Origin: a virus
Length of the DNA stretch: 64,000 bases
IMG/VR virus record: IMGVR_UViG_3300037475_000211
Location: 1-64,000 of that record
Direction: 5' to 3' (one strand)
Positions 1-64,000 of the stretch are shown one piece after another; position 1 is the first letter of the stretch; each line of letters starts with the position of its first letter. The notes beneath the pieces were generated by a model that saw nothing but the letters and a program-made list of their open reading frames with translations, was not told the origin of the DNA and ran no database searches. The position numbers were made by a program, and so were the translations under genes.

Positions 1-31
1 AGGTTTGTAATTGGTATAAAGAAAACAAATA

Positions 32-247
32 ATGTCTGATCAATTAAAAAAGTTACAAGATTGTTTAATCGGCAAAACAGTTGTCTCTGTAGAAATCTCT
101 TTTAGAGATGAAGCTTATTGGTATATTACTACTTCTGATGGTGAAAGCTTTCATATCTGTGCTACTGATATGGGCAGCTGGATAGAGCATGGACCCAATA
201 TTTCTTATGATTCAGAGCTAAGTGATAAAGCTAAAGCTGACTTATAA
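32..247 (+). CDS. hypothetical protein, 71 aa
   Basis: Not recognised. A small soluble protein of mixed charge with an aromatic patch (residues 29-32, YWYI) and no signal peptide or membrane segment. It starts at the first ATG after an A-rich leader with only a weak ribosome site. The reading frame continues for 30 sensible codons after its TAA at 245-247, so the present C-terminus may be a truncation. Confidence 0.7.
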   Translation: MSDQLKKLQDCLIGKTVVSVEISFRDEAYWYITTSDGESFHICATDMGSWIEHGPNISYDSELSDKAKADL

Positions 248-340
248 GCAGGTTTAGATAGCGCTAGTCGCGGCGAGATTGCCCCTATGGGCTCGTTTAC
301 GTCGTATGTTGACGACGAGGAGCCTGACGGCAGTAAGTAA
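248..340 (+). pseudogene. in-frame continuation behind a stop codon
   Basis: Directly after the TAA at 245-247 the same frame runs 30 codons to the next TAA at 338-340. It encodes a segment with RGEIAPMGSFTSYVDDEE. The composition is protein-like and GC-richer than its surroundings, and the pattern resembles the acidic ends of small antitoxin-like proteins (impression only). It has no start of its own with a good ribosome site. It is either the decayed end of the preceding gene or a readthrough extension. Confidence 0.4.
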
Positions 341-362
341 GTGCATACTAAATATATACGCC

Positions 363-378
363 TCCCATCGCTTAACGG
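363..378 (+). repeat. TCCCATC-N3-TAACGG motif, copy 1
   Basis: Perfect match to the 16-base intergenic motif found nine times in this window, always on the + strand. Here N3 is GCT. It lies about 25 bases upstream of the ATG at 404. The continuation CAGTCAT resembles that of copies 4-6. Confidence 0.75.
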
Positions 379-403
379 CAGTCATACTGTAATTACAGGT
401 ACA

Positions 404-592
404 ATGAAAACCAAGATTCAATTCGAAATTTTAGAATTAGAAGTAAATCGTCAATTCGACGAGTCTTTAAATTTAAAAAATGACAATGAAATCTCCGAAA
501 AATTAAATTTAATTAGAGAATTTATTGAGAGTTGCGGCTGGACCTATGATGATTATACTGCTCGCCAATGGGGTTGGTCCTTATTAAACTAA
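404..592 (+). CDS. hypothetical protein, 62 aa
   Basis: Small soluble protein ending CGWTYDDYTARQWGWSLLN. An upstream GTG at 341 is open in the same frame, but that extension would translate the repeated intergenic motif, so the ATG at 404 is preferred. The pattern of a CGW segment followed by a late W and a terminal LN resembles the proteins at 50287 and 5331, suggesting a small shared fold. Function unknown. Confidence 0.7.
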   Translation: MKTKIQFEILELEVNRQFDESLNLKNDNEISEKLNLIREFIESCGWTYDDYTARQWGWSLLN

Positions 593-593
593 T

Positions 594-770
594 ATGAAAC
601 ACAATATTTTAATCACTATTGTACAGTCAATTGCTGTATGGATATTTGTTGCAGTATTTTATATCCTATTTTCTCTTTGGCTTTCATTTAGTTGGCTAAG
701 AGATCATGGATTTAAATTTATGCGCCCGCTATTCGTTTGGTTAGCAGGTTTACCTTTAAAGAATAATTAA
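594..770 (+). CDS. small membrane protein, 58 aa
   Basis: One or two hydrophobic segments cover residues 4-35, followed by a short basic stretch (LRDHGFKFMR) and a second hydrophobic patch near the end. It starts two bases after the preceding stop. It is probably an inner-membrane peptide; no family was recognised. Confidence 0.6.
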   Translation: MKHNILITIVQSIAVWIFVAVFYILFSLWLSFSWLRDHGFKFMRPLFVWLAGLPLKNN

Positions 771-775
771 TATTT

Positions 776-934
776 ATGCGCGAATTACAAATATCTACTT
801 GTATACATCTTGTAATGGCGAATATTCTATTTGTAATTAGTGTTCTATTTAATGGAGCATTAGGTTGGTGTATTTATTTTGCCGGATTATCTTTACTATT
901 AAATAGTTGTTGGAATTTAATAGCGGATAAATGA
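776..934 (+). CDS. small membrane protein, 52 aa
   Basis: Almost entirely hydrophobic from residue 11 to 45, consistent with two transmembrane helices joined by a Gly-Ala-Leu-Gly turn. The stop overlaps the next start (ATGA at 931-934), implying translational coupling. Function unknown. Confidence 0.6.
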   Translation: MRELQISTCIHLVMANILFVISVLFNGALGWCIYFAGLSLLLNSCWNLIADK

Positions 935-1143
935 ATATAATTAATTATATATTAGATTGGTTTAAACCTAAACCATATAAATATTATACCCCGATTAATA
1001 ATCGTTGTTGGGTTTGTGGAGAATTATCTAAAATTAATTGTCCAGGATATCATACATTAGAACAAAAGAAACGTATGATTAAACATTATAAAAAACTTGG
1101 ATATACACATGGTATTCCAAGTATTAATAATACTAGATACTAA
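931..1143 (+). CDS. small zinc-knuckle protein, 70 aa
   Basis: The centre contains CWVCGELSKINCPGYH, which could bind zinc through C-x2-C and C-x3-H. Both ends are rich in Lys and Tyr, which fits nucleic-acid contact. It is translationally coupled to the preceding membrane peptide. No named family. Confidence 0.65.
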   Translation: MNIINYILDWFKPKPYKYYTPINNRCWVCGELSKINCPGYHTLEQKKRMIKHYKKLGYTHGIPSINNTRY

Positions 1144-1153
1144 ATAAACTGAA

Positions 1154-1166
1154 TCGGTTAAACCGA
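1154..1166. promoter_or_regulatory. 13-base palindrome upstream of basic protein gene
   Basis: TCGGTT-A-AACCGA is a perfect inverted repeat in the 40-base leader of the gene at 1185. It could be an operator or a tiny hairpin. Only the symmetry is seen. Confidence 0.4.
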
Positions 1167-1184
1167 GTGCATAGGAGCAGTAAT

Positions 1185-1448
1185 ATGGAAAATAATAATC
1201 GTGGTTCGAATGGTGTTCTTGGTGAATCTACGGCTGGTGATCGTGTTAAAGCACGTTATGCCAAGTCTGGTAAGAGCGTTTCTCTAAAGCAATTTGCTCG
1301 TGGGCTTGTGAAAGCGGGCGATCAAGATGCTACCGATTGGTTTGCAGCTAAGGCTGGAGCTTTGAATCTATCTCGTTCAGACAAGAATAAGACTCGCGTT
1401 TCTCTGGAGAAAAGTATGACGAAAGCTGCGAAGTCGAAGAAGAAGTAA
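1185..1448 (+). CDS. small basic DNA-binding-like protein, 87 aa
   Basis: Strongly basic Ala/Lys/Ser-rich protein ending KAAKSKKK, with a central helical region around FARGLVKAG. The start at 1185 is chosen because it follows AGGAG at ideal spacing; an earlier in-frame ATG at 1167 lacks one. Codons are GC-richer than in the neighbours, as in the genes at 31543 and 53431, suggesting high expression. A nucleoid-type role is inference. Confidence 0.75.
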   Translation: MENNNRGSNGVLGESTAGDRVKARYAKSGKSVSLKQFARGLVKAGDQDATDWFAAKAGALNLSRSDKNKTRVSLEKSMTKAAKSKKK

Positions 1449-2137
1449 TGCTGTTTCATGATGGGAAGAATGGTTCTAAATGGGCTAAATCTATTAACGA
1501 TGGATTTAGTTTAGGGACTAATGATCCAGTTTTTAGTTTGGGTAAATTTGAAACTCACCTTCTAAGTTTAGATAATAGAATCAAATTACTTGCTGGTTTT
1601 ATTGTCACATCAAAAATTAATGCTTATTATCCTGATAAAAATAATATTTATATTACTGTGGATGGTGTCCCTTCTGCTGCTCATGAAATTTCTCATATGG
1701 TAGAAATTAAAAAAATTGATAGGTGTATACTAAGTGATTGGGGATTTAATATGAATCCAGTCAAAGAGTATGATCCTAATTTTAATTATAAAAGTATTAA
1801 TGAATTATTAAGAGCATTAGCTTTAGAAGCAAGGGTGAGGGGAATTCAAAAAAGAATATTATTAAGTAAATTATCTTTGTCTACGCTAGATAATTTACCA
1901 CACTTTTTTGCCGGTTATCCCTATATAAAAAGCAATGAATATTTATGTAACATAATTAGGGATGAAATTAAATACACTAAATTTGTAGATACAAAAGATT
2001 CATTTAGTATTAAACGCGCTATTGAGTGGACTGACGCTATTAGTGATAGATATTTTGATCTTTATTCCTTAGATCGAATTGAATATGAATGGAAAGAAAA
2101 ATTAAATTTTATTTTTAATTGGATGGAAACAAAATGA
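1448..2137 (+). CDS. putative zinc metallopeptidase (HEISH), 229 aa
   Basis: Residues 79-83 read HEISH, the HExxH zinc signature, inside the helix-like context AAHEISHMVE. About 45 residues later LLRALALEARVRG offers a glutamate in a typical third-ligand setting of gluzincins. No signal peptide is visible, so it would act in the cytoplasm. It starts directly on the stop of the basic protein (TAATG) and overlaps the next gene by four bases. Substrate unknown; the family was not identified beyond the motif. Confidence 0.6.
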   Translation: MLFHDGKNGSKWAKSINDGFSLGTNDPVFSLGKFETHLLSLDNRIKLLAGFIVTSKINAYYPDKNNIYITVDGVPSAAHEISHMVEIKKIDRCILSDWGFNMNPVKEYDPNFNYKSINELLRALALEARVRGIQKRILLSKLSLSTLDNLPHFFAGYPYIKSNEYLCNIIRDEIKYTKFVDTKDSFSIKRAIEWTDAISDRYFDLYSLDRIEYEWKEKLNFIFNWMETK

Positions 2138-2469
2138 AGCCAGAAATTTCGTACGATGATTTTGTAAAAATTGATATTCGATCTGGAATGATTACAAAAA
2201 GTGAAGCCGTACCCAAGAGCAAAAAGCTTGTCAAGCTTGAAGTTTTCTTTGGTCCTGAAGTAGGTCCTCGTACGATTTTGGCTGGTATTGCTGGAAGTTA
2301 TAGTGTAGAAGGATTAGTAGGACAACTAGTAGTTGCTGTTATTAATCTTGCCCCTCGTGAAATAATGGGAGAAACTTCTCACGGAATGCTATTATGTGGT
2401 CACTCTGATGATGGAAAACCTCAATTAGTACAATGCTTTAGTGGCGTACTGGGTAGTGAGATTGGGTAG
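2134..2469 (+). CDS. tRNA-binding domain protein (CsaA/EMAP-II type), 111 aa
   Basis: A single OB-fold tRNA_bind domain fills the protein: FVKIDIRSGMI at the start, SKKLVKLEVFFG, then RTILAGIAGSY and LVVAVINLAPREIMG with SHGMLLC near the end. These are the hallmark strings of CsaA and of the C-terminal domain of methionyl-tRNA synthetase. Such domains bind tRNA or act as homodimeric chaperones. The length matches free-standing CsaA. The window also encodes tRNAs, an RNA ligase and a SpoU methyltransferase, so a role with tRNA is plausible. Confidence 0.85.
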   Translation: MKPEISYDDFVKIDIRSGMITKSEAVPKSKKLVKLEVFFGPEVGPRTILAGIAGSYSVEGLVGQLVVAVINLAPREIMGETSHGMLLCGHSDDGKPQLVQCFSGVLGSEIG

Positions 2470-2637
2470 ATGTTATCTATTTTTGTTGGACATTCCTTCG
2501 CTTGTACTATAATTATTCTCGGAGTATTACTTTTTATAAATAGAGTTATAAGTAATATTTTCCGCAGCATTTGTAAAGTTTTTATTGCATTTTTTAATCG
2601 TAATAAAAGAGATGAAGAGGAAGATTATGACGATTGA
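2470..2637 (+). CDS. small membrane protein, 55 aa
   Basis: A hydrophobic stretch at residues 3-24 is followed by a second at about 34-42 and by a charged tail NKRDEEEDYDD. The start abuts the preceding stop (TAGATG). The 3' end overlaps the next gene in another frame by 11 bases. Unknown function. Confidence 0.6.
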   Translation: MLSIFVGHSFACTIIILGVLLFINRVISNIFRSICKVFIAFFNRNKRDEEEDYDD

Positions 2638-2809
2638 TTCCATCTTAATTAGGCAGAGCGATAAAAAAGAATTTAGAGTTAAGTATCTTTCTCATTGGTC
2701 TTCGATCATATCAGAAGATGGTGAAACTGATACTGTAAAGATCTTAGGCGGGCGTGAGTACGTGTCTGCGTATAAGGGATTTGGATATTATCTTCAGGAT
2801 CAAACATGA
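2627..2809 (+). CDS. hypothetical protein, 60 aa
   Basis: Start set at the ATG that follows GAAGAGGAAG; a longer reading from 2585 would run inside the previous gene without a ribosome site. Contains a beta-rich pattern with ILGGREYVSAYKGFGYYL at the end. No recognised family. Confidence 0.65.
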   Translation: MTIDSILIRQSDKKEFRVKYLSHWSSIISEDGETDTVKILGGREYVSAYKGFGYYLQDQT

Positions 2810-3045
2810 AAATATTTTTACTTATAGTTATGGTTTTTTCATTATCGTCTTGCGATAATCAAGAGTCATTTCCACAAATTGTTCCAGGCATGATTTATAT
2901 GGGTATGTCTAAAGATCAAAAAATTAGTTTATATAAGTTTGAAGATTCTGATGATCCAAATAATATTAACGAATGTTTTATAGTAAGAGAAAATTGGCAC
3001 AACGTAATTTCTATTAGTTGTGTACCAAGGGCACAAACTAAATAA
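2806..3045 (+). CDS. small lipoprotein, 79 aa
   Basis: N-terminal signal MKIFLLIVMVFSLSSC ends in a lipobox with Cys16, so it is probably lipid-anchored. The mature part has two further cysteines (FIV...C and ISCVP) that could form a disulfide in the periplasm. It overlaps the preceding gene by ATGA. No homologue recognised. Confidence 0.7.
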   Translation: MKIFLLIVMVFSLSSCDNQESFPQIVPGMIYMGMSKDQKISLYKFEDSDDPNNINECFIVRENWHNVISISCVPRAQTK

Positions 3046-3051
3046 ATTTAG

Positions 3052-3067
3052 TCCTACTACTGTAGGA
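3052..3067. promoter_or_regulatory. hairpin that embeds a Shine-Dalgarno-like sequence
   Basis: TCCTAC and GTAGGA are perfectly complementary around a TACT loop, and the 3' arm leads into AGGAG. If this is the ribosome site for the gene at 3088 it lies unusually far (about 20 bases) from the ATG and would be masked by the stem. Confidence 0.4.
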
Positions 3068-3087
3068 GAAAGTAAGTGTAAATAGAT

Positions 3088-3390
3088 ATGTTTAAATTCA
3101 ATGCGTTTTATCAAGATGATAAGGTTACTTATGTTGGTCAACGTTGGGCAAAAGAGCTTGGCGGAAAAATGGGCTGGGTCATTGGTCCAGTTACTAATGA
3201 AGAAAATGTCTACGTAGTAGAGTTTGAAGGCGATTCATATATTATGCCTCTCACCTCTCTTACTAAATTCACCGCATCTTCTGCCCGTGATTCTGGTCCA
3301 GAGATTCGTCAAATCCGAAAACGCTCTATTGAAGATGAACCTGGCACGAATGTTGCTAAACGTCCTAAATATAGTGCTGGGCAGAAGTAA
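3088..3390 (+). CDS. KOW/Tudor-like small protein with basic tail, 100 aa
   Basis: Residues 10-60 resemble an SH3-like barrel: DKVTYVG, GGKMGWVIGPV, VYVVEFEGDSYIMPLTSLTKF, a pattern seen in small phage KOW-type proteins that bind nucleic acid or ribosomes. The tail is basic and disordered (RKRSIEDEP, AKRPKY). It is followed at once by the gene at 3392. The function is inferred from the fold pattern only. Confidence 0.65.
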   Translation: MFKFNAFYQDDKVTYVGQRWAKELGGKMGWVIGPVTNEENVYVVEFEGDSYIMPLTSLTKFTASSARDSGPEIRQIRKRSIEDEPGTNVAKRPKYSAGQK

Positions 3391-3391
3391 T

Positions 3392-3814
3392 ATGAATAAA
3401 TTATTTAATGTGGGTGATGTTGTTTATGCCGACATTGAAGAACGAGAAAATTTGGATTTATCTAAGTTAACTCCTGATGATATTGAAAGTAATTTTGAGG
3501 AGGGCATCATCAAATTTATTGATGAAAGTGGTGTTGGAATACGAACAAATCATAAGAATATAGAAATGTATCCAGCATCAGCTCTTTATAGTCAAGAATT
3601 TTTTCTTGAACAAAAAAATCTAGCAGAAGAAAACTATTCTAAATTAGAAAAAGAACTTATGTTAGAAGTTCAAAAAGGCGTTCAAATTTTGAAAGCCGCC
3701 AATCTTAAGGCTCAAGAACAGAATCTTTCTTTATCTGAATTAGATAATGCGGCTCGATTACTTAGAGGCTTAATTGATGATATTGGTTGGAGCAGCTCTT
3801 CTTTAAGTTGTTAA
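3392..3814 (+). CDS. coiled-coil protein with terminal-cysteine motif, 140 aa
   Basis: The N-terminal half (VGDVVYADIEE...GIIKFIDESGVGI) looks like a small beta barrel. The C-terminal half is a helix with heptad spacing (LEKELMLEVQKGVQILKAANLKAQ). It ends IGWSSSSLSC, the same end as the five proteins at 9016-11223, so it is a distant member fused to an extra domain. An upstream open frame (from 3224) is a shadow of the previous gene; the ATG at 3392 sits right after that stop. Confidence 0.75.
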   Translation: MNKLFNVGDVVYADIEERENLDLSKLTPDDIESNFEEGIIKFIDESGVGIRTNHKNIEMYPASALYSQEFFLEQKNLAEENYSKLEKELMLEVQKGVQILKAANLKAQEQNLSLSELDNAARLLRGLIDDIGWSSSSLSC

Positions 3815-3839
3815 TTTTAATTAAAAGGAATATATTATA

Positions 3840-4085
3840 ATGTTTAAATGTCAAGTATTAAATCGCATGTCGCAGCACGGAGATAAGTGTAACAAGATTG
3901 TTGTTGCAAAACGCGACAAGACTTATACCAGTTGGTTCCGTAATGAGGATACTGGTAAGTGGGAAGAACATGAAGTGGGTCGAGGTTGGGAAATTGTAAA
4001 AGAAGTGAATGCCACAGATGCTGGTCTTGCACTTTGGGAGTCTTGGTCTGAAGCAGACAAGGCTCTATTTGCAAAGGCAGTTTAA
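3840..4085 (+). CDS. hypothetical protein, 81 aa
   Basis: Follows AAGGAATATATT at good spacing. Contains two cysteines (C4, C17) and a Trp-rich centre (SWFRNEDTGKWEEHEVGRGWEIV). The stop overlaps the next start (TAATG). Not recognised. Confidence 0.7.
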   Translation: MFKCQVLNRMSQHGDKCNKIVVAKRDKTYTSWFRNEDTGKWEEHEVGRGWEIVKEVNATDAGLALWESWSEADKALFAKAV

Positions 4086-4309
4086 TGGAACGCAAAGCTG
4101 CCTCCGAATTAACAGCAGAAGAAATTCTAAAGGGAGTTATAGAGGAGGTTGAAGAAATTAGATCCGAATCAGAGCGTAAGCTTCGAAAGGCTCTAAGTGT
4201 TCTTGGGCATCATCACTCAGCTGATATAGCTAATTACTTTTTTGGAGCAAATCCAAAATTGCGAGAGCTGACTAATGAGCTTCTTAAAGAGCTAGGTATT
4301 ACTAAATAG
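4085..4309 (+). CDS. hypothetical helical protein, 74 aa
   Basis: Predominantly helical and charged (EEILKGVIEEVEEIRSESER) with HHHSADIANYFFG in the middle. Coupled to the previous gene by a one-base stop/start overlap. No family recognised. Confidence 0.65.
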   Translation: MERKAASELTAEEILKGVIEEVEEIRSESERKLRKALSVLGHHHSADIANYFFGANPKLRELTNELLKELGITK

Positions 4310-4316
4310 GAAAATA

Positions 4317-4517
4317 ATGCACTCAGAAGTTAAATTAATTGATGAGCTTGATGTAGAAATTAAGCAATATCAAAAAGAGATGTCTGATTTACGTCGACGT
4401 ATTCTAGACTTAGAAACTGAGTGCATTGGTCTTATCTTACGAAAGAAAAAAGCCGAAGAAGATTTAAGGATCTATCAGTTAAGAAAGGGATTATTTTCTG
4501 ATGGAACCGCACAGTAA
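4317..4517 (+). CDS. short coiled-coil protein, 66 aa
   Basis: Heptad-like repeats run through residues 8-55 (IDELDVEIKQYQKEMSDLRR). The 3' end overlaps the start of a membrane protein gene at 4501. It may form a complex with the coiled-coil membrane proteins that follow; this is inference. Confidence 0.65.
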   Translation: MHSEVKLIDELDVEIKQYQKEMSDLRRRILDLETECIGLILRKKKAEEDLRIYQLRKGLFSDGTAQ

Positions 4518-4776
4518 AGGCATTAAACTTATTAGCATAATATTATTATGCACTATGATTGGTCTTTCATTAGGTTTAATCATTGGTATTCGTTTAGGTT
4601 TGACTGCGGTTGAGTCAGGAATTAAAACTGACATTTATAATCTAAAACTAGAATTAGATAGGGTAGATTCTCCTGCTAATAAATGCACCCCACCTATTCC
4701 TTTTGATTTTAATGATTCTGATTTAGAAAAAGAAAATAATCGTAAACCACAAAAGATGCCACCAATTAGGTTATAA
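4501..4776 (+). CDS. single-pass membrane protein, 91 aa
   Basis: A short polar N-terminus is followed by a strong transmembrane helix (residues 9-33, LISIILLCTMIGLSLGLIIG), then a Pro/Asn-rich tail with one cysteine (NKCTPPIP). The layout of inner-membrane helix plus periplasmic tail, followed by two lipoprotein-like coiled-coil genes, recalls spanin pairs, but no spanin homology is visible. Confidence 0.65.
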   Translation: MEPHSKGIKLISIILLCTMIGLSLGLIIGIRLGLTAVESGIKTDIYNLKLELDRVDSPANKCTPPIPFDFNDSDLEKENNRKPQKMPPIRL

Positions 4777-5009
4777 TGGAAACTTATAATATTTATATGT
4801 TAATGATTTTGAGTGTTTGGTGTTTTGGATTAACTGTAGGTAGTTGTGGTCCAAATTATAACTGGAAAATAATGAACTTAGATTCAAAAATAAGTTCACA
4901 AAATTACAAAATAACTAATTTAGAATCAAATTTATCTTGGGCAGAATATAGATTAAAACAAACACAAAACAAATTAGATGATTTGGAAATTAAATGTAAT
5001 GCCAGATAA
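4776..5009 (+). CDS. membrane-anchored coiled-coil protein, 77 aa
   Basis: N-terminal hydrophobic segment ending GLTVGSCGPN resembles a lipobox region. The rest is a coiled coil (MNLDSKISSQNYKITNLESN) ending LEIKCNAR. The next small gene repeats the same plan (GTCGPG ... LEIKC), so the two are probably tandem duplicates. Confidence 0.65.
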   Translation: METYNIYMLMILSVWCFGLTVGSCGPNYNWKIMNLDSKISSQNYKITNLESNLSWAEYRLKQTQNKLDDLEIKCNAR

Positions 5010-5157
5010 TCATTCACATATTATAATTTATTTATTATTATTTTGGTTATTTACCGGTACTTGTGGACCGGGTCAAGATGTAGATAAACTTAAATCTAAA
5101 GTTGATTCCTTAGAATCTAAAGTAAATAGTTTGGAAATTAAATGTACTTCTCATTAG
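4999..5157 (+). CDS. short coiled-coil lipoprotein-like peptide, 52 aa
   Basis: Hydrophobic segment at residues 8-22 ending GTCGPG, then three near-perfect heptads (LKSKVDSLESKVNSLEIKC). It is a shortened paralogue of the 77-aa protein at 4776. It overlaps both neighbours. Confidence 0.6.
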   Translation: MPDNHSHIIIYLLLFWLFTGTCGPGQDVDKLKSKVDSLESKVNSLEIKCTSH

Positions 5158-5327
5158 AAATAGAGCCTAATGATGTTTTGCTAATGACTCAGCAAGATGT
5201 TGCTCAGGCATTATGGGTACTATCTCAAAAGTTAATGGTAGATTTGGAAATGCCTATTGGTCCTAATATGGGTCCAGTTATTGATAGTTATGGAAATACA
5301 GTGGGTCATTGGTTGTTAAAGAAATAA
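5142..5327 (+). CDS. hypothetical protein, 61 aa
   Basis: Small soluble protein with an amphipathic helix (QQDVAQALWVLSQKLMVDL) and a short beta-like end. Starts inside the end of the previous gene in another frame. Unknown. Confidence 0.6.
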   Translation: MYFSLEIEPNDVLLMTQQDVAQALWVLSQKLMVDLEMPIGPNMGPVIDSYGNTVGHWLLKK

Positions 5328-5330
5328 ATT

Positions 5331-5501
5331 ATGTATTATGTATTAGTTCAGAATGGACTTGTCTTTGAAGGAAGTTTAAATGACTTCAAAAGTAAGTTTT
5401 ATGATTATCCTTTAACTTGGACTGATGAACAAATCATTGCTCATGCCCAAAATTGGGCAGAAGAAAATGGTTGGACGTTTGAATTTAATTTATTAAACTA
5501 A
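5331..5501 (+). CDS. hypothetical protein, 56 aa
   Basis: Pattern of a beta hairpin (YYVLVQNGLVFEG) and a helix (DEQIIAHAQNWAEE) ending NGWTFEFNLLN. The end resembles that of the protein at 404. The stop overlaps the next ATG by one base. Confidence 0.6.
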   Translation: MYYVLVQNGLVFEGSLNDFKSKFYDYPLTWTDEQIIAHAQNWAEENGWTFEFNLLN

Positions 5502-5728
5502 TGTTATCTAAATTACAATCAGATACTTTACTGCTTCTGTCTAAAAGAAAAAGAAAAAATAGATTATATTTAAATTATTATAGTCATTCTTGGTGTGCTT
5601 ATAAAAATATTAATAGTAAAGTTGGCATTTGTTTTATTTGTGATAAAGAATTTATTATGTCCACTGAAGATTGGTGTGAGCACGGATTACAACATTTAAA
5701 AGAATCAAATTTATTACCTTTTATGTAA
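5501..5728 (+). CDS. C2H2-type zinc-finger protein, 75 aa
   Basis: Contains CFICDKEF followed by EHGLQH, that is C-x2-C then H-x3-H, matching the finger of the proteins at 7838-8666. The N-terminus is a basic helix (LLLLSKRKRKNRL). A nucleic-acid-binding role is inferred. The C-terminus is hydrophobic (LLPFM). Confidence 0.65.
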   Translation: MLSKLQSDTLLLLSKRKRKNRLYLNYYSHSWCAYKNINSKVGICFICDKEFIMSTEDWCEHGLQHLKESNLLPFM

Positions 5729-5751
5729 GATAAAACAGGACAATAATTGTT

Positions 5752-6045
5752 ATGAAAATCAAAGATTTTGCTGAAAAACATATAGGTGTCATTGCGTGTC
5801 TTTCTGGAATTTTATTTGGCATTTTGTTATTACGTAGTTCTACTTTTAAACAAGGTCCAAAAGAATCACATCGTGAAGATGTTGTTAGGGCATCTAATAT
5901 AGTTAATAGTAAAGAGCTATATTACGTTAAAGATAAACGTGTTAATATTTGTTATGCAGTTCATGAGTTTGGATGGAATAGTGGATTACTAACATATGTT
6001 CCATGTACTCCTGAAGTTGAGTTAGCCCTCATTAATAGGGAATAA
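5752..6045 (+). CDS. single-pass membrane protein, 97 aa
   Basis: Transmembrane helix at residues 11-28 (IGVIACLSGILFGILLL), then a periplasmic or cytosolic domain with YYVKDKRVNICYAVHE and TYVPCTPEVE. The pair of cysteines in the contexts NICYA and VPCTP is a pattern I associate with small phage proteins of unknown function. It is followed by a motif copy and then a transporter gene. Confidence 0.7.
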   Translation: MKIKDFAEKHIGVIACLSGILFGILLLRSSTFKQGPKESHREDVVRASNIVNSKELYYVKDKRVNICYAVHEFGWNSGLLTYVPCTPEVELALINRE

Positions 6046-6046
6046 C

Positions 6047-6062
6047 TCCCATCATATAACGG
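6047..6062 (+). repeat. TCCCATC-N3-TAACGG motif, copy 2
   Basis: Perfect 16-base match with N3 = ATA. Here the motif also sits inside a hairpin: ACTCCC (6045-6050) pairs with GGGAGT (6061-6066). It overlaps the end of the previous gene's leader region and ends about 8 bases before the ATG at 6070. Confidence 0.75.
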
Positions 6063-6069
6063 GAGTATT

Positions 6070-6336
6070 ATGTATATAAAGATTCTAGGCTATGCCGCAA
6101 TGATGTTTTTAATGCTCGGTGGTTTACCACAAGCTTATAAAACATTTAAGCAAGGTCATGCTAATGGAGTATCTTCATATTATATTAATTTTTTATTAAC
6201 TGGCTTTATATTAATGTTAATTTTTGTTTGTTTAACAAACAAATCAATTCCTTTGATTGTTAATTATATTGTAAATATAATAGCCTTCTTAATTTTAGCA
6301 TGGTTTAAATCATTTCCTAGAGTAAAGAATGTCTAA
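6070..6336 (+). CDS. SemiSWEET / PQ-loop sugar transporter, 88 aa
   Basis: Three hydrophobic helices and a PQ-loop signature: GGLPQAYKTFKQGHANGVSS, with Pro20-Gln21 after helix 1, then a second helix and PLIVNYIVNIIAFLILAWFK as helix 3. Length (88 aa) and order match bacterial SemiSWEETs, which dimerise to form a pore for mono- or disaccharides in the inner membrane. A sugar or other small-solute facilitator carried by a phage is unusual. A PQ-loop protein with another substrate is possible. Confidence 0.75.
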   Translation: MYIKILGYAAMMFLMLGGLPQAYKTFKQGHANGVSSYYINFLLTGFILMLIFVCLTNKSIPLIVNYIVNIIAFLILAWFKSFPRVKNV

Positions 6337-6502
6337 TGTAGAAATTGCAATAGAAGTAGCAACAGATCTAATTAGGTCAGGGGCATCAGAAGATCTTGTT
6401 AGATCAATTTTGTTACAAACTAGTGAGTTTACATCTGATAAAGTAGACACAATTTTATTGTGGGCAATTAATTTTAATAAAAAAATGAGGTTTATTAAAT
6501 GA
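6329..6502 (+). CDS. hypothetical helical protein, 57 aa
   Basis: All-helical, starting inside the end of the transporter gene and ending on the ATG of the next (ATGA). Sequence VEIAIEVATDLIRSGASEDLV suggests a small helical bundle. Unknown. Confidence 0.6.
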   Translation: MSNVEIAIEVATDLIRSGASEDLVRSILLQTSEFTSDKVDTILLWAINFNKKMRFIK

Positions 6503-6702
6503 CTTTCGAGCAAATAACTGATAATGAAAAGGTAATAAATCTAACTTCTTTAGATTTAGTGGTCCACGCTCGGCATCAATTGCTTTCTGCCGCCAAAGAT
6601 CTAATTAAAGGACCACATCCTGGTGATGTAGAGTTCGGATTATCTTGTTCAGAACGTGCTGAAGCCCTGCAAATAGCTATTGATTTAGAGCAAAATGTCT
6701 AG
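6499..6702 (+). CDS. hypothetical protein, 67 aa
   Basis: Helical small protein (VVHARHQLLSAAKDLIKG) with a loop GPHPGDVEFGLSC. Coupled to both neighbours by overlaps. Unknown. Confidence 0.65.
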   Translation: MTFEQITDNEKVINLTSLDLVVHARHQLLSAAKDLIKGPHPGDVEFGLSCSERAEALQIAIDLEQNV

Positions 6703-7129
6703 TAGGTTTTTAAAATTAAAAGAAAATCATCCAACACTTATTAAGTTAGAACAAATTTTTAGCTTAATGGAAGAGCTTCAAATAAGTTTTGATTTCTCTA
6801 ATGTTGGTATGAGAGTAACTGATCAAAGTCAGGAACGATTTACTTTCTTTTATATGGAAGATTTAGAGGATGATCATAGTCCTATGAGTAATCTTCCACC
6901 AACTTTTGAATATAAAGTTCTTGCAGATAATCCTAAATTTCTAGAAGAACAAGAATTGGCTACAAAGCAACGTCTTGAACAAGCTCTTAAGAAAAGAGAA
7001 GAGGCTGCCTTAAAAGAAGCTGAAGCAAAAAAGCAAGAGAAAATTCTTCATCTGGCAGAAAGAAAAGCCGCAGCTGTCTCGCTAGAAAAGCAGATTAAAG
7101 ACTTAGAAAAGGAGTTAGGAAATGAGTAG
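6695..7129 (+). CDS. coiled-coil protein, 144 aa
   Basis: N-terminal 85 residues look globular; from about residue 90 to 142 a continuous charged helix runs (KQRLEQALKKREEAALKEAE ... LEKQIKDLEKEL). It overlaps a winged-helix gene by eight bases, so the two products may act together. No family recognised. Confidence 0.7.
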   Translation: MSSRFLKLKENHPTLIKLEQIFSLMEELQISFDFSNVGMRVTDQSQERFTFFYMEDLEDDHSPMSNLPPTFEYKVLADNPKFLEEQELATKQRLEQALKKREEAALKEAEAKKQEKILHLAERKAAAVSLEKQIKDLEKELGNE

Positions 7130-7343
7130 CAATAAATCAAATTTGTTTGATCTTTCTAAAGAAGAAATTTCTGAAACGTTATCAGATATTTCTGAAGAAG
7201 AAATAACGGAAGTACTAGAATCAATGGTAGAAAAAGGTTATCTTCGTGCCTTTATTAAAGACGGTGAACGTGTTTATGAAATAACTGAAGAAGGAAAATT
7301 AGCCAGAGATCACTCTGATTCCGATCCAAAACTTAGAAACTAA
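7122..7343 (+). CDS. winged-helix DNA-binding-like protein, 73 aa
   Basis: Residues 22-62 fit a winged-helix pattern: EEEITEVLESMVEKGYLRAF (helices, with a G-Y-L turn) followed by the wing DGERVYEITEEGK. This is common to MarR/PadR-like regulators and phage repressors. It lies immediately upstream of the putative structured RNA, so a regulatory role is possible. Confidence 0.65.
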   Translation: MSSNKSNLFDLSKEEISETLSDISEEEITEVLESMVEKGYLRAFIKDGERVYEITEEGKLARDHSDSDPKLRN

Positions 7344-7349
7344 AACTTA

Positions 7350-7795
7350 ATTCAAATTCATTAATCTAAGAAAGAATTCGCTTAGAATAATGGGGTAGTT
7401 GCGCGACTACTTTTAGTATTATGAAGGGAGAGCCTTTAAGGCTTGAAGTTAAAATATTAGATTTGAACGGGTCTCAATAACCGAATAATTGAGGGCGCAG
7501 GCGGTCTGCCTTATACTAGCTCCAGTTTATGTTAGTTGTTAATCTGGTAATTAAAATAACTTCCTTAGCTCTGTCTCTATGAGCGAATATAATCTAAGAG
7601 GGCTTTCCACTATGATTAAGCCATAAAATAAAATCATAGAGGCACTGTCTCGCCATATCGACAGCAACATAATTACCTGCTTATCTGTTGTTAAATAGGT
7701 AATCCTCACCCTATAATTAATTTGCAAATATGTTAATGGGTCTGGGTTATAAGCAGGAACAATTTTATTCCCACTATATGTGAGGCTTTTTGTAT
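7350..7795 (+). ncRNA. candidate large structured RNA
   Basis: A 440-base stretch without a gene in an otherwise packed genome, full of complementary segments. Local stems: TCTAAG/CTTAGA (7365/7381), GTAGT/ACTAC (7395/7406), AGCCT/AGGCT (7431/7439), CTATGATT/AATCATAG (7610/7632). Long-range helices: GAAGTTA 7445-7451 with TAACTTC 7557-7563; CCTGCTTAT 7676-7684 with ATAAGCAGG 7749-7757; CCTCAC 7704-7709 with GTGAGG 7780-7785, the last running into a T-rich end. CGG/CCG (7468/7481) crosses CTCAAT/ATTGAG (7473/7488), a possible pseudoknot. Large ornate phage RNAs such as GOLLD and ROOL are known; membership was not established. Strand is assumed from the genes. Confidence 0.6.
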
Positions 7796-7837
7796 TTTAA
7801 AAGTAATAGTGATTATATTTCTCAAGGAGAATTAAGT

Positions 7838-8218
7838 ATGCTGCGATTGCTTGCGGCAATAAAAACTCCTTCTTTATCATTCAAAGATGGATGGGGAGAA
7901 ATAAAATCAATTCCTGATAAAGGTTTTGTTTTAAATTGTTTCATTTGTAATGATAGTTTGGAATCAAACTATGATGTTAATATGATTGTTATTCATGGTA
8001 AGTTACATTTAAATAATTTAATGAATAAATTTTCTATAGAAGAAATTCTCAAATTAGAGTCTATGGCAAACTCTAACTGTTGGTGGAAAATAATTGACCA
8101 TCAAATTGTTTGCAATATTTGTAATGTAAACATTGGTGATGTACTTTTATCAACTGATATTTTTGATAAAGTTATTCTTCATGGAAGAAGACATATTGCT
8201 TTAATTTCCTTCTCATGA
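7838..8218 (+). CDS. double C2H2-like zinc-finger protein, 126 aa
   Basis: Two fingers: NCFICNDSLE ... IHGKLH and CNICNVNIGD ... LHGRRH, each C-x2-C then H-x3-H with a conserved HG before the second histidine. Ends ALISFS. Start chosen at the ATG after AAGGAGAA; an upstream TTG in the same frame (7790) lies in the terminator-like end of the RNA candidate. First of three consecutive finger genes. Presumed nucleic-acid binding. Confidence 0.7.
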   Translation: MLRLLAAIKTPSLSFKDGWGEIKSIPDKGFVLNCFICNDSLESNYDVNMIVIHGKLHLNNLMNKFSIEEILKLESMANSNCWWKIIDHQIVCNICNVNIGDVLLSTDIFDKVILHGRRHIALISFS

Positions 8219-8436
8219 CAGATTTAAATAAAGATGAAATTGAAGTTGCATGTCAGCTTTCTTTAAGAAATAAAAATTTATCTCCAGAAGATCGTGCCGA
8301 AGTAATACAAGGGTTTTGTGGAAAATGGATAAATTCCGGTATCTTTTGTTTTATTTGTAATGATAAATTAAAACAAGATGAGCCTTTTTCTAATCATATT
8401 AGGTCTCACATAAAAAAATTCATGGTTTATATTTGA
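8215..8436 (+). CDS. C2H2-like zinc-finger protein, 73 aa
   Basis: One finger, CFICNDKLKQDEPFSNHIRSH, preceded by a helical segment starting NKDEIEVACQLSLRNK. Ends KKFMVYI. Overlaps the previous gene (ATGA). Paralogue of the genes at 5501, 7838 and 8433. Confidence 0.7.
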   Translation: MTDLNKDEIEVACQLSLRNKNLSPEDRAEVIQGFCGKWINSGIFCFICNDKLKQDEPFSNHIRSHIKKFMVYI

Positions 8437-8666
8437 AGCCTTTATCTGAAAATCAAATTTCATGTTTATTACTTTTAGCTAAAAGGTCAGGTAGTACTGA
8501 AGACCGCTGGATGTCATCTTATGATGAGTTTAAATTCAAATGTAATATTTGTAATAAAATTTTAAGTAATGATTTTATTTATGATTTTGAATATGAAGGT
8601 AATATAATGCCAGATGTTATTCTTCATGGAAGTGAACATTTAATTAGTTTAAATATTTTTATATGA
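8433..8666 (+). CDS. C2H2-like zinc-finger protein, 77 aa
   Basis: One finger, CNICNKILS ... ILHGSEH. The first codon appears to be TTG overlapping the preceding TGA; no ATG in a useful position exists. Ends SLNIFI. Tandem paralogue of the two genes before it. Confidence 0.65.
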   Translation: MKPLSENQISCLLLLAKRSGSTEDRWMSSYDEFKFKCNICNKILSNDFIYDFEYEGNIMPDVILHGSEHLISLNIFI

Positions 8667-8998
8667 AATACTTAGAATTAGCTTGTCGAATTGCCGCGGG
8701 CGCTAGCTGGCAAGAAAAACATTTTCTTTTAGCAGCCGTTGCCATCCGTCAAGATGGTGCTATAGTAACCGCAACTAATTTAAGAACTCAAGATCGCGAA
8801 CATTCGGCGCATGCTGAGCATCGCACACTTCGCAAGGCAGGGGCAGGAGCTATTCTTTATGTTGCTCGTATTGATCGATATGGTCAATGGGCAATGGCAA
8901 AGCCTTGTATTAAGTGTCAAGCGCTTATAAAGAACAAAAGAGTTAAGCGTGTTTTCTATACTGTTTCACCTGGAATTTATTCAGTGTGGGATGTTTAA
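8663..8998 (+). CDS. cytidine/tRNA deaminase-fold protein, 111 aa
   Basis: Zinc-deaminase signature: HAE at 50-52 (His50, Glu52) and PCIKC at 81-85 (Cys82, Cys85), with the usual order beta-beta-helix. The family deaminates cytosine or adenine bases in nucleosides, nucleotides or tRNA. The motif alone does not separate dCMP deaminase from TadA-like enzymes; the small size and lack of an allosteric site argue against a classic dCMP deaminase. It shares an overlap with the finger genes upstream. Confidence 0.75.
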   Translation: MKYLELACRIAAGASWQEKHFLLAAVAIRQDGAIVTATNLRTQDREHSAHAEHRTLRKAGAGAILYVARIDRYGQWAMAKPCIKCQALIKNKRVKRVFYTVSPGIYSVWDV

Positions 8999-9015
8999 TT
9001 TGAAAGAAATTTATT

Positions 9016-9300
9016 ATGACTGAACAATCAGATTTAGAAAAAGAATTTAAAGAGTCTGCCGAAAAATATTCAAGATTAATTGCTGCTAAAGTAGCACAAG
9101 CATGTCAATTGCTTTCTGAAGCTTGTGCTATTTCAGAAGAGCATGGCATTCCTTTTGATTCCAATATATCTTTCCTTAGTCAAGGATATGTTCCAGATTC
9201 CTTTGCAACTAAATTCAAAGGATTAGATCGAGAAATAATGTATGAAGTTACTGGAGTGTATAACGAATATGAAGGTTGGCAGCATAGCCAAGTGTGTTAA
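9016..9300 (+). CDS. coiled-coil protein with terminal cysteine (family A), 94 aa
   Basis: Helical N-terminal part (LEKEFKESAEKY ... VAQACQLLSEACAISEEHGI) and a short end EGWQHSQVC. Closest paralogue is the product at 9988 (shared GYVPDSF/GYVPRSF, GVY, YEGW-H). The two copies are separated by an HNH endonuclease gene on the other strand. Function unknown. Confidence 0.75.
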   Translation: MTEQSDLEKEFKESAEKYSRLIAAKVAQACQLLSEACAISEEHGIPFDSNISFLSQGYVPDSFATKFKGLDREIMYEVTGVYNEYEGWQHSQVC

Positions 9301-9959
9301 TTAGAGTTATGTCTAATTCCAGTTACTCCTTCTAATAAATTTTGTTTAGAACTTAATGGTCTTAAGTTGTTAAGTGACCAGCATAGTTTAAAGTTATCAT
9401 CCTCCATAGATGTATATGGTAATGTTGACTGTGGTATAATATGATCTATGCTCCAAGTCCAAGTTGACTGGTCATTATCATTCCATGTTTCTCTTTTATA
9501 GGGACCATGATTTTCCCAAGTCATCCAAGTTTCAAACTTAGACTTCAAGTAAAGTTTAAATTCATCCATAGTATATGGTACAAATTTCAAAAAACTCATT
9601 TGTTTACAGCTACCATTTGATTTAAGTGCTCTTGTTACTTTAGATGATAAATATTTTCGTAATTTCCAGGCAGGATTATTTTTTCTTTTATTACGCTCTC
9701 TAATATTAGTCGAAGATTTGGTTCTTTGTTTAGATAATCTATTTTGCTCTCTTCGCTTTGCAGTAATATTTCTTTCTCTAAATAATTCTTTATTATTTTC
9801 TCTGTATAGTTTCCTTTGTTTTTTAATTGTTTCGATATTATCTTCATGATATTTTTTAGAACAAAGAATACATGTTGCTCGTCTAGCTAATTTTTTAGAG
9901 TTTATAAAATAAAAATCTTCATCAGTTTTTAAAACTTGACATTTATTACAGGTTTTCAT
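9297..9959 (-). CDS. HNH homing endonuclease, 220 aa
   Basis: N-terminal zinc finger CNKCQVLK ... CILCSKKYH, a basic middle, then a C-terminal HNH core: WSIDHIIPQSTL with NLRPLSSKQN. Antisense to all neighbours and lodged between two paralogues of family A, overlapping the end of one by four bases. Such free-standing endonucleases cut a related phage at the insertion site and spread by repair. Confidence 0.9.
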   Translation of the reverse strand: MKTCNKCQVLKTDEDFYFINSKKLARRATCILCSKKYHEDNIETIKKQRKLYRENNKELFRERNITAKRREQNRLSKQRTKSSTNIRERNKRKNNPAWKLRKYLSSKVTRALKSNGSCKQMSFLKFVPYTMDEFKLYLKSKFETWMTWENHGPYKRETWNDNDQSTWTWSIDHIIPQSTLPYTSMEDDNFKLCWSLNNLRPLSSKQNLLEGVTGIRHNSN

Positions 9960-9964
9960 ATAAA

Positions 9965-9973
9965 ATATATATC
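9965..9973 (-). promoter_or_regulatory. GATATATA element before HNH gene
   Basis: GATATATAT on the minus strand, about 8 bases before the start at 9959. Similar elements precede other endonuclease genes (19035, 30734, 43709). Possibly a phage promoter core; the A+T content makes chance matches common. Confidence 0.3.
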
Positions 9974-9987
9974 GTAAGGAAAATAAA

Positions 9988-10302
9988 ATGACTAATTCAA
10001 ATGAAGAATCTAAATCAGATCTTGAAATAGAATTTCAAGCAGCGTATGATAAAGCATTACCTTTAATTAATCTTCATATAAAGGAAGCTAAAGAAGCGAT
10101 TGCAAAAGCAATTGAAATTGCAAACCAATATGGTATACCATTTAGTGCGGCAGTTTCTCCATTAAGAAATGGATATGTTCCGCGTTCTTTTGAAAGTAAA
10201 TTTTCTGAACTTGATTCAGAAATAGTAAGTGAAATTTCTGGAGTATATGATCCAAATGGTGATGCTTTATATGAAGGATGGATTCATAGCGCAGTATGTT
10301 GA
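9988..10302 (+). CDS. coiled-coil protein with terminal cysteine (family A), 104 aa
   Basis: Same plan as the product at 9016: acidic start, helix (LEIEFQAAYDKALPLINLHI, KEAIAKAIEIANQYGIPF), then GYVPRSFESKF and the end YEGWIHSAVC. Good ribosome site (AAGGAAAATAAA). Unknown function. Confidence 0.75.
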   Translation: MTNSNEESKSDLEIEFQAAYDKALPLINLHIKEAKEAIAKAIEIANQYGIPFSAAVSPLRNGYVPRSFESKFSELDSEIVSEISGVYDPNGDALYEGWIHSAVC

Positions 10303-10332
10303 TAAGTATATGTAATCATCAGGTAATTTAAT

Positions 10333-10572
10333 ATGTCAAATTTAGATAAAGAATTCGATTCAGTTGTATCTGAAGTACAAGATAAGTTAGAACAAGCTCA
10401 AAAATTGCTTGCTGAAGCCTTAGCCTTAAGTAAGAATAATAGTCTTACTTTAGATAAAAATCAAGTTAATACATTATTAGATGCAGTATATGATTTACCA
10501 ACCAATCAAAATTGGTCTGAGTCAGATGATACTACTGGCATTTGGAGCTCTTCATTAAATTATAATTGTTAA
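10333..10572 (+). CDS. coiled-coil protein with terminal cysteine (family A), 79 aa
   Basis: Helix LDKEFDSVVSEVQDKLEQAQ and KLLAEALALSKNN, then a short linker and IWSSSLNYNC at the end. Shorter member of the family, with the same L-x2-EF start and Trp-Ser-Ser...Cys end. Confidence 0.75.
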   Translation: MSNLDKEFDSVVSEVQDKLEQAQKLLAEALALSKNNSLTLDKNQVNTLLDAVYDLPTNQNWSESDDTTGIWSSSLNYNC

Positions 10573-10583
10573 AGGAAATTAAT

Positions 10584-10958
10584 ATGAATGATTATGCAAT
10601 GGGGGCAATGCCTCCACAACAACATAAATGGATGTTAGGTCGTTCTGTTGAAGAAATTAGAGCGATAACATTAACCTCAGAAGAATCTGGCAAATCAATT
10701 GATGAAGTAATATCTTCTGGTTCTTGGAAACATAAATTTAATGAGCTTGAAATAGAGTATAATAATACTATTAATAGGATTAAATTAAAGATTTCTGAAT
10801 CTGCTCTTCTCTTAAAAGAAGCTCAAGATTTAGCTGCGAGTATAAATCAAGAAGGATTATATAATCTTTTTGATGAAGAGAATGAAAACGATATTATTCA
10901 ACCTATATTTAATGAATTAGAAAACATTGGTTGGGCAACATCATCCTTGAGTTGTTAA
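10584..10958 (+). CDS. coiled-coil protein with terminal cysteine (family A), 124 aa
   Basis: An extra 45-residue start rich in Met/Pro/Gln (MGAMPPQQHKWMLGRSVEEI), then the family helix (ELEIEYNNTINRIKLKIS, LLLKEAQDLAASI) and the end IGWATSSLSC, nearly identical to the end of the product at 3392. Start set at 10584 after AAAGGAAA. Confidence 0.75.
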   Translation: MNDYAMGAMPPQQHKWMLGRSVEEIRAITLTSEESGKSIDEVISSGSWKHKFNELEIEYNNTINRIKLKISESALLLKEAQDLAASINQEGLYNLFDEENENDIIQPIFNELENIGWATSSLSC

Positions 10959-10959
10959 T

Positions 10960-11223
10960 ATGAAAAAAAAGAAACTTTTACCAATAGAAAAAGAATTTAT
11001 TCTTTTAACTAAGAATATTAATAAGAAATTAGAGATTGCTAGGCTTGCCTTACTTGAAGCAAATGCTTTGGCTCAATCCAAAGGTCATATATTAGTTGAC
11101 TTTGAATATTCATTTGATAATGAGAGATGGGGTTTGCCTCCTGATTTTGAGCTTCCAGAAATTAAAGTTGATGGCATCAAAGAAGCTTTTAATAAAGTGG
11201 GGTGGAGTTCTTCTCACTGTTAG
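10960..11223 (+). CDS. coiled-coil protein with terminal cysteine (family A), 87 aa
   Basis: Family helix (IEKEFILLTKNINKKLEIAR, LALLEANALAQSKG), a short linker, and the end VGWSSSHC. Last of the tandem series 9016-11223. The invariant C-terminal cysteine has no partner cysteine within the same chain. Confidence 0.75.
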   Translation: MKKKKLLPIEKEFILLTKNINKKLEIARLALLEANALAQSKGHILVDFEYSFDNERWGLPPDFELPEIKVDGIKEAFNKVGWSSSHC

Positions 11224-11233
11224 GATTTGATTT

Positions 11234-12142
11234 ATGATTTTAATTGGTAGTCGTGCCTTAAAATTAAGGACTCCTTTTTTTAAAAGGGAGTGTAAAGATT
11301 TTGACTGGATTTGTACTCAAGAAGAATTAAACCTTTGGCTTGAGAAAAATCTATCTAAAATTGGTGAGCATAAGGCTTATTATTTAGAAGGCAAAGATAA
11401 TAAATATATTATTGAAGGTGAATCTATTTGTGAATTCGAAATAGTAAAGCCTAATACTTCTACAGAGTTATTTTATAATTTAGTAAAGTCAGATCCTGAT
11501 TCTATTGAATCTTCTTTTGGTTTAATTCCAAGTTTAGATTTATTATTTACTCTTAAATCATCTCACAAATATCTTAAGAATAGTCCCCATTTTTGGAAGA
11601 ATTTAAAAGACTATCATTTAATGAAAAATTTAGGAGCTAAAGTTCGTCCTGAATATAAAGATTTTCTTAAGATGCGAGAAAAAGAAACTTATACTTATCT
11701 TCATCCTAAGCTCAATCAAAATAAAAAAGACTTCTTTGCTGACGATGGATTGACATATACTTATGATCATGATGATATTCATAAAGCAGTAGCTTTATAT
11801 GATCGTCCTGCCTATACTTATTACATGAAAGATGGAGAACAAGTCTTTTCAGATAAGGAAAAGTTCTTTGCTTGCCCAAGAGAAATTCAGTTAGCAGGGG
11901 TTCTTGAGGAAAGTTCAGTGCTTGCAATTGAAAGATCTTTAGTTCCGCATCCTGGTGTAATGACGCCAGAACAAGCTTGGCACTTTGCTTATGGAAAAGT
12001 TTGCAGTTCTATAACTTCCGGATGGTTTAGAGAATTTGGTTATGATAATGCTCCAGAACTTCTTAAATTATATCCAAAAGATTATTATGATAAGTTTCAA
12101 AAAGCATTAGCTGATGGAATGGTTAAGCCCCATAAAGGATAA
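11234..12142 (+). CDS. nucleotidyltransferase-like protein, 302 aa
   Basis: The N-terminus has the pol-beta-type signature GSRA (residues 5-8) followed by KDFDW with Asp22 and Asp24, as in minimal nucleotidyltransferases. Then comes a helical region with SHKYLKNSPHFWKNLKDYHLMK and a His-rich segment (YTYDHDDIHKAVALYDRPAY). Similar proteins occur in large phages, where their substrate is unknown. It could modify a tRNA, a protein or a nucleotide. It is followed closely by a membrane protein gene. Confidence 0.6.
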   Translation: MILIGSRALKLRTPFFKRECKDFDWICTQEELNLWLEKNLSKIGEHKAYYLEGKDNKYIIEGESICEFEIVKPNTSTELFYNLVKSDPDSIESSFGLIPSLDLLFTLKSSHKYLKNSPHFWKNLKDYHLMKNLGAKVRPEYKDFLKMREKETYTYLHPKLNQNKKDFFADDGLTYTYDHDDIHKAVALYDRPAYTYYMKDGEQVFSDKEKFFACPREIQLAGVLEESSVLAIERSLVPHPGVMTPEQAWHFAYGKVCSSITSGWFREFGYDNAPELLKLYPKDYYDKFQKALADGMVKPHKG

Positions 12143-12145
12143 AAT

Positions 12146-12850
12146 ATGTTTCCGATTATAATTACAGCAATAATTATTGCAATGTTTATTGCCAATGTTT
12201 TCTTTGTAGAATATGAAAGCTATGGCTGGACTACACTATCAATGATAGTAACTGGTGTTGCAATTTATTGGTTTAAATTATGGGGACTCCCTCAATGGAT
12301 TGTAAATCATGGACTATTATGTTTAGCCTTTGATGGAGCTTATATTGTAATAGGAATAATTTGGTCTTTCATTAAATGGTTTTCATATCTAATTTCTTAT
12401 CGAGATCATTTTTTAGATATTAAAAATGATTATGTTAATTCAAGGAATGATTTAATTGAAAGTCAATGGAAATGGATTCAAGATAATTATATTCTCAATG
12501 ATGAAGGCAATTTAATTACAAAAGATATTTTGCCATTCATTCATCCTTATGGAATGAAAACAAATAATGTAATTGAAAAGTATCTTTCACAAGTAAAAGA
12601 TGGCAATAAATTATATCATAATTTTTCTGATGATAAAAGAAAATATTGTAAATTTTACAAACCATTAGCTTATGATAATAAAAGTAAAATCGTAGCGTGG
12701 ATTTGTTATTGGCCATTCAGTTTAATTGGTACATTGATTAATGATCCTCTTCGTCGATTGGTAAACTTTTGCTTTGCAAAGCTTAAAGCAACTTATCAAA
12801 AAATGTCTGATAGTGTCTTTAAAGAGTTTCCAGATAAAAATGAGTACTAA
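12146..12850 (+). CDS. multi-pass membrane protein, 234 aa
   Basis: Hydrophobic segments at about 3-20, 30-50, 53-85 and 180-200, with a soluble loop between (residues 90-175). The last segment carries WICYWPFSLIGTLINDPLRR, a string I recall from conserved phage membrane proteins of unknown role. Its 3' end overlaps the next gene. Confidence 0.7.
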   Translation: MFPIIITAIIIAMFIANVFFVEYESYGWTTLSMIVTGVAIYWFKLWGLPQWIVNHGLLCLAFDGAYIVIGIIWSFIKWFSYLISYRDHFLDIKNDYVNSRNDLIESQWKWIQDNYILNDEGNLITKDILPFIHPYGMKTNNVIEKYLSQVKDGNKLYHNFSDDKRKYCKFYKPLAYDNKSKIVAWICYWPFSLIGTLINDPLRRLVNFCFAKLKATYQKMSDSVFKEFPDKNEY

Positions 12851-13064
12851 TTATTTGTTTGATTATAAAACAAAAACTGGAGTATATGTTGATACCCTTA
12901 ACAAATCTAAATGGCATTATTTTAATGGAGTTCTTCATAGATTAGATGGACCAGCAATAGAATATGAGTCTGGTGTTTGTTATTGGGTTTATAATGGTAA
13001 ACATATAGCATGTGAATCTCAAGAAGAATTTGAGAGAATAGTTAAACTATTGGTATTTATATGA
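12840..13064 (+). CDS. HRxDGPA-repeat small protein with C-terminal tail motif, 74 aa
   Basis: Contains LHRLDGPAIEYESG and YWVYNGKHI, the H-R-x-D-G-P-A ... W-x-N-G unit found as repeats in many phage and giant-virus proteins. It continues with SQEEFERIVKLLVFI, resembling the SQEEF ... WKLRAF end of the MCNEC genes that follow. Start set at the ATG overlapping the previous gene. Function unknown. Confidence 0.7.
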   Translation: MSTNYLFDYKTKTGVYVDTLNKSKWHYFNGVLHRLDGPAIEYESGVCYWVYNGKHIACESQEEFERIVKLLVFI

Positions 13065-13339
13065 CATTTGAAAAAATAATAATAGAAATTAGAAGAATTC
13101 ACTATATTGCTACTAACAAAGATAGTGATGTGCATATTGTTTATAAGGGAACTTCTCATGGTATAACCAAGCCTTGGAACATTAAAGTAGATAATAAAGA
13201 ATCAGATGGAACAACTGAATTAGAGGCTGCATTAAATCTTTTTAATCTTGTTAAGAATGATCTATCTGATAGAATTAAGTTTATGGAAAATCAAGCAGCA
13301 TCTTGGAAAGAAGCTTTAAACGGATCTAGAGCAAATTAA
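13061..13339 (+). CDS. hypothetical protein, 92 aa
   Basis: Beta-rich first half (DVHIVYKGTSHG, PWNIKVDNKESD) and a helical second half (LEAALNLFNLVKNDLSDRIK). Overlaps the previous gene (ATGA) and abuts the MCNEC series. Unlike its neighbours it lacks the tail motif. Confidence 0.65.
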   Translation: MTFEKIIIEIRRIHYIATNKDSDVHIVYKGTSHGITKPWNIKVDNKESDGTTELEAALNLFNLVKNDLSDRIKFMENQAASWKEALNGSRAN

Positions 13340-13663
13340 ATGTGTAATGAGTGTACTTTCTCTGAAAGTAAAAATGTTAAACATAATACTCTAAATTTAA
13401 TTAGAGTGGATAAGGATGGAAAATATCATTGTAAAACTTATCCGTGTTATGAATTGTTTTTTGAAAATAAAAAGCTTTGGTCTGCATATAAAATTCATGG
13501 TCGACTTCACAGAGAAGACGGACCAGCTGTTATTGAAATTTCTAAAGATGGCGTAGAACATTATAGTTGGTATATTGACGGATTTTCGTTGAAGGTTTCT
13601 TCTCAAGAAGAATTTGTAAATTCTACCTCTTATAAAGAGTGGAAACTAAGAGCATTCAAATAA
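13340..13663 (+). CDS. MCNEC family protein 1 with LRAF tail, 107 aa
   Basis: First of five tandem paralogues. Starts MCNEC, has a CKTYPCYELF segment aligned with HCLTxPAR of the others, keeps the LHREDGPAV repeat seen at 12840, then WYIDGF, SSQEEF and the end YKEWKLRAFK. The two N-terminal cysteines and the central Cys could bind zinc. This member links the HRxDGPA protein to the rest of the array. Confidence 0.75.
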   Translation: MCNECTFSESKNVKHNTLNLIRVDKDGKYHCKTYPCYELFFENKKLWSAYKIHGRLHREDGPAVIEISKDGVEHYSWYIDGFSLKVSSQEEFVNSTSYKEWKLRAFK

Positions 13664-13917
13664 TGTGTGATGAATGTTTTGCAGAAGACATTGATAGTGA
13701 AAAACTTATTAATACAAATTATATTAAAATAACTAATCATTTTAGAATAAATACAGACAAATTTCATTGTTTAACTGGTCCAGCAAGAACTTTTGTTTCT
13801 AAAAATAAAATTTATTATTACTGGTATGTTGATGATATTTGGATACATTGTTTTTCTCAAAAAGAATTTGAGTCTTCTAAAGAGTATAGAGTTTGGAAGT
13901 TAAAGGCTTTCACATAA
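13663..13917 (+). CDS. MCNEC family protein 2 with LKAF tail, 84 aa
   Basis: MCDEC start, FHCLTGPARTF, YWYVDDIW, SQKEFESS and the end VWKLKAFT. An upstream in-frame ATG (13639) lies within the previous gene; the TAATG junction at 13661-13665 supports this start. Tandem duplicate of its neighbours. Confidence 0.75.
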   Translation: MCDECFAEDIDSEKLINTNYIKITNHFRINTDKFHCLTGPARTFVSKNKIYYYWYVDDIWIHCFSQKEFESSKEYRVWKLKAFT

Positions 13918-14147
13918 TGTGTAACGAATGCTTTGAAGTTAAAGAGGGTTGTAATTTAATGAGAAGATCAATTAGTAATGGATCTTCTCATTGTTTATCT
14001 GATCATGCAATTATACTTAATTATTATAAGGCTGGATTAAAAATAGCTGATTGGTATATTAATGGGATTCGTATTAATGTAGGATCTCAAGAAGAATTTG
14101 AAAAGAGCAAAGAATATAGAGAGTGGAAGCTGCGAGTGTTTAAATAA
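13917..14147 (+). CDS. MCNEC family protein 3 with LRVF tail, 76 aa
   Basis: MCNEC start, HCLSDHAIIL (the PAR of the family is altered to HAI), DWYINGIRINVGSQEEF and the end EWKLRVFK. TAATG junctions on both sides. Confidence 0.75.
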   Translation: MCNECFEVKEGCNLMRRSISNGSSHCLSDHAIILNYYKAGLKIADWYINGIRINVGSQEEFEKSKEYREWKLRVFK

Positions 14148-14407
14148 TGTGTAATGAATGTTTTATCAAAGAGTTTAACTATTTTCACGGAAAATTAGTT
14201 CAAAGAATTCAAAGATTTAATAAAAGTCATTATCATTGTTTAACTGAACCCGCTAGATTATTCATTTATAATGATAATTTTGGCAGTTCTTTTGCCGACG
14301 TCGAAAAAGGTTGGTTCATTAATGGTATTGAAGTAAAAGTTTCTTCCCAAGAAGAACTAAAGAATTCTAATGAATATAGGATATGGAAGATGAGGGCATT
14401 TCATTAA
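14147..14407 (+). CDS. MCNEC family protein 4 with MRAF tail, 86 aa
   Basis: MCNEC start, YHCLTEPARLF, GWFINGIEVKVSSQEEL and the end IWKMRAFH. Starts on the stop of copy 3. Confidence 0.75.
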   Translation: MCNECFIKEFNYFHGKLVQRIQRFNKSHYHCLTEPARLFIYNDNFGSSFADVEKGWFINGIEVKVSSQEELKNSNEYRIWKMRAFH

Positions 14408-14411
14408 AATA

Positions 14412-14645
14412 ATGTGCAATGAATGTACTAAAAAAGATTTTAATCTTGCTGATGGAGTTTTAATTCAAAGAATTAATAAAGGATATTATCATTGTTTAAC
14501 TTCTCCTGCTAGAGTTTTTATTAATAACTCTGGTAAAGTAGATAAAGATTGGTATATTGGTGGCATGCGAGTTAGAGTTTCTTCCAAAGAAGAGCTTGAG
14601 AAATCTTTAGAGTATAGAGAGTGGAAGATAAAAGCATTTAAGTGA
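14412..14645 (+). CDS. MCNEC family protein 5 with IKAF tail, 77 aa
   Basis: MCNEC start, YHCLTSPARVF, DWYIGGMRVRVSSKEEL and the end EWKIKAFK. Last of the tandem array; followed by the RNA ligase gene with its own ribosome site. Confidence 0.75.
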   Translation: MCNECTKKDFNLADGVLIQRINKGYYHCLTSPARVFINNSGKVDKDWYIGGMRVRVSSKEELEKSLEYREWKIKAFK

Positions 14646-14654
14646 GGAACAAAT

Positions 14655-15761
14655 ATGTCAAACTGGGAACCACAAGTAGTAAAAATAGAAAAAGTAATTC
14701 ATCATCCTAATGGTGATGCTTTAGATATTGCTTATGTTCTAGGAGATTATCCAGTTGTTGTACGACGAGGCGAATATAAAGTTGATGATTTAGCGGCGTA
14801 TTTACAAGTTGATACGATAACTCCTGACACAAATCAATTTTATTTTTTATGTCCAAAGGAATATGAAAAATATCTAGATGGTGATGAAATTAAACAAAGA
14901 CAAATAGGTCCAAAATATCCTGTCGGTTCTGTTCCAGAAAAATATAGAGTTCTTAAGGCAAAGAAAATAAGAAATTTCTATTCAGAAGGAATGTTAGTTC
15001 CAGTACCAATTGTTAAACCTATACCTTTATCTTTAGGAGATTCAGTTGTAGAAGCTTTATCTCTTAAAAAATATGAGGAAGAAAACGAAGAGAATCTACC
15101 TAATGTATTTAAAGCTAAAGGAACTAATGCTGCCCCACCGCCAAAAGGTTGGAGCATTCCGTATTATGACCTTGAAAATGTTAGGAAATATATTAAGTGT
15201 GTTGAAGAAGAAAAAGATATTATTCTTACTGAAAAATTGAATGGTAGTAACGCCTCATTTTGTTTTGATGGCAATGATTTAGTTGTTAAGTCTCGTAACT
15301 ATTATAAAAAATTAGATGAAGAAGATGATATGTGGATCGAGCTTGCTACAAGATTAAATCTAAAAGAGAAGCTATCTAAATATCCTATGATGGTTTTGTT
15401 TGGAGAATGTATTAATCAAGTAAAGGGATTTAGATATCACACCAATTTAGTTGATGGTAAGTTATTAACAAATCTTATTTGTTTTGATATCTTTGATGTT
15501 AAAGCTGGAAAGTATTTAGACTATGATGACTTTATCACGATAATAAAAGATCTAGATTTAGAATCTGCACCTTTGTTATATAGAGGTCCTTGGACTTCAA
15601 AAGAGGAAATGTATTCTTTTGCCGAAGGTAAATCTATTTTAAATGATAAAATAGTTAGAGAAGGATGGGTCCTTTCATTAGGTAAGGAAAGATTTGAGCC
15701 GAAACTTAATTCTAGATGTAAATTAAAATTAATTGGAGAAGGTTATAATTTATCAAAATGA
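14655..15761 (+). CDS. RNA ligase, Rnl5 (DraRnl) family, 368 aa
   Basis: The N-terminal OB-fold-like region (residues 5-125: HHPNGDALDIAYVLG ... EGMLVPVP) precedes an adenylyltransferase domain. Motif I is EKLNGS with the AMP-accepting Lys194; motif III LFGECIN; motif IV REGWVLS; motif V KCKLKL-like (SRCKLKLIGEG). This order, OB domain first and ligase second, is that of Deinococcus RNA ligase, which seals nicked RNA with 3'-OH and 5'-phosphate ends. A role in repairing cleaved tRNA is inferred, supported by cREC (19066) and the tRNA genes. Confidence 0.9.
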   Translation: MSNWEPQVVKIEKVIHHPNGDALDIAYVLGDYPVVVRRGEYKVDDLAAYLQVDTITPDTNQFYFLCPKEYEKYLDGDEIKQRQIGPKYPVGSVPEKYRVLKAKKIRNFYSEGMLVPVPIVKPIPLSLGDSVVEALSLKKYEEENEENLPNVFKAKGTNAAPPPKGWSIPYYDLENVRKYIKCVEEEKDIILTEKLNGSNASFCFDGNDLVVKSRNYYKKLDEEDDMWIELATRLNLKEKLSKYPMMVLFGECINQVKGFRYHTNLVDGKLLTNLICFDIFDVKAGKYLDYDDFITIIKDLDLESAPLLYRGPWTSKEEMYSFAEGKSILNDKIVREGWVLSLGKERFEPKLNSRCKLKLIGEGYNLSK

Positions 15762-16015
15762 TAAGTTATGATGAAATTAATGTTTTAGCTGATGAAGTGC
15801 ATCATACTTTTTATTATGGTAGATTTAAAATAGAATTTAATAAAAAAATAGTTATGCTTCATGATGGTAAAAATGATGGTTTTTATTTTGAATTTTTTAA
15901 TGATAAAATAAATTGGGAACAATTTCCTAAAAACTCTAAATTAATATCAAAAAAAGTTAAAGATTTTGCAGACATTAAATATAAACAATTTATTAAGTTA
16001 TCAGCCTTTCTTTAA
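15758..16015 (+). CDS. small protein with IKLSAFL tail, 85 aa
   Basis: A beta-rich core (GRFKIEFNKKIVMLHDG, GFYFEFFNDKINWEQF) resembles the DWEPAF genes at 25616 and 25864. The protein ends IKYKQFIKLSAFL, the shared C-terminal tail. It overlaps the ligase stop by ATGA. Confidence 0.7.
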   Translation: MISYDEINVLADEVHHTFYYGRFKIEFNKKIVMLHDGKNDGFYFEFFNDKINWEQFPKNSKLISKKVKDFADIKYKQFIKLSAFL

Positions 16016-16024
16016 AATCTTATA

Positions 16025-16516
16025 ATGCAAATTGAAGATATAATAAATCAACTTCCAAACCATTGGGAAATGTGGTCTAGCGAAGAAGCTTCTGGTTGGG
16101 ATGACCATTATAGAGATGCTAATAAGCCAGGATTTATTAGGAAAGATAGATTAGCAAGAATTTACTTCCATAACACCTTAGACATATTTGGTATAGAGTT
16201 TGATTATCATAATGATGGTTATTTTAAACAGACACTTAAGTTAGCAATAACTTATGCTGATAATTATATAAACCAATATCCTTTAGAGTTTCATGTCTGT
16301 CAAGTATGTCAATGCAAAGCTACTTGGTATTACGTTCCTGCATCAGAAATGTTTTTAGATGATAAGTTCTATTGTGCAGAGCATGTTCCAAGAGGATGTA
16401 GTTGTAATTTAAACTCTAATGGTACAGAAGATTTAGATGATGATGGTACTACATTAAGACAGTTGCCTTGTATAGAGTACGAGTTTAATAACTTTGGATT
16501 TCCGAAAGAACTATAA
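16025..16516 (+). CDS. zinc-binding hypothetical protein, 163 aa
   Basis: N-terminal half mixed alpha/beta; the C-terminal half has CQVCQCKATWYYV ... FYCAEHVPRGCSCN, at least six cysteines and a histidine in a treble-clef-like arrangement. I associate this kind of protein with phages, but the function is unknown. The stop overlaps the next start. Confidence 0.7.
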   Translation: MQIEDIINQLPNHWEMWSSEEASGWDDHYRDANKPGFIRKDRLARIYFHNTLDIFGIEFDYHNDGYFKQTLKLAITYADNYINQYPLEFHVCQVCQCKATWYYVPASEMFLDDKFYCAEHVPRGCSCNLNSNGTEDLDDDGTTLRQLPCIEYEFNNFGFPKEL

Positions 16517-16791
16517 TGAATCATAAAACAATTATAATTGTGTTTACTACTATTGCTATTATTTTTGTAAGTTTTATATTGGTAACAGCTATTAAATCTA
16601 CAGGTCCAGAATATCATAATGCTTTAATTAAAGAAGCACATCAATGGTGTTTTGATATGAAATTAAATTGTGATGCCATTAATTGTCCAGATGATCATGA
16701 GTTTAGTATTTGTGATGTTAAATATGGAAATAATTTAGTGTCATTAAATTGTGGCGGTGGATTCTGTTCTATTAGAGAGTTAAAGAAATAA
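16516..16791 (+). CDS. membrane-anchored cysteine-rich protein, 91 aa
   Basis: N-terminal transmembrane helix (TIIIVFTTIAIIFVSFILV), then a short outside domain with six cysteines (WCFD, NCDAINC, ICDV, NCGGGFC), probably disulfide-bonded in the periplasm. No family. Confidence 0.7.
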   Translation: MNHKTIIIVFTTIAIIFVSFILVTAIKSTGPEYHNALIKEAHQWCFDMKLNCDAINCPDDHEFSICDVKYGNNLVSLNCGGGFCSIRELKK

Positions 16792-16793
16792 AC

Positions 16794-17117
16794 ATGAGTC
16801 AATATGATTTGCCTGGCGAAGAAGACGATTTAGCTTTAGTAAAATTAATAGCTGAAAAATGGGGATATGGAAGATTAATGCAATTTTTATCCCAAGAATG
16901 GTATAAGAAAGATCCGATAGGAGCCTTAACTATTGGTCCAGCATATCAGCATTATGAAAAAGTTAATTCTATGTTAGATAATTTAATTGGAGATTATAAA
17001 TCTAATGAAGAAGAATTGACCGCAGAAGATTTAGATGTTTTAAATATGATTTTTAAAGAACGCCATGAGGAAGAACATTCTGTATTAGATCCTGATGGCG
17101 AGATAGATGATACCTAA
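16794..17117 (+). CDS. hypothetical protein, 107 aa
   Basis: Helical and acidic, with EKWGYGRLMQFLSQEWYKKD and GALTIGPAYQHYE. The sequence resembles conserved small phage proteins of unknown role. Starts right after the preceding stop. Confidence 0.7.
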   Translation: MSQYDLPGEEDDLALVKLIAEKWGYGRLMQFLSQEWYKKDPIGALTIGPAYQHYEKVNSMLDNLIGDYKSNEEELTAEDLDVLNMIFKERHEEEHSVLDPDGEIDDT

Positions 17118-17614
17118 TGAATCAATATAAAAATATAAATTATTATAGCACTTTAAATTTAAATGGTGGCAGCTTATCGTTCAGTGATAACCTTCTTGAT
17201 ATTTATGCCATAATAGAATTCAAAGATTTTAGAATAATTTTAAAAAACATTGGAGATAATTTTGAAATTATTGGAACAAGAAAATCAGATTTATTAAATT
17301 TTTATTCCTTAAAAATAAAAGAACATGATTTATTGAATTATATTCAAAAATTAATTGATTCTGCATCAGAAAAAATGTTAGCAATACCAGAAAGAAAATC
17401 GTCTCAATTTGCACCCTTTGATAAATCTACACATGAAGCTAGAATGAAGCGCATCAAAGCATTGTCTAAGAGACAATATATGGATGATGGTCCTGTAGCA
17501 TTGTATCATGCTTTGCTTCAATTAAAAGAAAAAGGTTTCGATGGTACTTTGGAGTGGGCTTTGCTAGAGCTGGAAAAACTTTATAAATTGAATGAGGAAG
17601 CTCCCATCGAGTAA
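17117..17614 (+). CDS. two-part protein: L(D/N)xNxG domain plus helical domain, 165 aa
   Basis: Residues 8-90 match the small tail-motif protein at 27940 (YYSTLNLNGGSLSFS versus FYSKLDLNKGILNLG, then IIEFKDFRIILKNIG versus NIEYENFCIDIRRIS). Instead of ending in the tail, it continues into an unrelated helical domain (residues 95-160, AFVALYHALLQL-like, GTLEWALLELEKL). It looks like a gene fusion across a lost tail. The last codons overlap motif copy 3. Confidence 0.65.
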   Translation: MNQYKNINYYSTLNLNGGSLSFSDNLLDIYAIIEFKDFRIILKNIGDNFEIIGTRKSDLLNFYSLKIKEHDLLNYIQKLIDSASEKMLAIPERKSSQFAPFDKSTHEARMKRIKALSKRQYMDDGPVALYHALLQLKEKGFDGTLEWALLELEKLYKLNEEAPIE

Positions 17615-17617
17615 CGG
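17602..17617 (+). repeat. TCCCATC-N3-TAACGG motif, copy 3
   Basis: Perfect match with N3 = GAG. Its first half encodes the last residues of the preceding gene and its TAA is that gene's stop. It lies about 30 bases upstream of the phosphoesterase start. Confidence 0.7.
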
Positions 17618-17645
17618 TGGTGTGACTTTAGATAGGATAAATAAA

Positions 17646-18212
17646 ATGTTATGGCTAACTTCAGATAATCATTATTTTCATAATAATGTGATAAAATATT
17701 CATCTCGCCCATTTGCTGATGTTCAAGAAATGAATGAAACACTAATTAAAAATTGGAATGCAGTAGTCAAACCTAATGATGAGGTTTGGGATCTTGGCGA
17801 CTTTTCATTTGGAAATTATATGCAAACCTGTGCGATCTTATCGAGATTAAATGGTAAGCATCATTTTGTCATGGGAAACCATGATAAAATTATTGCTCAA
17901 AATAAACAAGATTTATTGAAATCAAAACTACTTCATAGTATTCAAGATTACAAAGAATTAAAATATAATGGTAATAATATTGTTCTGTTTCATTTCCCAA
18001 TGAGAACTTGGAATCGTGCACATCATAACAGTATATTATGCCACGGACATTGTCATGGTAATATTGATATGTGGGGTAAATCAGTTGATATTGGCGTAGA
18101 TGCAAAGTTTATTCATTCAGAATATAGACCAACTTCACTTGATGAAATTATAGAATTTATGAATAAAGTTCCTGTAAAGATTGTTGATCATCATGATGGA
18201 AGCAGAATGTAA
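17646..18212 (+). CDS. metallophosphoesterase, 188 aa
   Basis: All calcineurin-like motifs are present: DNH (Asp7, His9), GDF (51-53), GNHD (77-80), FHFP (His116) and GHCHG (134-138). The N-terminus LTSDNHYFHNNVIKYSSRPF is typical of small phage phosphoesterases. Substrate not deducible; RNA 2',3'-cyclic phosphate or nucleotide hydrolysis are possibilities. An upstream in-frame start (17592) would translate the repeated motif and is rejected. Confidence 0.85.
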   Translation: MLWLTSDNHYFHNNVIKYSSRPFADVQEMNETLIKNWNAVVKPNDEVWDLGDFSFGNYMQTCAILSRLNGKHHFVMGNHDKIIAQNKQDLLKSKLLHSIQDYKELKYNGNNIVLFHFPMRTWNRAHHNSILCHGHCHGNIDMWGKSVDIGVDAKFIHSEYRPTSLDEIIEFMNKVPVKIVDHHDGSRM

Positions 18213-18343
18213 TGCTAAGAACTATAACTGATGATAAAAATTTAGAAATTTGTATATCTGATCTTGTATCAGGAGGATATGTAATATTACATATTGTTCC
18301 AATTAAATTCTGGAAATATGCTTCCAAGCATATCCTAATCTGA
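18212..18343 (+). pseudogene. short gene probably truncated by the GIY-YIG insertion, 43 aa
   Basis: Starts on the phosphoesterase stop (TAATG) with a plausible beta/alpha start (RTITDDKNLEICISDL, GGYVILHIVPIKF). After about 30 residues it runs into the antisense 3' end of the endonuclease gene (from 18303), where the sequence turns to KYASKHILI. This suggests that the mobile gene cut off the original 3' part. Confidence 0.5.
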
Positions 18344-19028
18344 TTTTTCCAATAGTTATTGATGATACATTAAATTCTAACGCTATTTCATTATCTTTAA
18401 TATTGTTTTTAATTTTGTTTATAATTAATAAAACATCATTTTCTTTTAATTTAGCCCTTGAATTATTTTCACCTTTACTCTGTTCAGACATCTTTTTTCT
18501 TGTTTCTGTTGTTGGAATAACAGATATCCCTTTTCTTCCACGTGAAATTGCAGCGCAAGTTGCAGCAGACCGCTTTTTACCTTTACGTTGTTCCGACCAC
18601 TTTTTTCTTGTTTCACTTGTATGTTTCATGCCAATTTTAGCTTGGCTAATTTTTAATTTTGTTTCTTCTGTTTGGCGTCTGCCAAGCATATTTTTTCTAT
18701 GTTTCTCTCTTGTTTCATCAGAAACAATTTTTTTAGATAAATTTCCTCCAAGCTCTATATTGTAGCCTCGGCATTCATCTCTACTTTGTAAATATTCAAT
18801 CCAAAATATTTCTGCTTCATCAATAATATCTGACGAATATTCTGCAAATACAATAAATTCAAAATTATTTATACCATATTTTCTCATAGAACTATATAAT
18901 TTACCAGGAGCTAACCTAGAAAAACAATCATATTTATGTTGATTTTTCCTTCGTGTAGGATTTACAGTTTGTCCTATATAAATTTTATTATTTAAAATAT
19001 TTCTAAATATATAGATATAATGTGTCAT
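18303..19028 (-). CDS. GIY-YIG homing endonuclease, 241 aa
   Basis: GIY-YIG core at the start (YIYIFRNILNNKIYIGQTVN, with Arg and Glu further on: EIFWIEYLQ). Middle has NUMOD3-type repeats (EKHRKNMLGRRQTEETKLKI, ETRKKMSEQSKG). The end is a helix-turn-helix (DNEIALEFNVSSITIGKIRL). Antisense to the surroundings, like the other endonucleases here. Confidence 0.9.
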   Translation of the reverse strand: MTHYIYIFRNILNNKIYIGQTVNPTRRKNQHKYDCFSRLAPGKLYSSMRKYGINNFEFIVFAEYSSDIIDEAEIFWIEYLQSRDECRGYNIELGGNLSKKIVSDETREKHRKNMLGRRQTEETKLKISQAKIGMKHTSETRKKWSEQRKGKKRSAATCAAISRGRKGISVIPTTETRKKMSEQSKGENNSRAKLKENDVLLIINKIKNNIKDNEIALEFNVSSITIGKIRLGYAWKHISRI

Positions 19029-19034
19029 ATCTTT

Positions 19035-19043
19035 TTATATATC
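19035..19043 (-). promoter_or_regulatory. GATATATAA element before GIY-YIG gene
   Basis: GATATATAA on the minus strand about 7 bases before the endonuclease start; same string as at 43709 and 61300. Candidate promoter core, low certainty. Confidence 0.3.
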
Positions 19044-19065
19044 AACGTTAACTGGATTGAGGAAA

Positions 19066-19371
19066 ATGAAAGTTTATTTAGATGATGAGCGTAAAACGCC
19101 TGATGGTTGGACGAGAACATACTCTGTTAAAGATACGATTGAGTTACTTAAAACATATCAAGTAAAAGAATTATCTTTAGATCATGATTTGGGAGACGAT
19201 CAAAAATTAGGAACCGGCTATGATTGCATTTTATGGATTGAAGAGAAAGTCTTTAATGATCCGAATTATATTCCACCTATTATGACAATTCATTCTGCTA
19301 ATCCGGCTGGTAGAAAGAATATGGAATTAGGAATTAATTCCATTAAAAGAATTATTGAAAATAGAAAATGA
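19066..19371 (+). CDS. cyclic-phosphate processing receiver-like (cREC) protein, 101 aa
   Basis: Starts KVYLDDERKTPDGW and has LSLDHDLGDD, TGYDCILWIEE and TIHSANPAGRKNM, the signature strings of the cREC family, a receiver-like domain predicted to process cyclic phosphate ends of RNA. The start is set at the ATG following GAGGAAA. In a window with an RNA ligase and a phosphoesterase this supports an RNA-repair module. Catalysis is a prediction for the family. Confidence 0.75.
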   Translation: MKVYLDDERKTPDGWTRTYSVKDTIELLKTYQVKELSLDHDLGDDQKLGTGYDCILWIEEKVFNDPNYIPPIMTIHSANPAGRKNMELGINSIKRIIENRK

Positions 19372-19634
19372 ATTGTCCTTTATGTTCAAACAAAGATAAT
19401 CGACATGAAGATTTAGATCATGAATTTGTTTTAAACACTGTATATTGGTATCTTTATAAAAGAGATTTAGATCGAGAATCTTTTAATTTAATAGGACAGT
19501 CATCAGCCGGTGAATATTATGTAGCAAAAAATTATATAACTACTAATAGAGTTAATTTAAATCTAAAATATTTAGATATTAAAGATGCTCCACAACTTTT
19601 AATTAAAATCAATAAATTAAAATTATACTTATGA
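19368..19634 (+). CDS. CPxC zinc-ribbon protein with LKLYL tail, 88 aa
   Basis: Starts MNCPLC, then DHEFVLNTVYWYL and a beta-rich body. Ends INKLKLYL. Same plan as the products at 19631, 20709, 22714, 36039 and 36360: N-terminal C-P-x-C, a D/N-H-x-F element after a second cysteine (missing here), an aromatic strand, and the tail. Confidence 0.7.
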   Translation: MNCPLCSNKDNRHEDLDHEFVLNTVYWYLYKRDLDRESFNLIGQSSAGEYYVAKNYITTNRVNLNLKYLDIKDAPQLLIKINKLKLYL

Positions 19635-19909
19635 TTTGTCCTTACTGTAAAAAAGATCATACTGGTGATGTTTATGGTAAAATCTTTTGTAAAGATTTTA
19701 ATCATATATTTGTTTTCCTTCTTGAAAATAAATGTTGGTATCTTTTTTTAGGAAAAAATTGTAAGCCCTATAACCAAATAGGTATGGCAGATAATCATTC
19801 TAAATTTTACATTAGAAATGCTGATGAAATAATTTCAATTTCAGAATTTAAAATAGATAATTGTTTTGAAGTATTAAAAAGATTTAATAGATTAAAAGCG
19901 TTTAGTTAA
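19631..19909 (+). CDS. CPxC zinc-ribbon protein with LKAFS tail, 92 aa
   Basis: MICPYCKKDH, FCKDFNHIFVF, CWYLFLGK, and the end RFNRLKAFS. Overlaps the previous gene (ATGA). Likely a zinc ribbon formed by Cys3, Cys6 and the CKDFNH segment. Confidence 0.7.
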   Translation: MICPYCKKDHTGDVYGKIFCKDFNHIFVFLLENKCWYLFLGKNCKPYNQIGMADNHSKFYIRNADEIISISEFKIDNCFEVLKRFNRLKAFS

Positions 19910-19920
19910 AAGGATAATTA

Positions 19921-20109
19921 ATGAGCTCAAACATAATAACATATATAGTTGTCATTATTAATGAGGATGGCACTAAAACAAATTACGGATCTGTTCGTCA
20001 TCCTGATGGAAAAATTAAAGCAGAGAAGGTTGCAGAAGCTCTTAGAGCTGAAGGTAAAGTAGTAGAAGTTATTCCTTATATTGGACCAACAACAAGGTTT
20101 GATGTATAA
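19921..20109 (+). CDS. hypothetical protein, 62 aa
   Basis: Beta hairpin and helix pattern (YIVVIINEDGTKTNYG, KAEKVAEALRAEGKVVEV). It might be a small regulatory or inhibitor fold; not recognised. Has AAAGGATAATTA as ribosome site. Confidence 0.65.
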   Translation: MSSNIITYIVVIINEDGTKTNYGSVRHPDGKIKAEKVAEALRAEGKVVEVIPYIGPTTRFDV

Positions 20110-20491
20110 TATAGATTATATGTTTTTTCTTAAAAAAGAATTATCTGATTGGACAAATGATCATGATCATGGCTATAATCATATAAGATTTATTAAATCA
20201 GATTTAGGAAAAAATTCTGGTTATTTTATTGGATTGAATTGTATAGAAAGTTTAATAGATCACTCAAAACCTTACATGTATGCAAGTTATGCATTAGATC
20301 TTAAGTATAAAAAAATAAATCTTAAAATATTGAGGTGGAATATTTTTGGATCAGAAGTATTTGATGAGCTTATTAAGCATTATAATAAATCATTTAATGA
20401 TCCTAAATATACATTTGATCAATTAGATTATGCTAAAAATAATATAGATAATTTTATAGTTAAGTTTGATAAACTAAAGGTATACATATGA
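20102..20491 (+). CDS. small protein with LKVYI tail, 129 aa
   Basis: N-terminal helix (FFLKKELSDW) followed by DHDHGYNH and beta-rich parts; ends FIVKFDKLKVYI. The start overlaps the end of the previous gene. Belongs to the tail-motif set by its end only. Confidence 0.7.
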   Translation: MYNIDYMFFLKKELSDWTNDHDHGYNHIRFIKSDLGKNSGYFIGLNCIESLIDHSKPYMYASYALDLKYKKINLKILRWNIFGSEVFDELIKHYNKSFNDPKYTFDQLDYAKNNIDNFIVKFDKLKVYI

Positions 20492-20712
20492 TTTGTGTAA
20501 AACATAAAGACGGCAGAATTATTTTAATGGCAGCAGAAAATAATCTTAAACCTATGCTCTTTTATCCCCAAAGTAAGAATTGGGAGCCTGCTCTTATTTC
20601 TGGGGAAGAATTAAATGATTTCTCTGATATTAGAGATACTAATTTAGTCAATTTGTTGTTAACAGATGCTAAGATTTTTGCCGAAAAGAACCCTCAATTT
20701 AAAATTAAATGA
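20488..20712 (+). CDS. hypothetical protein, 74 aa
   Basis: Beta strands (ICVKHKDGRIILMAA) and a helix towards the end (NLVNLLLTDAKIFAEK). Coupled by overlaps to two tail-motif genes but lacks the tail itself. Unknown. Confidence 0.65.
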   Translation: MICVKHKDGRIILMAAENNLKPMLFYPQSKNWEPALISGEELNDFSDIRDTNLVNLLLTDAKIFAEKNPQFKIK

Positions 20713-20972
20713 ATTGTCCTTGTTGTAAGGTTCCATCTATAGAACGCGATAGTCTGTTTGTATGTGATACAGAAGATCATGAATTTACCTTTGTTAAAAG
20801 TTCAGGTAGCTGGTGGTTTAATATGATTAAACCTAATTATCAAATAGGGCGTGATATTAATTCTGATTATTATGTGGGCATCAAACATAATATATTTAAT
20901 ATTTCAAAAATTAACGTGCAAGATTGTGTAGATTATTTAAATAGATTTTTAAAATTAAAGAGCTTTCTTTAA
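20709..20972 (+). CDS. CPxC zinc-ribbon protein with LKSFL tail, 87 aa
   Basis: MNCPCCKVPSI ... VCDTEDHEFTFVKSSGSWW, then a strand-rich part and the end RFLKLKSFL. Four candidate zinc ligands (Cys3, Cys6 or Cys5, Cys in VCDT, His of DHEF). Confidence 0.7.
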   Translation: MNCPCCKVPSIERDSLFVCDTEDHEFTFVKSSGSWWFNMIKPNYQIGRDINSDYYVGIKHNIFNISKINVQDCVDYLNRFLKLKSFL

Positions 20973-20985
20973 AAAGGAGTTGAAT

Positions 20986-21171
20986 ATGGAAGAACAGTTT
21001 TTAGGTTTGACTAAAAAAGGCGCTCAACAAAAAGCAGAACAAATGAATCTAATATTTAGATTAATTAGTGTTAATGGGGAGCCTATGTTTTCATATCCCT
21101 CTGATATTAGAACAGACCGTATTTGTGTGGAAATTAATAATGGAGCTGTAACTGTAGCGAAATTACAATGA
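20986..21171 (+). CDS. I78 / potato-inhibitor-like protease inhibitor, 61 aa
   Basis: The sequence runs LGLTKKGAQQKAEQ, a helix, then an exposed loop and DIRTDRICVEINNGAVTVAK. The D-x-R-x-D-R-I/L-x-V-x-x-x-x-G-x-V pattern is the core of peptidase inhibitor I78 and related inhibitors. There is no signal peptide, so it would act inside the cell. The identification is by pattern; the final Cys-Gly of typical I78 is absent. Confidence 0.6.
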   Translation: MEEQFLGLTKKGAQQKAEQMNLIFRLISVNGEPMFSYPSDIRTDRICVEINNGAVTVAKLQ

Positions 21172-21635
21172 TTAGAGCTATTGCCTTTAAAGGTGGATAT
21201 GTTGAGGGTAATACTTGTTCTTGGATGGTATATCAAGTATCAGATAATTTTGCCTTTTCAACTGCTAAAGAAGCATTAGCCTCTTTATCACATTATTTAT
21301 TTCATAAATTTTCTTTAGATTATAAACATATTAATATTGATGATTGGAACCAATTTATTTGGTCTCTGTTTGGATCAGATAATGATAGTTATGGATATGA
21401 TTCTTCTGAAGAAGCTCAGCAGGCTTGTGGTGCTGATTGGCTATATTATGTTTATGGATTTGATGTCCCATTAAATGAAATGATAGTTATTCATGAACGA
21501 GCAGAGAATATTTTTCTGTGTTCTTTAAATGATAATCATAAAGAATTTTATGCTAAGTTTGATGAGGATGATGATTTTTCTGATGGTCCAAATGATATGG
21601 ATTTAGAAGCTTATAAAGAGTTAATTGAGGAATAA
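21168..21635 (+). CDS. hypothetical acidic protein, 155 aa
   Basis: Mixed alpha/beta with STAKEALASLSHYLFHKFSL, a stretch naming YGYDSSEEAQQACGADWLYYVYG and a strongly acidic end (FDEDDDFSDGPNDMD). Overlaps the inhibitor gene by ATGA-type junction. Not recognised. Confidence 0.65.
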   Translation: MIRAIAFKGGYVEGNTCSWMVYQVSDNFAFSTAKEALASLSHYLFHKFSLDYKHINIDDWNQFIWSLFGSDNDSYGYDSSEEAQQACGADWLYYVYGFDVPLNEMIVIHERAENIFLCSLNDNHKEFYAKFDEDDDFSDGPNDMDLEAYKELIEE

Positions 21636-21637
21636 AA

Positions 21638-21961
21638 ATGGATCCAAGACTTGAATTAGCTCTTACAGAAGGAGCAATTGCTCAAATGAAAAATAAAGAA
21701 AAAGCAGATCTTCTTCTTAAGAAAAGAATTTATAAAGAATTGCCTCGTGCAAAGAAATGGATTTCTAAATATTTATTTAAAAAAATTAAAGAAGATCTTT
21801 CTAAAGGAGAAAAGTTTACTTATATTTCTTGGCATAGCCCAACTTTTCCTGTCTTTTTTAAGTTTAGTATGATTGCTTTGTTTGATGAAATATCTAAAAT
21901 AGATGGACTGACTGTTAAGTGGTCAATATTTAAAAATGATATTATGATTTATTGGGATTAA
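21638..21961 (+). CDS. hypothetical basic protein, 107 aa
   Basis: Lys-rich helices in the first 60 residues (KKRIYKELPRAKKWISKYLF) and a short alpha/beta end (LTVKWSIFKNDIMIYWD). Located just upstream of the channel gene. Unknown. Confidence 0.65.
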   Translation: MDPRLELALTEGAIAQMKNKEKADLLLKKRIYKELPRAKKWISKYLFKKIKEDLSKGEKFTYISWHSPTFPVFFKFSMIALFDEISKIDGLTVKWSIFKNDIMIYWD

Positions 21962-21962
21962 T

Positions 21963-22721
21963 ATGACGGACAAATTAAAGAAAAAGATTTATGATCTTGT
22001 AGAAGCTGAAGGTGAGCACGACTTCTTTGATCATTTTATTCTTACTTTAGTTGTACTTAATATTTTTGCCGTAGGATTAGAAACAATTGAAAGTATTAAA
22101 GCACATTATTATAATCAATTCTTTTACTTTAGATATTTTTCTATTCTAATATTTTCAATAGAATATGTTTTAAGAATTTGGTGCTGTAATATTCTTCCAG
22201 AATATAGTCATCCTTTGTGGGGTAGATTAAAGTTTGCAATTAGACCAATTGTTTTAATAGATTTAATATCTATTTTCCCATTCTATTTTCCAATTGGCAA
22301 ATTAGATTTAAGGCATCTTCAAATGTTTAAGATGCTTCGATACTCACATTCTGTTCAAGATTTGATTAAAATAATTAAAACACAGGGTAAAGCATTGCTT
22401 AGTGGTATTATTTTAATTGGTATGTTAATGGTAATTTCTGGATCTATTCTTTATTATTTAGAATATCCAGAACAACCAAAGGTTTTTTCTAGTATACCAG
22501 CTTCTATGTGGTGGGCAATTGTCACCATTACTACTGTTGGATATGGAGATATGTTTCCAATATCTTTCTTAGGTAAGCTATTTGCAGCAATAACTGCTAT
22601 ATGTGGCATTGGTTTATTTGCCTTGCCAGCAGGTATTATGGGTGCAGCTTTCTTAGATAATGTGAAAGAACAAAGGGCTCCATCTAAGTTTTGTGGCAAT
22701 TGTGGAAGTAAACATGACTGA
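21963..22721 (+). CDS. voltage-gated-type potassium channel, 252 aa
   Basis: Six hydrophobic segments in the order of Kv-type channels: S1 about 24-40, S2 about 53-75, S3 about 95-110, a short S4 region with LRHLQMFKMLRYSHS, S5 about 147-166, pore loop SMWWAIVTITTVGYGD with the selectivity filter TVGYGD at 191-196, and S6 to about 230. Length and order match bacterial ion transport family channels. S4 has fewer regular arginines than usual, so voltage sensing is uncertain. The C-terminus ends CGNCGSKHD, a small possible zinc knuckle. It would sit in the inner membrane and pass K+. Confidence 0.9.
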   Translation: MTDKLKKKIYDLVEAEGEHDFFDHFILTLVVLNIFAVGLETIESIKAHYYNQFFYFRYFSILIFSIEYVLRIWCCNILPEYSHPLWGRLKFAIRPIVLIDLISIFPFYFPIGKLDLRHLQMFKMLRYSHSVQDLIKIIKTQGKALLSGIILIGMLMVISGSILYYLEYPEQPKVFSSIPASMWWAIVTITTVGYGDMFPISFLGKLFAAITAICGIGLFALPAGIMGAAFLDNVKEQRAPSKFCGNCGSKHD

Positions 22722-23022
22722 TACTATACCAAATTGTCCTGTTTGTAAAACTAAACTTATTGCTGATTCTAGATATCTTTTAGGTCCTCCAGAAGATATG
22801 TATATGTGTGACACCAGTTATCATAGTTTTGTTTATTTTAAATCTACAAATAGATTTGGTTTAGTTATTGAAATTAATAAAGATCAAATAATAGCATCTA
22901 TTGATTTAATTTCAATTAATAAAAATAATTTTCATGTTCCAGAAAATTATTGTGTAAATAATTGTTATGAAATTTTAATGAGTTTATATGAAAAATATAA
23001 TAGTAATAGAGCATTCTCATGA
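22714..23022 (+). CDS. CPxC zinc-ribbon protein with NRAFS tail, 102 aa
   Basis: TIPNCPVCKTKL, then MCDTSYHSFVYF and a beta-rich part; ends KYNSNRAFS. The start at 22714 overlaps the channel stop. The tail is a diverged form (NRAFS) of LKAFS. Confidence 0.7.
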   Translation: MTDTIPNCPVCKTKLIADSRYLLGPPEDMYMCDTSYHSFVYFKSTNRFGLVIEINKDQIIASIDLISINKNNFHVPENYCVNNCYEILMSLYEKYNSNRAFS

Positions 23023-23282
23023 TTTTAACAGATGAAATTAAAGCAAAGTTAACAGCAGAACAACTGGTTGTTGTTGAGAAATGGATTCTTGAACGTCAAG
23101 AAAGAGAAAAGATTATCTCTAAATTAGAAGCAGGAGAACTTTCGCCTTTAGAAGCCATGTATCAATTGACTGCTACTTCTCCAGAATATTGTGAACACAA
23201 TAGATCAATAATGAGTAATTGTCATTGTTGTGATGAAATAGAACAAATTATTAATCCTGATTTTTCTAAAGAATTAGAATAA
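23019..23282 (+). CDS. hypothetical protein with C-terminal Cys/His cluster, 87 aa
   Basis: N-terminal helices (DEIKAKLTAEQLVVVEKWIL), then EYCEHNRSIMSNCHCCDEIE, a possible zinc site. Followed by a leader with motif copy 4. Unknown. Confidence 0.65.
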   Translation: MILTDEIKAKLTAEQLVVVEKWILERQEREKIISKLEAGELSPLEAMYQLTATSPEYCEHNRSIMSNCHCCDEIEQIINPDFSKELE

Positions 23283-23303
23283 TATTATTGTCTCCCTGGA
23301 ACG

Positions 23304-23319
23304 TCCCATCGTATAACGG
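23304..23319 (+). repeat. TCCCATC-N3-TAACGG motif, copy 4
   Basis: Perfect match with N3 = GTA, continuing TAGTCATCAG. Located 25 bases upstream of the ATG at 23344 in a 61-base gap. Confidence 0.75.
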
Positions 23320-23343
23320 TAGTCATCAGCACTATAAGTAACC

Positions 23344-24546
23344 ATGCAATCAGTTATATTTGATATTCCTGCCACGAAAAAGTCTTCTGTTGAAGTTCAA
23401 CTCTCTAAGTTTAATAAGAGAGCTGAGAGGCTTAATATGGAAGCTATTGTTTGGTCTTGGGGAAAAGCTTTTAATAAAACTATTGATCGTGTTATCAATA
23501 CTGGCGTTGATTCATTTACTGAAACTCAAAGTGTTTTATTTATTCCAATTACTATTGAGGGCAATTTAGATGTTTCTTTTGATGGATGGGAGTTTGTTGC
23601 AACTCTTCAACATTTAAAAACTGGCGAGAATATTATTAGAACTTTAAAAGGATCTAATTACGAGATTCCGGTTCAATATAGAAATTCTGGTAGTGCTTGT
23701 GAACATTGTCGAGTTAAAAGATATCGTAAGGATACTTATTTATTAAGCCATAAAAATGGTGATACTGTCCAAGTCGGAAGCAGTTGCATTAAAGACTTTC
23801 TAGGAGATAATACTCCAGAAAATATTTTAAACAAAGCAAGTCTTGTTTCTGAGCTTCATTGGTACTTAAGCGGCTCTGCTACTGGTGGTGCTGGTGGGGA
23901 CATAGTATTTCCTATCTTAGATTTTTTAAGTAAAACATCTGCTATTATTTCTAAATATGGCTGGGTTAGTAAGTCAAAAGCTTATGAAGAAGGAGCAATG
24001 TCTACTGCATCAATGGTTTTGGATGATTTACTTCCCCCTCAAAATGCAGGATGTCGACCCATTCATGTTTCAAATGCTGATATTTTCAAGGCACAAGACG
24101 CATTAAATTGGGTAGAATCATTGACTGATGAACAGTGTTTAGAGTCTGATTATTGTTATAATATTAGAACCATTTGTAGGAGCGGAATGGTTGGCATGAA
24201 AACGGTTGGATTTGCTGCTAGTATCATTTCTAGTTATGAAAACCATTTAAAGAAAACTACAGCAAAAGTAAAGGCTGTCTCTAATCATGTTGGTAATGTA
24301 AAAGATAAAGTGGAGTTTAAATTAACTCTAAAGGTAGAATCTACTTTTGCAACCAGATATGGTCTTACTCGACTTTATATTTTTAATGATAAAGATGGAA
24401 ATGAATTTGTTTGGATGACATCTAAAGATGAAATGTTGAAAGAGAAATCTAAATATTTAGTTAGTGGTACTATTAAAGCGCATGATAATTATAAAGGGAC
24501 GGCACAAACACATTTAACTCGTTGTAAGGTTTCAACTTCATTATGA
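23344..24546 (+). CDS. zinc-finger/OB-fold hypothetical protein, 400 aa
   Basis: The N-terminal 100 residues are alpha/beta. Residues about 117-155 hold CEHCRVKRYRKDTYLLSHKN and VGSSCIKDFLG, which I recognise from a widespread phage and plasmid family of unknown function. The C-terminal 80 residues look like an OB fold (DKVEFKLTLKVESTF ... KYLVSGTIKAHDNYKG), so nucleic-acid binding is likely. It is one of the longest genes here and follows a motif copy, so it may head a transcription unit. Confidence 0.7.
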   Translation: MQSVIFDIPATKKSSVEVQLSKFNKRAERLNMEAIVWSWGKAFNKTIDRVINTGVDSFTETQSVLFIPITIEGNLDVSFDGWEFVATLQHLKTGENIIRTLKGSNYEIPVQYRNSGSACEHCRVKRYRKDTYLLSHKNGDTVQVGSSCIKDFLGDNTPENILNKASLVSELHWYLSGSATGGAGGDIVFPILDFLSKTSAIISKYGWVSKSKAYEEGAMSTASMVLDDLLPPQNAGCRPIHVSNADIFKAQDALNWVESLTDEQCLESDYCYNIRTICRSGMVGMKTVGFAASIISSYENHLKKTTAKVKAVSNHVGNVKDKVEFKLTLKVESTFATRYGLTRLYIFNDKDGNEFVWMTSKDEMLKEKSKYLVSGTIKAHDNYKGTAQTHLTRCKVSTSL

Positions 24547-25253
24547 ACGATTCAATTATTGAAAAAATTCAGCATCTTCGTAAGCTTTCTGCCAGCTCTA
24601 ATATTGCGGAAGCTACTACAGCAGCTTTGATTGCTGACAAATTAATTTCTAAATTTAGGATTTCTGAAGAAGAAATTAATGCTCATGCTACTGAAAAGCC
24701 CGAGCAATCTGGTGATATTTTATATGAATCAGCCAGATCAATTACTTGGAAATCTAATCTTGCCAGCCGCCTTTCTAAACATTATGGCTGCTTTATCTAT
24801 AATGATACTGCTCGTTCTGAGAAAGGGCGGCAGTTAACTCGCCTTAGATTAGTGGGTCTTAAATCAGATATGAGTTTAGTGCATTACATGTTTAACTGGT
24901 TAGTATTTGAGATCGAAAGGCTTAATAAGAAGAATAAGGGACAAGGACATATATTCTGCAATTCATTCTGTGAAGGGGCAGTTTCAGGAATTACCCAACA
25001 ACTTCAAGCCTCCAAAGAAGAAGAAAAGAAAGAAGCCACCGTTAATAATCAGTCTCAAGCATTAGCTACATTAGATGCTCGTCATGCTTTAGCTGAATCT
25101 TATATTAGAGGTATTATGAAGTTAAAGACAGTTAATAAGCCTAACTATAGTCATCTTGATGGTAATGCTTATGATGATGGAGTAAAAGCTGGAAAAAATC
25201 TTCATTTGGGAAAAGTAATGACTGGTGTTGGCAACAAGTTGTTGTCTAAGTAA
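24543..25253 (+). CDS. DUF2786-type protein, 236 aa
   Basis: The N-terminus matches the DUF2786 pattern: IIEKIQHLRKLSAS, EATTAALIADKLISKFRISE. The remainder (residues 65-230) resembles the DUF7168-type region that often follows it, with SNLASRLSKHYGCFIY and FCEGAVSGI. Both occur in phages and plasmids with unknown role. Overlaps the previous gene by ATGA, indicating joint expression. Confidence 0.75.
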   Translation: MNDSIIEKIQHLRKLSASSNIAEATTAALIADKLISKFRISEEEINAHATEKPEQSGDILYESARSITWKSNLASRLSKHYGCFIYNDTARSEKGRQLTRLRLVGLKSDMSLVHYMFNWLVFEIERLNKKNKGQGHIFCNSFCEGAVSGITQQLQASKEEEKKEATVNNQSQALATLDARHALAESYIRGIMKLKTVNKPNYSHLDGNAYDDGVKAGKNLHLGKVMTGVGNKLLSK

Positions 25254-25257
25254 CAAT

Positions 25258-25310
25258 ACTTATGGTGTTTCACTCGCCGTAAGTGGTGGAGGTGATCAAA
25301 TCTGATCGCC
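25258..25310 (+). promoter_or_regulatory. two adjacent hairpins with an extended anti-16S complement
   Basis: ACTTATGG/CCGTAAGT (25258/25277) forms an 8-pair stem with one wobble, and GGTGATCA/TGATCGCC (25291/25303) forms another. The second contains GGAGGTGATC, a ten-base complement to the 3' end of bacterial 16S rRNA, yet no start codon follows at translation distance. May be a terminator, an attenuator or a leader element of the next gene. Confidence 0.45.
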
Positions 25311-25352
25311 CTATAAGTTTTAGTATTTTCTTTAAAAAAATACATTTTTATT

Positions 25353-25614
25353 ATGAATAATACATATGATATTCTTATTAACAATAGGCTAATAAATATA
25401 GAATTTGATTTACATATATCGCGGCACTATCCATTAAAATCATTTTTATATACTAATTGGAGTGAGCCCTTTGAAGATAAAATATATCATGATTTTTTTA
25501 GTCCTTAAGGATCAAATTGATTGGACTGTAGGTCCAATATATTATCCTGCTGAGTTTCGTAATTTTTGTGATTCTTATATTAAAAGACTTTTAAATTTGA
25601 AAGCATTTATTTAA
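25353..25614 (+). pseudogene. DWEPAF-family gene with a frameshift at a T7 run
   Basis: The frame from 25353 encodes a family N-terminus (YDILINNRLINIEFDL, TNWSEPFEDKIYHDFF) and stops early at a TAA just after a run of seven T. Removing one T restores the homologous continuation (LKDQIDWTVGPIYYPAEF ... RLLNLKAFI) up to 25614. Two intact paralogues follow directly. It is a mutation, a sequencing error in the run, or slippage. Confidence 0.75.
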
Positions 25615-25615
25615 T

Positions 25616-25861
25616 ATGGAATTAAGTTATATTTTGAATATAAACAACATAAAGTATGATGTTTCTATTGCAATTTATAATGATCGTACAATTTTTACGG
25701 ATTGGGAACCGGCTTTTAATGATGGATATGCTCATGATTTTGCCATTAGAAATAATAAAATTCAATGGTGGACACATAATGAAGATAAATTTCCTCCCGA
25801 ATTTAAAGATTATTGCGACAATTTAGTAAAAAAATTTATTAAATTAAAAGCGTTTATTTAA
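25616..25861 (+). CDS. DWEPAF-family protein with LKAFI tail, 81 aa
   Basis: Beta-rich (YILNINNIKYDVSIAIYN), the family string TDWEPAFNDGYAHDFAI, then KIQWWT, PPEFKDYCDNLVKKFIKLKAFI (last part is the tail). Tandem paralogue of both neighbours. Unknown function. Confidence 0.75.
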   Translation: MELSYILNINNIKYDVSIAIYNDRTIFTDWEPAFNDGYAHDFAIRNNKIQWWTHNEDKFPPEFKDYCDNLVKKFIKLKAFI

Positions 25862-25863
25862 TT

Positions 25864-26115
25864 ATGGAATTTAAATTTACTATATCTATAAATAATATTA
25901 ATTATAATATTGAAGGTTTAATTCATGAAAGTAAAACTTCAGGAATGATTCTTACGAATTGGGAACCAGCATTCCATAATGATATGATTCATGATTTTAA
26001 TATCTATAATAAAAAGATTAATTGGATATTTGGAAATACAAAATATCCGTATGAGTTTATTGATTACTGCAATAATATTGTAGATAAGTTTTTTAAATTA
26101 AAAGCATTTTCGTAG
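25864..26115 (+). CDS. DWEPAF-family protein with LKAFS tail, 83 aa
   Basis: Same plan as the previous gene: INNINYNIEGLIHE, TNWEPAFHNDMIHDFNI, KINWIFG, PYEFIDYCNNIVDKFF and the end KLKAFS. The tail differs from that of its sister only in the last residue. Confidence 0.75.
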   Translation: MEFKFTISINNINYNIEGLIHESKTSGMILTNWEPAFHNDMIHDFNIYNKKINWIFGNTKYPYEFIDYCNNIVDKFFKLKAFS

Positions 26116-26142
26116 CGGTATATAGATTTATTGAGAGGTTTT

Positions 26143-26490
26143 ATGAAATATTTATTAATTACAGCATGTTTACTTTCGGCTAGTATTGCGGTTGCATCTC
26201 CTATAGAGAGAACAATTTTCTCTTCATTAGAATCTGGCAAATCTAAATCATATGATTTAACAGTATCAAAAGGTAAGACTTCTATTGCTGTAGAGCAAAC
26301 AGATGATGGAACTAAACCAGTATTAACATGTACCTTTTCTTCAGATGGTGAAGTTGGGTTGGAGCAAAAGAAAGTAACTCGATGTCTTGGCAAACTTGAT
26401 TTAAAGAAAGAAATTAAGTTAACTGTTAAAATTACTAATGAATCTTCTAAGACTTTAGACTTTCAAGTAAAACAGTTTGCCGTTAAATGA
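26143..26490 (+). CDS. secreted periplasmic protein, 115 aa
   Basis: Classic signal peptide MKYLLITACLLSASIAVAS with cleavage near residue 19. The mature part is a beta-rich domain of about 95 residues with two cysteines (LTCTF and TRCLG), a likely disulfide. Start set at 26143 after GAGAGG. No family recognised. Confidence 0.75.
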   Translation: MKYLLITACLLSASIAVASPIERTIFSSLESGKSKSYDLTVSKGKTSIAVEQTDDGTKPVLTCTFSSDGEVGLEQKKVTRCLGKLDLKKEIKLTVKITNESSKTLDFQVKQFAVK

Positions 26491-27086
26491 TAACATTTGC
26501 AATTACTGGGAACATTGCTACAGGCAAAAGTACTGTTACTAAAACCATATCTGAAAAATATGGAATACCAATTGTAGATGTTGATCTAATCATTAGACAG
26601 GTAGTTGAGCCTGGTAAGCCTGGATTGCAGTATTTAGTAAATGCATTAGGTAGTGGTATTTTAAAAGATGATGGATATTTAAATAGAGCCTACATAAGTA
26701 ATTTAGTTTTTAACGATAAATTATCAATGAATAAACTAAATGCAATTATGGATCCTCTTGTTAAAGAAGAAGTATTTAATCAAGTTCAAGATCTTCATAG
26801 CCAGGGGCATTATTTAGTTGGTGTCGATTATCCTCTTCTATTTGAATCTGGTGTAAATAATTTATATTATCCAATTATTGTAATTTCTTGTTCTCCAGAA
26901 TTACAACTTAAAAGACTTATGGCTCGCAATAATTTCACTAAAGAACAAGCTTTAGTTCGTATTGATAGTCAAATGTCTTTACAAGATAAGATGGCAAAGT
27001 CAGATTTTGTCATTCATAATAACAATGGATTATCAGAGTTATCTTCTGATATACATTCTATTGTTAATAAATTGAAACAATTATAA
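26487..27086 (+). CDS. coaE: dephospho-CoA kinase
   Basis: P-loop GNIATGKST at residues 8-16, then IPIVDVDLIIRQVVEPG (the D-x-D substrate region), DDGYLNRAYISNLVF, VGVDYPLLFESG and the LID-like RLMARNNFTKEQALVRIDSQ. Full-length at 199 aa. It performs the last step of coenzyme A synthesis, phosphorylating the ribose 3'-OH. The window also holds PanD, which feeds the same pathway. Confidence 0.9.
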   Translation: MITFAITGNIATGKSTVTKTISEKYGIPIVDVDLIIRQVVEPGKPGLQYLVNALGSGILKDDGYLNRAYISNLVFNDKLSMNKLNAIMDPLVKEEVFNQVQDLHSQGHYLVGVDYPLLFESGVNNLYYPIIVISCSPELQLKRLMARNNFTKEQALVRIDSQMSLQDKMAKSDFVIHNNNGLSELSSDIHSIVNKLKQL

Positions 27087-27113
27087 AAACGCCTGACGGC
27101 AAAGGAAAATAAT

Positions 27114-27620
27114 ATGGAACTAACACTTATTAAAATGGCTCTTGCCGTAGCATGTCAGACACTACCTACAGCATCTGTTAATGCTTATGCTGATATTATT
27201 CACGCACAATCAGTTAAATTAAATCAAGACCCCCTTATTACTGTTGCTATTATTAAACATGAAAGTAAATGTAATAGTAGTGTTATTTCTGATGACAAAT
27301 TTGACTGGGGTTTAATGCAAATTAGAGCTATGTATTATAAGGGTCCAGCTGTTAATTTACTTAATCCTTGGATCAATATTACTGTTGGTTCTTATTGGAT
27401 TCAATCAAGTTATGAATTTTGTGAGAAGCAACTTGGCAGAGAACCTGTAACTCAAGAGTGGTTGTCATGCTTCCAGGGTACTTGTAAACATCATGGTAAA
27501 TGGTGTCAGCCAACAAAAATGACTAATAGGGTAGAAGAATATGCTACTTGCTTGCAACATAACGTTATATCTAATATGAGTGTAGAAAATTGTGATGCAA
27601 TTTATGCTCAAAGGTTATGA
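27114..27620 (+). CDS. lytic transglycosylase (SLT-like), 168 aa
   Basis: SLT signature: IKHESKCNSSVIS with catalytic Glu50, then FDWGLMQIR (66-71) and a later TNRVEEYATCL. A weak hydrophobic N-terminus (LIKMALAVACQTL) may be a signal. Six cysteines suggest an exported, disulfide-stabilised enzyme. It would cleave peptidoglycan between MurNAc and GlcNAc. A GCC-TGAC-GGC mini-hairpin lies in its leader (27091-27100). Confidence 0.8.
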   Translation: MELTLIKMALAVACQTLPTASVNAYADIIHAQSVKLNQDPLITVAIIKHESKCNSSVISDDKFDWGLMQIRAMYYKGPAVNLLNPWINITVGSYWIQSSYEFCEKQLGREPVTQEWLSCFQGTCKHHGKWCQPTKMTNRVEEYATCLQHNVISNMSVENCDAIYAQRL

Positions 27621-27943
27621 AATTTTATTATAATTTTTTAAAAGATTCAAAGTTCAAAGAAGATATTGAGCTGTGTTGGGCTACTGGTAATGCTAATCCA
27701 GGAAAAGAATTTTTTGAAACTGAATATGTTAATGGGTTTTTATTTGAAATTTTTTATAAAGGATTCTGTCTTGCCTTTTACAAGCATTCATTTCCTATAG
27801 AATATTTATATTCTGTTTTATATTTTGATAATAAAATTATTAAAGATAATAATGAAAATTTTCCTATTACAGAAATTATTTCCTTTATTGAAAGAGAGAT
27901 AGAATATTGTAATAAATATTTAAACCTGAAATCATTTTCATGA
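27617..27943 (+). CDS. small protein with LKSFS tail, 108 aa
   Basis: Aromatic and beta-rich body (FYYNFLKDSKFKEDIELCW, FYKGFCLAFYKHSF), a helix near the end (ISFIEREIEYCNKYL) running into NLKSFS. First of five consecutive tail genes with ATGA overlaps. Confidence 0.7.
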   Translation: MKFYYNFLKDSKFKEDIELCWATGNANPGKEFFETEYVNGFLFEIFYKGFCLAFYKHSFPIEYLYSVLYFDNKIIKDNNENFPITEIISFIEREIEYCNKYLNLKSFS

Positions 27944-28284
27944 ATAATCTTCTTAAAAAATCTTTCTATTCTAAATTAGATTTAAATAAAGGAATTCTAA
28001 ATTTAGGATCCAAAATATATTTAGATGCTGGATGGATTTACTGTAATATAGAATATGAAAACTTCTGCATAGATATTAGAAGAATTTCTTCTTCTCTTCT
28101 TAAAGAAGATGAATTTGAAATTATGGTTAAAGATTATAAAAATATAGTTGAGAGCCATTTTAGTGGGTCCAGTTATGCTATTGTATTTAAAGAAATTTGT
28201 GGTAGAAGTTCAATATTAGAATCTATGCAAAAAGCCATAGATTATGGTCATAAAAGGTTTAATAGGTTAAGAGCTTTCTTATGA
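27940..28284 (+). CDS. LDxNxG-family protein with LRAFL tail, 114 aa
   Basis: N-terminus FYSKLDLNKGILNLG, then DAGWIYCNIEYENFCIDIRR; a C-terminal helix (ESMQKAIDYGHKRFNRL) passes into RAFL. Homologous to the first half of the product at 17117. Confidence 0.7.
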   Translation: MNNLLKKSFYSKLDLNKGILNLGSKIYLDAGWIYCNIEYENFCIDIRRISSSLLKEDEFEIMVKDYKNIVESHFSGSSYAIVFKEICGRSSILESMQKAIDYGHKRFNRLRAFL

Positions 28285-28589
28285 AGTATTCAGAATTAGA
28301 TTTTAATGATGGAAAAATAACTTGGGACTCATATAAAAATTATCCTGAAGAGTCTCATTTTAAAAAACATATGCTTGATCAAGATATGTTATGTATACAA
28401 TATAAAGATTATACAATTGATTTAGGTTGGTATCAAACAGTATATTTGATTGCAATTATTGATAATAATTCTTTAGAATGGAATCCACTTTACTCAATTA
28501 AAGTATTAAATCATGATGAGGTTTTTGATAAGCTTCAAGAAGTAATTAATAACGCTGAAAGTCTTTTTAATTTAAAAGTGTTTTTATGA
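28281..28589 (+). CDS. LDxNxG-family protein with LKVFL tail, 102 aa
   Basis: Starts YSELDFNDGKITWDSY, body with YKDYTIDLGWYQTVYLIA, ends NNAESLFNLKVFL. Same N-terminal signature as the products at 27940, 28586 and 31077. Confidence 0.7.
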   Translation: MKYSELDFNDGKITWDSYKNYPEESHFKKHMLDQDMLCIQYKDYTIDLGWYQTVYLIAIIDNNSLEWNPLYSIKVLNHDEVFDKLQEVINNAESLFNLKVFL

Positions 28590-28921
28590 AGTTTTCTGAA
28601 ATAGATTTTAAAGGTTATAAAACTACCTGGCTGATTACGCCAGCAGCTATTAAAAAATTATTTAAAACAAAATTTACACATAAATATTCTCGTACTATCG
28701 GTACAATTCATTTAAATAAATATTATATTTCTTTTTGGTGGTATTGTAGAGAGAAAAATAGTTATATGTCTGTAACGGTTTTTGAAAGAGCCACTAAACT
28801 TTTTATGTCTTCAGTTTTTATAATAGATTTTAAAGCTTATCAATTTAAAGATTTTTGCGCTTTATTAAATGATCAAATTTCTTATTATCATAGATTAGAA
28901 AATTTACAATGTTTTGCGTAG
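28586..28921 (+). CDS. LDxNxG-family protein with diverged LQCFA tail, 111 aa
   Basis: Starts FSEIDFKGYKTTW, contains YYISFWWYCREKNSYMSVTV and ends YHRLENLQCFA. The tail is a degenerate version, useful for judging which positions tolerate change. Confidence 0.65.
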   Translation: MKFSEIDFKGYKTTWLITPAAIKKLFKTKFTHKYSRTIGTIHLNKYYISFWWYCREKNSYMSVTVFERATKLFMSSVFIIDFKAYQFKDFCALLNDQISYYHRLENLQCFA

Positions 28922-28930
28922 ATTACATTA

Positions 28931-29188
28931 ATGATTAAATTGGGTCCAAAATTTTTATCATCATTAGAAATATATAATGGCAGATTGCATTATAATAAAT
29001 CAGGACTAGATATTGAATACCCAATTTATGCCATTTGGTTTGATTTAGAAAATAAAACTGTGGCTATCTCAGATTTAATAATATTTAAAGATTGGTATAT
29101 TATTAAATCAAATTTAAAGAAAAAAGAAATTCAATCTCTAATAACTAAATATTTTAACACTTATAATAATTTAAAAGTGTTTTATTAA
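28931..29188 (+). CDS. small protein with LKVFY tail, 85 aa
   Basis: Short beta-rich body (SLEIYNGRLHYNKSG, YAIWFDLENKTVAISDL) and a helix (KKEIQSLITKYFNTYNNL) leading into KVFY. Last of the five-gene run. Confidence 0.65.
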   Translation: MIKLGPKFLSSLEIYNGRLHYNKSGLDIEYPIYAIWFDLENKTVAISDLIIFKDWYIIKSNLKKKEIQSLITKYFNTYNNLKVFY

Positions 29189-29207
29189 AACAAAAGGAAA
29201 CAAACAA

Positions 29208-29594
29208 ATGAGCACACGAATTATGTATCTACGAGACAATAACAATCCTCAGGGCAAAGGCAATCCGATTGGCTGTTTGGCTATTGGAATTAATGATGTG
29301 CCTAATGGAACTTCCACAGGCAAAATCATTTGCGCTAATATCTTTTATCAATTATCAATTTGTCATCCAAATGATAAATTTGATCGCCAATTTGGGCAAT
29401 CAAGGGCTATGGGTAAACTTCAAGGTCTCCCAATTTATGCAGGCAACATTCAAGAAAAAGAAATATCAATTCATCAAATTACTTCTATGGTCATGAGTCA
29501 TGTATCAAAGAATAAAGATTTTCCTGTTCGTATTCGTCAATCTGCACAACGCTGGCTTTCTGGCGCCATGTTAAAAGCTGTAGCAGTACTGTAA
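29208..29594 (+). CDS. conserved hypothetical protein, 128 aa
   Basis: Good ribosome site (AAAGGAAACAAAC). Alpha/beta sequence with PIGCLAIGIND and RQFGQSRAMGKLQGLPI; the C-terminus is helical. The residues FGQSRAMGKL remind me of conserved phage proteins of unknown role. Confidence 0.7.
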   Translation: MSTRIMYLRDNNNPQGKGNPIGCLAIGINDVPNGTSTGKIICANIFYQLSICHPNDKFDRQFGQSRAMGKLQGLPIYAGNIQEKEISIHQITSMVMSHVSKNKDFPVRIRQSAQRWLSGAMLKAVAVL

Positions 29595-29598
29595 ACGC

Positions 29599-29614
29599 TC
29601 CCATCATCTAACGG
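29599..29614 (+). repeat. TCCCATC-N3-TAACGG motif, copy 5
   Basis: Perfect match with N3 = ATC, continuing TAATCATCCAG. Followed by a small hairpin GCC-GTAA-GGC (29638-29647) with a GNRA-type loop. Confidence 0.75.
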
Positions 29615-29671
29615 TAATCATCCAGAGAATGAAGGTTGCCGTAAGGCTGGAGCCTGAACACAAGTGAAGGT

Positions 29672-29687
29672 TCCCATCATCTAACGG
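29672..29687 (+). repeat. TCCCATC-N3-TAACGG motif, copy 6
   Basis: Perfect match with N3 = ATC, continuing TAGTCATCCAG. It is 73 bases after copy 5 with the same flank, so this gap holds a local duplication. About 43 bases before the ATG at 29731. Confidence 0.75.
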
Positions 29688-29730
29688 TAGTCATCCAGTA
29701 AGTGAGACGGTAACGAGGAAGCAAAGTTAA

Positions 29731-30174
29731 ATGGTAAATTTAATAGCAACAATTGGCGGACTGTTCGCAGTCTTTACATTTGTGTATTTCTTTGTGGACT
29801 GGTTACTGCAAACTCATGCTGAGGCAATGGTTAAACATAATAACTGGAAGGTTAGAGCTAGGCACTGTGTAATTTATACTGTAGGATTTATTCCTCTAAT
29901 GTGGTTAGTAAAATTTACTGCACTAGAGGTTGTGATTGGTTTGAATATTTTATTCTGGTCTCACTTTTATTTAGATACATATCACGGAGTTTATCTTTGG
30001 TGTAAATATATTAGAAAGCCTCCCGAAATTGTTAATGCAAAAGACCCTAAAGAGGGCTTCGTTGCATTTGTACAAACAACTTTAGGCAAAATATTATTAA
30101 TAGCCGTTGATCAAATTTTTCATCTACTATTTTTATTATTGATTTGTTGTTGCTTTGTTATCTCTAAAATCTAA
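29731..30174 (+). CDS. DUF3307-like membrane protein, 147 aa
   Basis: Four hydrophobic segments; the first part FVDWLLQTHAEAMVKHNNWK followed by ARHCVIYTVGFIPLMW resembles DUF3307 (F-x-x-D-x-x-L-Q, A-x-x-K, H-x-x-I-Y). Unknown function. The last 13 codons overlap the antisense HNH gene, hinting that the insertion altered its end. Confidence 0.6.
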   Translation: MVNLIATIGGLFAVFTFVYFFVDWLLQTHAEAMVKHNNWKVRARHCVIYTVGFIPLMWLVKFTALEVVIGLNILFWSHFYLDTYHGVYLWCKYIRKPPEIVNAKDPKEGFVAFVQTTLGKILLIAVDQIFHLLFLLLICCCFVISKI

Positions 30175-30714
30175 AAGAGATAAAATCATTACTTTAGTTT
30201 CTTCAACTGTAAATTTATCAGAACGAATTTGATTACAAGTAGTACAGCAAGGCAAAACATTATCAATGTGATATCCGTGACTATTGTCAATACGATCTAA
30301 TCCTCTACCAAATGAAGGTGTATTCATTTTGTCATTACAATAATAACAAGGTTTAGAGATTAAATCAGTGTATTCTTCTAATGTTAAAGAAACCTGTAAT
30401 TCATATAATTTACCTTGATTTATTAAATATTTATATCTTACATCAGGGCGTGATTTATTTTTTTGACGAGATAGTCTCAGTATTTCTTTTATCTTTAGTT
30501 TTTGTTCAGGGGTAAAATTTTTACGTCTTTGTATATCATATGCGCGCTTTGCCGCCTTCTTTTCATTTGCTTTGATTTGAATTTCTTCTGGCGTCATTTC
30601 TTTTTTATTTTTCCTTCTTTTATTATGATATCTTTCATTATCATATTGTCGAATTATTTTTAATTCCTCTGGAGTTAAATCGCTTCGTTTTTTTGAAAAA
30701 ATACTTTTTATCAT
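30136..30714 (-). CDS. HNH homing endonuclease, 192 aa
   Basis: Basic helical N-terminus (KKRSDLTPEELKIIRQYD, NKRRKNKKEMTPEE) and a C-terminal HNH core with zinc cysteines: CYYCNDKMN, LDRIDNSHGYHIDNVLPCCT, CNQIRSDKF. Antisense to its surroundings and overlapping the 3' end of a + strand gene. Confidence 0.9.
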   Translation of the reverse strand: MIKSIFSKKRSDLTPEELKIIRQYDNERYHNKRRKNKKEMTPEEIQIKANEKKAAKRAYDIQRRKNFTPEQKLKIKEILRLSRQKNKSRPDVRYKYLINQGKLYELQVSLTLEEYTDLISKPCYYCNDKMNTPSFGRGLDRIDNSHGYHIDNVLPCCTTCNQIRSDKFTVEETKVMILSLLDFRDNKATTNQ

Positions 30715-30733
30715 TTGGTAATTCCTTAATGAT

Positions 30734-30742
30734 TAATATATC
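30734..30742 (-). promoter_or_regulatory. GATATATTA element before HNH gene
   Basis: GATATATTA on the minus strand about 20 bases before the HNH start; a TATAAT also lies close by on the + strand (30746-30751) and could serve the gene at 30816. Low certainty for both. Confidence 0.3.
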
Positions 30743-30815
30743 GTTATAATCATAGATTTGTTACCAAGTTAATCGTTTAGTTAATTAACAACATTAAGCA
30801 GTGGAGATATTACAT

Positions 30816-31076
30816 ATGAGCAATCAACAACACATTGACGATTCTTTGGCAAAAATTCGAGTTATCTTTGAGAAAGCTTCGGCTCGTATTGAAGCACTGG
30901 CTCCTGGCGAAAAGATTCCTGCTACAACTTTAGCAGCTGAATTGGCAACAGAGATTGGATTAACTGGTCCAGGACTCTATCCTACATTGAAATTTTTATT
31001 TGATGGTTATCCTGGCGTTGAAGTTCGCCGCGGCGCCCATGGTGGTATCGTTAGATTGCCAATTAAATCAGAGTAA
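30816..31076 (+). CDS. winged-helix-like abundant protein, RGxHGG type, 86 aa
   Basis: Helical body (QHIDDSLAKIRVIFEKASAR, TTLAAELATEIGLTGPGLYP, LKFLFDGYPGV) followed by a wing-like VRRGAHGGIVRLP. The same ending plan occurs at 60877 (VTRGAHGGIMR) and 31543 (AKGKGGGVSR). Start at 30816 after GTGGAG. Probable DNA-binding, nucleoid-type or regulatory protein by pattern. Confidence 0.7.
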   Translation: MSNQQHIDDSLAKIRVIFEKASARIEALAPGEKIPATTLAAELATEIGLTGPGLYPTLKFLFDGYPGVEVRRGAHGGIVRLPIKSE

Positions 31077-31454
31077 ATGAACTATAAAGATTTGGATTTT
31101 AAAAATGGTGAGTTAAAAACTAATCATTTAAGTAAAGTAATCACGTTAAAAAACTCTATTAAAAAAAATATAATTGACATTAATTTAGATGTTAGTGATT
31201 GTATTTTATGGTTACATTTCCCTAAAGTTTTTAGTATAGATTCTCATTTTTCTAATCGTACAACATCTTTTTCTATAAGGCAGTTTGAATATATAAAACC
31301 AATAGATAGTCATCGTGATAATGATGATCTTTATGATTATAAACTCATAAACTCATATCATGATTTTAAAAATATTAAAGAATATTTAAATAGACTTCAA
31401 TATACTATAAATTATAATTATAAATTATACAAAACTTTAAAAGCTTTTAGCTAA
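31077..31454 (+). CDS. LDxNxG-family protein with LKAFS tail, 125 aa
   Basis: Starts NYKDLDFKNGELKTN, body with IDINLDVSDCILWLHF and FSIRQFEYI; ends YNYKLYKTLKAFS. It is isolated from the other members by 2 kb and lies directly behind the stop of the previous gene. Confidence 0.7.
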   Translation: MNYKDLDFKNGELKTNHLSKVITLKNSIKKNIIDINLDVSDCILWLHFPKVFSIDSHFSNRTTSFSIRQFEYIKPIDSHRDNDDLYDYKLINSYHDFKNIKEYLNRLQYTINYNYKLYKTLKAFS

Positions 31455-31470
31455 ATAATTAGCTAATATA

Positions 31471-31504
31471 TCCAACTATATTTAGAATTCTTCTAAAAGT
31501 TGGA
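31471..31504 (+). promoter_or_regulatory. long imperfect hairpin in leader of gene 31543
   Basis: Two nested arms: TCCAACT/AGTTGGA (31471/31498) and TTTAGAA/TTCTAAA (31481/31491) around a three-base loop. No T-run follows, so a 5' stabiliser or processing site for the abundant downstream message is more likely than a terminator. Confidence 0.5.
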
Positions 31505-31542
31505 CCAAATAAACAAAAACAAGTAACGTAGGAGAATATCAA

Positions 31543-31881
31543 ATGGATAAGTTTACGAAGCGTGGTACTGATGGTTCTGTGGATGTGTTGGCGTCGGCTG
31601 CTGCTTACACGGCGGCTCTTGAGAATTGGATTGGCGAGAATGAGATTCCCGCTAACCAAATTGAGACGGCTGTGAATGCGGTCTTGGATCTGTATCCGAG
31701 CCAAAGCGTTCCGATGCCGGCGCTTTTGAGTGCGGCAGTTGCCAATCTCAATGGTACGCCCGCGCAATTCGGTGCTTTGAGCAAGCGCGTTCATGCCTTC
31801 GTGACTGGTCAGAAGACTGCTGGTCTTTTGACTGTCGCTAAGGGCAAAGGCGGCGGCGTTTCGCGTCCTGCTGCTAAGTAA
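31543..31881 (+). CDS. winged-helix-like abundant protein, KGxGGGV type, 112 aa
   Basis: Ala-rich helical protein (VLASAAAYTAALENWIGE, IETAVNAVLDLYPS, MPALLSAAVANLNG) ending with a wing-like VAKGKGGGVSRPAAK. Its codons are clearly GC-richer than those of neighbours. With a strong leader (AGGAGAATATCAA) and structured flanks this suggests very high expression. Related in plan to the products at 30816 and 60877. A DNA-coating role is inference. Confidence 0.75.
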   Translation: MDKFTKRGTDGSVDVLASAAAYTAALENWIGENEIPANQIETAVNAVLDLYPSQSVPMPALLSAAVANLNGTPAQFGALSKRVHAFVTGQKTAGLLTVAKGKGGGVSRPAAK

Positions 31882-31896
31882 TACTTAGCAAAGCAG

Positions 31897-31985
31897 CATC
31901 AACTATATAAAGCTTTTTATTAAGAGTTGATGTGCGAATCTGATTATAGGGTGCTATATTGTAAAAGATATAGCGCCCTTTAATT
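31897..31985 (+). terminator. stem-loop pair with strong terminator-like hairpin
   Basis: CATCAACT/AGTTGATG (31897/31925) is an 8-pair stem. It is followed by an 11-pair stem from GGGTGCTATAT (31949-31959) to ATATAGCGCCC (31968-31978), with one G-T pair and a TTTAATTATTTG tail. It sits right after the highly expressed gene. The T-tract is imperfect, so it may terminate only partly. Confidence 0.65.
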
Positions 31986-32015
31986 ATTTGTACTGTTTTT
32001 ATTAGGAGAATTAAT

Positions 32016-32231
32016 ATGCTTTTGATCGAATTAGAAGAAGCTTTAGATGACCTTTTGCCACCGGGATATTCAATTGAAACTAATCGTAAAGGAGAATTAA
32101 TTATCCGCACCAATTGTCGTAAAGATGATGATGGTGAATTAATTAGCCTTGATGAGGATTTTAATGAGGATGAAGATCCTTCCTTTGATGATGATACTGT
32201 TTCATTAGAAGATGATAGCGATGATGACTAA
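32016..32231 (+). CDS. acidic small protein, 71 aa
   Basis: Start follows TAGGAGAATTAAT. The first half is mixed (LEEALDDLLPPGYSIETN), the second half strongly acidic (FNEDEDPSFDDDTVSLEDD). Acidic tails of this kind are found in DNA-mimic and inhibitor proteins, but nothing specific is seen. Confidence 0.7.
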   Translation: MLLIELEEALDDLLPPGYSIETNRKGELIIRTNCRKDDDGELISLDEDFNEDEDPSFDDDTVSLEDDSDDD

Positions 32232-32454
32232 ATTAGTTATTTTATTTTCATGTATATCTTTATTTGGATGTTCATCTATTTATTTTAGTCCTATATCATG
32301 GTTTGATTTCAGAACTGATGAAGTTAAGACATCTGCTACGATATATGGAGATTGCACGACTGATCTTCAATGTGAAGAATTAGTTCCTGGTCAACATTTC
32401 TTTTGCTATAAAGAACAATCTTATGTTGGTCAGTGCGTTCAAGTCTTACAATAA
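32224..32454 (+). CDS. small lipoprotein, 76 aa
   Basis: Signal MTKLVILFSCISLFGCSS with a lipobox LFGC (Cys16 from this start). Mature part has four further cysteines (GDCTTDLQCEEL, FFCYKE, GQCVQ), likely two disulfides. Three possible ATGs (32212, 32221, 32224) lie within the end of the previous gene; the last gives the most usual signal peptide. Confidence 0.7.
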   Translation: MTKLVILFSCISLFGCSSIYFSPISWFDFRTDEVKTSATIYGDCTTDLQCEELVPGQHFFCYKEQSYVGQCVQVLQ

Positions 32455-32469
32455 TGTTATATTTAATGT

Positions 32470-32748
32470 ATGCCTTTGAACAGAAAATCTAGAGTGTCTA
32501 CAAGGAAAAAAGTGTTTAATAAAACATTATTCAAGTTACATCAAAATGGTGTTATTAGTAAACAAACTTTATTGGATAATGATGATTTTCCATCCGGAAC
32601 TATTATTTTAACTGATGGTGAGCAGATTATTAAAAATAATTCCGCTACCGGTTGCACTTGCATGAAGTGTGGTCAAATTAACGAATATGCGGAGCCCAAT
32701 CAAAGTGATGGAACTTTCTTATGCTTCACATGTAAAAATGGCTATTAG
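32470..32748 (+). CDS. zinc-ribbon protein, 92 aa
   Basis: Basic N-terminus (PLNRKSRVSTRKKVFNK), a middle beta region, then CTCMKCGQIN ... FLCFTCKNG, a four-cysteine ribbon. The fold is common in nucleic-acid-binding small phage proteins. Confidence 0.7.
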   Translation: MPLNRKSRVSTRKKVFNKTLFKLHQNGVISKQTLLDNDDFPSGTIILTDGEQIIKNNSATGCTCMKCGQINEYAEPNQSDGTFLCFTCKNGY

Positions 32749-32761
32749 ACATGGAATAATG

Positions 32762-32770
32762 TGATATATA
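32762..32770 (+). promoter_or_regulatory. TGATATATA element before tRNA pair
   Basis: TGATATATA 12 bases before tRNA-Gln; the same string precedes several endonuclease genes and the gene at 61324. Candidate promoter core. Confidence 0.3.
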
Positions 32771-32781
32771 GTTTACGTTAT

Positions 32782-32856
32782 TGTGGAATCTTCTAACTGG
32801 CAGGAAAAACGGCTTTGAACCGTTCAATATAGGATCGTTCCCTATTTCCACAACCA
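32782..32856 (+). tRNA. tRNA-Gln(TTG)
   Basis: 75 bases with encoded CCA. Acceptor TGTGGAA/TTCCACA with the U1-A72 pair typical of glutamine tRNAs, D-arm TTCT/GGAA, anticodon stem AACGG/CCGTT with loop CTTTGAA (anticodon TTG, reads CAA), T-arm ATAGG/CCTAT. The T-loop ATCGTTC departs from the usual TTCRANY, so its activity is not certain. Confidence 0.8.
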
Positions 32857-32861
32857 AACAT

Positions 32862-32944
32862 GGTGATATGGCGTAACTGGTAGCCGCACAATACTTAAAA
32901 TATTGCGTTAATTCGTGGGGGTTCAAATCCCTCTATCACCACCA
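32862..32944 (+). tRNA. tRNA-Leu(TAA)
   Basis: 83 bases with encoded CCA. Acceptor GGTGATA/TATCACC, anticodon stem CAATA/TATTG with loop CTTAAAA (anticodon TAA at 32896-32898, reads TTA), a long variable arm, T-loop TTCAAAT. Five bases after tRNA-Gln. TTA is the main leucine codon in these AT-rich genes, so it fits phage codon use. Confidence 0.9.
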
Positions 32945-32967
32945 ATTAATTATTAAGGAAATATATT

Positions 32968-33273
32968 ATGTCATTATTACAAGAAGCCAAAAATAATACA
33001 ATCAATTTTCGCATTAAAGAATCAGCCTATAAAGTTACGTCTGCATTAAAAGATGTAATTGATTTAATTAAAAGTCGATCATTAAATGGTTATGATTATT
33101 GTTTAATAGAACTATCTATCCTAAAAATAGGTGTTCATGAAGCTGAACAACTTATAGTTCATCCATCTTTAACTGGATTTATTTGTTCAGTTGAAAAGAC
33201 ATTCATAACAGACGATTCTTCCTCAGTTTGCGGAGGATATAACGCTGATTGTCTTAAGATAAGTTGGAAGTAA
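32968..33273 (+). CDS. hypothetical protein, 101 aa
   Basis: Good ribosome site (AAGGAAATATATT). Helical N-terminal half (LLQEAKNNTINFRIKESAYK, LKDVIDLIKSRSL) and a beta-rich end with CGGYNADCLKISW. Not recognised. Confidence 0.7.
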   Translation: MSLLQEAKNNTINFRIKESAYKVTSALKDVIDLIKSRSLNGYDYCLIELSILKIGVHEAEQLIVHPSLTGFICSVEKTFITDDSSSVCGGYNADCLKISWK

Positions 33274-33296
33274 TATTAATAATATTTAATTTATGT

Positions 33297-33443
33297 ATGA
33301 AAAAGAAAAAGGAACTGCCCAAAAGAAATGAATACGTGATTGCTATGAAGAAATCACGTAAAGGTGGTCCTATGGCTAATAAGAAAGCTAAAAGAAAAAA
33401 CGGAAAGAATAAGCAGAAAGAATTGTTAGATGAAAACTATTAA
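33297..33443 (+). CDS. very basic small protein, 48 aa
   Basis: About 40% Lys/Arg (MKKKKELPKRN, MKKSRKGGP, KKAKRKNGKNK). Too short for a domain call. Probably binds nucleic acid or is a disordered accessory peptide. Overlaps the next gene by 14 bases. Confidence 0.5.
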   Translation: MKKKKELPKRNEYVIAMKKSRKGGPMANKKAKRKNGKNKQKELLDENY

Positions 33444-33636
33444 TTTGGTGGCAGAGGGTTTTCCATTAGGGCTTGTTTGTGAAACAAAAACCTATAAAAG
33501 TATCTGGGTTAAGGATGTTAAAAGTTGTATGATTCGTAACTTCTTTGAAGAGCAACAATTAAAACCGATACATCTTCGTCAAACTTTTTGTATGATTTCT
33601 TGTCCTTGTGAGAATTGTTCTCCAGGTAGATTGTAA
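33430..33636 (+). CDS. cysteine-containing small protein, 68 aa
   Basis: Beta-rich with a C-terminal cluster TFCMISCPCENCSPGRL offering four cysteines, possibly a metal site. Unknown. Confidence 0.6.
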   Translation: MKTINLVAEGFPLGLVCETKTYKSIWVKDVKSCMIRNFFEEQQLKPIHLRQTFCMISCPCENCSPGRL

Positions 33637-33700
33637 AATTTCACCATTCAAATTTATTGCTTCTTTTATTAATAAAATAATCTTAGAAAGAAAATTGAAT

Positions 33701-34162
33701 ATGCCATACACTTTGGTGGTTGTAGATTTCCAATATGAGTTTAAAGCTTCTCGCAAACGTAAGACGATTGAAGCTTGTAAAAATGCCATTATTAAAGCCA
33801 TTAATGATGAGGCTGTCATTGTATTTTTAGAATATATTGGTTGTGGTCGTACAATGAAATCATTATTTAATTTAGTTGATACTTATGAATCAGTTCATTT
33901 TATTCGTAAAGTTGGATGTGACGGTTCTTTAGAAATTAAAGTTATTGAAAATATGTTAGCTACTGAGCACTTCAGGGTTTGCGGTGTTAATACTGATGCT
34001 TGTGTTGAAGAAACTGTTTTAGGTCTTAATTCAGAGTATCCAGAAGCGGTTATAGAAGTGTTAGAACAAGCTTGTAACTCTGATTTAAGTCATGAACAAG
34101 GCATTTTAAATATGCTTGCTTGTAAGCAAGTAGTGATTAATAAGTCACCAATTAAGTTATGA
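33701..34162 (+). CDS. isochorismatase-fold cysteine hydrolase, 153 aa
   Basis: Triad positions of the family are visible: Asp9 in LVVVDFQ, Lys70 in HFIRKVG, and Cys101 in VCGVNTDACVEET. The short length (family usually 180-220) gives a minimal enzyme. Members hydrolyse nicotinamide, isochorismate or related amides; a nicotinamidase-like role would match the NAD genes in this window but is not proven. The start is set at 33701; an upstream frame open from 33608 lacks a ribosome site. Confidence 0.75.
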   Translation: MPYTLVVVDFQYEFKASRKRKTIEACKNAIIKAINDEAVIVFLEYIGCGRTMKSLFNLVDTYESVHFIRKVGCDGSLEIKVIENMLATEHFRVCGVNTDACVEETVLGLNSEYPEAVIEVLEQACNSDLSHEQGILNMLACKQVVINKSPIKL

Positions 34163-34575
34163 TTAATAATAATACATTAATAACTATTATCATCTTTGCA
34201 TGGGGTACTGGCGCTATCTTTACTAAGATGGCAAGCGATCAATTACATCCAATGATGATTGCAGTAGTAAGTACTTTGCTTTATATTTTTGTAGAAATTC
34301 CAATAGCTTTAGTTATTTTTAAAATTAATACGCATGTAACAGTCAGTGGAATTGTATATGCATTACTTAGTGCATTACTTATGAGTATTGGATCTATTAC
34401 ATATTTTTTCGCCTTACAGAAGGGTGGAGCAGCTGAAGTTACTTCTGTAACAAGTTTATATCCTGTTCTGACTTTAGTTTTAGCTTATTTATTCTTAAGT
34501 GAAGAGATGAGTTTAAGAAAAGTTATTGGATGTTTGTTGGCGGTTGCATCTATAATTCTGATTACAAAGAAATAA
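34159..34575 (+). CDS. EamA/DMT-family half transporter, 138 aa
   Basis: Five hydrophobic helices with IFAWGTGAIFTKMASDQL, FALQKGGAAEVTSVTSLYPV and LAYLFLSEEMSLRKVIGCLL, the EamA hallmarks. A single domain like this corresponds to half of a ten-helix transporter and would work as a dimer. Substrate unknown. Confidence 0.85.
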   Translation: MINNNTLITIIIFAWGTGAIFTKMASDQLHPMMIAVVSTLLYIFVEIPIALVIFKINTHVTVSGIVYALLSALLMSIGSITYFFALQKGGAAEVTSVTSLYPVLTLVLAYLFLSEEMSLRKVIGCLLAVASIILITKK

Positions 34576-34577
34576 AA

Positions 34578-34856
34578 ATGTCTGTTCAAATAAAAGAAAA
34601 AATTCTTTCTGTTAAAGAAATTATGGAATTTAATCTTGATAAAGATGATAAAGATAATGATCTTTATATTCTTGTAAAGAAAGAAAGCCCTCCTTTATTT
34701 TTAAAGATAAATGGATTATTAGAAAAATTTTGTCTTAATAAAATGGATATTGCTCTTTATTATTTTGAAGATGCATATATTCAATCATTGAGATTTAATC
34801 TTGATATAGTTAAAAAGCCAGCAGAGTGGAAATATATTTTACCAGGAAATTTATGA
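34578..34856 (+). CDS. hypothetical protein, 92 aa
   Basis: Start at 34578 two bases after the EamA stop. Lys/Asp-rich (NLDKDDKDNDLYILVKK) with an alpha/beta pattern. Overlaps the next gene (ATGA). Unknown. Confidence 0.65.
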   Translation: MSVQIKEKILSVKEIMEFNLDKDDKDNDLYILVKKESPPLFLKINGLLEKFCLNKMDIALYYFEDAYIQSLRFNLDIVKKPAEWKYILPGNL

Positions 34857-35545
34857 TTAATAAATTGCTTAAAGATTATGAATCTTACCCTTTGGCATCT
34901 GAATGGGTAAAGGAAAATGTTCCAGACTCAAATCTTATTTATAAGAGTGGAGTAGGTAATCAAATTAAAACTGGTTTAGCAATGACTGATTTAGTTAGGT
35001 TTGAATTGCCAGAACCTCGAGTAGCAAGTACTCACAATAGTAAGTCCTGTAAATTACCAGTTTTAGCTTATAAAGTTTGGCACTATGAAAATGGTGGAGC
35101 TATTTGTTTTGTTAGAGATAATTTTTATAATATTAAATTATCTGTAATATCAGAATTTCCAATTAGTATGCATTATGCACTTATGCATCACGAAATGTCT
35201 CAAGAAGAATATAATGCAGAGCGTCAACGTTGTATTGATTACGATAGTAAAGGTAGTCCAAGGCTGACAATAGCTGAAGTAACTACTGATTTGTGGATGA
35301 AGGGATGGTCTGGAAATAAGATTATCCGTAAAGATAATAAAATTTGGAAGGCTTATAATGTTAACAGTTGTTATTGTGAAGGTATTAATCGTTTAGATTT
35401 ACCTCCAGAGGTCTTTGAGCCTTATGAAGATAATAAATCAATGTTTACTATTGAGCTAGCATCTCATGCCCATGTTGGTTATCTATTAGAACACATTCAT
35501 AATAATGTTGAACATGGAGCTTATCTTAAGCTAAAAGAAAATTAG
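34853..35545 (+). CDS. hypothetical protein, 230 aa
   Basis: An alpha/beta protein with short motif-like strings CKLPVLAYKVWHYENGGAIC and MHYALMHHEMSQEEYNAER. His-rich near the middle and end (SHAHVGYLLEHIHNNVEHG), which might bind metal. No recognised family. Followed by a cupin gene. Confidence 0.65.
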   Translation: MINKLLKDYESYPLASEWVKENVPDSNLIYKSGVGNQIKTGLAMTDLVRFELPEPRVASTHNSKSCKLPVLAYKVWHYENGGAICFVRDNFYNIKLSVISEFPISMHYALMHHEMSQEEYNAERQRCIDYDSKGSPRLTIAEVTTDLWMKGWSGNKIIRKDNKIWKAYNVNSCYCEGINRLDLPPEVFEPYEDNKSMFTIELASHAHVGYLLEHIHNNVEHGAYLKLKEN

Positions 35546-35553
35546 GGAACAAA

Positions 35554-36042
35554 ATGAAAGTAATTCAAAGAATTTGTGAGAAATTATCCAAAGCTTTACC
35601 GAGTTTAACAATTCGTTTACCAGATCCTAAGACTGGAATTAAGCAAGATTACTTAAGCAGATTTTATGTTTTCTTGGCTGATAGAGAATTTGGTAATATT
35701 TTCATTCATGAATTTCATAGTTCAGATTTAGATATTGGTGAAAAAGGGTTTGGATTATTGCATAACCACCCTTTTCGTTGGTCTTTTTCTTTTGTATTAA
35801 TTAATGGTTATTGGGAAGAAAGATTAAATCCAGATCAATCTATAACCAAAAAATTCATTAAACCTTTCTCTTTTAATTTCTTGTCAAGAAAAGATTTTCA
35901 TCGGGTTGATTTAGTTGATGGCAAGAAAGCTTGGACTTTATTTTTTACTGGTCCAAGATCATCGCGAGGCAGTTGGGGATTCTATGATAGAGTTACAAAA
36001 CAATATCGTGACTGGACTACATCACCTAATGCAATTAAATGA
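35554..36042 (+). CDS. cupin-like protein, 162 aa
   Basis: Cupin strings: IFIHEFHSSD, LLHNHPFRW with two His, FVLINGYWEE, then FHRVDL and WTLFFTGPRS, a typical motif-1/motif-2 arrangement. The ending WGFYDRVT is shared by a conserved phage family. Metal-bound sugar or small-molecule chemistry is possible; the reaction is unknown. Confidence 0.7.
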   Translation: MKVIQRICEKLSKALPSLTIRLPDPKTGIKQDYLSRFYVFLADREFGNIFIHEFHSSDLDIGEKGFGLLHNHPFRWSFSFVLINGYWEERLNPDQSITKKFIKPFSFNFLSRKDFHRVDLVDGKKAWTLFFTGPRSSRGSWGFYDRVTKQYRDWTTSPNAIK

Positions 36043-36359
36043 TTTGTTTCTTTTGTAAGAAAGATTTAAGTTCAGGATTTCATATTTATAAATGTATTAA
36101 AAAAGATCATGAATTTATTTATAGTGGAATGAGTAAATGTTGGTATTTATATTCATCAATAGATGATTTTAGAATAGGCTGTAAATTTAAATCTATATCA
36201 GAATCTATTCATAGTTATTATATAATTCCAAATTATAGTTCTTATCTTTTTTCTTATACTCCATGTAATTTTGAGATTGATCCATTTCATATGGATGATG
36301 CTTTAGAAATTGGAAGAAAATTTATTGAGCGTTTTAATACTTTAAAAGTTTTTATATAA
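36039..36359 (+). CDS. CPxC-type zinc-ribbon protein with LKVFI tail, 106 aa
   Basis: MICFFCKKDL, KCIKKDHEFIY, CWYLYSS, and the end RFNTLKVFI. A member of the ribbon plus tail family (see 19368). Overlaps the cupin stop by ATGA. Confidence 0.7.
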   Translation: MICFFCKKDLSSGFHIYKCIKKDHEFIYSGMSKCWYLYSSIDDFRIGCKFKSISESIHSYYIIPNYSSYLFSYTPCNFEIDPFHMDDALEIGRKFIERFNTLKVFI

Positions 36360-36650
36360 ATGAACTGCCCTTATTGTAATAAAATATTGTCAAGTAATCC
36401 AAATCCAATCACTTATAATTGTTTTTTGAATAATGATAAACATGAATTTTCTTGTGGAGATAAGAAAGACGATTTATGGTATTTATTATTAGATAATGAG
36501 AAAATCCAGGTTGGAAAATATCCCGGCGGACATTATATTTTATTTAAAAATAAAGCTGGTGGAGAAAAAATAATTAAAATTGAGCCATTTGCAATTGAAG
36601 ATTCATTATTAATTATTGATAAATATAAAAATTTAAGAGCTTTTAGTTGA
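36360..36650 (+). CDS. CPxC-type zinc-ribbon protein with LRAFS tail, 96 aa
   Basis: MNCPYCNKIL, NCFLNNDKHEFSC, WYLLLDNEKIQVG, and the end KYKNLRAFS. Tandem with the previous gene. Confidence 0.7.
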   Translation: MNCPYCNKILSSNPNPITYNCFLNNDKHEFSCGDKKDDLWYLLLDNEKIQVGKYPGGHYILFKNKAGGEKIIKIEPFAIEDSLLIIDKYKNLRAFS

Positions 36651-36683
36651 TAGATAATGTTTCGATGAAAGATAAGTGATTTT

Positions 36684-37421
36684 ATGAAATTTAAAGATAT
36701 TTTAAAAAATAAATGGTTTTTGGGAGTTACTTTCTTTCTAGTTTATGCAGTTTTAATTAATTGGAAATTTGCAATTATATTAATGGTATCTCTTGGCTTT
36801 CATGAAAGCGGTCATGTTTGGGCGATGAAAAGAAAAGGAATTAAAACTTCTGGGTTTTATTTCATTCCTTTTATTGGTGGGGCGGCAATTGCAGAAGAAC
36901 AATTTAAATCATTTAAGCAACAAGCTTACATTGCTATTATGGGTCCTGTTTGGGGGATGAGTTTAGCGTTTTTAACAATGATTATTGGATTTATAACTAA
37001 AAATAGTTATTGTGGAATAATAGCTTCATTGATGGCAATATTTAATCTTTTTAACTTATTACCTTTAACATTATTAGATGGAGGGCAAGTATTAAAAACT
37101 ATTGTTTTATCTGTGAATCCGTTGAAAGGATTCTACATTATTAATATAATATCTATTATAACGGCAATTATAGCATTTTTAATTTTTAAAACTCCTTTTA
37201 TTATAATATTTGCGCTGCTATCTGTTATTCAAACTAATATTGAAAAATCAAATTTTATTAAAAGTAAAGGAAGTGCTTTACTTAAAAGGCTAAATAAAAA
37301 AGAAATTATGATTGTTTCTGCACATTGGATTCTAACTACTATAGGATTAATGTTTATCTATTTCCTTAGTCAAGGATTAGTTTTTGTATTACTAGGTCAT
37401 ACTTCTATTAAGATTGATTAA
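36684..37421 (+). CDS. M50 site-2-protease-like metalloprotease, 245 aa
   Basis: HESGH at 40-44 within a hydrophobic helix (SLGFHESGHVWAM) gives the zinc motif, and LLPLTLLDGGQV supplies the second-site Asp132 of the LDG motif. Six or so membrane helices. M50 enzymes cleave substrates inside the membrane, for example anti-sigma factors or signal peptides. Unusual cargo for a phage; the target might be host envelope regulators. Full length for a minimal member. Confidence 0.85.
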   Translation: MKFKDILKNKWFLGVTFFLVYAVLINWKFAIILMVSLGFHESGHVWAMKRKGIKTSGFYFIPFIGGAAIAEEQFKSFKQQAYIAIMGPVWGMSLAFLTMIIGFITKNSYCGIIASLMAIFNLFNLLPLTLLDGGQVLKTIVLSVNPLKGFYIINIISIITAIIAFLIFKTPFIIIFALLSVIQTNIEKSNFIKSKGSALLKRLNKKEIMIVSAHWILTTIGLMFIYFLSQGLVFVLLGHTSIKID

Positions 37422-37628
37422 TTAAATTTATAGTTAAGTTATGTAATACATTACTCTCCTATAGATCCTCTCATCAGTTGTCGAGAAAAAGTTCGTTTAA
37501 TTTTATTAAATAATCATAAGCTTCATAAGTTATTTAATAAATAACTTAGTCTTGCATGATGTCGAGATAAGGGTTAGGCTACCTTAGAAATTTATAAAAT
37601 GCTTGCTGAAAATAATAAAAAGGTTTAA
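37422..37628 (+). other. 207-base intergenic region with hairpins
   Basis: No gene seen. TTATTAAATAA (37503-37513) pairs perfectly with TTATTTAATAA (37530-37540), and GTCGAGA occurs twice (about 37479 and 37562). It could be a leader RNA for the NAD gene behind it or a terminator and promoter region; no clear sigma70 promoter is visible. Confidence 0.45.
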
Positions 37629-38789
37629 ATGTCGATTCAACAATTACTAGATATTCCATTTCGAACATTCATTTATACAACAGGTTGCGGCGCTGGTATC
37701 CAAAATAAACTTTGGAAATTACCTGGATGCTCTTCGTTTTTAGCTGGCTGTGGTTTTCCATATGCTCCCGAGTTAACATCTGAAGTTATTGGATATACTC
37801 CAAGTAAGTTTGTTTCTAAAGAAACTGCTATTGAATTAGCAATGTCAGCGTATATGAAAGCATTTGATGCTAGTAAATCAGATATGAATGTAATTGGTAT
37901 TGGTTTATCTGGTTCAGTAGCATCGGCTATTGAGCATAGAGGGGATCATAGGTTGTATGTAGCAGCTGTTCATAACAAAGGTTGTGATGTTACTTACGTT
38001 AAACTATCTAAAGGTAGTGGTGCTATTAAACGAGAAGAAGATGGTGATATTTCCAATTCTTTAATTTTAAAAACTCTATATGGTGTTCTTGGTCTAGAAG
38101 ATAAGATGATGTTTAAATGGTCTTATCAAGGATCTTGTTATACTCCAGAAATTGAATTATCAGAAGAGTCTGAGTTACTTTATTCCTTAATTCAAGAACG
38201 ACCATTTTTTAAATCAGATGGCAGCAAGTGTTCTAGCCCAGAATTCTTTTCTGGAGAAGATTATTCAAATTATGTTTTTTATCCAGGTAGTTTTAATCCA
38301 CTTCACTATGGACACCTGAATGCTAAGAAGGCTGCATTTAATGCAGCGGTTCATTTAAATAATGATATAAAGGATACTATTTTTACGACTTGTGTTAATC
38401 CTCCGCATAAAAATAAACTATCTTCTGTTGAAATTTTACAAAGAATTAAGCAGATGCGCGGACAAAATTTTCTATTAACTTGGGACGATCCATATTATAC
38501 TCACAAAGCAAAGATGTTTCCAGGGAGCAATATTATTATAGGAACAGATGTTTTGTTATCGATATTTGATCCTAAATGGAATCTTGATCCAATAGAGATG
38601 CTTAATTCTTTTAAAGAAAATAGAGTTAGATTTTTAGTTCGAGGAAGACTTATCGATGGTAAGTTTATTAGTTTAGCTGATTGTAGGGCACAAATAAAAT
38701 TATTAAATGATAATAATTATTATAATTTGTTTGCTCATGTTGATGGTAGAGATGATATTTCTTCTACTGAATTAAGAAATAAAAAATGA
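37629..38789 (+). CDS. nadD: fusion of CinA/PncC-like domain and NadD-like adenylyltransferase, 386 aa
   Basis: Residues 1-170 resemble the CinA C-terminal domain, NMN deamidase (PncC): TTGCGAG, LPGCSSFLAGC, VSKETAIELAMSAY, IGIGLSGSVAS, HRGDHRLYVA. Residues 215-386 are a nicotinate/nicotinamide mononucleotide adenylyltransferase: FYPGSFNPLHYGHL with HxGH at 226-229 and the late ISSTELR (377-383). Together they could convert NMN to NaMN and then adenylate it, or adenylate NMN directly. Strong leader AAAAAGG. A rare domain pairing. Confidence 0.85.
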   Translation: MSIQQLLDIPFRTFIYTTGCGAGIQNKLWKLPGCSSFLAGCGFPYAPELTSEVIGYTPSKFVSKETAIELAMSAYMKAFDASKSDMNVIGIGLSGSVASAIEHRGDHRLYVAAVHNKGCDVTYVKLSKGSGAIKREEDGDISNSLILKTLYGVLGLEDKMMFKWSYQGSCYTPEIELSEESELLYSLIQERPFFKSDGSKCSSPEFFSGEDYSNYVFYPGSFNPLHYGHLNAKKAAFNAAVHLNNDIKDTIFTTCVNPPHKNKLSSVEILQRIKQMRGQNFLLTWDDPYYTHKAKMFPGSNIIIGTDVLLSIFDPKWNLDPIEMLNSFKENRVRFLVRGRLIDGKFISLADCRAQIKLLNDNNYYNLFAHVDGRDDISSTELRNKK

Positions 38790-39016
38790 AGTTTACTGAT
38801 GCTAATGCAAGAGACTGGTTATTTAAAACTGGCATTGAGTTAGCTAGTGATTGCTTATACGAAGATGGTGGCACACTTATTTATTATGCTAAATCTCATA
38901 AAGACAAGATAGATGAGGAGCATTTTCGTAAAATTATTAAAACTGTATTGTGGTGGGATGATGAAGACATAGATTCTGCAGTTATTGAAATTAAAAAATT
39001 AACAGCTTTTATTTGA
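38786..39016 (+). CDS. small protein with LTAFI tail, 76 aa
   Basis: Mostly helical (ANARDWLFKTGIELASDCLY, EEHFRKIIKTVLWW) and ends VIEIKKLTAFI. Differs from most tail genes in lacking a beta-rich body. Overlaps the NAD fusion gene by ATGA. Confidence 0.65.
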   Translation: MKFTDANARDWLFKTGIELASDCLYEDGGTLIYYAKSHKDKIDEEHFRKIIKTVLWWDDEDIDSAVIEIKKLTAFI

Positions 39017-39024
39017 GGATTAAA

Positions 39025-39660
39025 ATGAGCAAAGTATATTGTGAAAAAACTAAGAAGTATATTAATCAAGACGATCGAAAGAAGTATTCTTTTACTGGAG
39101 AAACTCGCAAACTTGGAACAACTCGTTGTGCAGTTTTAAAGCATGCTGATACTAAACAAACCTATTTAAAGCCTTGGGATGACTTCGGATTCTTGGTAAG
39201 GAAGAAAGGCGAAGCTAATATGTATGCTAAGCTTGACAATAAGAAAGTACGAACCTTAGTCAAGGACTTCTATACTTCTTCCTTAGATGAAGAACAATTT
39301 AAAGATAAGGTTGAATCTTATGCTCGTCAATATGGAGTATGTAACGAGACGATTTTGTCAGTAATTAATGGTGAATCATGGCGTCATATTACAGTTAATT
39401 ATATTAAACAACTTCAGGCAGGTAATACTAAAGTGGTTGAAAATGTTATTGCTGCCACCAATAAAGTAAAGGGAAGAAATAAGCTTAGTCCTAATCTTGC
39501 TAAATTTATGATTCGAGACCACTTTATCAACAAAGTTCCAGTTGTTGATCTATCAAAGAAGTTTTTAGTGTCTATCTCGACCGCTCGTCGAGTTATTGCA
39601 GGAAAAGCTTTTAAAGAAGTAACTGTACCTGCCCTTGCTGAAGTTTCTAAGTGGAAATAA
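39025..39660 (+). CDS. helix-turn-helix protein with two repeats, 211 aa
   Basis: N-terminal 90 residues mixed, then two similar segments: QYGVCNETILSVINGESWRHIT and FLVSISTARRVIAGKAFKEVT, each a helix-turn-helix followed by a W/F-x-x-I/V-T. This repeat type is common at the ends of homing endonucleases, so the gene may be a domesticated DNA-binding relative. Start after GAGGATTAAA. Confidence 0.7.
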   Translation: MSKVYCEKTKKYINQDDRKKYSFTGETRKLGTTRCAVLKHADTKQTYLKPWDDFGFLVRKKGEANMYAKLDNKKVRTLVKDFYTSSLDEEQFKDKVESYARQYGVCNETILSVINGESWRHITVNYIKQLQAGNTKVVENVIAATNKVKGRNKLSPNLAKFMIRDHFINKVPVVDLSKKFLVSISTARRVIAGKAFKEVTVPALAEVSKWK

Positions 39661-39849
39661 ATGAGCACAAAAAATTCAATATATCCTTGTCCCATATGTC
39701 AATTACCTATGTTTATAACTGGAACAGATAATAAAAATAGAAAAATAGGAAGTTGTGGACATGTTTGGTCGTTTAAAAAAACTAGATCAGCAAAGAAATT
39801 AGATAGAAAATATGTGGTTACACCATTCGGATTAGAATTGAGAAAGTAA
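39661..39849 (+). CDS. zinc-ribbon small protein, 62 aa
   Basis: YPCPICQLPMF and IGSCGHVW give a C-x2-C ... C-x-H site; basic end (KKTRSAKKLDRKY). It directly follows the HTH gene. Confidence 0.65.
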   Translation: MSTKNSIYPCPICQLPMFITGTDNKNRKIGSCGHVWSFKKTRSAKKLDRKYVVTPFGLELRK

Positions 39850-39878
39850 TTTTAAAATTTAAATAAATTTTAAATAAT

Positions 39879-39907
39879 TTGACACGCCCTCGTTGAGTGT
39901 TAATTAT
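39879..39907 (+). promoter_or_regulatory. possible sigma70 promoter before YgiB/YgiC-like genes
   Basis: TTGACA at 39879-39884 lies behind a very A+T-rich stretch and 17 bases before TAATTA. The -35 is perfect; the -10 is weak. It is the only gap before the pair of genes at 39935 and 40308. Confidence 0.4.
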
Positions 39908-39934
39908 TGATTTTCAATCAAAGGATAATAAATT

Positions 39935-40306
39935 ATGAAACAAAGTAAGAATATTAATTTAATATTTATCAATGTTGTGGCGGCTTCTTTATTAGCTGGC
40001 TGTTCTACACCACAAGATAATAAGCAATGTGTTGATGAAAATGGTGTAGTGATTGATGAATCTAATTGTAATCCTGATAGTGTTGGTTATAGCCCTCACT
40101 ATCGCTGGTATTATGGTGGAGGTTTGTTTAATAGGGGCATGCGAGTAAATGGTGGCAGCTATTATCCTAACAATGGTCGTTCTTATGTAACACCTTCACA
40201 AAGAGCTATTTCTGGTGGAGAAAGTGTTTCTGGAGGATCGAAAGTATCTTCTCCAATTAGTCGTGGTGGATTTGGAACAACCGGGCATTCTTCAGGCGGA
40301 GAATAA
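39935..40306 (+). CDS. YgiB-like (DUF1190-type) lipoprotein, 123 aa
   Basis: Lipoprotein signal ending LLAGCS (Cys23). The mature part has paired cysteines (QCVDENG, SNCNPD), a Tyr/Gly-rich segment (YRWYYGGGLF) and a Ser/Gly-rich tail ending GFGTTGHSSGGE. In enterobacteria ygiB (DUF1190) stands directly before ygiC, and here a YgiC-like synthetase follows. The name rests on context and composition more than on sequence. Confidence 0.65.
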   Translation: MKQSKNINLIFINVVAASLLAGCSTPQDNKQCVDENGVVIDESNCNPDSVGYSPHYRWYYGGGLFNRGMRVNGGSYYPNNGRSYVTPSQRAISGGESVSGGSKVSSPISRGGFGTTGHSSGGE

Positions 40307-40307
40307 G

Positions 40308-41456
40308 ATGTTAAGAAAAACTACTTCTGTAAGAAAAAATTGGGAAAAGACTATTGAATCTCAAGGGTTTTTATTTCATTCAGTTGAAGGTAAACCTTAT
40401 TGGGATGAGTCTGCATATTATGAGTTTACTTCTGCACAAGTAGATGAATTAGAAGCTGCTACTAATACTTTACATGAGATGTGTTTAGCTGCTGTACAGC
40501 ACGTTATTGACAACAAACTATATGCTAAGCTTCATATTCCTGAATGGGCAATTCCTTTAATTGAATATTCTTGGAACAACGAAACACCTGCTATTTATGG
40601 TCGATTTGATTTTTCTTATGATGGAAAATCTTCTCCCAAGATGTTAGAGTATAATGCGGACACTCCGACTTCTTTATTAGAGTCTGGTGTTATTCAGTGG
40701 TTTTGGATGAAGGATAAGTTTCCTGCCGCCGATCAATTTAATTCTATTCATGAAAAATTGGTTGCCAAATGGACTGAGTTAAAAGACTATTTGAATTTTG
40801 GTCCCTTATATTTTACTGGACTTGATATGATTGAAGACTATATGAATCTTCAATATATGATGGAGACTGCTAAGCAAGGTGGACTTGAAGTAAAGGAAAT
40901 TAATATTGCCGATATTGGTTGGCATAATATTGATCAAAAGTTTATTGATAATGAGTACTATACCATTACTAATATGTTTAAACTTTATCCTTGGGAGTGG
41001 TTATTGCATGAAGAATTTGGCAAAAACATTGCAGCATGCTTTGATAAGACTTTTTGGATTGAACCACCATGGAAACTTATCCTTTCTAATAAAGGAATTC
41101 TACCTATTTTATGGGAATTAAATCCAAATCATCCTAACTTGTTGCCGGCATTCTTTGATAAGAATCCTGCTCTTGGAGATAAATTTATTACAAAACCGCT
41201 TTATTCTCGTGAAGGTTCTAATATAACTATTTTTGATGAATCTTCTAAAGAGCTAAAGGTGATGGAAACTGATGGTGAATATGGTGAAGAAGGAGTTATC
41301 TTCCAAAAGTTTGCACCATTAGCTGATTTTGATGGCAATCATCCAATGATTGGTAGTTGGGTGATTGATGGAGTTTCGGCTGGTATTGGTATCAGAGAAG
41401 ATAAGACTTTGATTACTGGAAATTTTAGTCGCTTTGTTCCGCACATCTTTAAATAA
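40308..41456 (+). CDS. glutathionylspermidine synthase-family ATP-grasp protein (YgiC-like), 382 aa
   Basis: Recognisable GSP-synthase strings: GRFDFSYDGKSSPKMLEYNA, DTPTSLLESGVIQW, WIEPPWKLILSNKGILPILW, HPNLLPAFF, KPLYSREGSNI, and QKFAPLADFDG-H-MIGSWV near the end. These are the ATP-grasp C-terminal domain shared by Gss and YgiC/YjfC. It lacks the amidase domain. It would join an amine and a carboxylate using ATP; the substrate is unknown. Start set at 40308. Confidence 0.85.
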   Translation: MLRKTTSVRKNWEKTIESQGFLFHSVEGKPYWDESAYYEFTSAQVDELEAATNTLHEMCLAAVQHVIDNKLYAKLHIPEWAIPLIEYSWNNETPAIYGRFDFSYDGKSSPKMLEYNADTPTSLLESGVIQWFWMKDKFPAADQFNSIHEKLVAKWTELKDYLNFGPLYFTGLDMIEDYMNLQYMMETAKQGGLEVKEINIADIGWHNIDQKFIDNEYYTITNMFKLYPWEWLLHEEFGKNIAACFDKTFWIEPPWKLILSNKGILPILWELNPNHPNLLPAFFDKNPALGDKFITKPLYSREGSNITIFDESSKELKVMETDGEYGEEGVIFQKFAPLADFDGNHPMIGSWVIDGVSAGIGIREDKTLITGNFSRFVPHIFK

Positions 41457-41460
41457 TTTA

Positions 41461-41754
41461 ATGTCTTTATCTAAAATTTACAGAGTTTCACCCAAGAAAG
41501 AATATAATGGTAGAACCGGAAGAAACTTTACATTTATTTGCCAAAAAAGAATAAAGTTTTTCTTTCTTTATTTTTGGACTAATATAGATAGTAATTCATA
41601 TTATACGTCAGAAGACGCAGAAGTTTTTCTTAAATCTTATTTAAGAGAAAAGTATTATGTTAAATATTTTTGTATTGAAAATAACTTATCTATTTTTGAT
41701 GGTGAAACTCTAATTGAGTTAGAAAAGAAAACAAAATTGAAAGCATTTCTTTAA
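41461..41754 (+). CDS. small protein with LKAFL tail, 97 aa
   Basis: Basic aromatic first half (IYRVSPKKEYNGRTGRNF, RIKFFFLYFWTN), then SEDAEVFLKSYLREKYYVKY and the end KTKLKAFL. Paralogue of the next gene (S-x-x-x-A-E-x-F/Y-L-x-x-x-L pattern). Confidence 0.65.
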   Translation: MSLSKIYRVSPKKEYNGRTGRNFTFICQKRIKFFFLYFWTNIDSNSYYTSEDAEVFLKSYLREKYYVKYFCIENNLSIFDGETLIELEKKTKLKAFL

Positions 41755-42026
41755 TGTATAGAATAAAAAGTCAACGTTTAAGTGATGATTATTATATTTA
41801 TTATATAGAATTGAAAACAAAATTCTTATTCTTCTCTTATTGGAAGAGGCAGGCACATAAACTTTTATATTCTCAAAAAGAAGCTGAAGATTATTTACCT
41901 TTTCTTCTTGCTGAAAAAGAAGCAAGTAAAAAGATTAAATATTATCATATTATTGGTGATGAAATTTCATCAGGAAACTCTGAATCTGAAGCAATTAAAA
42001 AATTTAAGTTAAGGGCGTTTTCATAA
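41754..42026 (+). CDS. small protein with LRAFS tail, 90 aa
   Basis: Resembles the previous product: basic start with YYIYYIELKTKFLFFSYW, then QKEAEDYLPFLLAEKE and the end KFKLRAFS. TAATG junction. Confidence 0.65.
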   Translation: MYRIKSQRLSDDYYIYYIELKTKFLFFSYWKRQAHKLLYSQKEAEDYLPFLLAEKEASKKIKYYHIIGDEISSGNSESEAIKKFKLRAFS

Positions 42027-42033
42027 TTAAAAT

Positions 42034-42360
42034 ATGTATATATCAAAAGTTGTAGAGTGTAAGTCTCTTTTAGAAATTTTCTTTTTTATAAAAGAAGAGT
42101 TATTAAATGGCGTAAAGCCCGTAGAGATTTATAGATCACAAGTATCTTGTGATGAAAAGTATAGAACATTATTAGATAATGATTATTATTTTTGGCCATT
42201 CGAAAGTGGTATAGCATACTCTATACATTTTAATAATTATTATAAAGACAATTTTTTTTATAAAGATATTAGAGACTTAAATACAGAAGATTATTTTAAA
42301 TTTATTATTAATAATGCTGATAGAATTGATAAAATGTATAAGATGAAAGCTTTTTTATAA
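42034..42360 (+). CDS. small protein with MKAFL tail, 108 aa
   Basis: Helical N-terminus (LLEIFFFIKEELLNGVKPVE), aromatic middle (NDYYFWPFESGIAYSIHF), end KMYKMKAFL. Third of a run of three tail genes. Confidence 0.65.
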   Translation: MYISKVVECKSLLEIFFFIKEELLNGVKPVEIYRSQVSCDEKYRTLLDNDYYFWPFESGIAYSIHFNNYYKDNFFYKDIRDLNTEDYFKFIINNADRIDKMYKMKAFL

Positions 42361-42369
42361 AGGAAAATT

Positions 42370-43218
42370 ATGTGTATTTCAACTAGTTTGAGCAGAATGT
42401 CAGATACTTTATTGTATTCTGGAGAAGGTACTTATAATGATAAGTATGTTCATGTGATGGCATATCAAAATTCAGCCTATAATTTATCTAATGTCGCCAA
42501 TGCTATGATTCTTCCGTTTCCGACTTCTCAGGAAATGAATGAGAATAACATTATAGATACGACTACCTTCTCTTCTTTCTTAAAAAATATCTCTGATGCA
42601 ACCAAGTTACACAGTAAAATGTTGGGAGGGTTCGCACTTAATAGTGATAAATTAGGATCTCGAAGCTTTAAAGTTTTTGATAAGGGATCTTATACTGTAG
42701 TTCTGGCAAATGATTTAAATAAGATTCAAGATGCATTACAGTTTGTTCCAGAGCATAAGAGACCTATCATCACTGATGAGTTCTTAGAAGGTTATGGATC
42801 TTTATATAAAGATCTTCCAGTCGCTATTTGTTGTTGGGCTGGCAATGTAAAAGCCGAGCCTTTGTTATGGTGGTATGAGCCTAAGGATAAGGAAACATTC
42901 TTTATTCCAACTATGGATGCTCATGATGGTAAAGCACCAATGCCACGAGTTACAGTTGATACAGATCATATCATCTCGGTAGGATCTGCAGTAAATGACT
43001 TATCTACGTCTAAAGTTTATTATAATCAAAAAATTCCAACCAGTGTAGCCGGTCTTTTACCAACTTCAGTATATGGAACTAAAATAAATTTTGGCATTCC
43101 TAATGGTGATATGTGGATTGATGTTAGGCAGCCGGGTCATTTTCCGCTACTTAACAGAGGTCTATTTAATACTAGAGAAGTGTTCGCTAGAGATATTAGA
43201 ATGGATGGATGGTACTAA
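42370..43218 (+). CDS. hypothetical protein, 282 aa, N-terminal MCIS
   Basis: Strong start after AAAGGAAAATT. Begins MCISTSLSRMSDTLLYSGEG; a Cys2 exposed after Met removal is the set-up of N-terminal nucleophile hydrolases, but no other Ntn motif is clear. Contains NAMILPFPT, DEFLEGYGSLYKDLPVAICC and WWYEPKDKETFFIPTMDAHDG. Possibly a conserved bacterial family; its function is unknown to me. Confidence 0.65.
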   Translation: MCISTSLSRMSDTLLYSGEGTYNDKYVHVMAYQNSAYNLSNVANAMILPFPTSQEMNENNIIDTTTFSSFLKNISDATKLHSKMLGGFALNSDKLGSRSFKVFDKGSYTVVLANDLNKIQDALQFVPEHKRPIITDEFLEGYGSLYKDLPVAICCWAGNVKAEPLLWWYEPKDKETFFIPTMDAHDGKAPMPRVTVDTDHIISVGSAVNDLSTSKVYYNQKIPTSVAGLLPTSVYGTKINFGIPNGDMWIDVRQPGHFPLLNRGLFNTREVFARDIRMDGWY

Positions 43219-43224
43219 AATAGT

Positions 43225-43240
43225 TCCCATCATCTAACGG
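43225..43240 (+). repeat. TCCCATC-N3-TAACGG motif, copy 7
   Basis: Perfect match with N3 = ATC, continuing TGGTGTTACATG. Located 23 bases before the tRNA-like sequence at 43263. Confidence 0.75.
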
Positions 43241-43262
43241 TGGTGTTACATGAATTAACAAT

Positions 43263-43339
43263 GTCTCGATACCGGCTCATTTTTCTAAATTGAGTACCGT
43301 AATTGGATTATGTAGGTTCGATCCCTACTCGAGATGCCA
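43263..43339 (+). tRNA. tRNA-like element without a normal D-arm
   Basis: Acceptor GTCTCGA pairs with TCGAGAT, followed by G and CCA. The T-arm is canonical (GTAGG TTCGATC CCTAC). Between acceptor and T-arm there are 42 bases that fold as one hairpin (CTCA/TGAG with CGG/CCG below) whose loop holds TTTTTCTAAAT; read as an anticodon loop TTTCTAA it would carry TCT (Arg). No D-arm is seen. It is either an armless or decayed tRNA or a tRNA mimic. Confidence 0.5.
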
Positions 43340-43356
43340 GGCAATTGTAAATTAAT

Positions 43357-43683
43357 ATGAATTTTAACGAAGCTTTTAAATCTTTTAAAGATAAATATTT
43401 ATCTACTCCAAGAGTAATTAATATCATTGAGAATGATTTTGGTGGAAATGATATTACTGTTCTTTATTATGATAAGCATGATAAGTCTCCGCCTTTAACT
43501 ATGTCTTCTTGGGAAGGCTATCCTGTTGTTCATAGGGGAATGATTGAACTTAGAGATATGTGGGAACATATATTTGATATTCAGGTATTGAATGATCCCA
43601 ACTCTTGGGAGCAAGAAGTCCCAATGTCTTGTCATTATAAGTCTGTTGCTAAAAAGATAGCTGAATATGAATTGAGGAAATAA
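43357..43683 (+). CDS. hypothetical protein, 108 aa
   Basis: Alpha/beta protein with IIENDFGGNDITVLYYDKHD and WEGYPVVHRGMIELRDMWEH. Follows the tRNA-like element. Not recognised. Confidence 0.65.
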   Translation: MNFNEAFKSFKDKYLSTPRVINIIENDFGGNDITVLYYDKHDKSPPLTMSSWEGYPVVHRGMIELRDMWEHIFDIQVLNDPNSWEQEVPMSCHYKSVAKKIAEYELRK

Positions 43684-43708
43684 TTCTACTACACAGAAAT
43701 GAAATAAC

Positions 43709-43718
43709 TGATATATAA
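43709..43718 (+). promoter_or_regulatory. TGATATATAA element before LAGLIDADG gene
   Basis: TGATATATAA six bases before the ATG at 43725; identical to the element at 61300. No Shine-Dalgarno is visible between it and the ATG. Confidence 0.35.
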
Positions 43719-43724
43719 TAACGT

Positions 43725-44465
43725 ATGAGTTGTTTAAATTGTAGTGAATTAATTAAGTGTAAGCATTGTTATGATAAAGAACGATATTTAAAAATAAAAG
43801 AGGGTAGTTGGAAATTCAATCCAACACCACCAAATCATTTAACTGATGTTCAAGAGCAAGTTTTAATAGGCGGTCTTTTAGGAGATTTACACTTATATCA
43901 ATATAAGAATCAAATAAACTCAGGTATTGCTGTAGGTCGCTCAATTAAAGATAAAGAATATTTAGAATATCAATTTAATTTGTTCAAAGGTTTTTGTTCA
44001 TCAGGAATTAAAATTAGAGATACTTTTGACAAAAGAACTAATAAAAAATACAGTGGATGTTCTTTTAGAACACAAGTGGCTCCCATTTTTCAATCATTTA
44101 AAAATAAATGGTATCCTAATAATATTAAAACTATTCCTTTAGATTTAAAATTAACTCCAAAGATATGTGCTATCTGGTTTTGTGATGATGGTAGTGTTAA
44201 TAATGTTTCTAAAAGTGGAAGAATAACTTTATCTTTATATACTGATGGCTTTCTTAAAAAAGAAGTAGAGTTTTTAAGAGACATTCTAAATAAAGAATTA
44301 GATAGTAATTTTAAAATTGGTAAGAAAAATTCTACTAAAGATCCAGATAAAGGATATTATATGTGTGGACAACATGAAAGCTCAATGAAATTGATTAAAT
44401 ATATGAAACCAGAATTTCCTATCTCTATGAGTCGAAAGTCTGATAAATGGAAAGGTTTAATTTAA
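43725..44465 (+). CDS. LAGLIDADG homing endonuclease, 246 aa
   Basis: Two LAGLIDADG-type helices: VLIGGLLGDLHLY near residue 46 and ICAIWFCDDGSVN near residue 145, as in LAGLIDADG_2 enzymes. An N-terminal CLNCSELIKCKHC adds a zinc knuckle. Unlike the other four endonucleases it is on the + strand, in an intergenic gap. Confidence 0.9.
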   Translation: MSCLNCSELIKCKHCYDKERYLKIKEGSWKFNPTPPNHLTDVQEQVLIGGLLGDLHLYQYKNQINSGIAVGRSIKDKEYLEYQFNLFKGFCSSGIKIRDTFDKRTNKKYSGCSFRTQVAPIFQSFKNKWYPNNIKTIPLDLKLTPKICAIWFCDDGSVNNVSKSGRITLSLYTDGFLKKEVEFLRDILNKELDSNFKIGKKNSTKDPDKGYYMCGQHESSMKLIKYMKPEFPISMSRKSDKWKGLI

Positions 44466-44603
44466 ATGCCATTTCACGTGTGTTCTGATGAAATTTTAAT
44501 GCTCATGGCTATGATTCCTTTTATAGGTTTCTATTTTAAGAAGCTTCATCTTTGGTATCATATTAAAATGAAACATAGAGACCATAACGGTAACAAAGCA
44601 TGA
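44466..44603 (+). CDS. small membrane-associated peptide, 45 aa
   Basis: One hydrophobic helix (EILMLMAMIPFIGFYF) followed by a His/Lys-rich end (KKLHLWYHIKMKHRDHNG). Overlaps the next gene (ATGA), so it may be a partner of the 547-aa protein. Confidence 0.55.
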   Translation: MPFHVCSDEILMLMAMIPFIGFYFKKLHLWYHIKMKHRDHNGNKA

Positions 44604-46243
44604 ATGATTTTTATAATTTATTAAATACTGTATGTGTAACTCCAACTGGGATTAAAGTAAAATCTATTGCATTTTATGATGAATTTGGTTATCCAGTTTA
44701 TGATCCACAAAGTTTATCTCCAGTTTCACAAAAAGCAAAATCTATCATTCATGGCATTCCATTCTTTGAAAGAAAAGAATTAAACAAGTATGTCTCACTA
44801 CGAGACCCAGCCAATTGTGCTTTTTCTTATTCTAAGACTTTAGAATTAATACAAGTAGCAGACGATATAGAAAGTCTTCCAAATAAGATTTGGACACAAA
44901 AGAAAACTATTTTCGCCCGTCCCTGTCCCATTTCTCCTCGTCATGGGTTCGTAGATAGTAGAGTTATTTCTTCAAGAAAACAATTAGAAGATCTTCTTAT
45001 TGAAGTTAAAGCGGCAGACTCTAAGGGAGAAATTATTTTAGCTCCATTTATAGAAGCCGAATATAGCGCAGTCTTATGTAGTAATGGATTTTTATCAGTT
45101 GGACCAGGTCATGATGGTGCAACTTCAGGAACCAATAGTATTGCTTTTCCTGTAGCACCAGTTATTATTTCTAATAAAGTTAGATTTGCTTCTGGATTAT
45201 CATCAAAGTCTACAATTTTTATTGAGGGAGTTATTAAGAAAGACCCTCCTAGAAATGCAAATATTGCAGCTTATCCTAAGACGTTTTACGTAACTCAGCT
45301 ACGGGGAGGACCAAACATTAATGTAATGAATGATTTTATTCCATCAGATTTGGTAGTAAAAAAGATTGTTGTTCCACATAACAATCTTTTAAAATGGGAG
45401 AGTGATGTTAAAGATTTTAAAGCTGGTACCGTTGTATATGGCAAAGGACATACATTAACTAGTCATGCCGCAATCCATTGTGTAATCAATAAAATTCCAT
45501 TTATTACTTCTTTTGAACCTAAAATTAATCAATCTTTAAAACCTTCCTCGCAAGACAAATTCATTTTTAATAAAGAAAGTTTCTTAAAAGGAGTTCATGT
45601 TGGATTATATGGCAATATTAATAAAAGAAAGATGCTGCATTTTGCAGCTATTGTACTGCACAACTGGACATATCTAAGATGTTCTGAACATTCTTCTTGG
45701 TTATTAGGTATTGCAGCTTGCTATACAACAAGAATACTTGCTGCTTTGTCTTATGGAGAGTATAGACATTGTAATAAAAAAACAGTTAAACTGAAAAATA
45801 TTGCCAGTCATAAGACTAGACAATCAGTTTATTCATCGGTTTTAGATCCATCTACCTTTAGTTTATATATTAAAAATGCTTATAAAATTAAGAAAGATTT
45901 TCTTAATAAAGATAAGTTTAGACGCGGTTTTGGTGGAAAAACATGGTCAGAAGCTATAAAACATTCTATTATAATGTGGAATGCAATTATTGATTTACAA
46001 AATAGTAAAGTTTCAAGCACTATTAAAATTAATAAATTAATTTCTTTAATTAATAAATCTGTTAATTTGGTTCATAATAATGGCTGGTTATTTAATAAAA
46101 TATCAGATCAAAATACTATGAAAAAAATTGCAGATATGCCAGGAATGTCTGCATTTGAGTTAGCAGACGTGTTTCATATTAATTTTTGTAGAGTTCAAAG
46201 TGTTAAGAAAATTAAATCTTATCTTAAGGTGCAGGTAAATTAA
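44600..46243 (+). CDS. PEP-utilizer-like / ATP-grasp-like protein, 547 aa
   Basis: Residues about 275-305 read FKAGTVVYGKGHTLTSHAAI and NKIPFIT, close to the swivelling phosphohistidine domain of PEP-utilising enzymes (G-x-T-S-H-A-A-I, with His as phosphate carrier). The 200 residues before it (TIFARPCPISPRHG, EIILAPFIEAEYSAV, LRGGPNINV) could be a diverged ATP-grasp module. The C-terminal 220 residues are helical and basic. It might be a phosphotransferase related to PEP synthase or rifampin phosphotransferase; this is a motif-level guess. Confidence 0.55.
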   Translation: MNDFYNLLNTVCVTPTGIKVKSIAFYDEFGYPVYDPQSLSPVSQKAKSIIHGIPFFERKELNKYVSLRDPANCAFSYSKTLELIQVADDIESLPNKIWTQKKTIFARPCPISPRHGFVDSRVISSRKQLEDLLIEVKAADSKGEIILAPFIEAEYSAVLCSNGFLSVGPGHDGATSGTNSIAFPVAPVIISNKVRFASGLSSKSTIFIEGVIKKDPPRNANIAAYPKTFYVTQLRGGPNINVMNDFIPSDLVVKKIVVPHNNLLKWESDVKDFKAGTVVYGKGHTLTSHAAIHCVINKIPFITSFEPKINQSLKPSSQDKFIFNKESFLKGVHVGLYGNINKRKMLHFAAIVLHNWTYLRCSEHSSWLLGIAACYTTRILAALSYGEYRHCNKKTVKLKNIASHKTRQSVYSSVLDPSTFSLYIKNAYKIKKDFLNKDKFRRGFGGKTWSEAIKHSIIMWNAIIDLQNSKVSSTIKINKLISLINKSVNLVHNNGWLFNKISDQNTMKKIADMPGMSAFELADVFHINFCRVQSVKKIKSYLKVQVN

Positions 46244-46244
46244 T

Positions 46245-46823
46245 ATGAAAGGTTTAAGATTTTTAAAACAATGTGAACATTATCCACAAAGTGTTTTCAT
46301 ACATGATGGTGTAGAATATTTTGCAAGTGATGCTGATAATGTTTTCTCTTTTAAAGGAGATTTGGTCGTCAATTTAACGCTTGAACCGGGAATTAGAACA
46401 CTTGGTACGGCATATAATATTCCGGAGCTATCTTCTCATCTAATTAATTTGCCATCAGAGTTAGTTTTAGCTTGGCCAGATATGTCTAGCCCACCAGTAA
46501 AAACTTCTTTTTGGGAAGCTTTTCATCTTTATTGTAAAAAGAAAAAATATAAAAAAGTTTTATTCCATTGTCATCATGGTCATGGAAGAACTGGCACCGC
46601 CTTATGTGCAATGCAAATTTCTTTGTTAAAGAAAAAGGCTGATTCTGCTATTAGAAGTATAAGAAGAACATACTGTAATCATGCAGTTGAGTCACCAAAT
46701 CAAATTCAATATCTAATCTTTTTAGATGAAGATTTAAATAATAGAAAATATCCAGAGGATGAGATTGAGTTTGAAAAATTAATTAATGATTTAAGCTCTT
46801 TAAGAGGAAATAAAAAAATATAA
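46245..46823 (+). CDS. dual-specificity protein phosphatase, 192 aa
   Basis: Catalytic loop HCHHGHGRTGT with Cys109 and Arg115, preceded by KKVLFHC and by a general-acid region around residues 77-82 (WPDMSS). Followed by helices with RSIRRTYCNHAVESPNQIQY as in PTP-like phosphatases. It could act on phosphotyrosine, phosphoserine or RNA ends. A kinase-like gene is at 58921. Confidence 0.85.
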   Translation: MKGLRFLKQCEHYPQSVFIHDGVEYFASDADNVFSFKGDLVVNLTLEPGIRTLGTAYNIPELSSHLINLPSELVLAWPDMSSPPVKTSFWEAFHLYCKKKKYKKVLFHCHHGHGRTGTALCAMQISLLKKKADSAIRSIRRTYCNHAVESPNQIQYLIFLDEDLNNRKYPEDEIEFEKLINDLSSLRGNKKI

Positions 46824-47932
46824 TGATTACATTAACTATTCCAGATCAAGATATAACCAGTGGCTCTATTCCAATTTCGTGGTGTTTAGATCATGAATCC
46901 ATTAAAGAGTTAATGGATAAAGGAAATACTAATCCTACAGTTTTAGTTGTAGTTGCTCCACATGAAGGTTATCATATCAAAAAAGAAAATCGTTATGTTT
47001 GTGCATTAAGTGACTTAATGACTTACATTTCTTTCCGACGTTCAGGGCTAAATAGGATTCATGTAATTCTTTTTAATGATAATGTTGCTTATGTTAAAGA
47101 TAATTATTTAGCCAAATCGCGCGGCGAGTATATAACTACTGTTCTTAAAGGGTCAGATCCATTAGTTTCTTGGTATGAAAATAATTATATTCAAACATCA
47201 ATAGATGTAGATGTTCCAAGTAATGTTTTTGCTAAAGAACCATCAGAATGGGAAAAGAATTGGGTTTTATGGTTAGTTAAAGATAAAGGATTAGATCAAT
47301 GTGATTTTCGTCGAAAGCGTCTGTTTGCTTATACTATTCAGCTATTTATCTTTTTAGTAAATTTTTTAATCAGACTTTTAATGACACTTTTATCAGCCTC
47401 GTTCTTATTAAGAGGGTTTTCTTTTAAATATGTTATACATCCTTTATCTACAGAATTCTCTGATTCTATAGAGCTTTTTTCAAAACCTTCTATTTTACTT
47501 GTAAAGTCTGATAGAGAAAGTGCAATTTCGAAAGATCCATTGAAATTTTCCAATTATATAAAAGATATTTGGTTTGCATTTAAAACACACTTTTCAATTG
47601 TATTTACACCTTTTATGACGTGTTTTATTATTTGGCTTATATATGCTCTAGGCACCGAAACACTTGTCTTTTTACTTATGATTTTTACTATTATTCCGGC
47701 TGTTATTTTTATTAGCCTATTAGGTTGTTGGTCTTATTGTAAAATTAAAAATAACCAACCAATTTTACTAGAGCCTCTTAAAGATAAAGAAGAAATTGAT
47801 TGGCTTATTTGTAATCCAGATAATACTAAATCATCCTTTGTAAAAGTCTCTTCTTTACCTTCTAAGAAACGTACTGTTAAGTTGCGTTATCAACAAGTAA
47901 AATCCAAAATTTGTCGACCATTTTCAGGTTAA
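46823..47932 (+). CDS. membrane protein with soluble N-terminal domain, 369 aa
   Basis: Residues 1-165 soluble (TVLVVVAPHEGYHIKKENRY, SDLMTYISFRRSG), then a basic junction (CDFRRKRLFAY), a pair of helices at about 173-197, a loop, and another pair at about 256-300. The N-terminal part faces the cytoplasm by the positive-inside rule. Conserved phage protein by impression; function unknown. Starts on the phosphatase stop. Confidence 0.7.
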   Translation: MITLTIPDQDITSGSIPISWCLDHESIKELMDKGNTNPTVLVVVAPHEGYHIKKENRYVCALSDLMTYISFRRSGLNRIHVILFNDNVAYVKDNYLAKSRGEYITTVLKGSDPLVSWYENNYIQTSIDVDVPSNVFAKEPSEWEKNWVLWLVKDKGLDQCDFRRKRLFAYTIQLFIFLVNFLIRLLMTLLSASFLLRGFSFKYVIHPLSTEFSDSIELFSKPSILLVKSDRESAISKDPLKFSNYIKDIWFAFKTHFSIVFTPFMTCFIIWLIYALGTETLVFLLMIFTIIPAVIFISLLGCWSYCKIKNNQPILLEPLKDKEEIDWLICNPDNTKSSFVKVSSLPSKKRTVKLRYQQVKSKICRPFSG

Positions 47933-47933
47933 T

Positions 47934-48311
47934 ATGTTTGCTTTAGGACACATTCATTTTAAAAACTATACTGTTTGGGTGATACCACCTGTCTTTACCA
48001 TTAAACCTTATCAGCAAGGTGCTGATGAATTATCTTATTATGAAGTCCTTCTTACTGAAAAGGGACAAGCTAAAGAAGATAGTACAACACCCAAACACTT
48101 ACAGTATAATTTTTATATAGATATTGCTACTTCATCTTTATTTAAACATCTTTTAGATTTAAATGAAAGAAATCAGCCGATTGAAGGTAAGACCGATATG
48201 GTTCAGTATCAGTCCTACTTAGATCGTAAGAGTAGCTCGCAGCCTCTTTATAAACTATCTAAGAAGAGTGTTGAGAGATTGCTTCAGAGTATCTCAGAGG
48301 CTGAGGCGTAA
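47934..48311 (+). CDS. hypothetical protein, 125 aa
   Basis: Beta-rich first half (GHIHFKNYTVWVIPPVFTIK), helical second half (KLSKKSVERLLQSISEAEA). Codon choice and charge normal for the window. Unknown. Confidence 0.7.
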   Translation: MFALGHIHFKNYTVWVIPPVFTIKPYQQGADELSYYEVLLTEKGQAKEDSTTPKHLQYNFYIDIATSSLFKHLLDLNERNQPIEGKTDMVQYQSYLDRKSSSQPLYKLSKKSVERLLQSISEAEA

Positions 48312-48334
48312 TATTATAAATTGATTGTAGAGGC

Positions 48335-48350
48335 TCCCATCAAGTAACGG
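48335..48350 (+). repeat. TCCCATC-N3-TAACGG motif, copy 8
   Basis: Perfect match with N3 = AAG, continuing TTGATAC. Lies in the 290-base non-coding region that ends with tRNA-Leu(AAG). Confidence 0.75.
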
Positions 48351-48376
48351 TTGATACTCTATAGTTATTAGGGACG

Positions 48377-48476
48377 TGATATAGCAATATCATGATATAA
48401 ACTTTGAAGTAGGTTATTGGAAAATTAAAGATAATTCCCCTCCTTTTTATTTTTGAATAGAAAAATAATCTACTTC
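48377..48476 (+). other. structured leader upstream of tRNA-Leu
   Basis: A hairpin TGATAT-AGCA-ATATCA (48377-48392) and a longer-range helix GAAGTAG (48406-48412) with CTACTTC (48470-48476) enclosing CCCCTCCTTTTTATTTTTG. No open frame. It could be a processing leader or part of an RNA. Confidence 0.4.
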
Positions 48477-48482
48477 ATTTAT

Positions 48483-48567
48483 GCTGTTATGATGGAACTG
48501 GCAGACATCCACGTCTAAGAAGCGTGTGCCGTAAGGTGTACAGGTTCAAGTCCTGTTAACAGCACCA
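48483..48567 (+). tRNA. tRNA-Leu(AAG)
   Basis: 85 bases with encoded CCA and A73. Acceptor GCTGTTA/TAACAGC, D-arm ATG/CAT, anticodon stem CACGT/GCGTG with loop CTAAGAA (anticodon AAG at 48517-48519), long variable arm, T-loop TTCAAGT. An unmodified A34 would read CUU; if deaminated to inosine it would also read CUC and CUA. A34 is rare in bacterial leucine tRNAs. Confidence 0.85.
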
Positions 48568-48601
48568 AACAACATATTTTTACATTGGTATATTATAATT
48601 C

Positions 48602-49606
48602 ATGCATGAAATTTTATTAGCTAAACCAAAATTAGATCCTTCATTTATAGATTCCAGTGTGGGTGAACCATATCTTATCAGAGATAATCTCTTTGAGATG
48701 TTTACTTGGGATGAAGATGTTGGCGGAGTAGATTTATCTTATCCTTATCCTCAAGGTTATGAACCATTAGTTAAGATGCTGGAAGATAAACATCAAGCTC
48801 CAGTAATAGTAACTAATGGCGCGAAACAAGCCTTAGGAGCCGCCTTTTATACTCTTCATAAGTTAGGCAAAACTAATATGAAGATGCGTAGTCCTTACTG
48901 GGCATTGATTCCACCATTAGCTGATATGCACGGAATAACTCCTGTCTTTGATGAATCAAATAAAGATATTAACAGTTATTTGTGTATAGCACCTAATAAT
49001 CCTGATGGGTGGCATCCACTTAATTTAAAGGCATTAGCACAAGAATATAAAGATAAAGGTATTCCATTTATACATGATGGGGCGTACTATAATAGGATTT
49101 ATATTCAAAATCAAGACTATAATGCACCTATTGGTGATGTTCAAATTTATACATTCTCTAAATCATTAGGATTATCTGGACTTAGATTAGGCTATGCGGT
49201 TTGTCACAATACAGAATTTTATAATCATATGTCGGCTTATATGGAAGCTATGACGGTGGGAGTTTCAACGGTATCTCAACGCTATTTGTATAATTTATTA
49301 CAGGTTATGAATTTAGATAAGCCTTTGACTGAAGCGTTTGAAGATAAATGCTTTGAGGAATTAAATCAAAATAAATATCTTTGTGATAATATAAATCCTG
49401 AAGTATTAGAAGTTCCCATGGAGGCAGTTCAAATGCCAGGTATGTTTGGTTGGTATAAAGTTGGACCTAAGGCTGACTTTAATAAAGCAAAAATACATTT
49501 TGTTGGTGGTAAACTATTTGGAGCTGAGGATATGGTTAGACTTAACTTAGCTTTCAAAAAAGAAACAATTAAAGAGATAGTTAACAGATTAAATAATTTA
49601 GTATGA
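48602..49606 (+). CDS. PLP-dependent aminotransferase, fold type I, 334 aa
   Basis: Class I/II hallmarks: TNGAKQALG, APNNPDGW, FIHDGAYYNRIY, and the lysine loop YTFSKSLGLSGLRLGY, with VRLNLAF near the end supplying the carboxylate-binding Arg. About 60 residues shorter than typical family members at the N-terminus. It may be a tryptophan- or alliinase-like branch. The reaction is not deducible. An aminotransferase in a phage is uncommon. Confidence 0.85.
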   Translation: MHEILLAKPKLDPSFIDSSVGEPYLIRDNLFEMFTWDEDVGGVDLSYPYPQGYEPLVKMLEDKHQAPVIVTNGAKQALGAAFYTLHKLGKTNMKMRSPYWALIPPLADMHGITPVFDESNKDINSYLCIAPNNPDGWHPLNLKALAQEYKDKGIPFIHDGAYYNRIYIQNQDYNAPIGDVQIYTFSKSLGLSGLRLGYAVCHNTEFYNHMSAYMEAMTVGVSTVSQRYLYNLLQVMNLDKPLTEAFEDKCFEELNQNKYLCDNINPEVLEVPMEAVQMPGMFGWYKVGPKADFNKAKIHFVGGKLFGAEDMVRLNLAFKKETIKEIVNRLNNLV

Positions 49607-49938
49607 CATATATTGCCACTATATTTTGCTTAACTTCAGAATATCATAAGCAAATTCCATCTGAACTTATAAATTTAGGATATGAAGTTTCATCATCTTT
49701 TGATGATGGCAAATGTTTTTTTGTTAAAAATATTGTTACTATAATTATATATAAGTTAAGAACTGAAGATGATAAAAAATGTATTGATGTAACCAGAGAT
49801 ATTAAAATTGCTATTAATAATATTAAAGGATATTGTTATGGAATAGTAGTTAATAAAGGTCAATCACATTCTGCATTTGGAAATATAGATGGTGCGACAG
49901 ATCCCACAAGGATTTTGCAATTAAAAGCATTATGGTAA
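49603..49938 (+). CDS. small protein with LKALW tail, 111 aa
   Basis: IFCLTSEYHKQIPSELINLGYEV, FDDGKCFFVKNIVTI, AFGNIDGATDPTRI, then LQLKALW. The sister of the next gene. The end is a variant of the tail motif with W as last residue. Overlaps the aminotransferase by ATGA. Confidence 0.7.
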   Translation: MTYIATIFCLTSEYHKQIPSELINLGYEVSSSFDDGKCFFVKNIVTIIIYKLRTEDDKKCIDVTRDIKIAINNIKGYCYGIVVNKGQSHSAFGNIDGATDPTRILQLKALW

Positions 49939-49946
49939 AATAGCAT

Positions 49947-50285
49947 ATGAGTTCATATATAGTTTTTATTACTTGTTTAACTGGGGAGTATCATAAACAA
50001 TTGCCTTCACTCTTGCTTGAAGCAGGCTATGAAATTAAAGCAGGATATGATAACGGAATGTGTTTTTTCACAAAAGGTATTGTGACAAATATATGTTATA
50101 TGTTAACATCGAATAATAATGATTCTGTATCTATTCGTAATGATGTTAAAATTTGTTTAGAAAAAATGAAAGCTTACTATTATGCTATAGTAGTATTTTC
50201 AGCCGGAGAAAGTGCTGTTTGTCTTGGAAATATAAACGGAGAAACTGATCCGTCTAGAGTTTTACAACTAAAATCTTTGTGGTAA
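49947..50285 (+). CDS. small protein with LKSLW tail, 112 aa
   Basis: ITCLTGEYHKQLPSLLLEAGYEI, YDNGMCFFTKGIVTNI, CLGNINGETDPSRV, then LQLKSLW. Clear tandem duplicate of the previous gene, with conserved tail. Confidence 0.7.
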   Translation: MSSYIVFITCLTGEYHKQLPSLLLEAGYEIKAGYDNGMCFFTKGIVTNICYMLTSNNNDSVSIRNDVKICLEKMKAYYYAIVVFSAGESAVCLGNINGETDPSRVLQLKSLW

Positions 50286-50286
50286 A

Positions 50287-50487
50287 ATGAAAAAGATTCC
50301 TTATGATTTAATTGCCATTGAGGCAGATAAATTAATTTCAAGAATGGTTTTATCTTCAGAGATAAAAAATTATTATGTAATGTATCTTTTATATATTAAT
50401 GCTTGTGGTTGGTCCGAAAGAGATTTTGATAAAGAAACTCTTTCAAGAATAGATTCTTCTTGGGAAGAAAATAGATTTTTAAATTAA
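50287..50487 (+). CDS. hypothetical protein, 66 aa
   Basis: Helical with ACGWSERDFDKETLSRIDSS and a terminal ENRFLN; resembles the product at 404 (CGW, late W, terminal LN). Unknown. Confidence 0.65.
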   Translation: MKKIPYDLIAIEADKLISRMVLSSEIKNYYVMYLLYINACGWSERDFDKETLSRIDSSWEENRFLN

Positions 50488-50497
50488 AGAGTTAATT

Positions 50498-50887
50498 ATG
50501 GAAATATTTTATATTTTAGCAGTACCAATGACATTTGCTATTGTAGTTATGAGTGTTGGCGCTTACTTTGCCTCCAGAAAAGAAAAAATTAAGCCATTAG
50601 TTAAGTTTACTAGTGAAGTAATTGCTGCTACTTTTTATTTTGATAATGGAGATTCTTTGAAAAAAGAGTTTCAAACTTTTATTTATAAAAAATCTAGAGT
50701 AGTTTATAATCGAATATTATATTATTATCAAACGAAAGATGCTGATAAAAATTTATTAGAATATTTAGAGAAAATTAATAAGGTTGGTTTTATTTTTGTC
50801 GATGATGATACATTGGTTCCAATATCAAAAATCTCTCAAATTGGTTTAGAGAGAAGTGAAACAGTAATCGAGGTTGAATCATTATGA
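50498..50887 (+). CDS. single-pass membrane protein, 129 aa
   Basis: N-terminal transmembrane helix (IFYILAVPMTFAIVVMSVGA), a basic stop-transfer (SRKEKIK), then a cytoplasmic alpha/beta domain (ATFYFDNGDSLKKEFQTF, GFIFVDDDTLVPIS). Unknown. Confidence 0.65.
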   Translation: MEIFYILAVPMTFAIVVMSVGAYFASRKEKIKPLVKFTSEVIAATFYFDNGDSLKKEFQTFIYKKSRVVYNRILYYYQTKDADKNLLEYLEKINKVGFIFVDDDTLVPISKISQIGLERSETVIEVESL

Positions 50888-50979
50888 GTGTTGAAAGCAT
50901 AAATGTATTTGGGGTTATATTTTTACTAATAGTTATTATTATCTGTCTTAAAATTAAGTCAGGAAAGTGGAATCAATAA
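50884..50979 (+). CDS. membrane micropeptide, 31 aa
   Basis: One transmembrane helix (INVFGVIFLLIVIIICL) and a short basic end (KIKSGKWNQ). Overlaps both neighbours by ATGA/TAATG-type junctions, which supports its reality. Confidence 0.5.
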   Translation: MSVESINVFGVIFLLIVIIICLKIKSGKWNQ

Positions 50980-51107
50980 TGTTTGATTTATATTTCTGGA
51001 CCTTAGTTCTAATGATTGGTTTATTAAATTTTAATTATAATGCTGAGTTGGAAAAGAATTTAAGATATGAAAGAGCGCGTAAAAACAAAACCCAATATCG
51101 CCGCTAA
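50979..51107 (+). CDS. membrane micropeptide, 42 aa
   Basis: Hydrophobic start (LYFWTLVLMIGLLNF) and a basic tail (YERARKNKTQYRR). Overlaps the start of the methyltransferase gene by 41 bases in another frame. Confidence 0.45.
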   Translation: MFDLYFWTLVLMIGLLNFNYNAELEKNLRYERARKNKTQYRR

Positions 51108-51675
51108 CTCTCCTGCTCATCAAAAGGCTTTGCAAGATGGAGTGGCTCATTATTCTTCTTGGCAGTTTAATGTAATAGATAAGTTTAAAGAACTTCCTCC
51201 AGAAGAAATTAGATTAGAGCTACAAAGGACAGCTTTTCCATATGCTGTGCTTTTTGAGCACCTTATTGGAGACTTTAATTTTGGTACAGGAATTCGGAAT
51301 GCCAATGCTTTTAATGCAAGAGAAGTTTATTATTTAGGTGATAAGCGTTGGGATAAAAGAGCAGCATTGGGTGTTTATAATTACACTGATGTAAAGTTTA
51401 TTTCTTCTTTAGAAGAGCTGTCTCTATTACAAAACCAATATACTTTTATTGGAATAGATAATGTTCCTGGTAGTGAACCATTAGAAAACCATACTTGGGA
51501 AGCTAATACTATGCTTGTTTTTGGTGAAGAAGGAGTCGGTTTAACTCCAGCTATGCAAGCATTTTGTAAACAGATAGTTCATATAAAGCAATATGGATCA
51601 GTTAGGTCTTTGAATGTTGGTACTGCAAGCGGAATTGTTATGCACGATTTTGTAAGTAAATATAAGGAAATATAA
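51067..51675 (+). CDS. SpoU (TrmH-like) RNA 2'-O-methyltransferase, 202 aa
   Basis: SPOUT motifs: motif 1 NFGTGIRNANAF (with N and R), motif 2 LVFGEEGVGL, motif 3 SVRSLNVGTASGIVMHDF. The short N-terminal extension is helical (ELPPEEIRLELQRTAFPYAV). These enzymes methylate ribose in tRNA or rRNA, using AdoMet bound in a knot. A target among the phage tRNAs is possible. Confidence 0.9.
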   Translation: MKERVKTKPNIAANSPAHQKALQDGVAHYSSWQFNVIDKFKELPPEEIRLELQRTAFPYAVLFEHLIGDFNFGTGIRNANAFNAREVYYLGDKRWDKRAALGVYNYTDVKFISSLEELSLLQNQYTFIGIDNVPGSEPLENHTWEANTMLVFGEEGVGLTPAMQAFCKQIVHIKQYGSVRSLNVGTASGIVMHDFVSKYKEI

Positions 51676-51676
51676 T

Positions 51677-51913
51677 ATGTTTTTTGGAATAGTTTATATT
51701 ATAGTTCTATTGATTTTATTGTTATTAATTGGCGGGCTTTTTGGTCAACACGAACAAGATTTTTATATTTGTATGGCTATTTTATGGCCAATTGTAATAA
51801 TAGCAGTATTTGTGCTAAGTATTGTGCATGTATTATTTGTTATTCCAGGTAGATTTATACTTAGATGTGGCAGTTATCTCGGGAAGAGATTTTTTAAAAT
51901 TGATGCCACTTGA
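51677..51913 (+). CDS. small membrane protein, 78 aa
   Basis: Two hydrophobic helices at residues 3-22 and 32-57, with a basic end (RCGSYLGKRFFKID). The gene ends at the -35 of a strong promoter. Confidence 0.65.
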   Translation: MFFGIVYIIVLLILLLLIGGLFGQHEQDFYICMAILWPIVIIAVFVLSIVHVLFVIPGRFILRCGSYLGKRFFKIDAT

Positions 51914-51937
51914 CATCCAATTTTAAAAAATTATAAT
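51910..51937 (+). promoter_or_regulatory. consensus sigma70 promoter
   Basis: TTGACA (51910-51915) and TATAAT (51932-51937) are both perfect with a 16-base spacer. A start about 7 bases downstream gives a short leader with AGGAG (51951-51955) before the ATG at 51960. It is the only consensus host promoter I found, and it points along the + strand. Confidence 0.85.
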
Positions 51938-51959
51938 ATTTGTGTCACAAAGGAGCCTT

Positions 51960-52316
51960 ATGACTTTAAAGATAAAGTTTAATGAAAAATTTAATCATAA
52001 TGGAACTGGTGTAGCTTCTAGTGTATCTTGGGATACATTAAAGCCTCATCTTGAAAAAGCTTTTGATCTTTCTGAGTCAGAAGAATTGTTGGGACTTTCA
52101 GTAACTGAAAGTGGAGTTACAGCTTTTTTTGGTCGTAAATTAACTAGAGAATTTATTGCTGAAAATTTCAACAAAATAATTGATCACAGCAATAGTAATG
52201 CATTAAATATTCATTGTGATTTTTGTTATCATAGATATGTGGGCACATTAAATGGATTCGAATGTTGTTTAAACCATCTAGAGGGCTTAAAAAGATTTAT
52301 AAGTATTAATACTTAA
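51960..52316 (+). CDS. hypothetical protein with C-terminal zinc site, 118 aa
   Basis: Directly behind the consensus promoter, so likely an early or strongly expressed gene. Body with VSWDTLKPHLEKAF and SESEELLGLSVTESG, then IHCDFCYHRYVG and FECCLNHLEG, a possible zinc site. A longer frame from 51942 would start before the ribosome site. Unknown function; a host-takeover role is possible by position. Confidence 0.7.
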   Translation: MTLKIKFNEKFNHNGTGVASSVSWDTLKPHLEKAFDLSESEELLGLSVTESGVTAFFGRKLTREFIAENFNKIIDHSNSNALNIHCDFCYHRYVGTLNGFECCLNHLEGLKRFISINT

Positions 52317-52319
52317 AGG

Positions 52320-52590
52320 ATTGCATGCAGAGTGACTTTCTGCTAGTGAGGTCTAAGCTCATGAATACGGGAATAGTCTCCCGAAGAAGTTTCCTGCTTG
52401 GAAGTTCCACAAGAACTAAAGTTCGTTGCTAAGGACAGCGATATAATTAACATAATAGTTTTTATGAAATTCAAGACGATCTCTTGATATAAGTAAATTT
52501 TAAAAGTTATATAGAAGTGATTATAGTTAGATAACACAGATAGCAAGTTTTCGGATTTGTTGTTGCTGAAACTAATTGAACCACATCCGT
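52320..52590 (+). ncRNA. candidate structured RNA
   Basis: 296 bases without a gene, transcribable from the promoter at 51910. Complementary segments: GCAGA/TCTGC (52327/52339), CGGGA/TCCCG (52368/52379), GAACT/AGTTC (about 52411/52420), TCAAGA/TCTTGA (52471/52482), and a longer-range CGGAT/ATCCG (52552/52585). Less ordered than the 7.35 kb candidate, with no clear terminator. Strand assumed. Confidence 0.45.
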
Positions 52591-52612
52591 AATTTTAATT
52601 TATAAGGAAAAT

Positions 52613-53026
52613 ATGAATCAAGCAGCAGTTATGTTAGTCTTAAATGAAGAAGGTAAAATTTTGTCGGTTGCACGCCGTAATAACCCAACTAAATTTGGAC
52701 TACCAGGCGGTAAAAAGAATGAATGGGAAACTGATTATTTGGCAGCAGTAAGAGAAACAATGGAAGAGACTTCAATTAAAGTTACTGGCTGCACTGAAAT
52801 TTATGTTAGAGTTGAGCCCAAAGATTCTCCTGATGGAGAAGATTTTAATACTCATTGCTTTTATGCTCTTACTTGGAAAGGCACACCGACTTCTTCTGAA
52901 GAAGGTGAAGTAAAGTGGCTAACATCTGCCGAGTTAACTTCTTCTGAGCATGGAGCGTTTCCAGATTATAATGCAAAGACCCTAGAAGTTTTTAAATCAA
53001 AATATCCGAATGTTAAAATTTTATGA
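52613..53026 (+). CDS. Nudix hydrolase, 137 aa
   Basis: Nudix box LPGGKKNEWETDYLAAVRET followed by MEETSI: the spacing G-x5-E-x7-R-E-x2-E-E holds, although the usual Gly after EE-T is Ser. An N-terminal strand AAVMLVLNEEGKILSVARRN is normal. It cleaves a nucleoside diphosphate linked to X. Starts after AAGGAAA. Confidence 0.85.
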   Translation: MNQAAVMLVLNEEGKILSVARRNNPTKFGLPGGKKNEWETDYLAAVRETMEETSIKVTGCTEIYVRVEPKDSPDGEDFNTHCFYALTWKGTPTSSEEGEVKWLTSAELTSSEHGAFPDYNAKTLEVFKSKYPNVKIL

Positions 53027-53415
53027 AAAAGATTCCTTTAAAATTAAAACCAACTTTAAATGTGGCAGGAAATGGTTTATGGTCTAGTTCAAATAAAACT
53101 ATTTCCATTTCTAAAATGGAAGTTCATTACTGGACAGATTATTGGGTTGATATTAATGATGCCCCAAAGTGGGGTGAATTAAGAGTTTTCTTCCATAAAA
53201 AAATATGGGATGTAAGTAAATTAGGTCTTATTTATACTGATACTTTATTTTTAAAAGAATTAAAGATTCATTTAAAAAAGTTAAAAATTGAAGGATATGT
53301 AGATTACTCTGAGCAAGGAATGCAAGGAAATAATTATGTTAGTTTGGATGTAGATAGACAATTTATTAATTGTTGGATGAAAAATAAATTTAAGACTGTC
53401 AAAAAGATTTATTAA
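53023..53415 (+). CDS. hypothetical protein, 130 aa
   Basis: Beta-rich start (KPTLNVAGNGLWSSSNKTIS), EVHYWTDYWVDINDA, GELRVFFHKKIWDVS, and basic end. Overlaps the Nudix gene (ATGA). No family known to me. Confidence 0.65.
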   Translation: MKKIPLKLKPTLNVAGNGLWSSSNKTISISKMEVHYWTDYWVDINDAPKWGELRVFFHKKIWDVSKLGLIYTDTLFLKELKIHLKKLKIEGYVDYSEQGMQGNNYVSLDVDRQFINCWMKNKFKTVKKIY

Positions 53416-53430
53416 GAAAGGTATTTTGAA

Positions 53431-54072
53431 ATGAAATTATATAATATTGCGTGTGCATTTATGCTTGCTACTTGTGCCCTAGCTTCAACTGGCTGTGGTC
53501 TTTTAGATAAAGGTGTCGAGAAATATGATACTTTAGTTGATAAAGACGAGAAGTGCAATCAAAAGTGGGCTGATTATGAAGGTAAGTTGCAGCGCCGCGC
53601 TGACTTGATTCCTAATCTTGTTGCCGTCGTTAAAGGTTCCGCTGCTCATGAGCACAGCACTTTAAAGGATGTAATTGAAGCTCGTGCTAGTGCAACGCAA
53701 GTTAAGCTTAGTGCTGATGATTTAACAGACCCAAAGAAAGTTGAGGCTTTCAAAGAAGCTCAAAAGGGTTTGACTGGTGCTCTTAGCAAGCTTATGAACA
53801 TTCAAGAGAGCTATCCTACGCTTGCAGCTAACGCTCAATTCCATGATCTTATGATTCAAATGGAAGGTTGTGAGAATCGTATTAGTACGGCTCGTGATGA
53901 TTATAATGCCACTGTTCAAAGCTTTAACTTAGAGCTTCGTCGTGTCTCTGGTAAGGTGATTAATCCTATTACGAATAAGGAATTTAAACCTAGAGTTTAT
54001 TTTTCTGCCGATGCTGACGCTAAGGCAGCGCCTAAGGTTTCTTTCGATCAACCGGCTATCCCAACTAAGTAA
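53431..54072 (+). CDS. lemA: LemA family lipoprotein, 213 aa
   Basis: Lipobox LASTGC (Cys22), then the LemA helical core: NQKWADYEGKLQRRADLIPN, LVAVVKGSAAHEHSTLKDVI, EARASATQVK, ESYPTLAANAQFHDL, ARDDYNATVQSFNLELR. LemA proteins often stand next to TPM-domain proteins, as here. Codons are GC-richer than in the neighbours. Probably anchored in the envelope; function in hosts is unclear. Confidence 0.9.
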   Translation: MKLYNIACAFMLATCALASTGCGLLDKGVEKYDTLVDKDEKCNQKWADYEGKLQRRADLIPNLVAVVKGSAAHEHSTLKDVIEARASATQVKLSADDLTDPKKVEAFKEAQKGLTGALSKLMNIQESYPTLAANAQFHDLMIQMEGCENRISTARDDYNATVQSFNLELRRVSGKVINPITNKEFKPRVYFSADADAKAAPKVSFDQPAIPTK

Positions 54073-54079
54073 TAAATAA

Positions 54080-54286
54080 ATGACATTATTTCTAATTGTA
54101 TTAGCTGTTATAGTATTGATCCTATCTATTCGTTATGGATTCTTTGGACTAATACTTGATATTATATTTGCCATCTTAGGTTCCAAAGGTGGTGATTCTT
54201 CTAGTTCCGATTCGTCAGGTTCATCTAATGGAAATGGATTTGGTGGAGGAGATTCTGGTGGTGGCGGAGCTTCCAGTGATTGGTAA
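54080..54286 (+). CDS. membrane peptide with Gly/Ser tail, 68 aa
   Basis: One long transmembrane helix (LIVLAVIVLILSIRYGFFGL) and a low-complexity tail ending GNGFGGGDSGGGGASSDW, like the ends of TPM proteins. It looks like a detached tail module. Located between lemA and the TPM gene. Confidence 0.65.
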   Translation: MTLFLIVLAVIVLILSIRYGFFGLILDIIFAILGSKGGDSSSSDSSGSSNGNGFGGGDSGGGGASSDW

Positions 54287-54304
54287 CTAAGAAAGATTAA
54301 ATTT

Positions 54305-55417
54305 ATGAAAAAATATATTACACTATTGATTGCCGTACTTGCTACGGTCTTTACGGCGAATGCTTTTGCATTTACTCCCCCAGATAAGCCTGCTAGTGGC
54401 TGGTATATCCTTGATCAAGCCAATAAATTAACTGAAGATCAAAAAACCAATCTCAATAAAAAGATTGATGGAATTAATAAAAATACTAAAAATGAATTTG
54501 GTGTTTTAATTATTCAGTCAATGGATGGAGATAACATTGAAGATGTTGCTCAGAATACTTTCCGAGCTTGGGGAGTTGGTAAGGCTGGATTAAATAACGG
54601 AGTACTATTAGTTATTTCTGTAGGTGATCGTAAGATGCGATTGCAAACTGGCAAAGGTGTTGAAGGTGATTTGCCAGACTTACGAGCAAAAGATATTTTA
54701 GATGAAAATCTTAAACCTTTCCTTAAGAAGGGAGATTATTATGGCGGTATTGATTCTACTATTAGTGCAGCCTCTTCTTTCTTAGAGAGTAGAGCTAATG
54801 CTCCAGTGGAAACTGTATCAAATACTTCTGGTGCAACTTCGAAAAATTCTGGAGTGGAATGGCTAATAGTATTATTGTTCTTGGGAATTTTTGGTGGAGT
54901 TGGTCTTATTTCTTGGCTTGTAAGCCGAAGTAAACGTAAACGAGAAGAAGAAAGCAATCGTCTTTATGAGTCTTCAAGAATCTTTGCGCTTCAGCAAGAA
55001 AGAGCTAGACTTCAAGAAGCTATGTTCGCAAAACCTTATCACATAGATAATAGCTTTACTTCAACCCACACTTCAAAAACTGAAATTTCAGCAACTGCCA
55101 TTGGTGTTGGTGCAGTAGCCGCCGCAGCGGGTATTGGTGGTATTGCAATAGCAACAACTGCAGTTAGTCGTGCTGCTGAAGCTAAGAAGCGTAAAGCTGC
55201 TGAAGAACGAGAGGCTGAAGCTGTTAAGCGTAAAAAGGAAGAAGAAGATGCGACGGCGCGTAGACGTAGTGAAGAAAGTTCATATTCGTCATATTCTTCT
55301 TCAGATAGTGGAAGCAGCTATAGTAGCTATGATAGTGGAAGTAGTTCCAGCTATGATAGTGGTGGAGGATTTGGTGGTGGTGACAGCGGCGGCGACGGCG
55401 GGTCTAGTGATTTCTAG
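54305..55417 (+). CDS. TPM-domain (YgcG-like) membrane protein, 370 aa
   Basis: Signal peptide about 1-22 (ends TANAFA), a TPM domain at about 30-165 (YILDQANKLTEDQKTNLNKK, EFGVLIIQSMDG, NNGVLLVISVGDRKMRLQTG, PFLKKGDYYGGID), a transmembrane helix at about 180-207, a helical charged segment (KRKREEESNRLYE), a second hydrophobic Ala/Gly stretch, and a Ser/Gly-rich end GFGGGDSGGDGGSSDF. Typical of TPM partners of LemA. Confidence 0.85.
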   Translation: MKKYITLLIAVLATVFTANAFAFTPPDKPASGWYILDQANKLTEDQKTNLNKKIDGINKNTKNEFGVLIIQSMDGDNIEDVAQNTFRAWGVGKAGLNNGVLLVISVGDRKMRLQTGKGVEGDLPDLRAKDILDENLKPFLKKGDYYGGIDSTISAASSFLESRANAPVETVSNTSGATSKNSGVEWLIVLLFLGIFGGVGLISWLVSRSKRKREEESNRLYESSRIFALQQERARLQEAMFAKPYHIDNSFTSTHTSKTEISATAIGVGAVAAAAGIGGIAIATTAVSRAAEAKKRKAAEEREAEAVKRKKEEEDATARRRSEESSYSSYSSSDSGSSYSSYDSGSSSSYDSGGGFGGGDSGGDGGSSDF

Positions 55418-55436
55418 TTTAGAAAGATTATAATAA

Positions 55437-56156
55437 ATGATAAGTGGAGTAAAGTATGTTGTTGATTCAAGCAATAGTAAAATTGCTGGTTCAAATAAAG
55501 TTGATAGTACTTATGCTTCAATTGAAGCATCATGTTCTTCAGCCTGCCCGCTGAAGCAGGGAGAATGTTACGCCCAAAATTCATTTACAGGCTTTCATGT
55601 TAGAAAATTAGATGAAGCTTCAAAAGGAAAGTCACCATTACAAATAGCAAGACAAGAGGCTGCTTCTATAAATGACTCTTATAATGGAAAGAAAATTCCA
55701 GCAGGCAGGGATTTAAGGATTCATGTATCTGGTGATTCAAGAACCATTCAAGGTACAAGATTAATTAATAAAGCTGTTGGGAATTGGAAACTTAGGGGAG
55801 GGAATGATGTTTGGACATATACTCATTCATGGAGGCATGTTCCAAGAAAAGAATGGAGCAATGTTTCTATTTTAGCTTCTGTTGATTCTATTAAAGATGT
55901 TAATGCAGCAAGAAAGCAAGGTTATGCGCCAGCCTTAATAGTAGCAGAACATATTTCAGATAAAGCTTATTCTTTACCAGAATCAAAGATAAAATGGATT
56001 CCATGTCCCAATCAGACTAAAGAAGATGTTAGTTGCTCATCATGCCGATTATGTTTTAATGCAGACAGGTTATTTCAAGGACATTATGGAATTGCCTTTG
56101 CTGCCCACGGGATTAATAAGAATAAAATTAAAAGAAGATTAGCAGTCATCCAATGA
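55437..56156 (+). CDS. GP88-like / DUF7227-like protein, 239 aa
   Basis: Two cysteine clusters: SCSSACPLKQGECYA at the start and VSCSSCRLCFNADRL near the end. Between them RIHVSGDSRTIQG, VWTYTHSWRHVPRKEW and SILASVDSIKD. This order (C-x3-C-P ... CYA, RxHVSGD, TYTH) characterises a phage/plasmid family (gp88-like) of unknown biochemical role; the cysteines might hold a metal or iron-sulfur cluster. Confidence 0.75.
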   Translation: MISGVKYVVDSSNSKIAGSNKVDSTYASIEASCSSACPLKQGECYAQNSFTGFHVRKLDEASKGKSPLQIARQEAASINDSYNGKKIPAGRDLRIHVSGDSRTIQGTRLINKAVGNWKLRGGNDVWTYTHSWRHVPRKEWSNVSILASVDSIKDVNAARKQGYAPALIVAEHISDKAYSLPESKIKWIPCPNQTKEDVSCSSCRLCFNADRLFQGHYGIAFAAHGINKNKIKRRLAVIQ

Positions 56157-56659
56157 AGTCTAAAGATACTTTTTGCAGTTACTGTGGTAATATTTTTAAT
56201 CCAAATCAAATTTATCCCAAAGTTTGTTTGAGTTGTGCCAATATAACTTATAATAATCCTTTAGCAGTTACAGCAACGGTTATTCCAGTTATAGATTATT
56301 TAAATGATAATCGTCATGGAGTCCTGGTAGTAAAAAGAAACATTGAACCTAAGAAAGGTCAATGGGCATTACCTGGAGGATTTCTTGAACAAGGAGAGTC
56401 TTGGAAAGAAGGCGCAGCAAGAGAAGTGTTTGAAGAAACAGGTTTAGATTTAAACAATAATGAATTTGGATTACTTTCTGTAGAGACTGCGTCTAATGGA
56501 AATCTAATAATATTATGTGATTGTGGTGCAATCAATTTATCTGAAATTGATTTTCATTCTAATGAAGAGGTTACTGAAATTAAAGTAATATATGAGTTCG
56601 AAGAATTAGCTTTTCCAACTCATACTGAAGCTCTGCGACTTATGTTAATGCCAGAATAA
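56153..56659 (+). CDS. Nudix hydrolase with N-terminal zinc ribbon, 168 aa
   Basis: FCSYCGNIF ... KVCLSCANI is a four-Cys ribbon, followed by YNNPLAV as in NudC-type enzymes. The Nudix box is perfect: GGFLEQGESWKEGAAREVFE then ETGLDL. Candidate substrates are NADH, ADP-ribose or capped RNA. The NAD genes elsewhere in the window support an NAD-related role, but this is inference. Overlaps the previous gene (ATGA). Confidence 0.85.
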   Translation: MKSKDTFCSYCGNIFNPNQIYPKVCLSCANITYNNPLAVTATVIPVIDYLNDNRHGVLVVKRNIEPKKGQWALPGGFLEQGESWKEGAAREVFEETGLDLNNNEFGLLSVETASNGNLIILCDCGAINLSEIDFHSNEEVTEIKVIYEFEELAFPTHTEALRLMLMPE

Positions 56660-56687
56660 TTTTTATTTTATAAATTAATTTATAACG

Positions 56688-56703
56688 TCCCATCGCATAA
56701 CGG
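56688..56703 (+). repeat. TCCCATC-N3-TAACGG motif, copy 9
   Basis: Perfect match with N3 = GCA, continuing AGTAATATAC. It lies 16 bases before the ATG at 56719. Confidence 0.75.
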
Positions 56704-56718
56704 AGTAATATACTAAGT

Positions 56719-56916
56719 ATGATTAACTTAAATCTTAAAATTGGCGATAAAGTTGTTGTAAGTGGTCGTATGCCTCCCGCTCAAGTAATTGATATTATTT
56801 ATGATCCTACTACAGATCGAACAGTAATTACTATTTTGTGGGGAAATAATGAAAAGAGTACTGTTTATGCTCATGATGAAAATAGTGTGTGGTATAAATT
56901 TACAGGTAGCAACTAA
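56719..56916 (+). CDS. KOW-like small protein, 65 aa
   Basis: SH3-barrel-like pattern: LKIGDKVVVSGRMPPAQVID, TVITILWGNNEKSTVYAHD. Close in type to small phage proteins with KOW folds. Has a motif copy as leader. Confidence 0.65.
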   Translation: MINLNLKIGDKVVVSGRMPPAQVIDIIYDPTTDRTVITILWGNNEKSTVYAHDENSVWYKFTGSN

Positions 56917-57314
56917 TGGATAATAAAAAAGTTTTAATACAATGTGCTGGAAGAACTGCTTTTGATTTAGCAATGAAAGTTGCTTTTACTTCAGAGTATG
57001 ATAAAAAAGATGAAGCACCCAGAAGGAAAGCCACTCATTATTTTGAAGACTCAGAAAAAGGGTTAGTCCTTCTTTGGTCAGAAGATAAATCAGTTAATTC
57101 AGTTAAATTGCCAGTAGCTTTAGATTGGGCTGGTGCTGCTGAATTAGCTTGGCAATGGTTAGCAGAACAACCTACAGAAAAATATCAAGACTATTGTGAT
57201 CATGATGGAAGTAATAGTGAAGGGTTTCGAGTGTATAATGAGGAATGGGGTCATGTTAAATCACACTATGCTATTATAGCAGTTCTTCCTATTTGGGCTT
57301 GGCACGGCAAGTAA
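56916..57314 (+). CDS. conserved hypothetical phage protein, 132 aa
   Basis: DLAMKVAFTSEYDKKDEAPR, ALDWAGAAELAWQWLAEQPT, ALDW/HY region and ending AVLPIWAWHGK. I recognise the pattern as a phage family without known role. Starts on the preceding stop (TAATGG). Confidence 0.7.
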   Translation: MDNKKVLIQCAGRTAFDLAMKVAFTSEYDKKDEAPRRKATHYFEDSEKGLVLLWSEDKSVNSVKLPVALDWAGAAELAWQWLAEQPTEKYQDYCDHDGSNSEGFRVYNEEWGHVKSHYAIIAVLPIWAWHGK

Positions 57315-57586
57315 TGGAAAATCCCGCAACCTGGAATAAATGTATTAAGATTTTAAATGAATCTCTTAATTATGGAAATGATATTTTACTAACTGTAGAT
57401 AAGGTTTTAGAAATATTAATTAATAATGAGTTTCTTGTGGGTGAAGATTTTGATAATAATTCAATTAGAGAAATAATTAATAAAGCTTTAATTGATTTTA
57501 AATATGAAAATGATAACCAGTGTTGTGGAAACAGTATTGGTAATAAGATCTATTTTAGACTTAAAGCTTTAGGGATTATAGATTAA
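57314..57586 (+). CDS. hypothetical protein, 90 aa
   Basis: Helical (WNKCIKILNESLNYGNDILL, VDKVLEILINNEFL) with NQCCGNSIGNKIYFRLKALG near the end. It ends 5 bases before the tRNA-like gene. The sequence RLKALG superficially recalls the tail motif but is not terminal. Confidence 0.65.
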   Translation: MENPATWNKCIKILNESLNYGNDILLTVDKVLEILINNEFLVGEDFDNNSIREIINKALIDFKYENDNQCCGNSIGNKIYFRLKALGIID

Positions 57587-57591
57587 TTTAT

Positions 57592-57707
57592 GGTGAGATG
57601 GCGGAAAGGCGTACGCGGCGGGTTTATCTAAGTATATTTAGATAGACTTGCTATACTTGGAAATATACATCTAAGTATTATAGGTTCGAATCCTATTTTC
57701 ACCACCA
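57592..57707 (+). tRNA. tRNA-like gene with extended anticodon stem and variable arm
   Basis: Acceptor GGTGAGA/TTTCACC, A73, encoded CCA, D-arm GCG/CGC, and a canonical T-arm ATAGG TTCGAAT CCTAT. In place of a 5-pair anticodon stem there is a 14-pair hairpin (GCGGGTTTATCTAA with TTAGATAGACTTGC) and a 6-base loop GTATAT. A 28-base variable region with ATACTT/AAGTAT follows. ATCTAAGTAT occurs twice, which suggests an internal duplication. No anticodon can be assigned; length 116. The coding start of the next gene directly follows CCA. Confidence 0.6.
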
Positions 57708-58004
57708 ATGAATTGTTTAATAAAACAAAGAAAAGAAAGAGAAGCTCAAAAAGAATCAGAGGTTCAAAAATTTTTTAAACTAGCCAAATTAAAATTGAGA
57801 AATGATATTAGAGATATATTAATGTCAGATCCATTTGAATGGAGTAGCTCTGGTATACCGGGGACATTTATCATTCATATTTATTCTAAGTATGCTTCTG
57901 CATTTTTTGATCAACAAAAAGATGATTGGGAATATTATATATCAAATTTAAGAGTATCAGAAGATTATTTTTTTAAATATTTAAAATTGAAAGCGTTTAT
58001 TTAG
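57708..58004 (+). CDS. small protein with LKAFI tail, 98 aa
   Basis: Starts immediately after the CCA of the tRNA-like gene. Basic helical N-terminus (RKEREAQKESEVQKFFKLAK, LRNDIRDILMSDPF), a beta-rich middle, and end FKYLKLKAFI. It has no visible ribosome site of its own, so it may be leaderless after RNA processing. Confidence 0.7.
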   Translation: MNCLIKQRKEREAQKESEVQKFFKLAKLKLRNDIRDILMSDPFEWSSSGIPGTFIIHIYSKYASAFFDQQKDDWEYYISNLRVSEDYFFKYLKLKAFI

Positions 58005-58006
58005 TT

Positions 58007-58384
58007 ATGCAAATAAAAATGTTTAAGTCTAAAATTCATCGTGCCACTTTAACTGGCGCCAATTTAGACTATGAAGGTTCCATTAAAGTTGATTCTGATT
58101 TATTAGATGCTTCTAACATTTTTGAATATGAGGCGGTTTGGATTTGGAATATTAATAACGGTAATCGTCTTATGACTTATGCTTTACGAGGCGATCCAGG
58201 TACTGGTATTATTGAATTAAATGGTAGTGCTGCACGTCTTGGTCATAAAGGAGATTTGGTTATCATTTCGACCTTTGCTGACATGACTCCTTTGGAAGCA
58301 AAGGAACACAAACCGATCGTTGTTTTGGTAGATGGATTTAATAAAGTAAAGTCTATTTTAAATAGATCAGGAGGATTAGAATGA
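58007..58384 (+). CDS. panD: aspartate 1-decarboxylase, 125 aa
   Basis: Starts MQIKMFKSKIHRATLTGANL, giving exactly the Escherichia coli numbering: Lys9, His11, the self-cleavage site Gly24-Ser25 (YEGSIKVD), Arg54, Thr57 and Tyr58. Later GTGIIELNGSAARLGHKGD and VVLVDGFN fit the family. Makes beta-alanine from aspartate for pantothenate and CoA, using a pyruvoyl group formed from Ser25. A later ATG (58019) would break the conserved numbering, so 58007 is preferred. Confidence 0.95.
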   Translation: MQIKMFKSKIHRATLTGANLDYEGSIKVDSDLLDASNIFEYEAVWIWNINNGNRLMTYALRGDPGTGIIELNGSAARLGHKGDLVIISTFADMTPLEAKEHKPIVVLVDGFNKVKSILNRSGGLE

Positions 58385-58683
58385 ATCCAAGTCCATTTCC
58401 ACAAGTTGATATGGGAGCAACAGTCTGTTATCATTCAGACAGTCATGCTTATACTGTCATTGCAGTATCATCTTCTGGCAAAAAGCTTTCCTTACAAAGA
58501 GATAATGCCAAAAGAAAAGATAATAATGGAATGTCAGAGTGTCAGGAGTATGTTTATTCTCCCAATCCTAATGGAAATATTATTCAAGTTTCCCTTAGAA
58601 AAGATTTAAAATTCAGAGTAGTTAAATCTTCAATACTTGTTTTGCTAGGTGTTCGTAAAGAATATTATGATTATTCTTTTTAA
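58381..58683 (+). CDS. conserved hypothetical phage protein, 100 aa
   Basis: MGATVCYHSDSHAYTVIAVS, SGKKLSLQRDNAKRKDNNGM, then YVYSPNPNG and the end LGVRKEYYDYSF. This arrangement is one I know from many phage genomes, without assigned function. Coupled to panD by an ATGA overlap. Confidence 0.75.
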   Translation: MNPSPFPQVDMGATVCYHSDSHAYTVIAVSSSGKKLSLQRDNAKRKDNNGMSECQEYVYSPNPNGNIIQVSLRKDLKFRVVKSSILVLLGVRKEYYDYSF

Positions 58684-58710
58684 TTGTTATATTAGCAGTT
58701 AGGAGAAGTC

Positions 58711-58920
58711 ATGCCCAAAAAGAAAACGCAAAAGAAGATTGATAAAAAAGTAAAGAAAACTATTAAAAAGAAATCTTTAATTAAAAGAATTAATGAGTAT
58801 GAGTCTTTAGAATCTAAAGGTGAAGTCTTTGATAAAGTAAAGACTGAAATAGTTATAACTGATGGTGTTGTTATTGTAAATCCAATTTATAATCCTTTTG
58901 ATGAAAATAATAAAGATTAA
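58711..58920 (+). CDS. basic small protein, 69 aa
   Basis: Lys-rich first half (PKKKTQKKIDKKVKKTIKKK), acidic and hydrophobic second half (EIVITDGVVIVNPIYNPFDE). May bind nucleic acid. Leader TAGGAGAAG. Confidence 0.65.
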   Translation: MPKKKTQKKIDKKVKKTIKKKSLIKRINEYESLESKGEVFDKVKTEIVITDGVVIVNPIYNPFDENNKD

Positions 58921-59556
58921 ATGTTAACATTATCACTATGGAAAAAAGCCGAACCTCAAAGTTCATTTCAGTTTATTGGAAATAAAATTGGAGATGGGGC
59001 AGATGGTGAAGTTTTTGAGATGGCTGGTTATGAAGATAAAGTTATAAAGGTTTCTATTATTTTTGATCATGAGTTTGAAGGAGATTTAGATTTAAAATTT
59101 AAGTATGTCTCTTTATCTAGAGTATTAGATGAGTTGCAGGTAACTTGTCCAAGTATCTGCGCGTGTGTATATGAGTATGAATGCATTGGCATATTCCAGC
59201 GGGATGTATCAATTAATAATATTAAATCGCAGCAAGATTATCTCTTACATTATTATGTGATGGAAAAATGTTATAAATTGACGGAGGATGAAAAAAAATT
59301 ATTTCATACCATCCTGTCTCACGAAGATCGTAACATCGAGAAAAATTTTTCAATTGAAATGTTGCAAGAAATATTATTTGGATTATCGAAGGGGCTTGAC
59401 TTCGATAATAAAAAGGTTACATTTTTCTACAAATCTTTGATGGAATCCCCCATCAAACATTTGGATCTGCACCCTCGTAATATTATGAAAAATAAAGACG
59501 GAGATTTCAAGCTTATAGACTTTGATCAAATAAAGTTATTTCCAGGTTTTACCTGA
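58921..59556 (+). CDS. protein kinase-like protein, 211 aa
   Basis: The glycine loop GNKIGDGADGEVFE (Gly24, Gly26, Gly29), KVIKVS with Lys43, and near the end HLDLHPRNIM (Asp182, Asn187) and LIDFDQ (Asp200, replacing DFG) form the catalytic set of small kinases. The C-terminal lobe ends soon after DFD, so it is short, and its last codons run into the antisense GIY-YIG gene, perhaps a truncation. May phosphorylate host proteins or small molecules. Confidence 0.8.
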   Translation: MLTLSLWKKAEPQSSFQFIGNKIGDGADGEVFEMAGYEDKVIKVSIIFDHEFEGDLDLKFKYVSLSRVLDELQVTCPSICACVYEYECIGIFQRDVSINNIKSQQDYLLHYYVMEKCYKLTEDEKKLFHTILSHEDRNIEKNFSIEMLQEILFGLSKGLDFDNKKVTFFYKSLMESPIKHLDLHPRNIMKNKDGDFKLIDFDQIKLFPGFT

Positions 59557-60144
59557 TTTTATATAATAAATAGTAGTACTGGTTACATTAAATCTTTTAG
59601 CCAATTCAGTTATAGTACTTCCATTATTTAATTCATCTTTAATAATTTTAACGTTTTCATTGTTTAATTTGGCAAAATGACTTTTTTCTCCAGAATGTGA
59701 AATAGATTTCAGTTTTTTAGTTTCTTCAGAATCTTTTATTCCTATATGAGAGATTGACATTTTATTTTTACTTTCTTCACTAAATTTCTTTCCCCACATA
59801 GGATGATTTTTCCCGCCAGCAGAACCACCATTACCACCAGGCTTAATGTTTAAACCATTTTCAATAGATTTATATAAAATAATATATTTAATTTCGGCAT
59901 CGTAACTATCTTTTTCTATTTGAAAAGATTGAATAACTTCTAACTCAAAATTTTCAAATCCATATTTTCTCATAGATCTATATAGTTTTGTACACTCATA
60001 TTTTCCTTTGTGATTTTTAGCCAAATTAATATGAGCCTTAAATCTTTTTGTGGGATTAATAGATTTTCCAATATAAACTTTATTGTTAATTTTATTAATT
60101 ATCTTGTATACGTAAAACATTTTTTCTTGCATTTTAATATGCAA
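59536..60144 (-). CDS. GIY-YIG homing endonuclease, 202 aa
   Basis: GIY-YIG core FYVYKIINKINNKVYIGKSI at about residues 10-29, SMRKYGFENFELEVI, an acidic helix with EIKYIILYKS, then NUMOD3-like repeats (HPMWGKKFSEESKNKMSISH) and a final helix-turn-helix (GSTITELAKRFNVTSTTIYY). Antisense and overlapping the kinase-like gene by 21 bases. A nearer start at 60120 is possible. Confidence 0.9.
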   Translation of the reverse strand: MHIKMQEKMFYVYKIINKINNKVYIGKSINPTKRFKAHINLAKNHKGKYECTKLYRSMRKYGFENFELEVIQSFQIEKDSYDAEIKYIILYKSIENGLNIKPGGNGGSAGGKNHPMWGKKFSEESKNKMSISHIGIKDSEETKKLKSISHSGEKSHFAKLNNENVKIIKDELNNGSTITELAKRFNVTSTTIYYIKSGKTWK

Positions 60145-60166
60145 AAATATTCAGATTGGAGTTTGT

Positions 60167-60478
60167 ATGAAAGTAGATATTTCTTATTTAAAAGAGTTGG
60201 TTGTTGAGCTTGAAACCTTATTATCTGAAGCTGATCTTTTGAAAGATTCAAAGTCCGGTAACTCTGAAAGGGATGAAGCTTTCAATAAAAAGTTTCTTGT
60301 CACTATGTGCAAGACAGCTGGTGTTTGTATGGGTATTACCCAAGAAGGCAGCATGTTGATTGGTGATATACAAAAAGTTATTGGGTCTAGTTTTGCTTCT
60401 CCAAAAGCAAAAGAAGATGCAATTGAAGCTCTTTTAGGAAACTTTAACAAATCAATAAAAACAACCAATAATAATTAA
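60167..60478 (+). CDS. hypothetical helical protein, 103 aa
   Basis: ISYLKELVVELETLLSEADL, then KFLVTMCKTAGVCMGITQEG and KAKEDAIEALLGNF. Helical throughout. Unknown. Followed by a gap with a CCCT-TGC-AGGG hairpin (60492-60502). Confidence 0.65.
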   Translation: MKVDISYLKELVVELETLLSEADLLKDSKSGNSERDEAFNKKFLVTMCKTAGVCMGITQEGSMLIGDIQKVIGSSFASPKAKEDAIEALLGNFNKSIKTTNNN

Positions 60479-60567
60479 TAAAATTTTAAAGCCCTTGCAG
60501 GGTGAATTGCAATGATTAAATTAATAATGATTGTTAATTTTTAGCTTTTAATAATTAGGAGATTAAA

Positions 60568-60849
60568 ATGTATTCGACAGATAAAAATGATGTGAAGCAA
60601 CTTGCGCAGCAAATTGAAAATTTAGCTCGTGAAGTTGTAGTTCGTGTTGATAATGGCGGGGATTTACTATCAGTTGCTAATGAGTTAGTACGAAATAATG
60701 CTACTTTTATCTTTACTCTTGGCGAGGTTTATGCTTTAGAGCAAACAAAAACTTTTTCCAATAAGAAATCAAAGATTAAGGTCGCAAGAAGTTCTGGTGG
60801 AAACTATCATAATCTTCGCGATAGTCGTGGGCGTTTCGCTAAAGTCTAA
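60568..60849 (+). CDS. conserved hypothetical protein with basic tail, 93 aa
   Basis: DVKQLAQQIENLAREVVVRV, ANELVRNNATFIFTLGEVYA and the end NYHNLRDSRGRFAKV. The last motif (LRDSRGRFAKV) is a typical basic anchor seen in small phage proteins. Good site AGGAGAT. Unknown role, perhaps DNA- or capsid-related. Confidence 0.7.
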   Translation: MYSTDKNDVKQLAQQIENLAREVVVRVDNGGDLLSVANELVRNNATFIFTLGEVYALEQTKTFSNKKSKIKVARSSGGNYHNLRDSRGRFAKV

Positions 60850-60876
60850 TTAAAATTTTATATAGGAGTAGAAATT

Positions 60877-61239
60877 ATGAGTGATAATATTAAGAAAGCA
60901 GTGAGTGAGTTTGAAGTTATTGCCAAAGCTACTGAAGAAGCTTTAAATGAGTGGTCGGGCGAAGGTTGTTTACAGTTCCCTGCATTACTTGCTACAATGG
61001 CTGTAAAGTTTAATTGGGAAGAACAAGAGGTTCGCAAGAATGATCCTTTGGTTAGATTCTATATTAGACAGCATGCTGATTGGCATGTAACTCGTGGTGC
61101 TCATGGTGGTATTATGAGAATGTCTGAGAAGCAAAAGAAAGAGCAATCAAAGGTAGCTAAGAATGCTGCTAAGGAAGCTGCACGCGCTGCAGTAGAAGCA
61201 AAGTCTGATGCGCCTGCAACTGATTCTGTTGTAGAATAA
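60877..61239 (+). CDS. winged-helix-like protein, RGxHGG type, with Ala/Lys tail, 120 aa
   Basis: Helical first half (AVSEFEVIAKATEEALNEWS, FPALLATMAVKFNWEEQEV), wing-like VTRGAHGGIMR, and a long basic Ala-rich helix to the end (KNAAKEAARAAVEAKS). Homologous in layout to 30816. A histone-like tail suggests DNA coating. A strong terminator follows directly. Confidence 0.75.
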   Translation: MSDNIKKAVSEFEVIAKATEEALNEWSGEGCLQFPALLATMAVKFNWEEQEVRKNDPLVRFYIRQHADWHVTRGAHGGIMRMSEKQKKEQSKVAKNAAKEAARAAVEAKSDAPATDSVVE

Positions 61240-61251
61240 ATTAAATTATTT

Positions 61252-61298
61252 ATAGCGTAGGATGAGTTATAAAACTTTTTCTACGCTATTTTTATTTT
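61252..61298 (+). terminator. rho-independent terminator
   Basis: ATAGCGTAG (61252-61260) pairs perfectly with CTACGCTAT (61281-61289), followed by TTTTTATTTT. This is the clearest terminator in the window and closes the transcript of the RGxHGG protein gene. Confidence 0.85.
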
Positions 61299-61299
61299 G

Positions 61300-61309
61300 T
61301 GATATATAA
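61300..61309 (+). promoter_or_regulatory. TGATATATAA element after the terminator
   Basis: Lies 15 bases before the ATG at 61324 and directly after a terminator, the place where a new promoter is expected. Identical to the element at 43709. Confidence 0.4.
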
Positions 61310-61323
61310 AATTTGAGGTAATT

Positions 61324-61905
61324 ATGGGCTCATTAGATTCATCATTGTTTGATATTTTTTCTACCAAAATGTTATTTGGTACGTTAATGGCTGCCGGCTT
61401 AGTAAGTGTAGTATCTTGTTCTTCTTGTTCAAAAGAGAATACAGTTAGCCCGCCAAAGCCAGTTCCTACAGTCAGTGTAACTCCAGTTCCACCGCCAGCT
61501 CCAACTACTCAAGAAATAACAGATAGTAAATTTACCCTTACTATTCCTGTTGGTTTTAAAAATCAAGGATCAGATGATCCAGAGTATTTCTTGTTTGCTG
61601 ATGAAAATAATAAACAATTATTATCAATTATGCATCAAAAATATTCTTCTACATATGAAGAATATGTATTAGAAGGAATTAGATCTCTTAAAGAGCATAA
61701 TGCAATAGTTCATTCAGCTATTAAAACTACTTTAGGAAATCAAGAATTTATAGTGGTTGAATCAACTAAAGATGGGGTTATTGCTTGGTTGTGGTTTACA
61801 ACTAAAGATAATATAGGATATACAATTACTTGTGGCGGACTTGAATCATCAACTACGGTTCATGATGTTTGTTTTAATCTGGCAAAATCATTTGAGATTA
61901 AGTGA
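61324..61905 (+). CDS. lipoprotein with Pro-rich linker, 193 aa
   Basis: Long signal-like start with hydrophobic L-V-S-V-V-S-C and a lipobox Cys32 (SVVSCSSC), a Pro-rich linker (VTPVPPPAPTTQ), then a beta-rich domain of about 125 residues (KFTLTIPVGFKNQG, FIVVESTKDGVIAWLW). No named family. Confidence 0.7.
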   Translation: MGSLDSSLFDIFSTKMLFGTLMAAGLVSVVSCSSCSKENTVSPPKPVPTVSVTPVPPPAPTTQEITDSKFTLTIPVGFKNQGSDDPEYFLFADENNKQLLSIMHQKYSSTYEEYVLEGIRSLKEHNAIVHSAIKTTLGNQEFIVVESTKDGVIAWLWFTTKDNIGYTITCGGLESSTTVHDVCFNLAKSFEIK

Positions 61906-62231
61906 AAACTTGGAAAATGGAAATGGCAGTCGTTGCTGCCATTCTAATATTAGTTAACGTATTAACTCATAAATTATTTTCATTAGAATTAATATCAGCA
62001 TTAGCTGTTCTATTAACTTTTGGTCATGCTCAAATTTCTAGTAGATTAAGTGAACAACAATCATTAGAAGAGCAGCCCACAGTAGAATGTTATAGAAAAC
62101 TTCTTTTTTATTATCTTGGAAAAGAAGTTTGTTGGTTTTGGTATTTTTTAATTAGTGAATCATATTCTGCATTAGTTGGAGTTATTGTATTTTTATTTTA
62201 CCCTTTATGGCGTAAATATTATAAATCATGA
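61902..62231 (+). CDS. membrane protein, 109 aa
   Basis: Starts with GTG overlapping the previous TGA. Three hydrophobic stretches (VVAAILILVNVL, LISALAVLLTFG, FYPLW region), HAQISSRLSEQQSLEE and CYRKLLFYYLGKEVCWFWYF. The pattern is one I have seen as a phage inner-membrane protein without known role. Confidence 0.7.
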   Translation: MKTWKMEMAVVAAILILVNVLTHKLFSLELISALAVLLTFGHAQISSRLSEQQSLEEQPTVECYRKLLFYYLGKEVCWFWYFLISESYSALVGVIVFLFYPLWRKYYKS

Positions 62232-62653
62232 AAGTAAAGTGTCCCATTTGTGCAACATGGTTGACTAAGAAATCAATCAATGTTTATTGGAACTATGAAA
62301 CAATACACAACTCATTAGTTTGCAATAATTGTGTTAAAAAACAGGGCTATTCATTTAGGGTAGAATTAAGTCAATTTTATGAAAATGATCCTTATTCATC
62401 ATTAACAATGTCATTTTTGCATAAGAAATTTTACTGTAGTGGAATTATAACAAATTATAAAAACAATAAAATAGATATTTCTTTTTATGTACAAAGCAAA
62501 TTATATGGTGGCTTAGAAGATATTACATATAGAAAAAAATTCTCATTTAATGATCTATGCGATCAAAATATAGACATTTTAGATTATAATGAAGTATATT
62601 GGCTCTTTAAAAAGGAAGCTTGTCGTTGGGCTAAGTTACAATTATTTTCATAA
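62228..62653 (+). CDS. zinc-ribbon protein with diverged LQLFS tail, 141 aa
   Basis: KCPICATWLT ... LVCNNCVKKQG gives a four-cysteine ribbon, then a beta-rich body (FYCSGIITNYKNNKIDISFY) and the end RWAKLQLFS. It links the zinc-ribbon class with the tail motif. Overlaps neighbours at both ends. Confidence 0.7.
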   Translation: MKVKCPICATWLTKKSINVYWNYETIHNSLVCNNCVKKQGYSFRVELSQFYENDPYSSLTMSFLHKKFYCSGIITNYKNNKIDISFYVQSKLYGGLEDITYRKKFSFNDLCDQNIDILDYNEVYWLFKKEACRWAKLQLFS

Positions 62654-62667
62654 TGAATAGGGTTTAT

Positions 62668-63546
62668 ATGGATAAAATATTACTAATTGATGGTCATAAT
62701 CAAATGTGGAGAGCTAATACTACGTTTGGTCCTCCTATTCAACATGAATCTAAAGGCGATAAATGCGCATGTAAATCACCATGGGACATTCAAGATAACT
62801 TTTGTTATGGCGAAAGATATGGTTTAGTTTTTAATTTCTTTAGAAATTTAAGACCACTTATTGAAGCATTTGAACCAAACAAATGTTTCTTTGTATTAGA
62901 GGGTCATCCTCAATTTAGATATGATTTGTTTCCTGACTATAAAGCAAATAGAATTGTAAAACAAGGCTCTTCTTCAAAAAAAGAAGTTTTATATAAATTT
63001 GAAATTATAATCAATTTACTTCAGTATTTACCAATAACATTGGTTAGAGCTTCCAATTATGAATGCGATGATGTTATTGCAACTTTAGCTGAAAATCTAA
63101 AAGATGAAGACGTTACTATTTTGAGTAATGATTCAGATTATATTCAGCTCTTACAAAAGAGTTTTAAAAAATTAACCATTTATAATCCTATTAAGAAAGT
63201 TGATATGGAATCTCCAACATATCCTTATGTTGCTTGGAAGTGTTTGGCAGGTGATAAATCAGACAATATTCCCTCCCTATTAACGCCGAAGAAAGTTATG
63301 AAGTGTATGGAGGATCCTATAGCATTTGAGGCTTTTCTTTCGACCGAAGAAAACAGAGCTAATTTTAATATTAATCGTCAATTAATAGAATTTAGATCTG
63401 TGCCAGAAGATGAGATATCTTTAGTTGAGGGCATAACAAATTTTGCTGCTCTTAAGCTAGAATTTTCTAAAATGAAATTCGAATCAATTGTAAATGATAA
63501 AAGTTGGGAAAAGTTTACAAATAGTTTTAATTCAATTAAGTTTTAA
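62668..63546 (+). CDS. 5'-3' exonuclease / flap endonuclease, 292 aa
   Basis: PIN/FEN motifs: ILLIDGHNQMW with Asp8, CFFVLEGHPQFRYDLFPDYK, ASNYECDDVIATLA, ILSNDSDY, and the helix-hairpin-helix region CLAGDKSDNIPSLL. Related to T4 RNase H and Pol I 5'-nuclease, which remove RNA primers and flaps. Start set at 62668 after AGGGTT; 62653 is also possible. The only clear DNA-replication gene here. Confidence 0.85.
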   Translation: MDKILLIDGHNQMWRANTTFGPPIQHESKGDKCACKSPWDIQDNFCYGERYGLVFNFFRNLRPLIEAFEPNKCFFVLEGHPQFRYDLFPDYKANRIVKQGSSSKKEVLYKFEIIINLLQYLPITLVRASNYECDDVIATLAENLKDEDVTILSNDSDYIQLLQKSFKKLTIYNPIKKVDMESPTYPYVAWKCLAGDKSDNIPSLLTPKKVMKCMEDPIAFEAFLSTEENRANFNINRQLIEFRSVPEDEISLVEGITNFAALKLEFSKMKFESIVNDKSWEKFTNSFNSIKF

Positions 63547-63903
63547 ATGAAAAAATTTTCTAAAGAAGATGGCGAACAATTAGCCAAGGCTGCTCAAAAG
63601 ATATTAAATGATCCAAAGCTTTGGGCGGAGGCACAAGAGTATTTTAAAGAAGCTGCCAATGAGTTTGCTAAAAAGCTCGGATCTATTAATAGAGAGGCTG
63701 AAGATGCGCAACTTATTAAAGTTGAACAGTCGAATGATTGCGATCATGGCGTTACTTTTGATGAGGAAGATGCTAAGAAAATTGGCGACTCTCATGAAAT
63801 AAGAAAAAAATATCCAAGAGGTTATGGACTTTGCCCTAAAGGATGCGGCTATAATGGAATTGCATATGCTTCTTATATGCATTATATAATGGGAGACTAT
63901 TAA
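63547..63903 (+). CDS. hypothetical protein, 118 aa
   Basis: Helical N-terminus (QLAKAAQKILNDPKLWAEAQ), then CDHGVTFDEED and YPRGYGLCPKGCGYNGIAYA with Cys/His residues that could bind a metal. Unknown. Confidence 0.7.
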   Translation: MKKFSKEDGEQLAKAAQKILNDPKLWAEAQEYFKEAANEFAKKLGSINREAEDAQLIKVEQSNDCDHGVTFDEEDAKKIGDSHEIRKKYPRGYGLCPKGCGYNGIAYASYMHYIMGDY

Positions 63904-63904
63904 A

Positions 63905-64000
63905 ATGTTAAAACCACAAAAGCCTATTAAACCAAAATCTCCAACAGTCCCTCTTGAATTTTTAACGACAAGAAATTTAATTCATATTGATGAAAAATCT
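63905..64000 (+). CDS. hypothetical protein, 5' part only
   Basis: Open frame from an ATG two bases after the previous stop to the end of the window (32 codons). Begins MLKPQKPIKPKSPTVPLEF. The protein is incomplete, and no family can be named. Confidence 0.5.
   Translation, partial: MLKPQKPIKPKSPTVPLEFLTTRNLIHIDEKS

What the first reader, a model, noticed from the sequence alone, without database searches (positions are those of the whole stretch)
7350..7795. Gene-free 440-base segment with many complementary helices: a possible new large phage RNA
It is the longest gap in a packed genome and contains at least three long-range helices, including a 9-base perfect match CCTGCTTAT 7676-7684 with ATAAGCAGG 7749-7757. 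It also has a possible pseudoknot at 7468-7493 and a closing helix that leads into a T-rich end at 7786. Large ornate phage RNAs (GOLLD, ROOL) are known; this one may be related or new.
Basis: partly seen in the sequence, partly recalled or inferred. Interest (0 to 1): 0.75.

Follow-up and report, generated by a model that had tools for sequence, protein, structure and literature searches.

The report
Large structured RNA of huge phages
A stretch of about 446 bases without a gene in a huge-phage genome is almost certainly the gene of a large, elaborately folded RNA; related phages carry the same fold, it matches no catalogued RNA family, and what it does is still unknown.

Summary
The segment is real, and its interpretation as a large structured phage RNA is largely right. 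The gene-free stretch is 7344-7789, between an HTH-like ORF and a zinc-finger-like ORF that starts at TTG 7790. A 447.8-kb IMG/VR phage record (G002) holds a syntenic homologue, 76% identical. Between the two, 14 base pairs change on both sides and still pair, with energy z = -4.9 and 0 of 300 column shuffles reaching it. Three more distant members (G038, G040, G041) and one reduced candidate (G005) come from related phage records. The pair G040/G041 gives 23 doubly changed pairs, z = -8.1. All six 3' arms fold separately into the same layout, with an apical UUGCAA loop. Nothing matches among the 4,227 Rfam families, GOLLD and ROOL included. What follows the RNA differs between phages (zinc-finger ORF, tRNA-Glu, other ORFs), which argues against a cis-regulatory leader. 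Best reading: a new family of stand-alone large phage RNA, comparable to GOLLD/ROOL but not shown to be related. Function and oligomerisation are inferred only.

The parts
7344..7789 (+). the structured RNA segment (446 nt), from the stop of the HTH-like ORF to the start of the zinc-finger-like ORF
   Evidence: ORFs; homologue L007:1391-1820, 76% identical; conserved-structure shuffle test
7351..7467 (+). 5' domain: P1 (7351-7358/7460-7467) closing hairpins P2 (7361-7370/7381-7390), P3 (7394-7400/7405-7411), P4 (7430-7434/7440-7444)
   Evidence: all four re-form with changed bases in G002; a P3-like hairpin is seen in all five full-length members
7468..7493 (+). pseudoknot 1: S1 CGG 7468-7470 / CCG 7481-7483; S2 CTCAAT 7473-7478 / ATTGAG 7488-7493
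   Evidence: S2 and S1 complementary in five members: S1 is CGG/CCG, CGG/CTG, ATGG/CCAT, GGTT/AACC, GGG/TCC
7494..7506 (+). conserved GGCGCAGGCGGTC, nearly identical in G040 (GGCGCAGGTGGTC) and G041 (AGCGTAGGCGGTC)
7522..7554 (+). pseudoknot 2: P7a CCAG 7522-7525 / CTGG 7544-7547, the latter in the loop of hairpin P7b 7539-7543/7550-7554
   Evidence: P7b differs completely in sequence in five members yet always pairs, with the P7a partner in its loop
7560..7664 (+). core: P8 7574-7578/7597-7601, P9 7601-7605/7618-7622, hairpin 7645-7649/7660-7664; includes the conserved run GAGCGAATATAATCTAAGAGGG
   Evidence: 83% identical between window and G002 (alignment); P9 has two double changes (GGCTT/AAGCC to GGTAT/ATACC)
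7676..7757 (+). 3' arm: P12 7676-7684/7749-7757, P13 7685-7689/7694-7698, P14 7700-7705/7744-7749, distal helices, apical loop UUGCAA 7722-7727
   Evidence: same topology in the minimum-energy folds of all six homologues; z -3.6, -3.4, -2.4, -5.5, -2.5, +0.2
7755..7768 (+). conserved 3' tail AGGAACAATTTTAT (GGATCAATTTTAT-like in G038, G040 and G041)
7780..7792 (+). GTGAGG (likely ribosome-binding site), spacer and TTG start codon of the next ORF
   Evidence: aligned with GTGAGGTTTTATG in G002; paralogue N-termini
7122..7343 (+). upstream winged-HTH-like ORF (73 aa), found immediately upstream of the RNA in G002 and G005 and near it in G040 and G041
   Evidence: (weak HTH hits)

Best explanation
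7344-7789 + encodes a stand-alone, large, multi-domain structured RNA, transcribed with its neighbours and acting as RNA. It belongs to a new family found in a clade of huge phages. Shown: homologous gaps in related phages, conserved helices, two pseudoknots, a conserved 3' arm with a UUGCAA apical loop, a more variable 5' part, no coding capacity, no Rfam match. Inferred: that it is transcribed during infection, cut out of or terminated from the operon transcript, and works in trans as a folded RNA or RNP, probably in the manner of GOLLD/ROOL-type phage RNAs. The self-complementary UUGCAA loop is a natural candidate for a kissing contact between copies.
For: Syntenic homologue at 76% identity, similar to or higher than the flanking ORFs (58-72%). 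Column-shuffle tests: z = -4.9, 0/300 reach energy or number of doubly changed pairs; independent pair G040/G041 z = -8.1, 23 doubly changed pairs, 0/200. Remote members found by a sequence profile (E 1.8e-6 and 1.4e-4 in 212 kb). Same single-sequence fold of the 3' arm in six members. Helices including both pseudoknots re-form with different bases. The RNA is kept while the following gene changes: zinc finger, tRNA-Glu, other ORFs.
Against: No transcript data. No terminator or convincing promoter, so an independent transcript is not shown. In the window and G002 the RNA runs straight into a likely ribosome-binding site, as a leader would. Minus-strand folds also beat shuffles, so the strand rests on energy and gene direction. 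Only five full members. The stem choices were made by eye. The G005 member is weak (arm z = +0.2). No function is shown.
Confidence: 0.66

Rival explanations
1. A long cis-regulatory leader (riboswitch- or autoregulation-like) that controls translation of the next gene: the 3' strand GTGAGG is its ribosome-binding site and can pair upstream (7508-7515).
For: In window and G002 the start codon follows the RNA at once and GTGAGG is conserved; CCTCAC near 7704-7709 and GCCTTATA 7508-7515 could both mask it (sequence).
Against: The gene after the RNA is not conserved: zinc-finger ORF, an unrelated ORF (G038), tRNA-Glu with no ORF start (G040, G041), an HTH nuclease-like ORF (G005). The masking helix is weak in G002 (4 of 8 pairs G-U) and has no double changes.
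Confidence: 0.17
2. A regulatory or processing element tied to the upstream HTH gene: a long structured 3' UTR/operon spacer, or a target bound by the HTH protein.
For: An HTH-like ORF lies directly upstream in window, G002 and G005 and 0.7-1 kb upstream in G040 and G041.
Against: Two or three small ORFs separate HTH and RNA in G040/G041 and none was seen next to the RNA in G038. The HTH is less conserved than the RNA (58% vs 76% DNA identity).
Confidence: 0.1
3. A degenerate or very divergent member of a known large RNA class (GOLLD, ROOL, group I/II intron, tmRNA, RNase P).
For: Similar size range, pseudoknots, conserved 3' and variable 5' half; tRNA next to it in two members.
Against: Permissive cmscan with all 4,227 Rfam models on three members gives only chance hits. 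No gene is interrupted, no tRNA-like end was recognised.
Confidence: 0.05
4. Not a functional RNA: a remnant intergenic sequence with chance complementarity.
For: Single-sequence folding is only z = -1.8.
Against: Cross-species conservation and compensatory changes.
Confidence: 0.02

Closest known systems
GOLLD RNA (Rfam; PMC12286853)
   Same: large phage/prophage RNA of unknown function, conserved 3' region with a less conserved 5' region, often near tRNA genes, pseudoknots
   Different: no covariance-model match; about 446-540 nt rather than often over 800; different conserved sequences; oligomer formation untested
ROOL RNA (PMC12286853)
   Same: large phage/prophage RNA with multiple pseudoknots; in ROOL, contacts between chains by kissing loops
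   Different: no covariance-model match; abundance and multimer untested here
ICP1 orf-less ~800-nt transcript (PMC7567579)
   Same: long gene-free stretch in a lytic phage genome, likened by its authors to GOLLD/ROOL
   Different: that one has RNA-seq support; here there is none; sequences were not compared

Membership tests
GOLLD | match to the Rfam covariance model | tested here: not met
   cmscan, permissive E-value mode, on window, G002 and G040 members: no hit up to E = 5
GOLLD | universally conserved 3' region and less conserved 5' region | tested here: met
   3' arm fold shared by six members while the 5' part varies or is missing
GOLLD | encoded near tRNA genes | tested here: inconclusive
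   tRNA-Glu follows the RNA in G040 and G041, none next to it in window, G002 or G038
GOLLD | assembles into a 14-mer RNA cage | not testable with these tools
   needs cryo-EM or native gels
ROOL | match to the Rfam covariance model | tested here: not met
   no hit
ROOL | multiple pseudoknots supported by covariation | tested here: met
   two pseudoknots complementary in five members with changed bases (strands chosen by eye)
ROOL | kissing-loop multimer, high abundance in cells | not testable with these tools
   only a conserved self-complementary UUGCAA apical loop is seen
cis-regulatory leader/riboswitch | the same gene family follows the element in its homologues | tested here: not met
   zinc-finger ORF (window, G002), other ORF (G038), tRNA-Glu (G040, G041), HTH nuclease-like ORF (G005)
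group I/II intron, tmRNA, RNase P | match to the Rfam covariance models | tested here: not met
   no hit in permissive cmscan; no tmRNA by ARAGORN

The most novel reading that the evidence does not exclude
A new class of ornate phage RNA that assembles with itself into a protein-free complex, through kissing of the self-complementary UUGCAA apical loop kept in all six members, as a third independent lineage of phage RNA assemblies beside GOLLD and ROOL.
Probability: 0.22. Interest if true: 0.85.

Novelty: new variant of a known kind. Interest (0 to 1): 0.64.

Why it matters
Large structured phage RNAs are few and their role is unknown. A further independent family, with a covariation-backed two-pseudoknot fold and members from about 180 nt (one 3' arm) to about 540 nt, gives a natural minimal construct and a test of whether large RNAs of this kind share a property such as self-assembly. 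It also shows that uncultured huge phages hold RNA families that Rfam lacks.

Tried and rejected
Rfam at gathering and permissive thresholds on the members: only chance hits and the neighbouring tRNAs. INPHARED phages by blastn with window, G040 and G038 RNAs: nothing real. Two motif scans of viral contigs found only G002 plus unrelated chance hits. A genome contigs motif scan gave two contigs that share only 21-28 bases with the RNA and are taken as chance. blastn and a covariance model built from the two close members missed the remote members; only a sequence profile found them. The R2 profile search of 49 records gave, besides the members, weak hits. The G014 one lies antisense in an ADP-ribosylglycohydrolase-like ORF and is chance; those in G003 and G044 score as noise. 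A further 44 records, two named huge-phage genomes among them, gave nothing. A long-range pairing GTCTCTA 7573-7579 / TAGAGGC 7637-7643, in RNAalifold's two-sequence model, was dropped for a local helix P8, because the remote members re-form P8. A perfect hairpin CTATGATT/AATCATAG (part of I6) is not kept in G002. The T-rich 3' end as terminator was rejected. Synteny in G005/G006 near the next conserved genes led only to other, apparently unrelated noncoding gaps.

Full report
Where it lies. The window is part of an IMG/VR virus record of 67,329 bases. Its relatives are 406-473-kb phage records, so it is probably a piece of a huge phage. A 447,763-base record (G002) is collinear with most of the window.

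The observation. The gene-free stretch runs from 7344 to 7789. Upstream is a 73-residue ORF with weak winged-HTH similarity. Downstream is a small zinc-finger-like ORF (CxxC...H...H units). Its true start is most likely TTG 7790. That codon aligns with the ATG of the G002 gene, GTGAGG stands four bases upstream in both, and paralogue N-termini extend upstream of ATG 7838. The T-run at 7787-7791 is therefore spacer and start codon. All quoted complementary stretches exist. By itself the sequence is only mildly more structured than shuffles (z = -1.8 on +, -1.6 on -), so the claim needed homologues.

First homologue. G002 carries the segment at 38481-38913 (+), between homologues of the same neighbours. 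DNA identity is 76% for the whole RNA and 83% for the core, against 58% for the HTH ORF and 67.5% and 72% for two nearby ORFs. RNAalifold on the pair gives 81 pairs, 14 changed on both sides and kept. In 300 column shuffles that keep identity and gap pattern, none reached the energy (z = -4.9) or the number of doubly changed pairs (mean 7, maximum 13). The minus strand is weaker (-36.0 against -50.6 kcal/mol; z = -3.1; 19 of 300 reach its count).

Remote homologues. Motif scans, blastn and a two-sequence covariance model found nothing beyond G002. An alignment of the nearby DUF7275 protein brought in 13 loci. A nucleotide profile of the two RNAs then matched L172 (record G038, E = 1.8e-6) and L175 (G040, E = 1.4e-4) in 212 kb. 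L176 (G041), in the same gene order as L175, has the same sequence blocks. A five-member sequence profile (R2) searched over 49 related records recovered G002, G038, G040 and G041 strongly, as it must, and gave a weak hit in G005. That G005 hit sits directly downstream of an HTH-like ORF with a similar C-terminus; it is a reduced, about 180-nt candidate.

Independent test. G040 and G041 RNAs are 70.5% identical. RNAalifold gives 124 pairs, 23 doubly changed, z = -8.1, 0 of 200 shuffles. Here the minus strand scores almost as well (z = -7.6, with 28 doubly changed pairs), so strand is inferred from energy, the direction of flanking genes and the following tRNA-Glu.

Anatomy. From 5' to 3': a domain closed by P1 with hairpins P2-P4; pseudoknot 1; the near-invariant GGCGCAGGYGGTC; pseudoknot 2, in which the loop of P7b pairs with a CCRG stretch upstream; a core with P8, P9 and long conserved unpaired runs; and the 3' arm (P12, P13, P14 and distal helices) ending in a loop with UUGCAA, followed by a conserved CAATTTTAT-like tail. 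Complementarity of the listed strands was checked in each member. The stems were picked by eye, so one search is descriptive. Folded alone, the 3' arms of all six members take a similar layout; five have z between -2.4 and -5.5, G005 has +0.2.

What it does. Function cannot be read from the sequence. A stand-alone RNA is favoured, because the RNA stays while what follows it changes: zinc-finger ORF in window and G002, another ORF in G038, tRNA-Glu in G040 and G041, an HTH nuclease-like ORF in G005. A leader of the following gene is the main rival, because in window and G002 the RNA touches the ribosome-binding site. GOLLD and ROOL are phage/prophage RNAs of unknown function, often near tRNA genes, which assemble into cages through kissing loops and A-minor contacts (PMC12286853). 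The present family resembles them in size class, pseudoknots and, like GOLLD, a conserved 3' half, but matches neither model. Self-assembly through UUGCAA is a testable inference, not a result.

Limits. Five full members and one doubtful one. MAFFT alignments, not structural ones. No transcript evidence. The collections searched may leave out the nearest records.

Noticed in passing
window 57592-57704 (+): A tRNA-like gene (Rfam tRNA, 35 bits, ends ...CACCACCA) with what looks like a hairpin insertion (TATCTAAGTATATTTAGATA) in the anticodon loop; ARAGORN does not call it.
   Followed up: partly
window 37362-37688: Another noncoding stretch, 86% identical over 73 bases with G002 66030-66346.
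   Followed up: no
G005 50250-49401 (-) and G006 322951-323850: A conserved noncoding segment of about 500 bases in two sister huge phages, ending in a tRNA-like sequence.
   Followed up: partly
G005 69300-68801 (-) and G006 307601-308200: A second conserved noncoding segment, 69% identical over 173 bases, ending in a T-arm-like TTGACGGTTCGAATCCGTGG.
   Followed up: no
G005 85283, 135383, 444273; G006 63528, 300161, 386290: A dispersed noncoding repeat of about 50 bases, up to 100% identical between copies.
   Followed up: no
window 7494-7506: GCGCAGGCGGTC and its variants in the family look like the conserved 16S rRNA stretch near E. coli position 577; recalled from memory, not tested, possibly chance.
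   Followed up: no
window 5501-5728, 7790-8666: A family of short paralogous zinc-finger-like ORFs (CxxC...H...H with similar N- and C-terminal ends).
   Followed up: partly
window 9297-9959, 18303-19028, 30136-30714, 59536-60144 (-): Minus-strand ORFs in an otherwise + strand region that look like HNH/GIY-YIG homing endonucleases (seen, not searched).
   Followed up: no

What the first reader, a model, noticed from the sequence alone, without database searches (positions are those of the whole stretch)
21963..22721. Phage-encoded six-helix potassium channel
A TVGYGD filter and six membrane segments give a full-length Kv-type channel, rare in phages. The C-terminal CxxC may add regulation. It could collapse or tune the host membrane potential, for example to time lysis or block superinfection.
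Basis: partly seen in the sequence, partly recalled or inferred. Interest (0 to 1): 0.7.

Follow-up and report, generated by a model that had tools for sequence, protein, structure and literature searches.

The report
Phage potassium channel with shortened sensor
A large bacterial virus carries an intact gene for a six-helix potassium channel of a common bacterial family, but the helix that normally senses voltage has lost about half its length and most of its charges, so the channel probably works as a potassium leak in the infected cell's membrane.

Summary
21963-22721 (+) encodes an intact 252-aa, six-helix channel with a TTVGYGD filter (Pfam Ion_trans 1.3e-27; AlphaFold2 pLDDT 92). The surrounding genes are phage genes. 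It belongs to a widespread bacterial "ion transporter" family, and the closest relative found is a Pyrinomonadaceae MAG protein at 47-50% identity. The C-terminal CxxC is the usual CPHCG tail of that family, not a phage addition. Phage K+ channels recur: about 100 IMG/VR contigs, and two-helix versions in KVP40-type Vibrio phages. In about a third to a half of the viral contigs checked, the channel lies next to a CI/Cro-like regulator and/or the integrase.

Its S4 helix is 12 residues, against 21 in its nearest homologue modelled the same way. The D100-R126 span is 26 residues, against 30-44 in 224 homologues. Three of the usual S4 arginines are deleted, a fourth is Gln, and the outer S2 acid is Arg57. 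Pore, PAG hinge and charge-transfer site are kept.

Best reading: a K+-selective channel with a crippled voltage sensor that pulls the infected host's membrane potential towards the K+ equilibrium. Conductance, gating and biological role are inferred, not shown. New variant of a known kind.

The parts
21963..22721 (+). Six-helix K+ channel gene, 252 aa, with truncated S4 voltage-sensor helix
22020..22082 (+). S1 helix (residues 20-40)
   Evidence: AF2 secondary structure
22119..22190 (+). S2 helix (about residues 53-76), with charge-transfer residues F64 and E67 kept and the outer acid replaced by R57 (codon 22131-22133)
   Evidence: E/D in 209 of 221 homologues at position 57, Arg in none
22245..22286 (+). 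S3 helix (residues 95-108), with invariant D100
22308..22343 (+). Truncated S4 helix (residues 116-127, LRHLQMFKMLRY), 12 residues against 21 in the nearest homologue
22386..22463 (+). S5 helix (residues 142-167)
22494..22550 (+). Pore helix (178-190) and selectivity filter TTVGYGD (190-196)
22566..22676 (+). S6 helix (202-238) with PAG hinge 222-224 as in KCNQ
22692..22703 (+). C-terminal CxxC (C244, C247), equivalent of the family's CPHCG tail
21638..21961 (+). Upstream 107-aa ORF, stop one base before the channel's ATG; no known family
22714..23022 (+). Downstream 102-aa ORF overlapping the channel's last codons (ATGACTGA); N-terminal CxxC, ends in the recurrent ...RAFS tail

Best explanation
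A large phage took a bacterial KCNQ/Kv-like 'ion transporter' gene and kept its pore intact while the voltage sensor degenerated. The protein should form a tetrameric K+-selective channel in the host inner membrane whose opening depends weakly or not at all on voltage. Expressed during infection, it would act as a K+ leak that pulls the membrane potential towards the K+ equilibrium and shifts cell K+ and turgor. I think the most likely benefit is making the infected cell a worse target for competing phages whose DNA entry needs the membrane potential, as chlorovirus K+ channels are reported to do in algae. Shown here: the gene, the fold, the filter, the S4 truncation and the family origin. Inferred: tetramer, conductance, loss of voltage dependence, and biological role.
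For: Intact ORF with K+-channel families and solved KCNQ/Kv relatives. Confident model, and Kv/KCNQ chains top the structure comparison. GYGD, W184, E167 and the PAG hinge conserved. S4 12 residues against 21 in the control model of the nearest homologue, while the other helices except S6 differ by at most one residue. Shortest D100-R126 span of 225 sequences, 26 against 30-44. Three S4 Arg positions missing, Q120 where R/K is in 221 of 223, and R57 where E/D is in 209 of 221. Nested in the bacterial family on a long branch. Phage gene families around it and native base and codon composition. Precedent: Kcv depolarises algal hosts and prevents a second infection (PMC7019647).
Against: No conductance, tetramer or expression data. 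The S4 truncation rests on a single sequence, as no close sibling phage was found. R117, K123 and R126 plus the charge-transfer site (F64, E67, D100) remain, so a shifted or weakened sensor is possible. No host is known and no timing of expression could be tested. The alignment inside S4 is well anchored at both ends, but exactly which repeats were lost is a matter of choice.
Confidence: 0.55

Rival explanations
1. An ordinary, working voltage-gated K+ channel of the bacterial family carried as cargo. The short S4 is a tolerated variation and gating is still voltage dependent.
For: Charge-transfer residues F64, E67 and D100 and basic residues R117, K123 and R126 are kept. S4 length varies in the family, with spans of 30-44. 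The rest of the protein is normal.
Against: S4 is outside the range of all 224 measured homologues. The outer S2 acid that pairs with outer S4 arginines is reversed in sign to Arg57, a matching change on the partner side. Nine S4 residues fewer than the nearest relative.
Confidence: 0.22
2. A decaying or non-conducting remnant: the phage gene no longer makes a functional channel.
For: Long branch (1.1 changes per column; median 0.44). Lesions in the sensor. No sibling phage to show conservation.
Against: No stop or frameshift, tight operon-like packing with neighbours. The pore, hinge and other near-invariant residues are retained. Confident model over the whole protein.
Confidence: 0.1
3. A K+ conductance whose main use is within one infection (K+ supply, turgor or pH balance, or lysis timing) rather than exclusion of competitors.
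For: The gene sits in a cluster of small genes in a large, apparently lytic phage without obvious lysogeny genes nearby. Lytic Vibrio phages also carry K+ channels, of the two-helix type (PMC3468402).
Against: Nothing in the sequence separates this from exclusion. No lysis genes adjoin it, although an SLT-type transglycosylase lies at 27114-27620.
Confidence: 0.3
4. Host contamination or chimeric contig.
For: The nearest relatives of the channel are bacterial.
Against: Same strand, 1-base spacing and overlapping neighbours. GC 30.6% against window 30.9%, and codon usage closer to the window mean than average (rank 11 of 42). Flanks hold phage-typical families such as phrog_2319, phrog_421 and phrog_547.
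Confidence: 0.02

Closest known systems
Bacterial/archaeal 'ion transporter' family (Ion_trans PF00520, KCNQ/Kv-like, CPHCG tail), e.g. L088 Pyrinomonadaceae MAG protein
   Same: Six helices, TTVGYGD, S2/S3 charge-transfer residues, PAG-type S6 hinge, C-terminal CxxC; 47-50% identity
   Different: S4 9 residues shorter with three Arg fewer, Q120, R57 instead of E/D
Animal KCNQ (Kv7) channels
   Same: Best solved sequence relatives (5e-27), PAG hinge
   Different: No calmodulin-binding C-terminal domain; shorter S4
Halorubrum virus Humcor1 putative ion transport protein (QRG24137)
   Same: Virus-encoded six-helix channel with CxxC tail, 37% identity
   Different: Full-length Arg-rich S4
Vibrio phage K+ channels (phi-pp2, KVP40, nt-1, 2.275.O)
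   Same: K+ channel pore in large lytic phages
   Different: Two-helix pore only, no S1-S4
Chlorovirus Kcv
   Same: Virus-encoded K+ channel thought to depolarise the host (PMC7019647)
   Different: 82-94 aa, two helices, located in the virion membrane, eukaryotic host, not homologous beyond the pore
RexAB / Sbash gp30-31 / CarolAnn gp43-44
   Same: Prophage membrane proteins proposed to depolarise the host to block other phages (PMC7542560, PMC6426606)
   Different: Four-helix proteins with no K+ filter, two-component

Membership tests
Pfam Ion_trans (PF00520) | Match above curated cut-off | tested here: met
   97 bits against cut-off 25
K+ channels | TVGYGD-type selectivity filter with pore helix between two helices | tested here: met
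   Residues 190-196, conserved in 148 homologues; pore helix 178-190 in the model
K+ channels | Tetramer conducting K+ selectively | not testable with these tools
   Only monomer prediction available
Voltage-gated K+ (Kv) channels | Six helices with S1-S4 domain | tested here: met
   AF2 model; Kv/KCNQ top structure matches
Voltage-gated K+ (Kv) channels | S4 with four or more regularly spaced Arg/Lys | tested here: not met
   Only R117, K123, R126 at the triplet positions, with Q120; S4 12 residues against 21
Voltage-gated K+ (Kv) channels | Charge-transfer site: aromatic and acid in S2, Asp in S3 | tested here: met
   F64, E67, D100
Voltage-gated K+ (Kv) channels | Outer acidic residue in S2 | tested here: not met
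   R57; E/D in 209 of 221 homologues
Voltage-gated K+ (Kv) channels | Voltage-dependent opening | not testable with these tools
   Needs electrophysiology
KCNQ (Kv7) | Calmodulin-binding cytoplasmic C-terminal domain | tested here: not met
   Protein ends 14 residues after S6
NCBIfam PRK10537 voltage-gated K+ channel protein | Score over equivalog cut-off | tested here: not met
   35.5 bits against 425
Chlorovirus Kcv / two-helix phage channels | Two-helix pore-only protein | tested here: not met
   Six helices
Known anti-phage defence proteins (PADLOC) | Match to a PADLOC model | tested here: not met
   No match at E<=0.01

The most novel reading that the evidence does not exclude
A phage has turned a voltage-gated six-helix K+ channel into a constitutive K+ leak by cutting S4 repeats while keeping the whole fold. 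This would be a natural sensor-disabled Kv channel, and part of an overlooked class of phage K+ channels (lysogeny-module cargo in temperate phages, early or middle genes in lytic giants) that set the host membrane potential to exclude rivals.
Probability: 0.3. Interest if true: 0.68.

Novelty: new variant of a known kind. Interest (0 to 1): 0.45.

Why it matters
If the short S4 is functional, this is a natural experiment on how little of a voltage sensor a six-helix K+ channel needs, and on whether it opens by default when the sensor is disabled. The wider survey suggests that phage-encoded K+ channels recur in nature, often next to the repressor and integrase of temperate phages. That points to a testable role in setting the membrane potential of infected or lysogenic cells.

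Tried and rejected
Single-protein scan of viral contigs for siblings of this channel found none; scans with the phage-family gene 23344-24546 and the glutathionylspermidine-synthase-like gene 40215-41456 also found no close relative of the phage. A PADLOC search gave nothing. Host contamination was considered and rejected on packing, composition and codon use. CxxC as a phage-specific regulator was rejected because it is common in the bacterial family. The two 'Acinetobacter phage MD-2021a' hits were discounted as phage evidence because their neighbours are tamB, acnB and ydhP. Relative decay of S1-S3 against the pore showed no difference from homologues (ratio 0.74, others 0.69-0.81), so degeneration is confined to S4 and R57. 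Literature searches found no paper on six-helix K+ channels in tailed phages within the held library, which does not show that none exists. One search was a mis-specified alignment (a peptide not from any database was typed in) and is not used.

Full report
OBSERVATION. The ORF 21963-22721 (+) is real: ATG start, TGA stop, 252 aa. It matches Ion_trans (1.3e-27) and Ion_trans_2 (4.6e-15) in Pfam and phrog_7872 (5.3e-38, unknown function) in PHROGs. The best solved relatives by sequence are KCNQ2 and KCNQ1 (5e-27). The AlphaFold2 model from a 67-row alignment has mean pLDDT 92.4. Its helices are 20-40 (S1), 43-77 (S1-S2 linker and S2), 95-108 (S3), 116-127 (S4), 129-140 (S4-S5 linker), 142-167 (S5), 178-190 (pore) and 202-238 (S6). 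A second-look structural alignment puts Kv4, Kv2, Kv1 and KCNQ chains at the top with Z 16-19 over 201-250 residues.

SETTING. The window belongs to a 67,329-base IMG/VR virus record. Its neighbours are phage-typical: phrog_2319 (with relatives in 312 phage records), phrog_421, phrog_547 phosphoesterase, phrog_2141 and phrog_107 exonuclease. The distant relatives of these genes lie in large phages. The upstream ORF ends one base before the channel's ATG and the downstream ORF starts inside its last codons. GC is 30.6% against 30.9% for the window, and codon usage is not an outlier (rank 11 of 42). Contamination is therefore unlikely.

FAMILY. In drawn samples of the phyla of three relatives, 23 of 396, 38 of 296 and 42 of 299 genomes have a match at 1e-30 or better. 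On a tree built without the S4 columns, the window protein falls inside the bacterial family near a Pyrinomonadaceae MAG protein (50% identity over the kept columns) on a long branch; support for its exact place is weak. The C-terminal CxxC is the family's usual CPHCG tail: 46 of 76 and 58 of 81 bacterial homologues carry a CxxC in their last 60 residues.

WHAT IS UNUSUAL. Homologues have an S4 of the form LRxLRxLRLxRLxRLFKLxRYS. The window protein has LRHLQMFKMLRYS. Both ends of this stretch are anchored by conserved residues (D100 and LDLR on one side, FK..RYS on the other). The D100-to-R126 span is 26 residues here and 30-44 in the other 148 sequences. After adding about 80 more bacterial homologues it is still 26 against 30-44 in 224 measured sequences (five more rows could not be measured). 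As a control, the nearest homologue was modelled with the same alignment: its S4 helix is 21 residues (130-150) against 12 here. S1, S2, the S4-S5 linker and S5 have equal lengths, S3 and the pore helix differ by one residue, and S6 is longer in the homologue (37 against 46). Two Arg positions present in at least 95% of homologues (counting Lys) and a third present in about 70% are deleted. Position 120 is Gln where 221 of 223 have Arg/Lys. On the partner side, position 57 in S2 is Arg where 209 of 221 have Glu/Asp and none has Arg. Identity of S1-S3 relative to the pore is otherwise like that of homologues, so the damage is confined to the gating-charge apparatus. Established knowledge of Shaker-type channels (my own knowledge, not looked up here) is that the outer four S4 arginines carry most gating charge; on that basis I infer weak or absent voltage dependence.

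HOW IT PROBABLY WORKS. The pore, filter and PAG hinge are intact, so a K+-selective tetramer is expected (inferred). With the sensor reduced, I expect a leak-like K+ conductance that pulls the host membrane towards the K+ equilibrium potential (inferred). The use I rate most likely is hindering entry of competing phages that need the membrane potential. [quoted passage not shown] Prophage systems such as Sbash gp30/31 and CarolAnn gp43/44 are proposed to depolarise cells to stop other phages (PMC7542560, PMC6426606). Turgor, K+ supply or lysis timing are not excluded.

OTHER PHAGE CHANNELS. In INPHARED, 16 of 50,697 records match this protein; two of these are evidently bacterial contigs. A two-helix Vibrio phage channel finds 46 records, 34 of them Vibrio phages, including phi-pp2 and KVP40. 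In IMG/VR, 102 candidate stretches encode relatives and 80 loci were kept. One is a 211,777-base phage contig with a full-length S4 channel and a gene related to phrog_2319. Among neighbouring genes scanned on each side of the channel, 25 of 50 upstream neighbours have HTH_3 and 20 of 52 downstream neighbours are tyrosine integrases, with 3 more large serine recombinases. I chose these neighbours from 147 listed, favouring genes on the channel's strand, so the fractions are not unbiased. The isolates Dulem virus 33 and Lactobacillus phage JNU_P5 show similar placement. The window's channel is not in such a setting.

NOVELTY. Phage and virus K+ channels are known, and this protein is a divergent member of a common family. 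The truncated-sensor six-helix form in a large phage was not seen in any other sequence here. I therefore call it a new variant of a known kind. The main weakness is that the variant rests on one sequence.

Noticed in passing
window 13340-14645, 19631-29188, 36360-36650, 41461-42026, 57708-58004: Many small ORFs end in a shared tail such as ...RLKAFS...KLKAFI...WKLRAFK. The motif [KR][LI][KR][AVS][FY] is in the last 9 residues of 13 of 154 plus-strand ORFs and never internal in 18,153 residues (looser set of 18). It could be a sorting tag or one divergent gene family, and the looser set includes the ORF right after the channel.
   Followed up: partly
L008-L087 (viral contigs), channel neighbours: In roughly a third to a half of viral contigs with a relative of this channel, the gene lies beside a CI/Cro-like HTH gene and/or the integrase, suggesting lysogeny-expressed cargo.
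   Followed up: partly
Vibrio phage KVP40 AY283928.2 86243-86701: KVP40 encodes a relative of the two-helix K+ channel with no gene annotated there, although PMC3468402 lists the potassium channel among phi-pp2 proteins not reported in KVP40.
   Followed up: no
L002, L003 (records CAKLQH020000004.1, CAKLQF020000002.1): Records filed as 'Acinetobacter phage MD-2021a' carry tamB, acnB and ydhP around the channel and look like bacterial chromosome, not phage.
   Followed up: partly
window 53431-54072 and 54305-55417: LemA-family protein followed by a TPM-domain protein; the LemA protein also matches a PHROG annotated as virion structural protein.
   Followed up: no
window 40215-41456: Glutathionylspermidine-synthase-like ATP-grasp gene (2.3e-149), with relatives in several jumbo and T4-like phages.
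   Followed up: partly
window 36684-37421: M50-family membrane protease gene in a phage.
   Followed up: no
family alignment, S3-S4 region: S4 length among homologues varies widely, apparently often by whole three-residue repeats, from 4 triplets (window) to about 9.
   Followed up: partly
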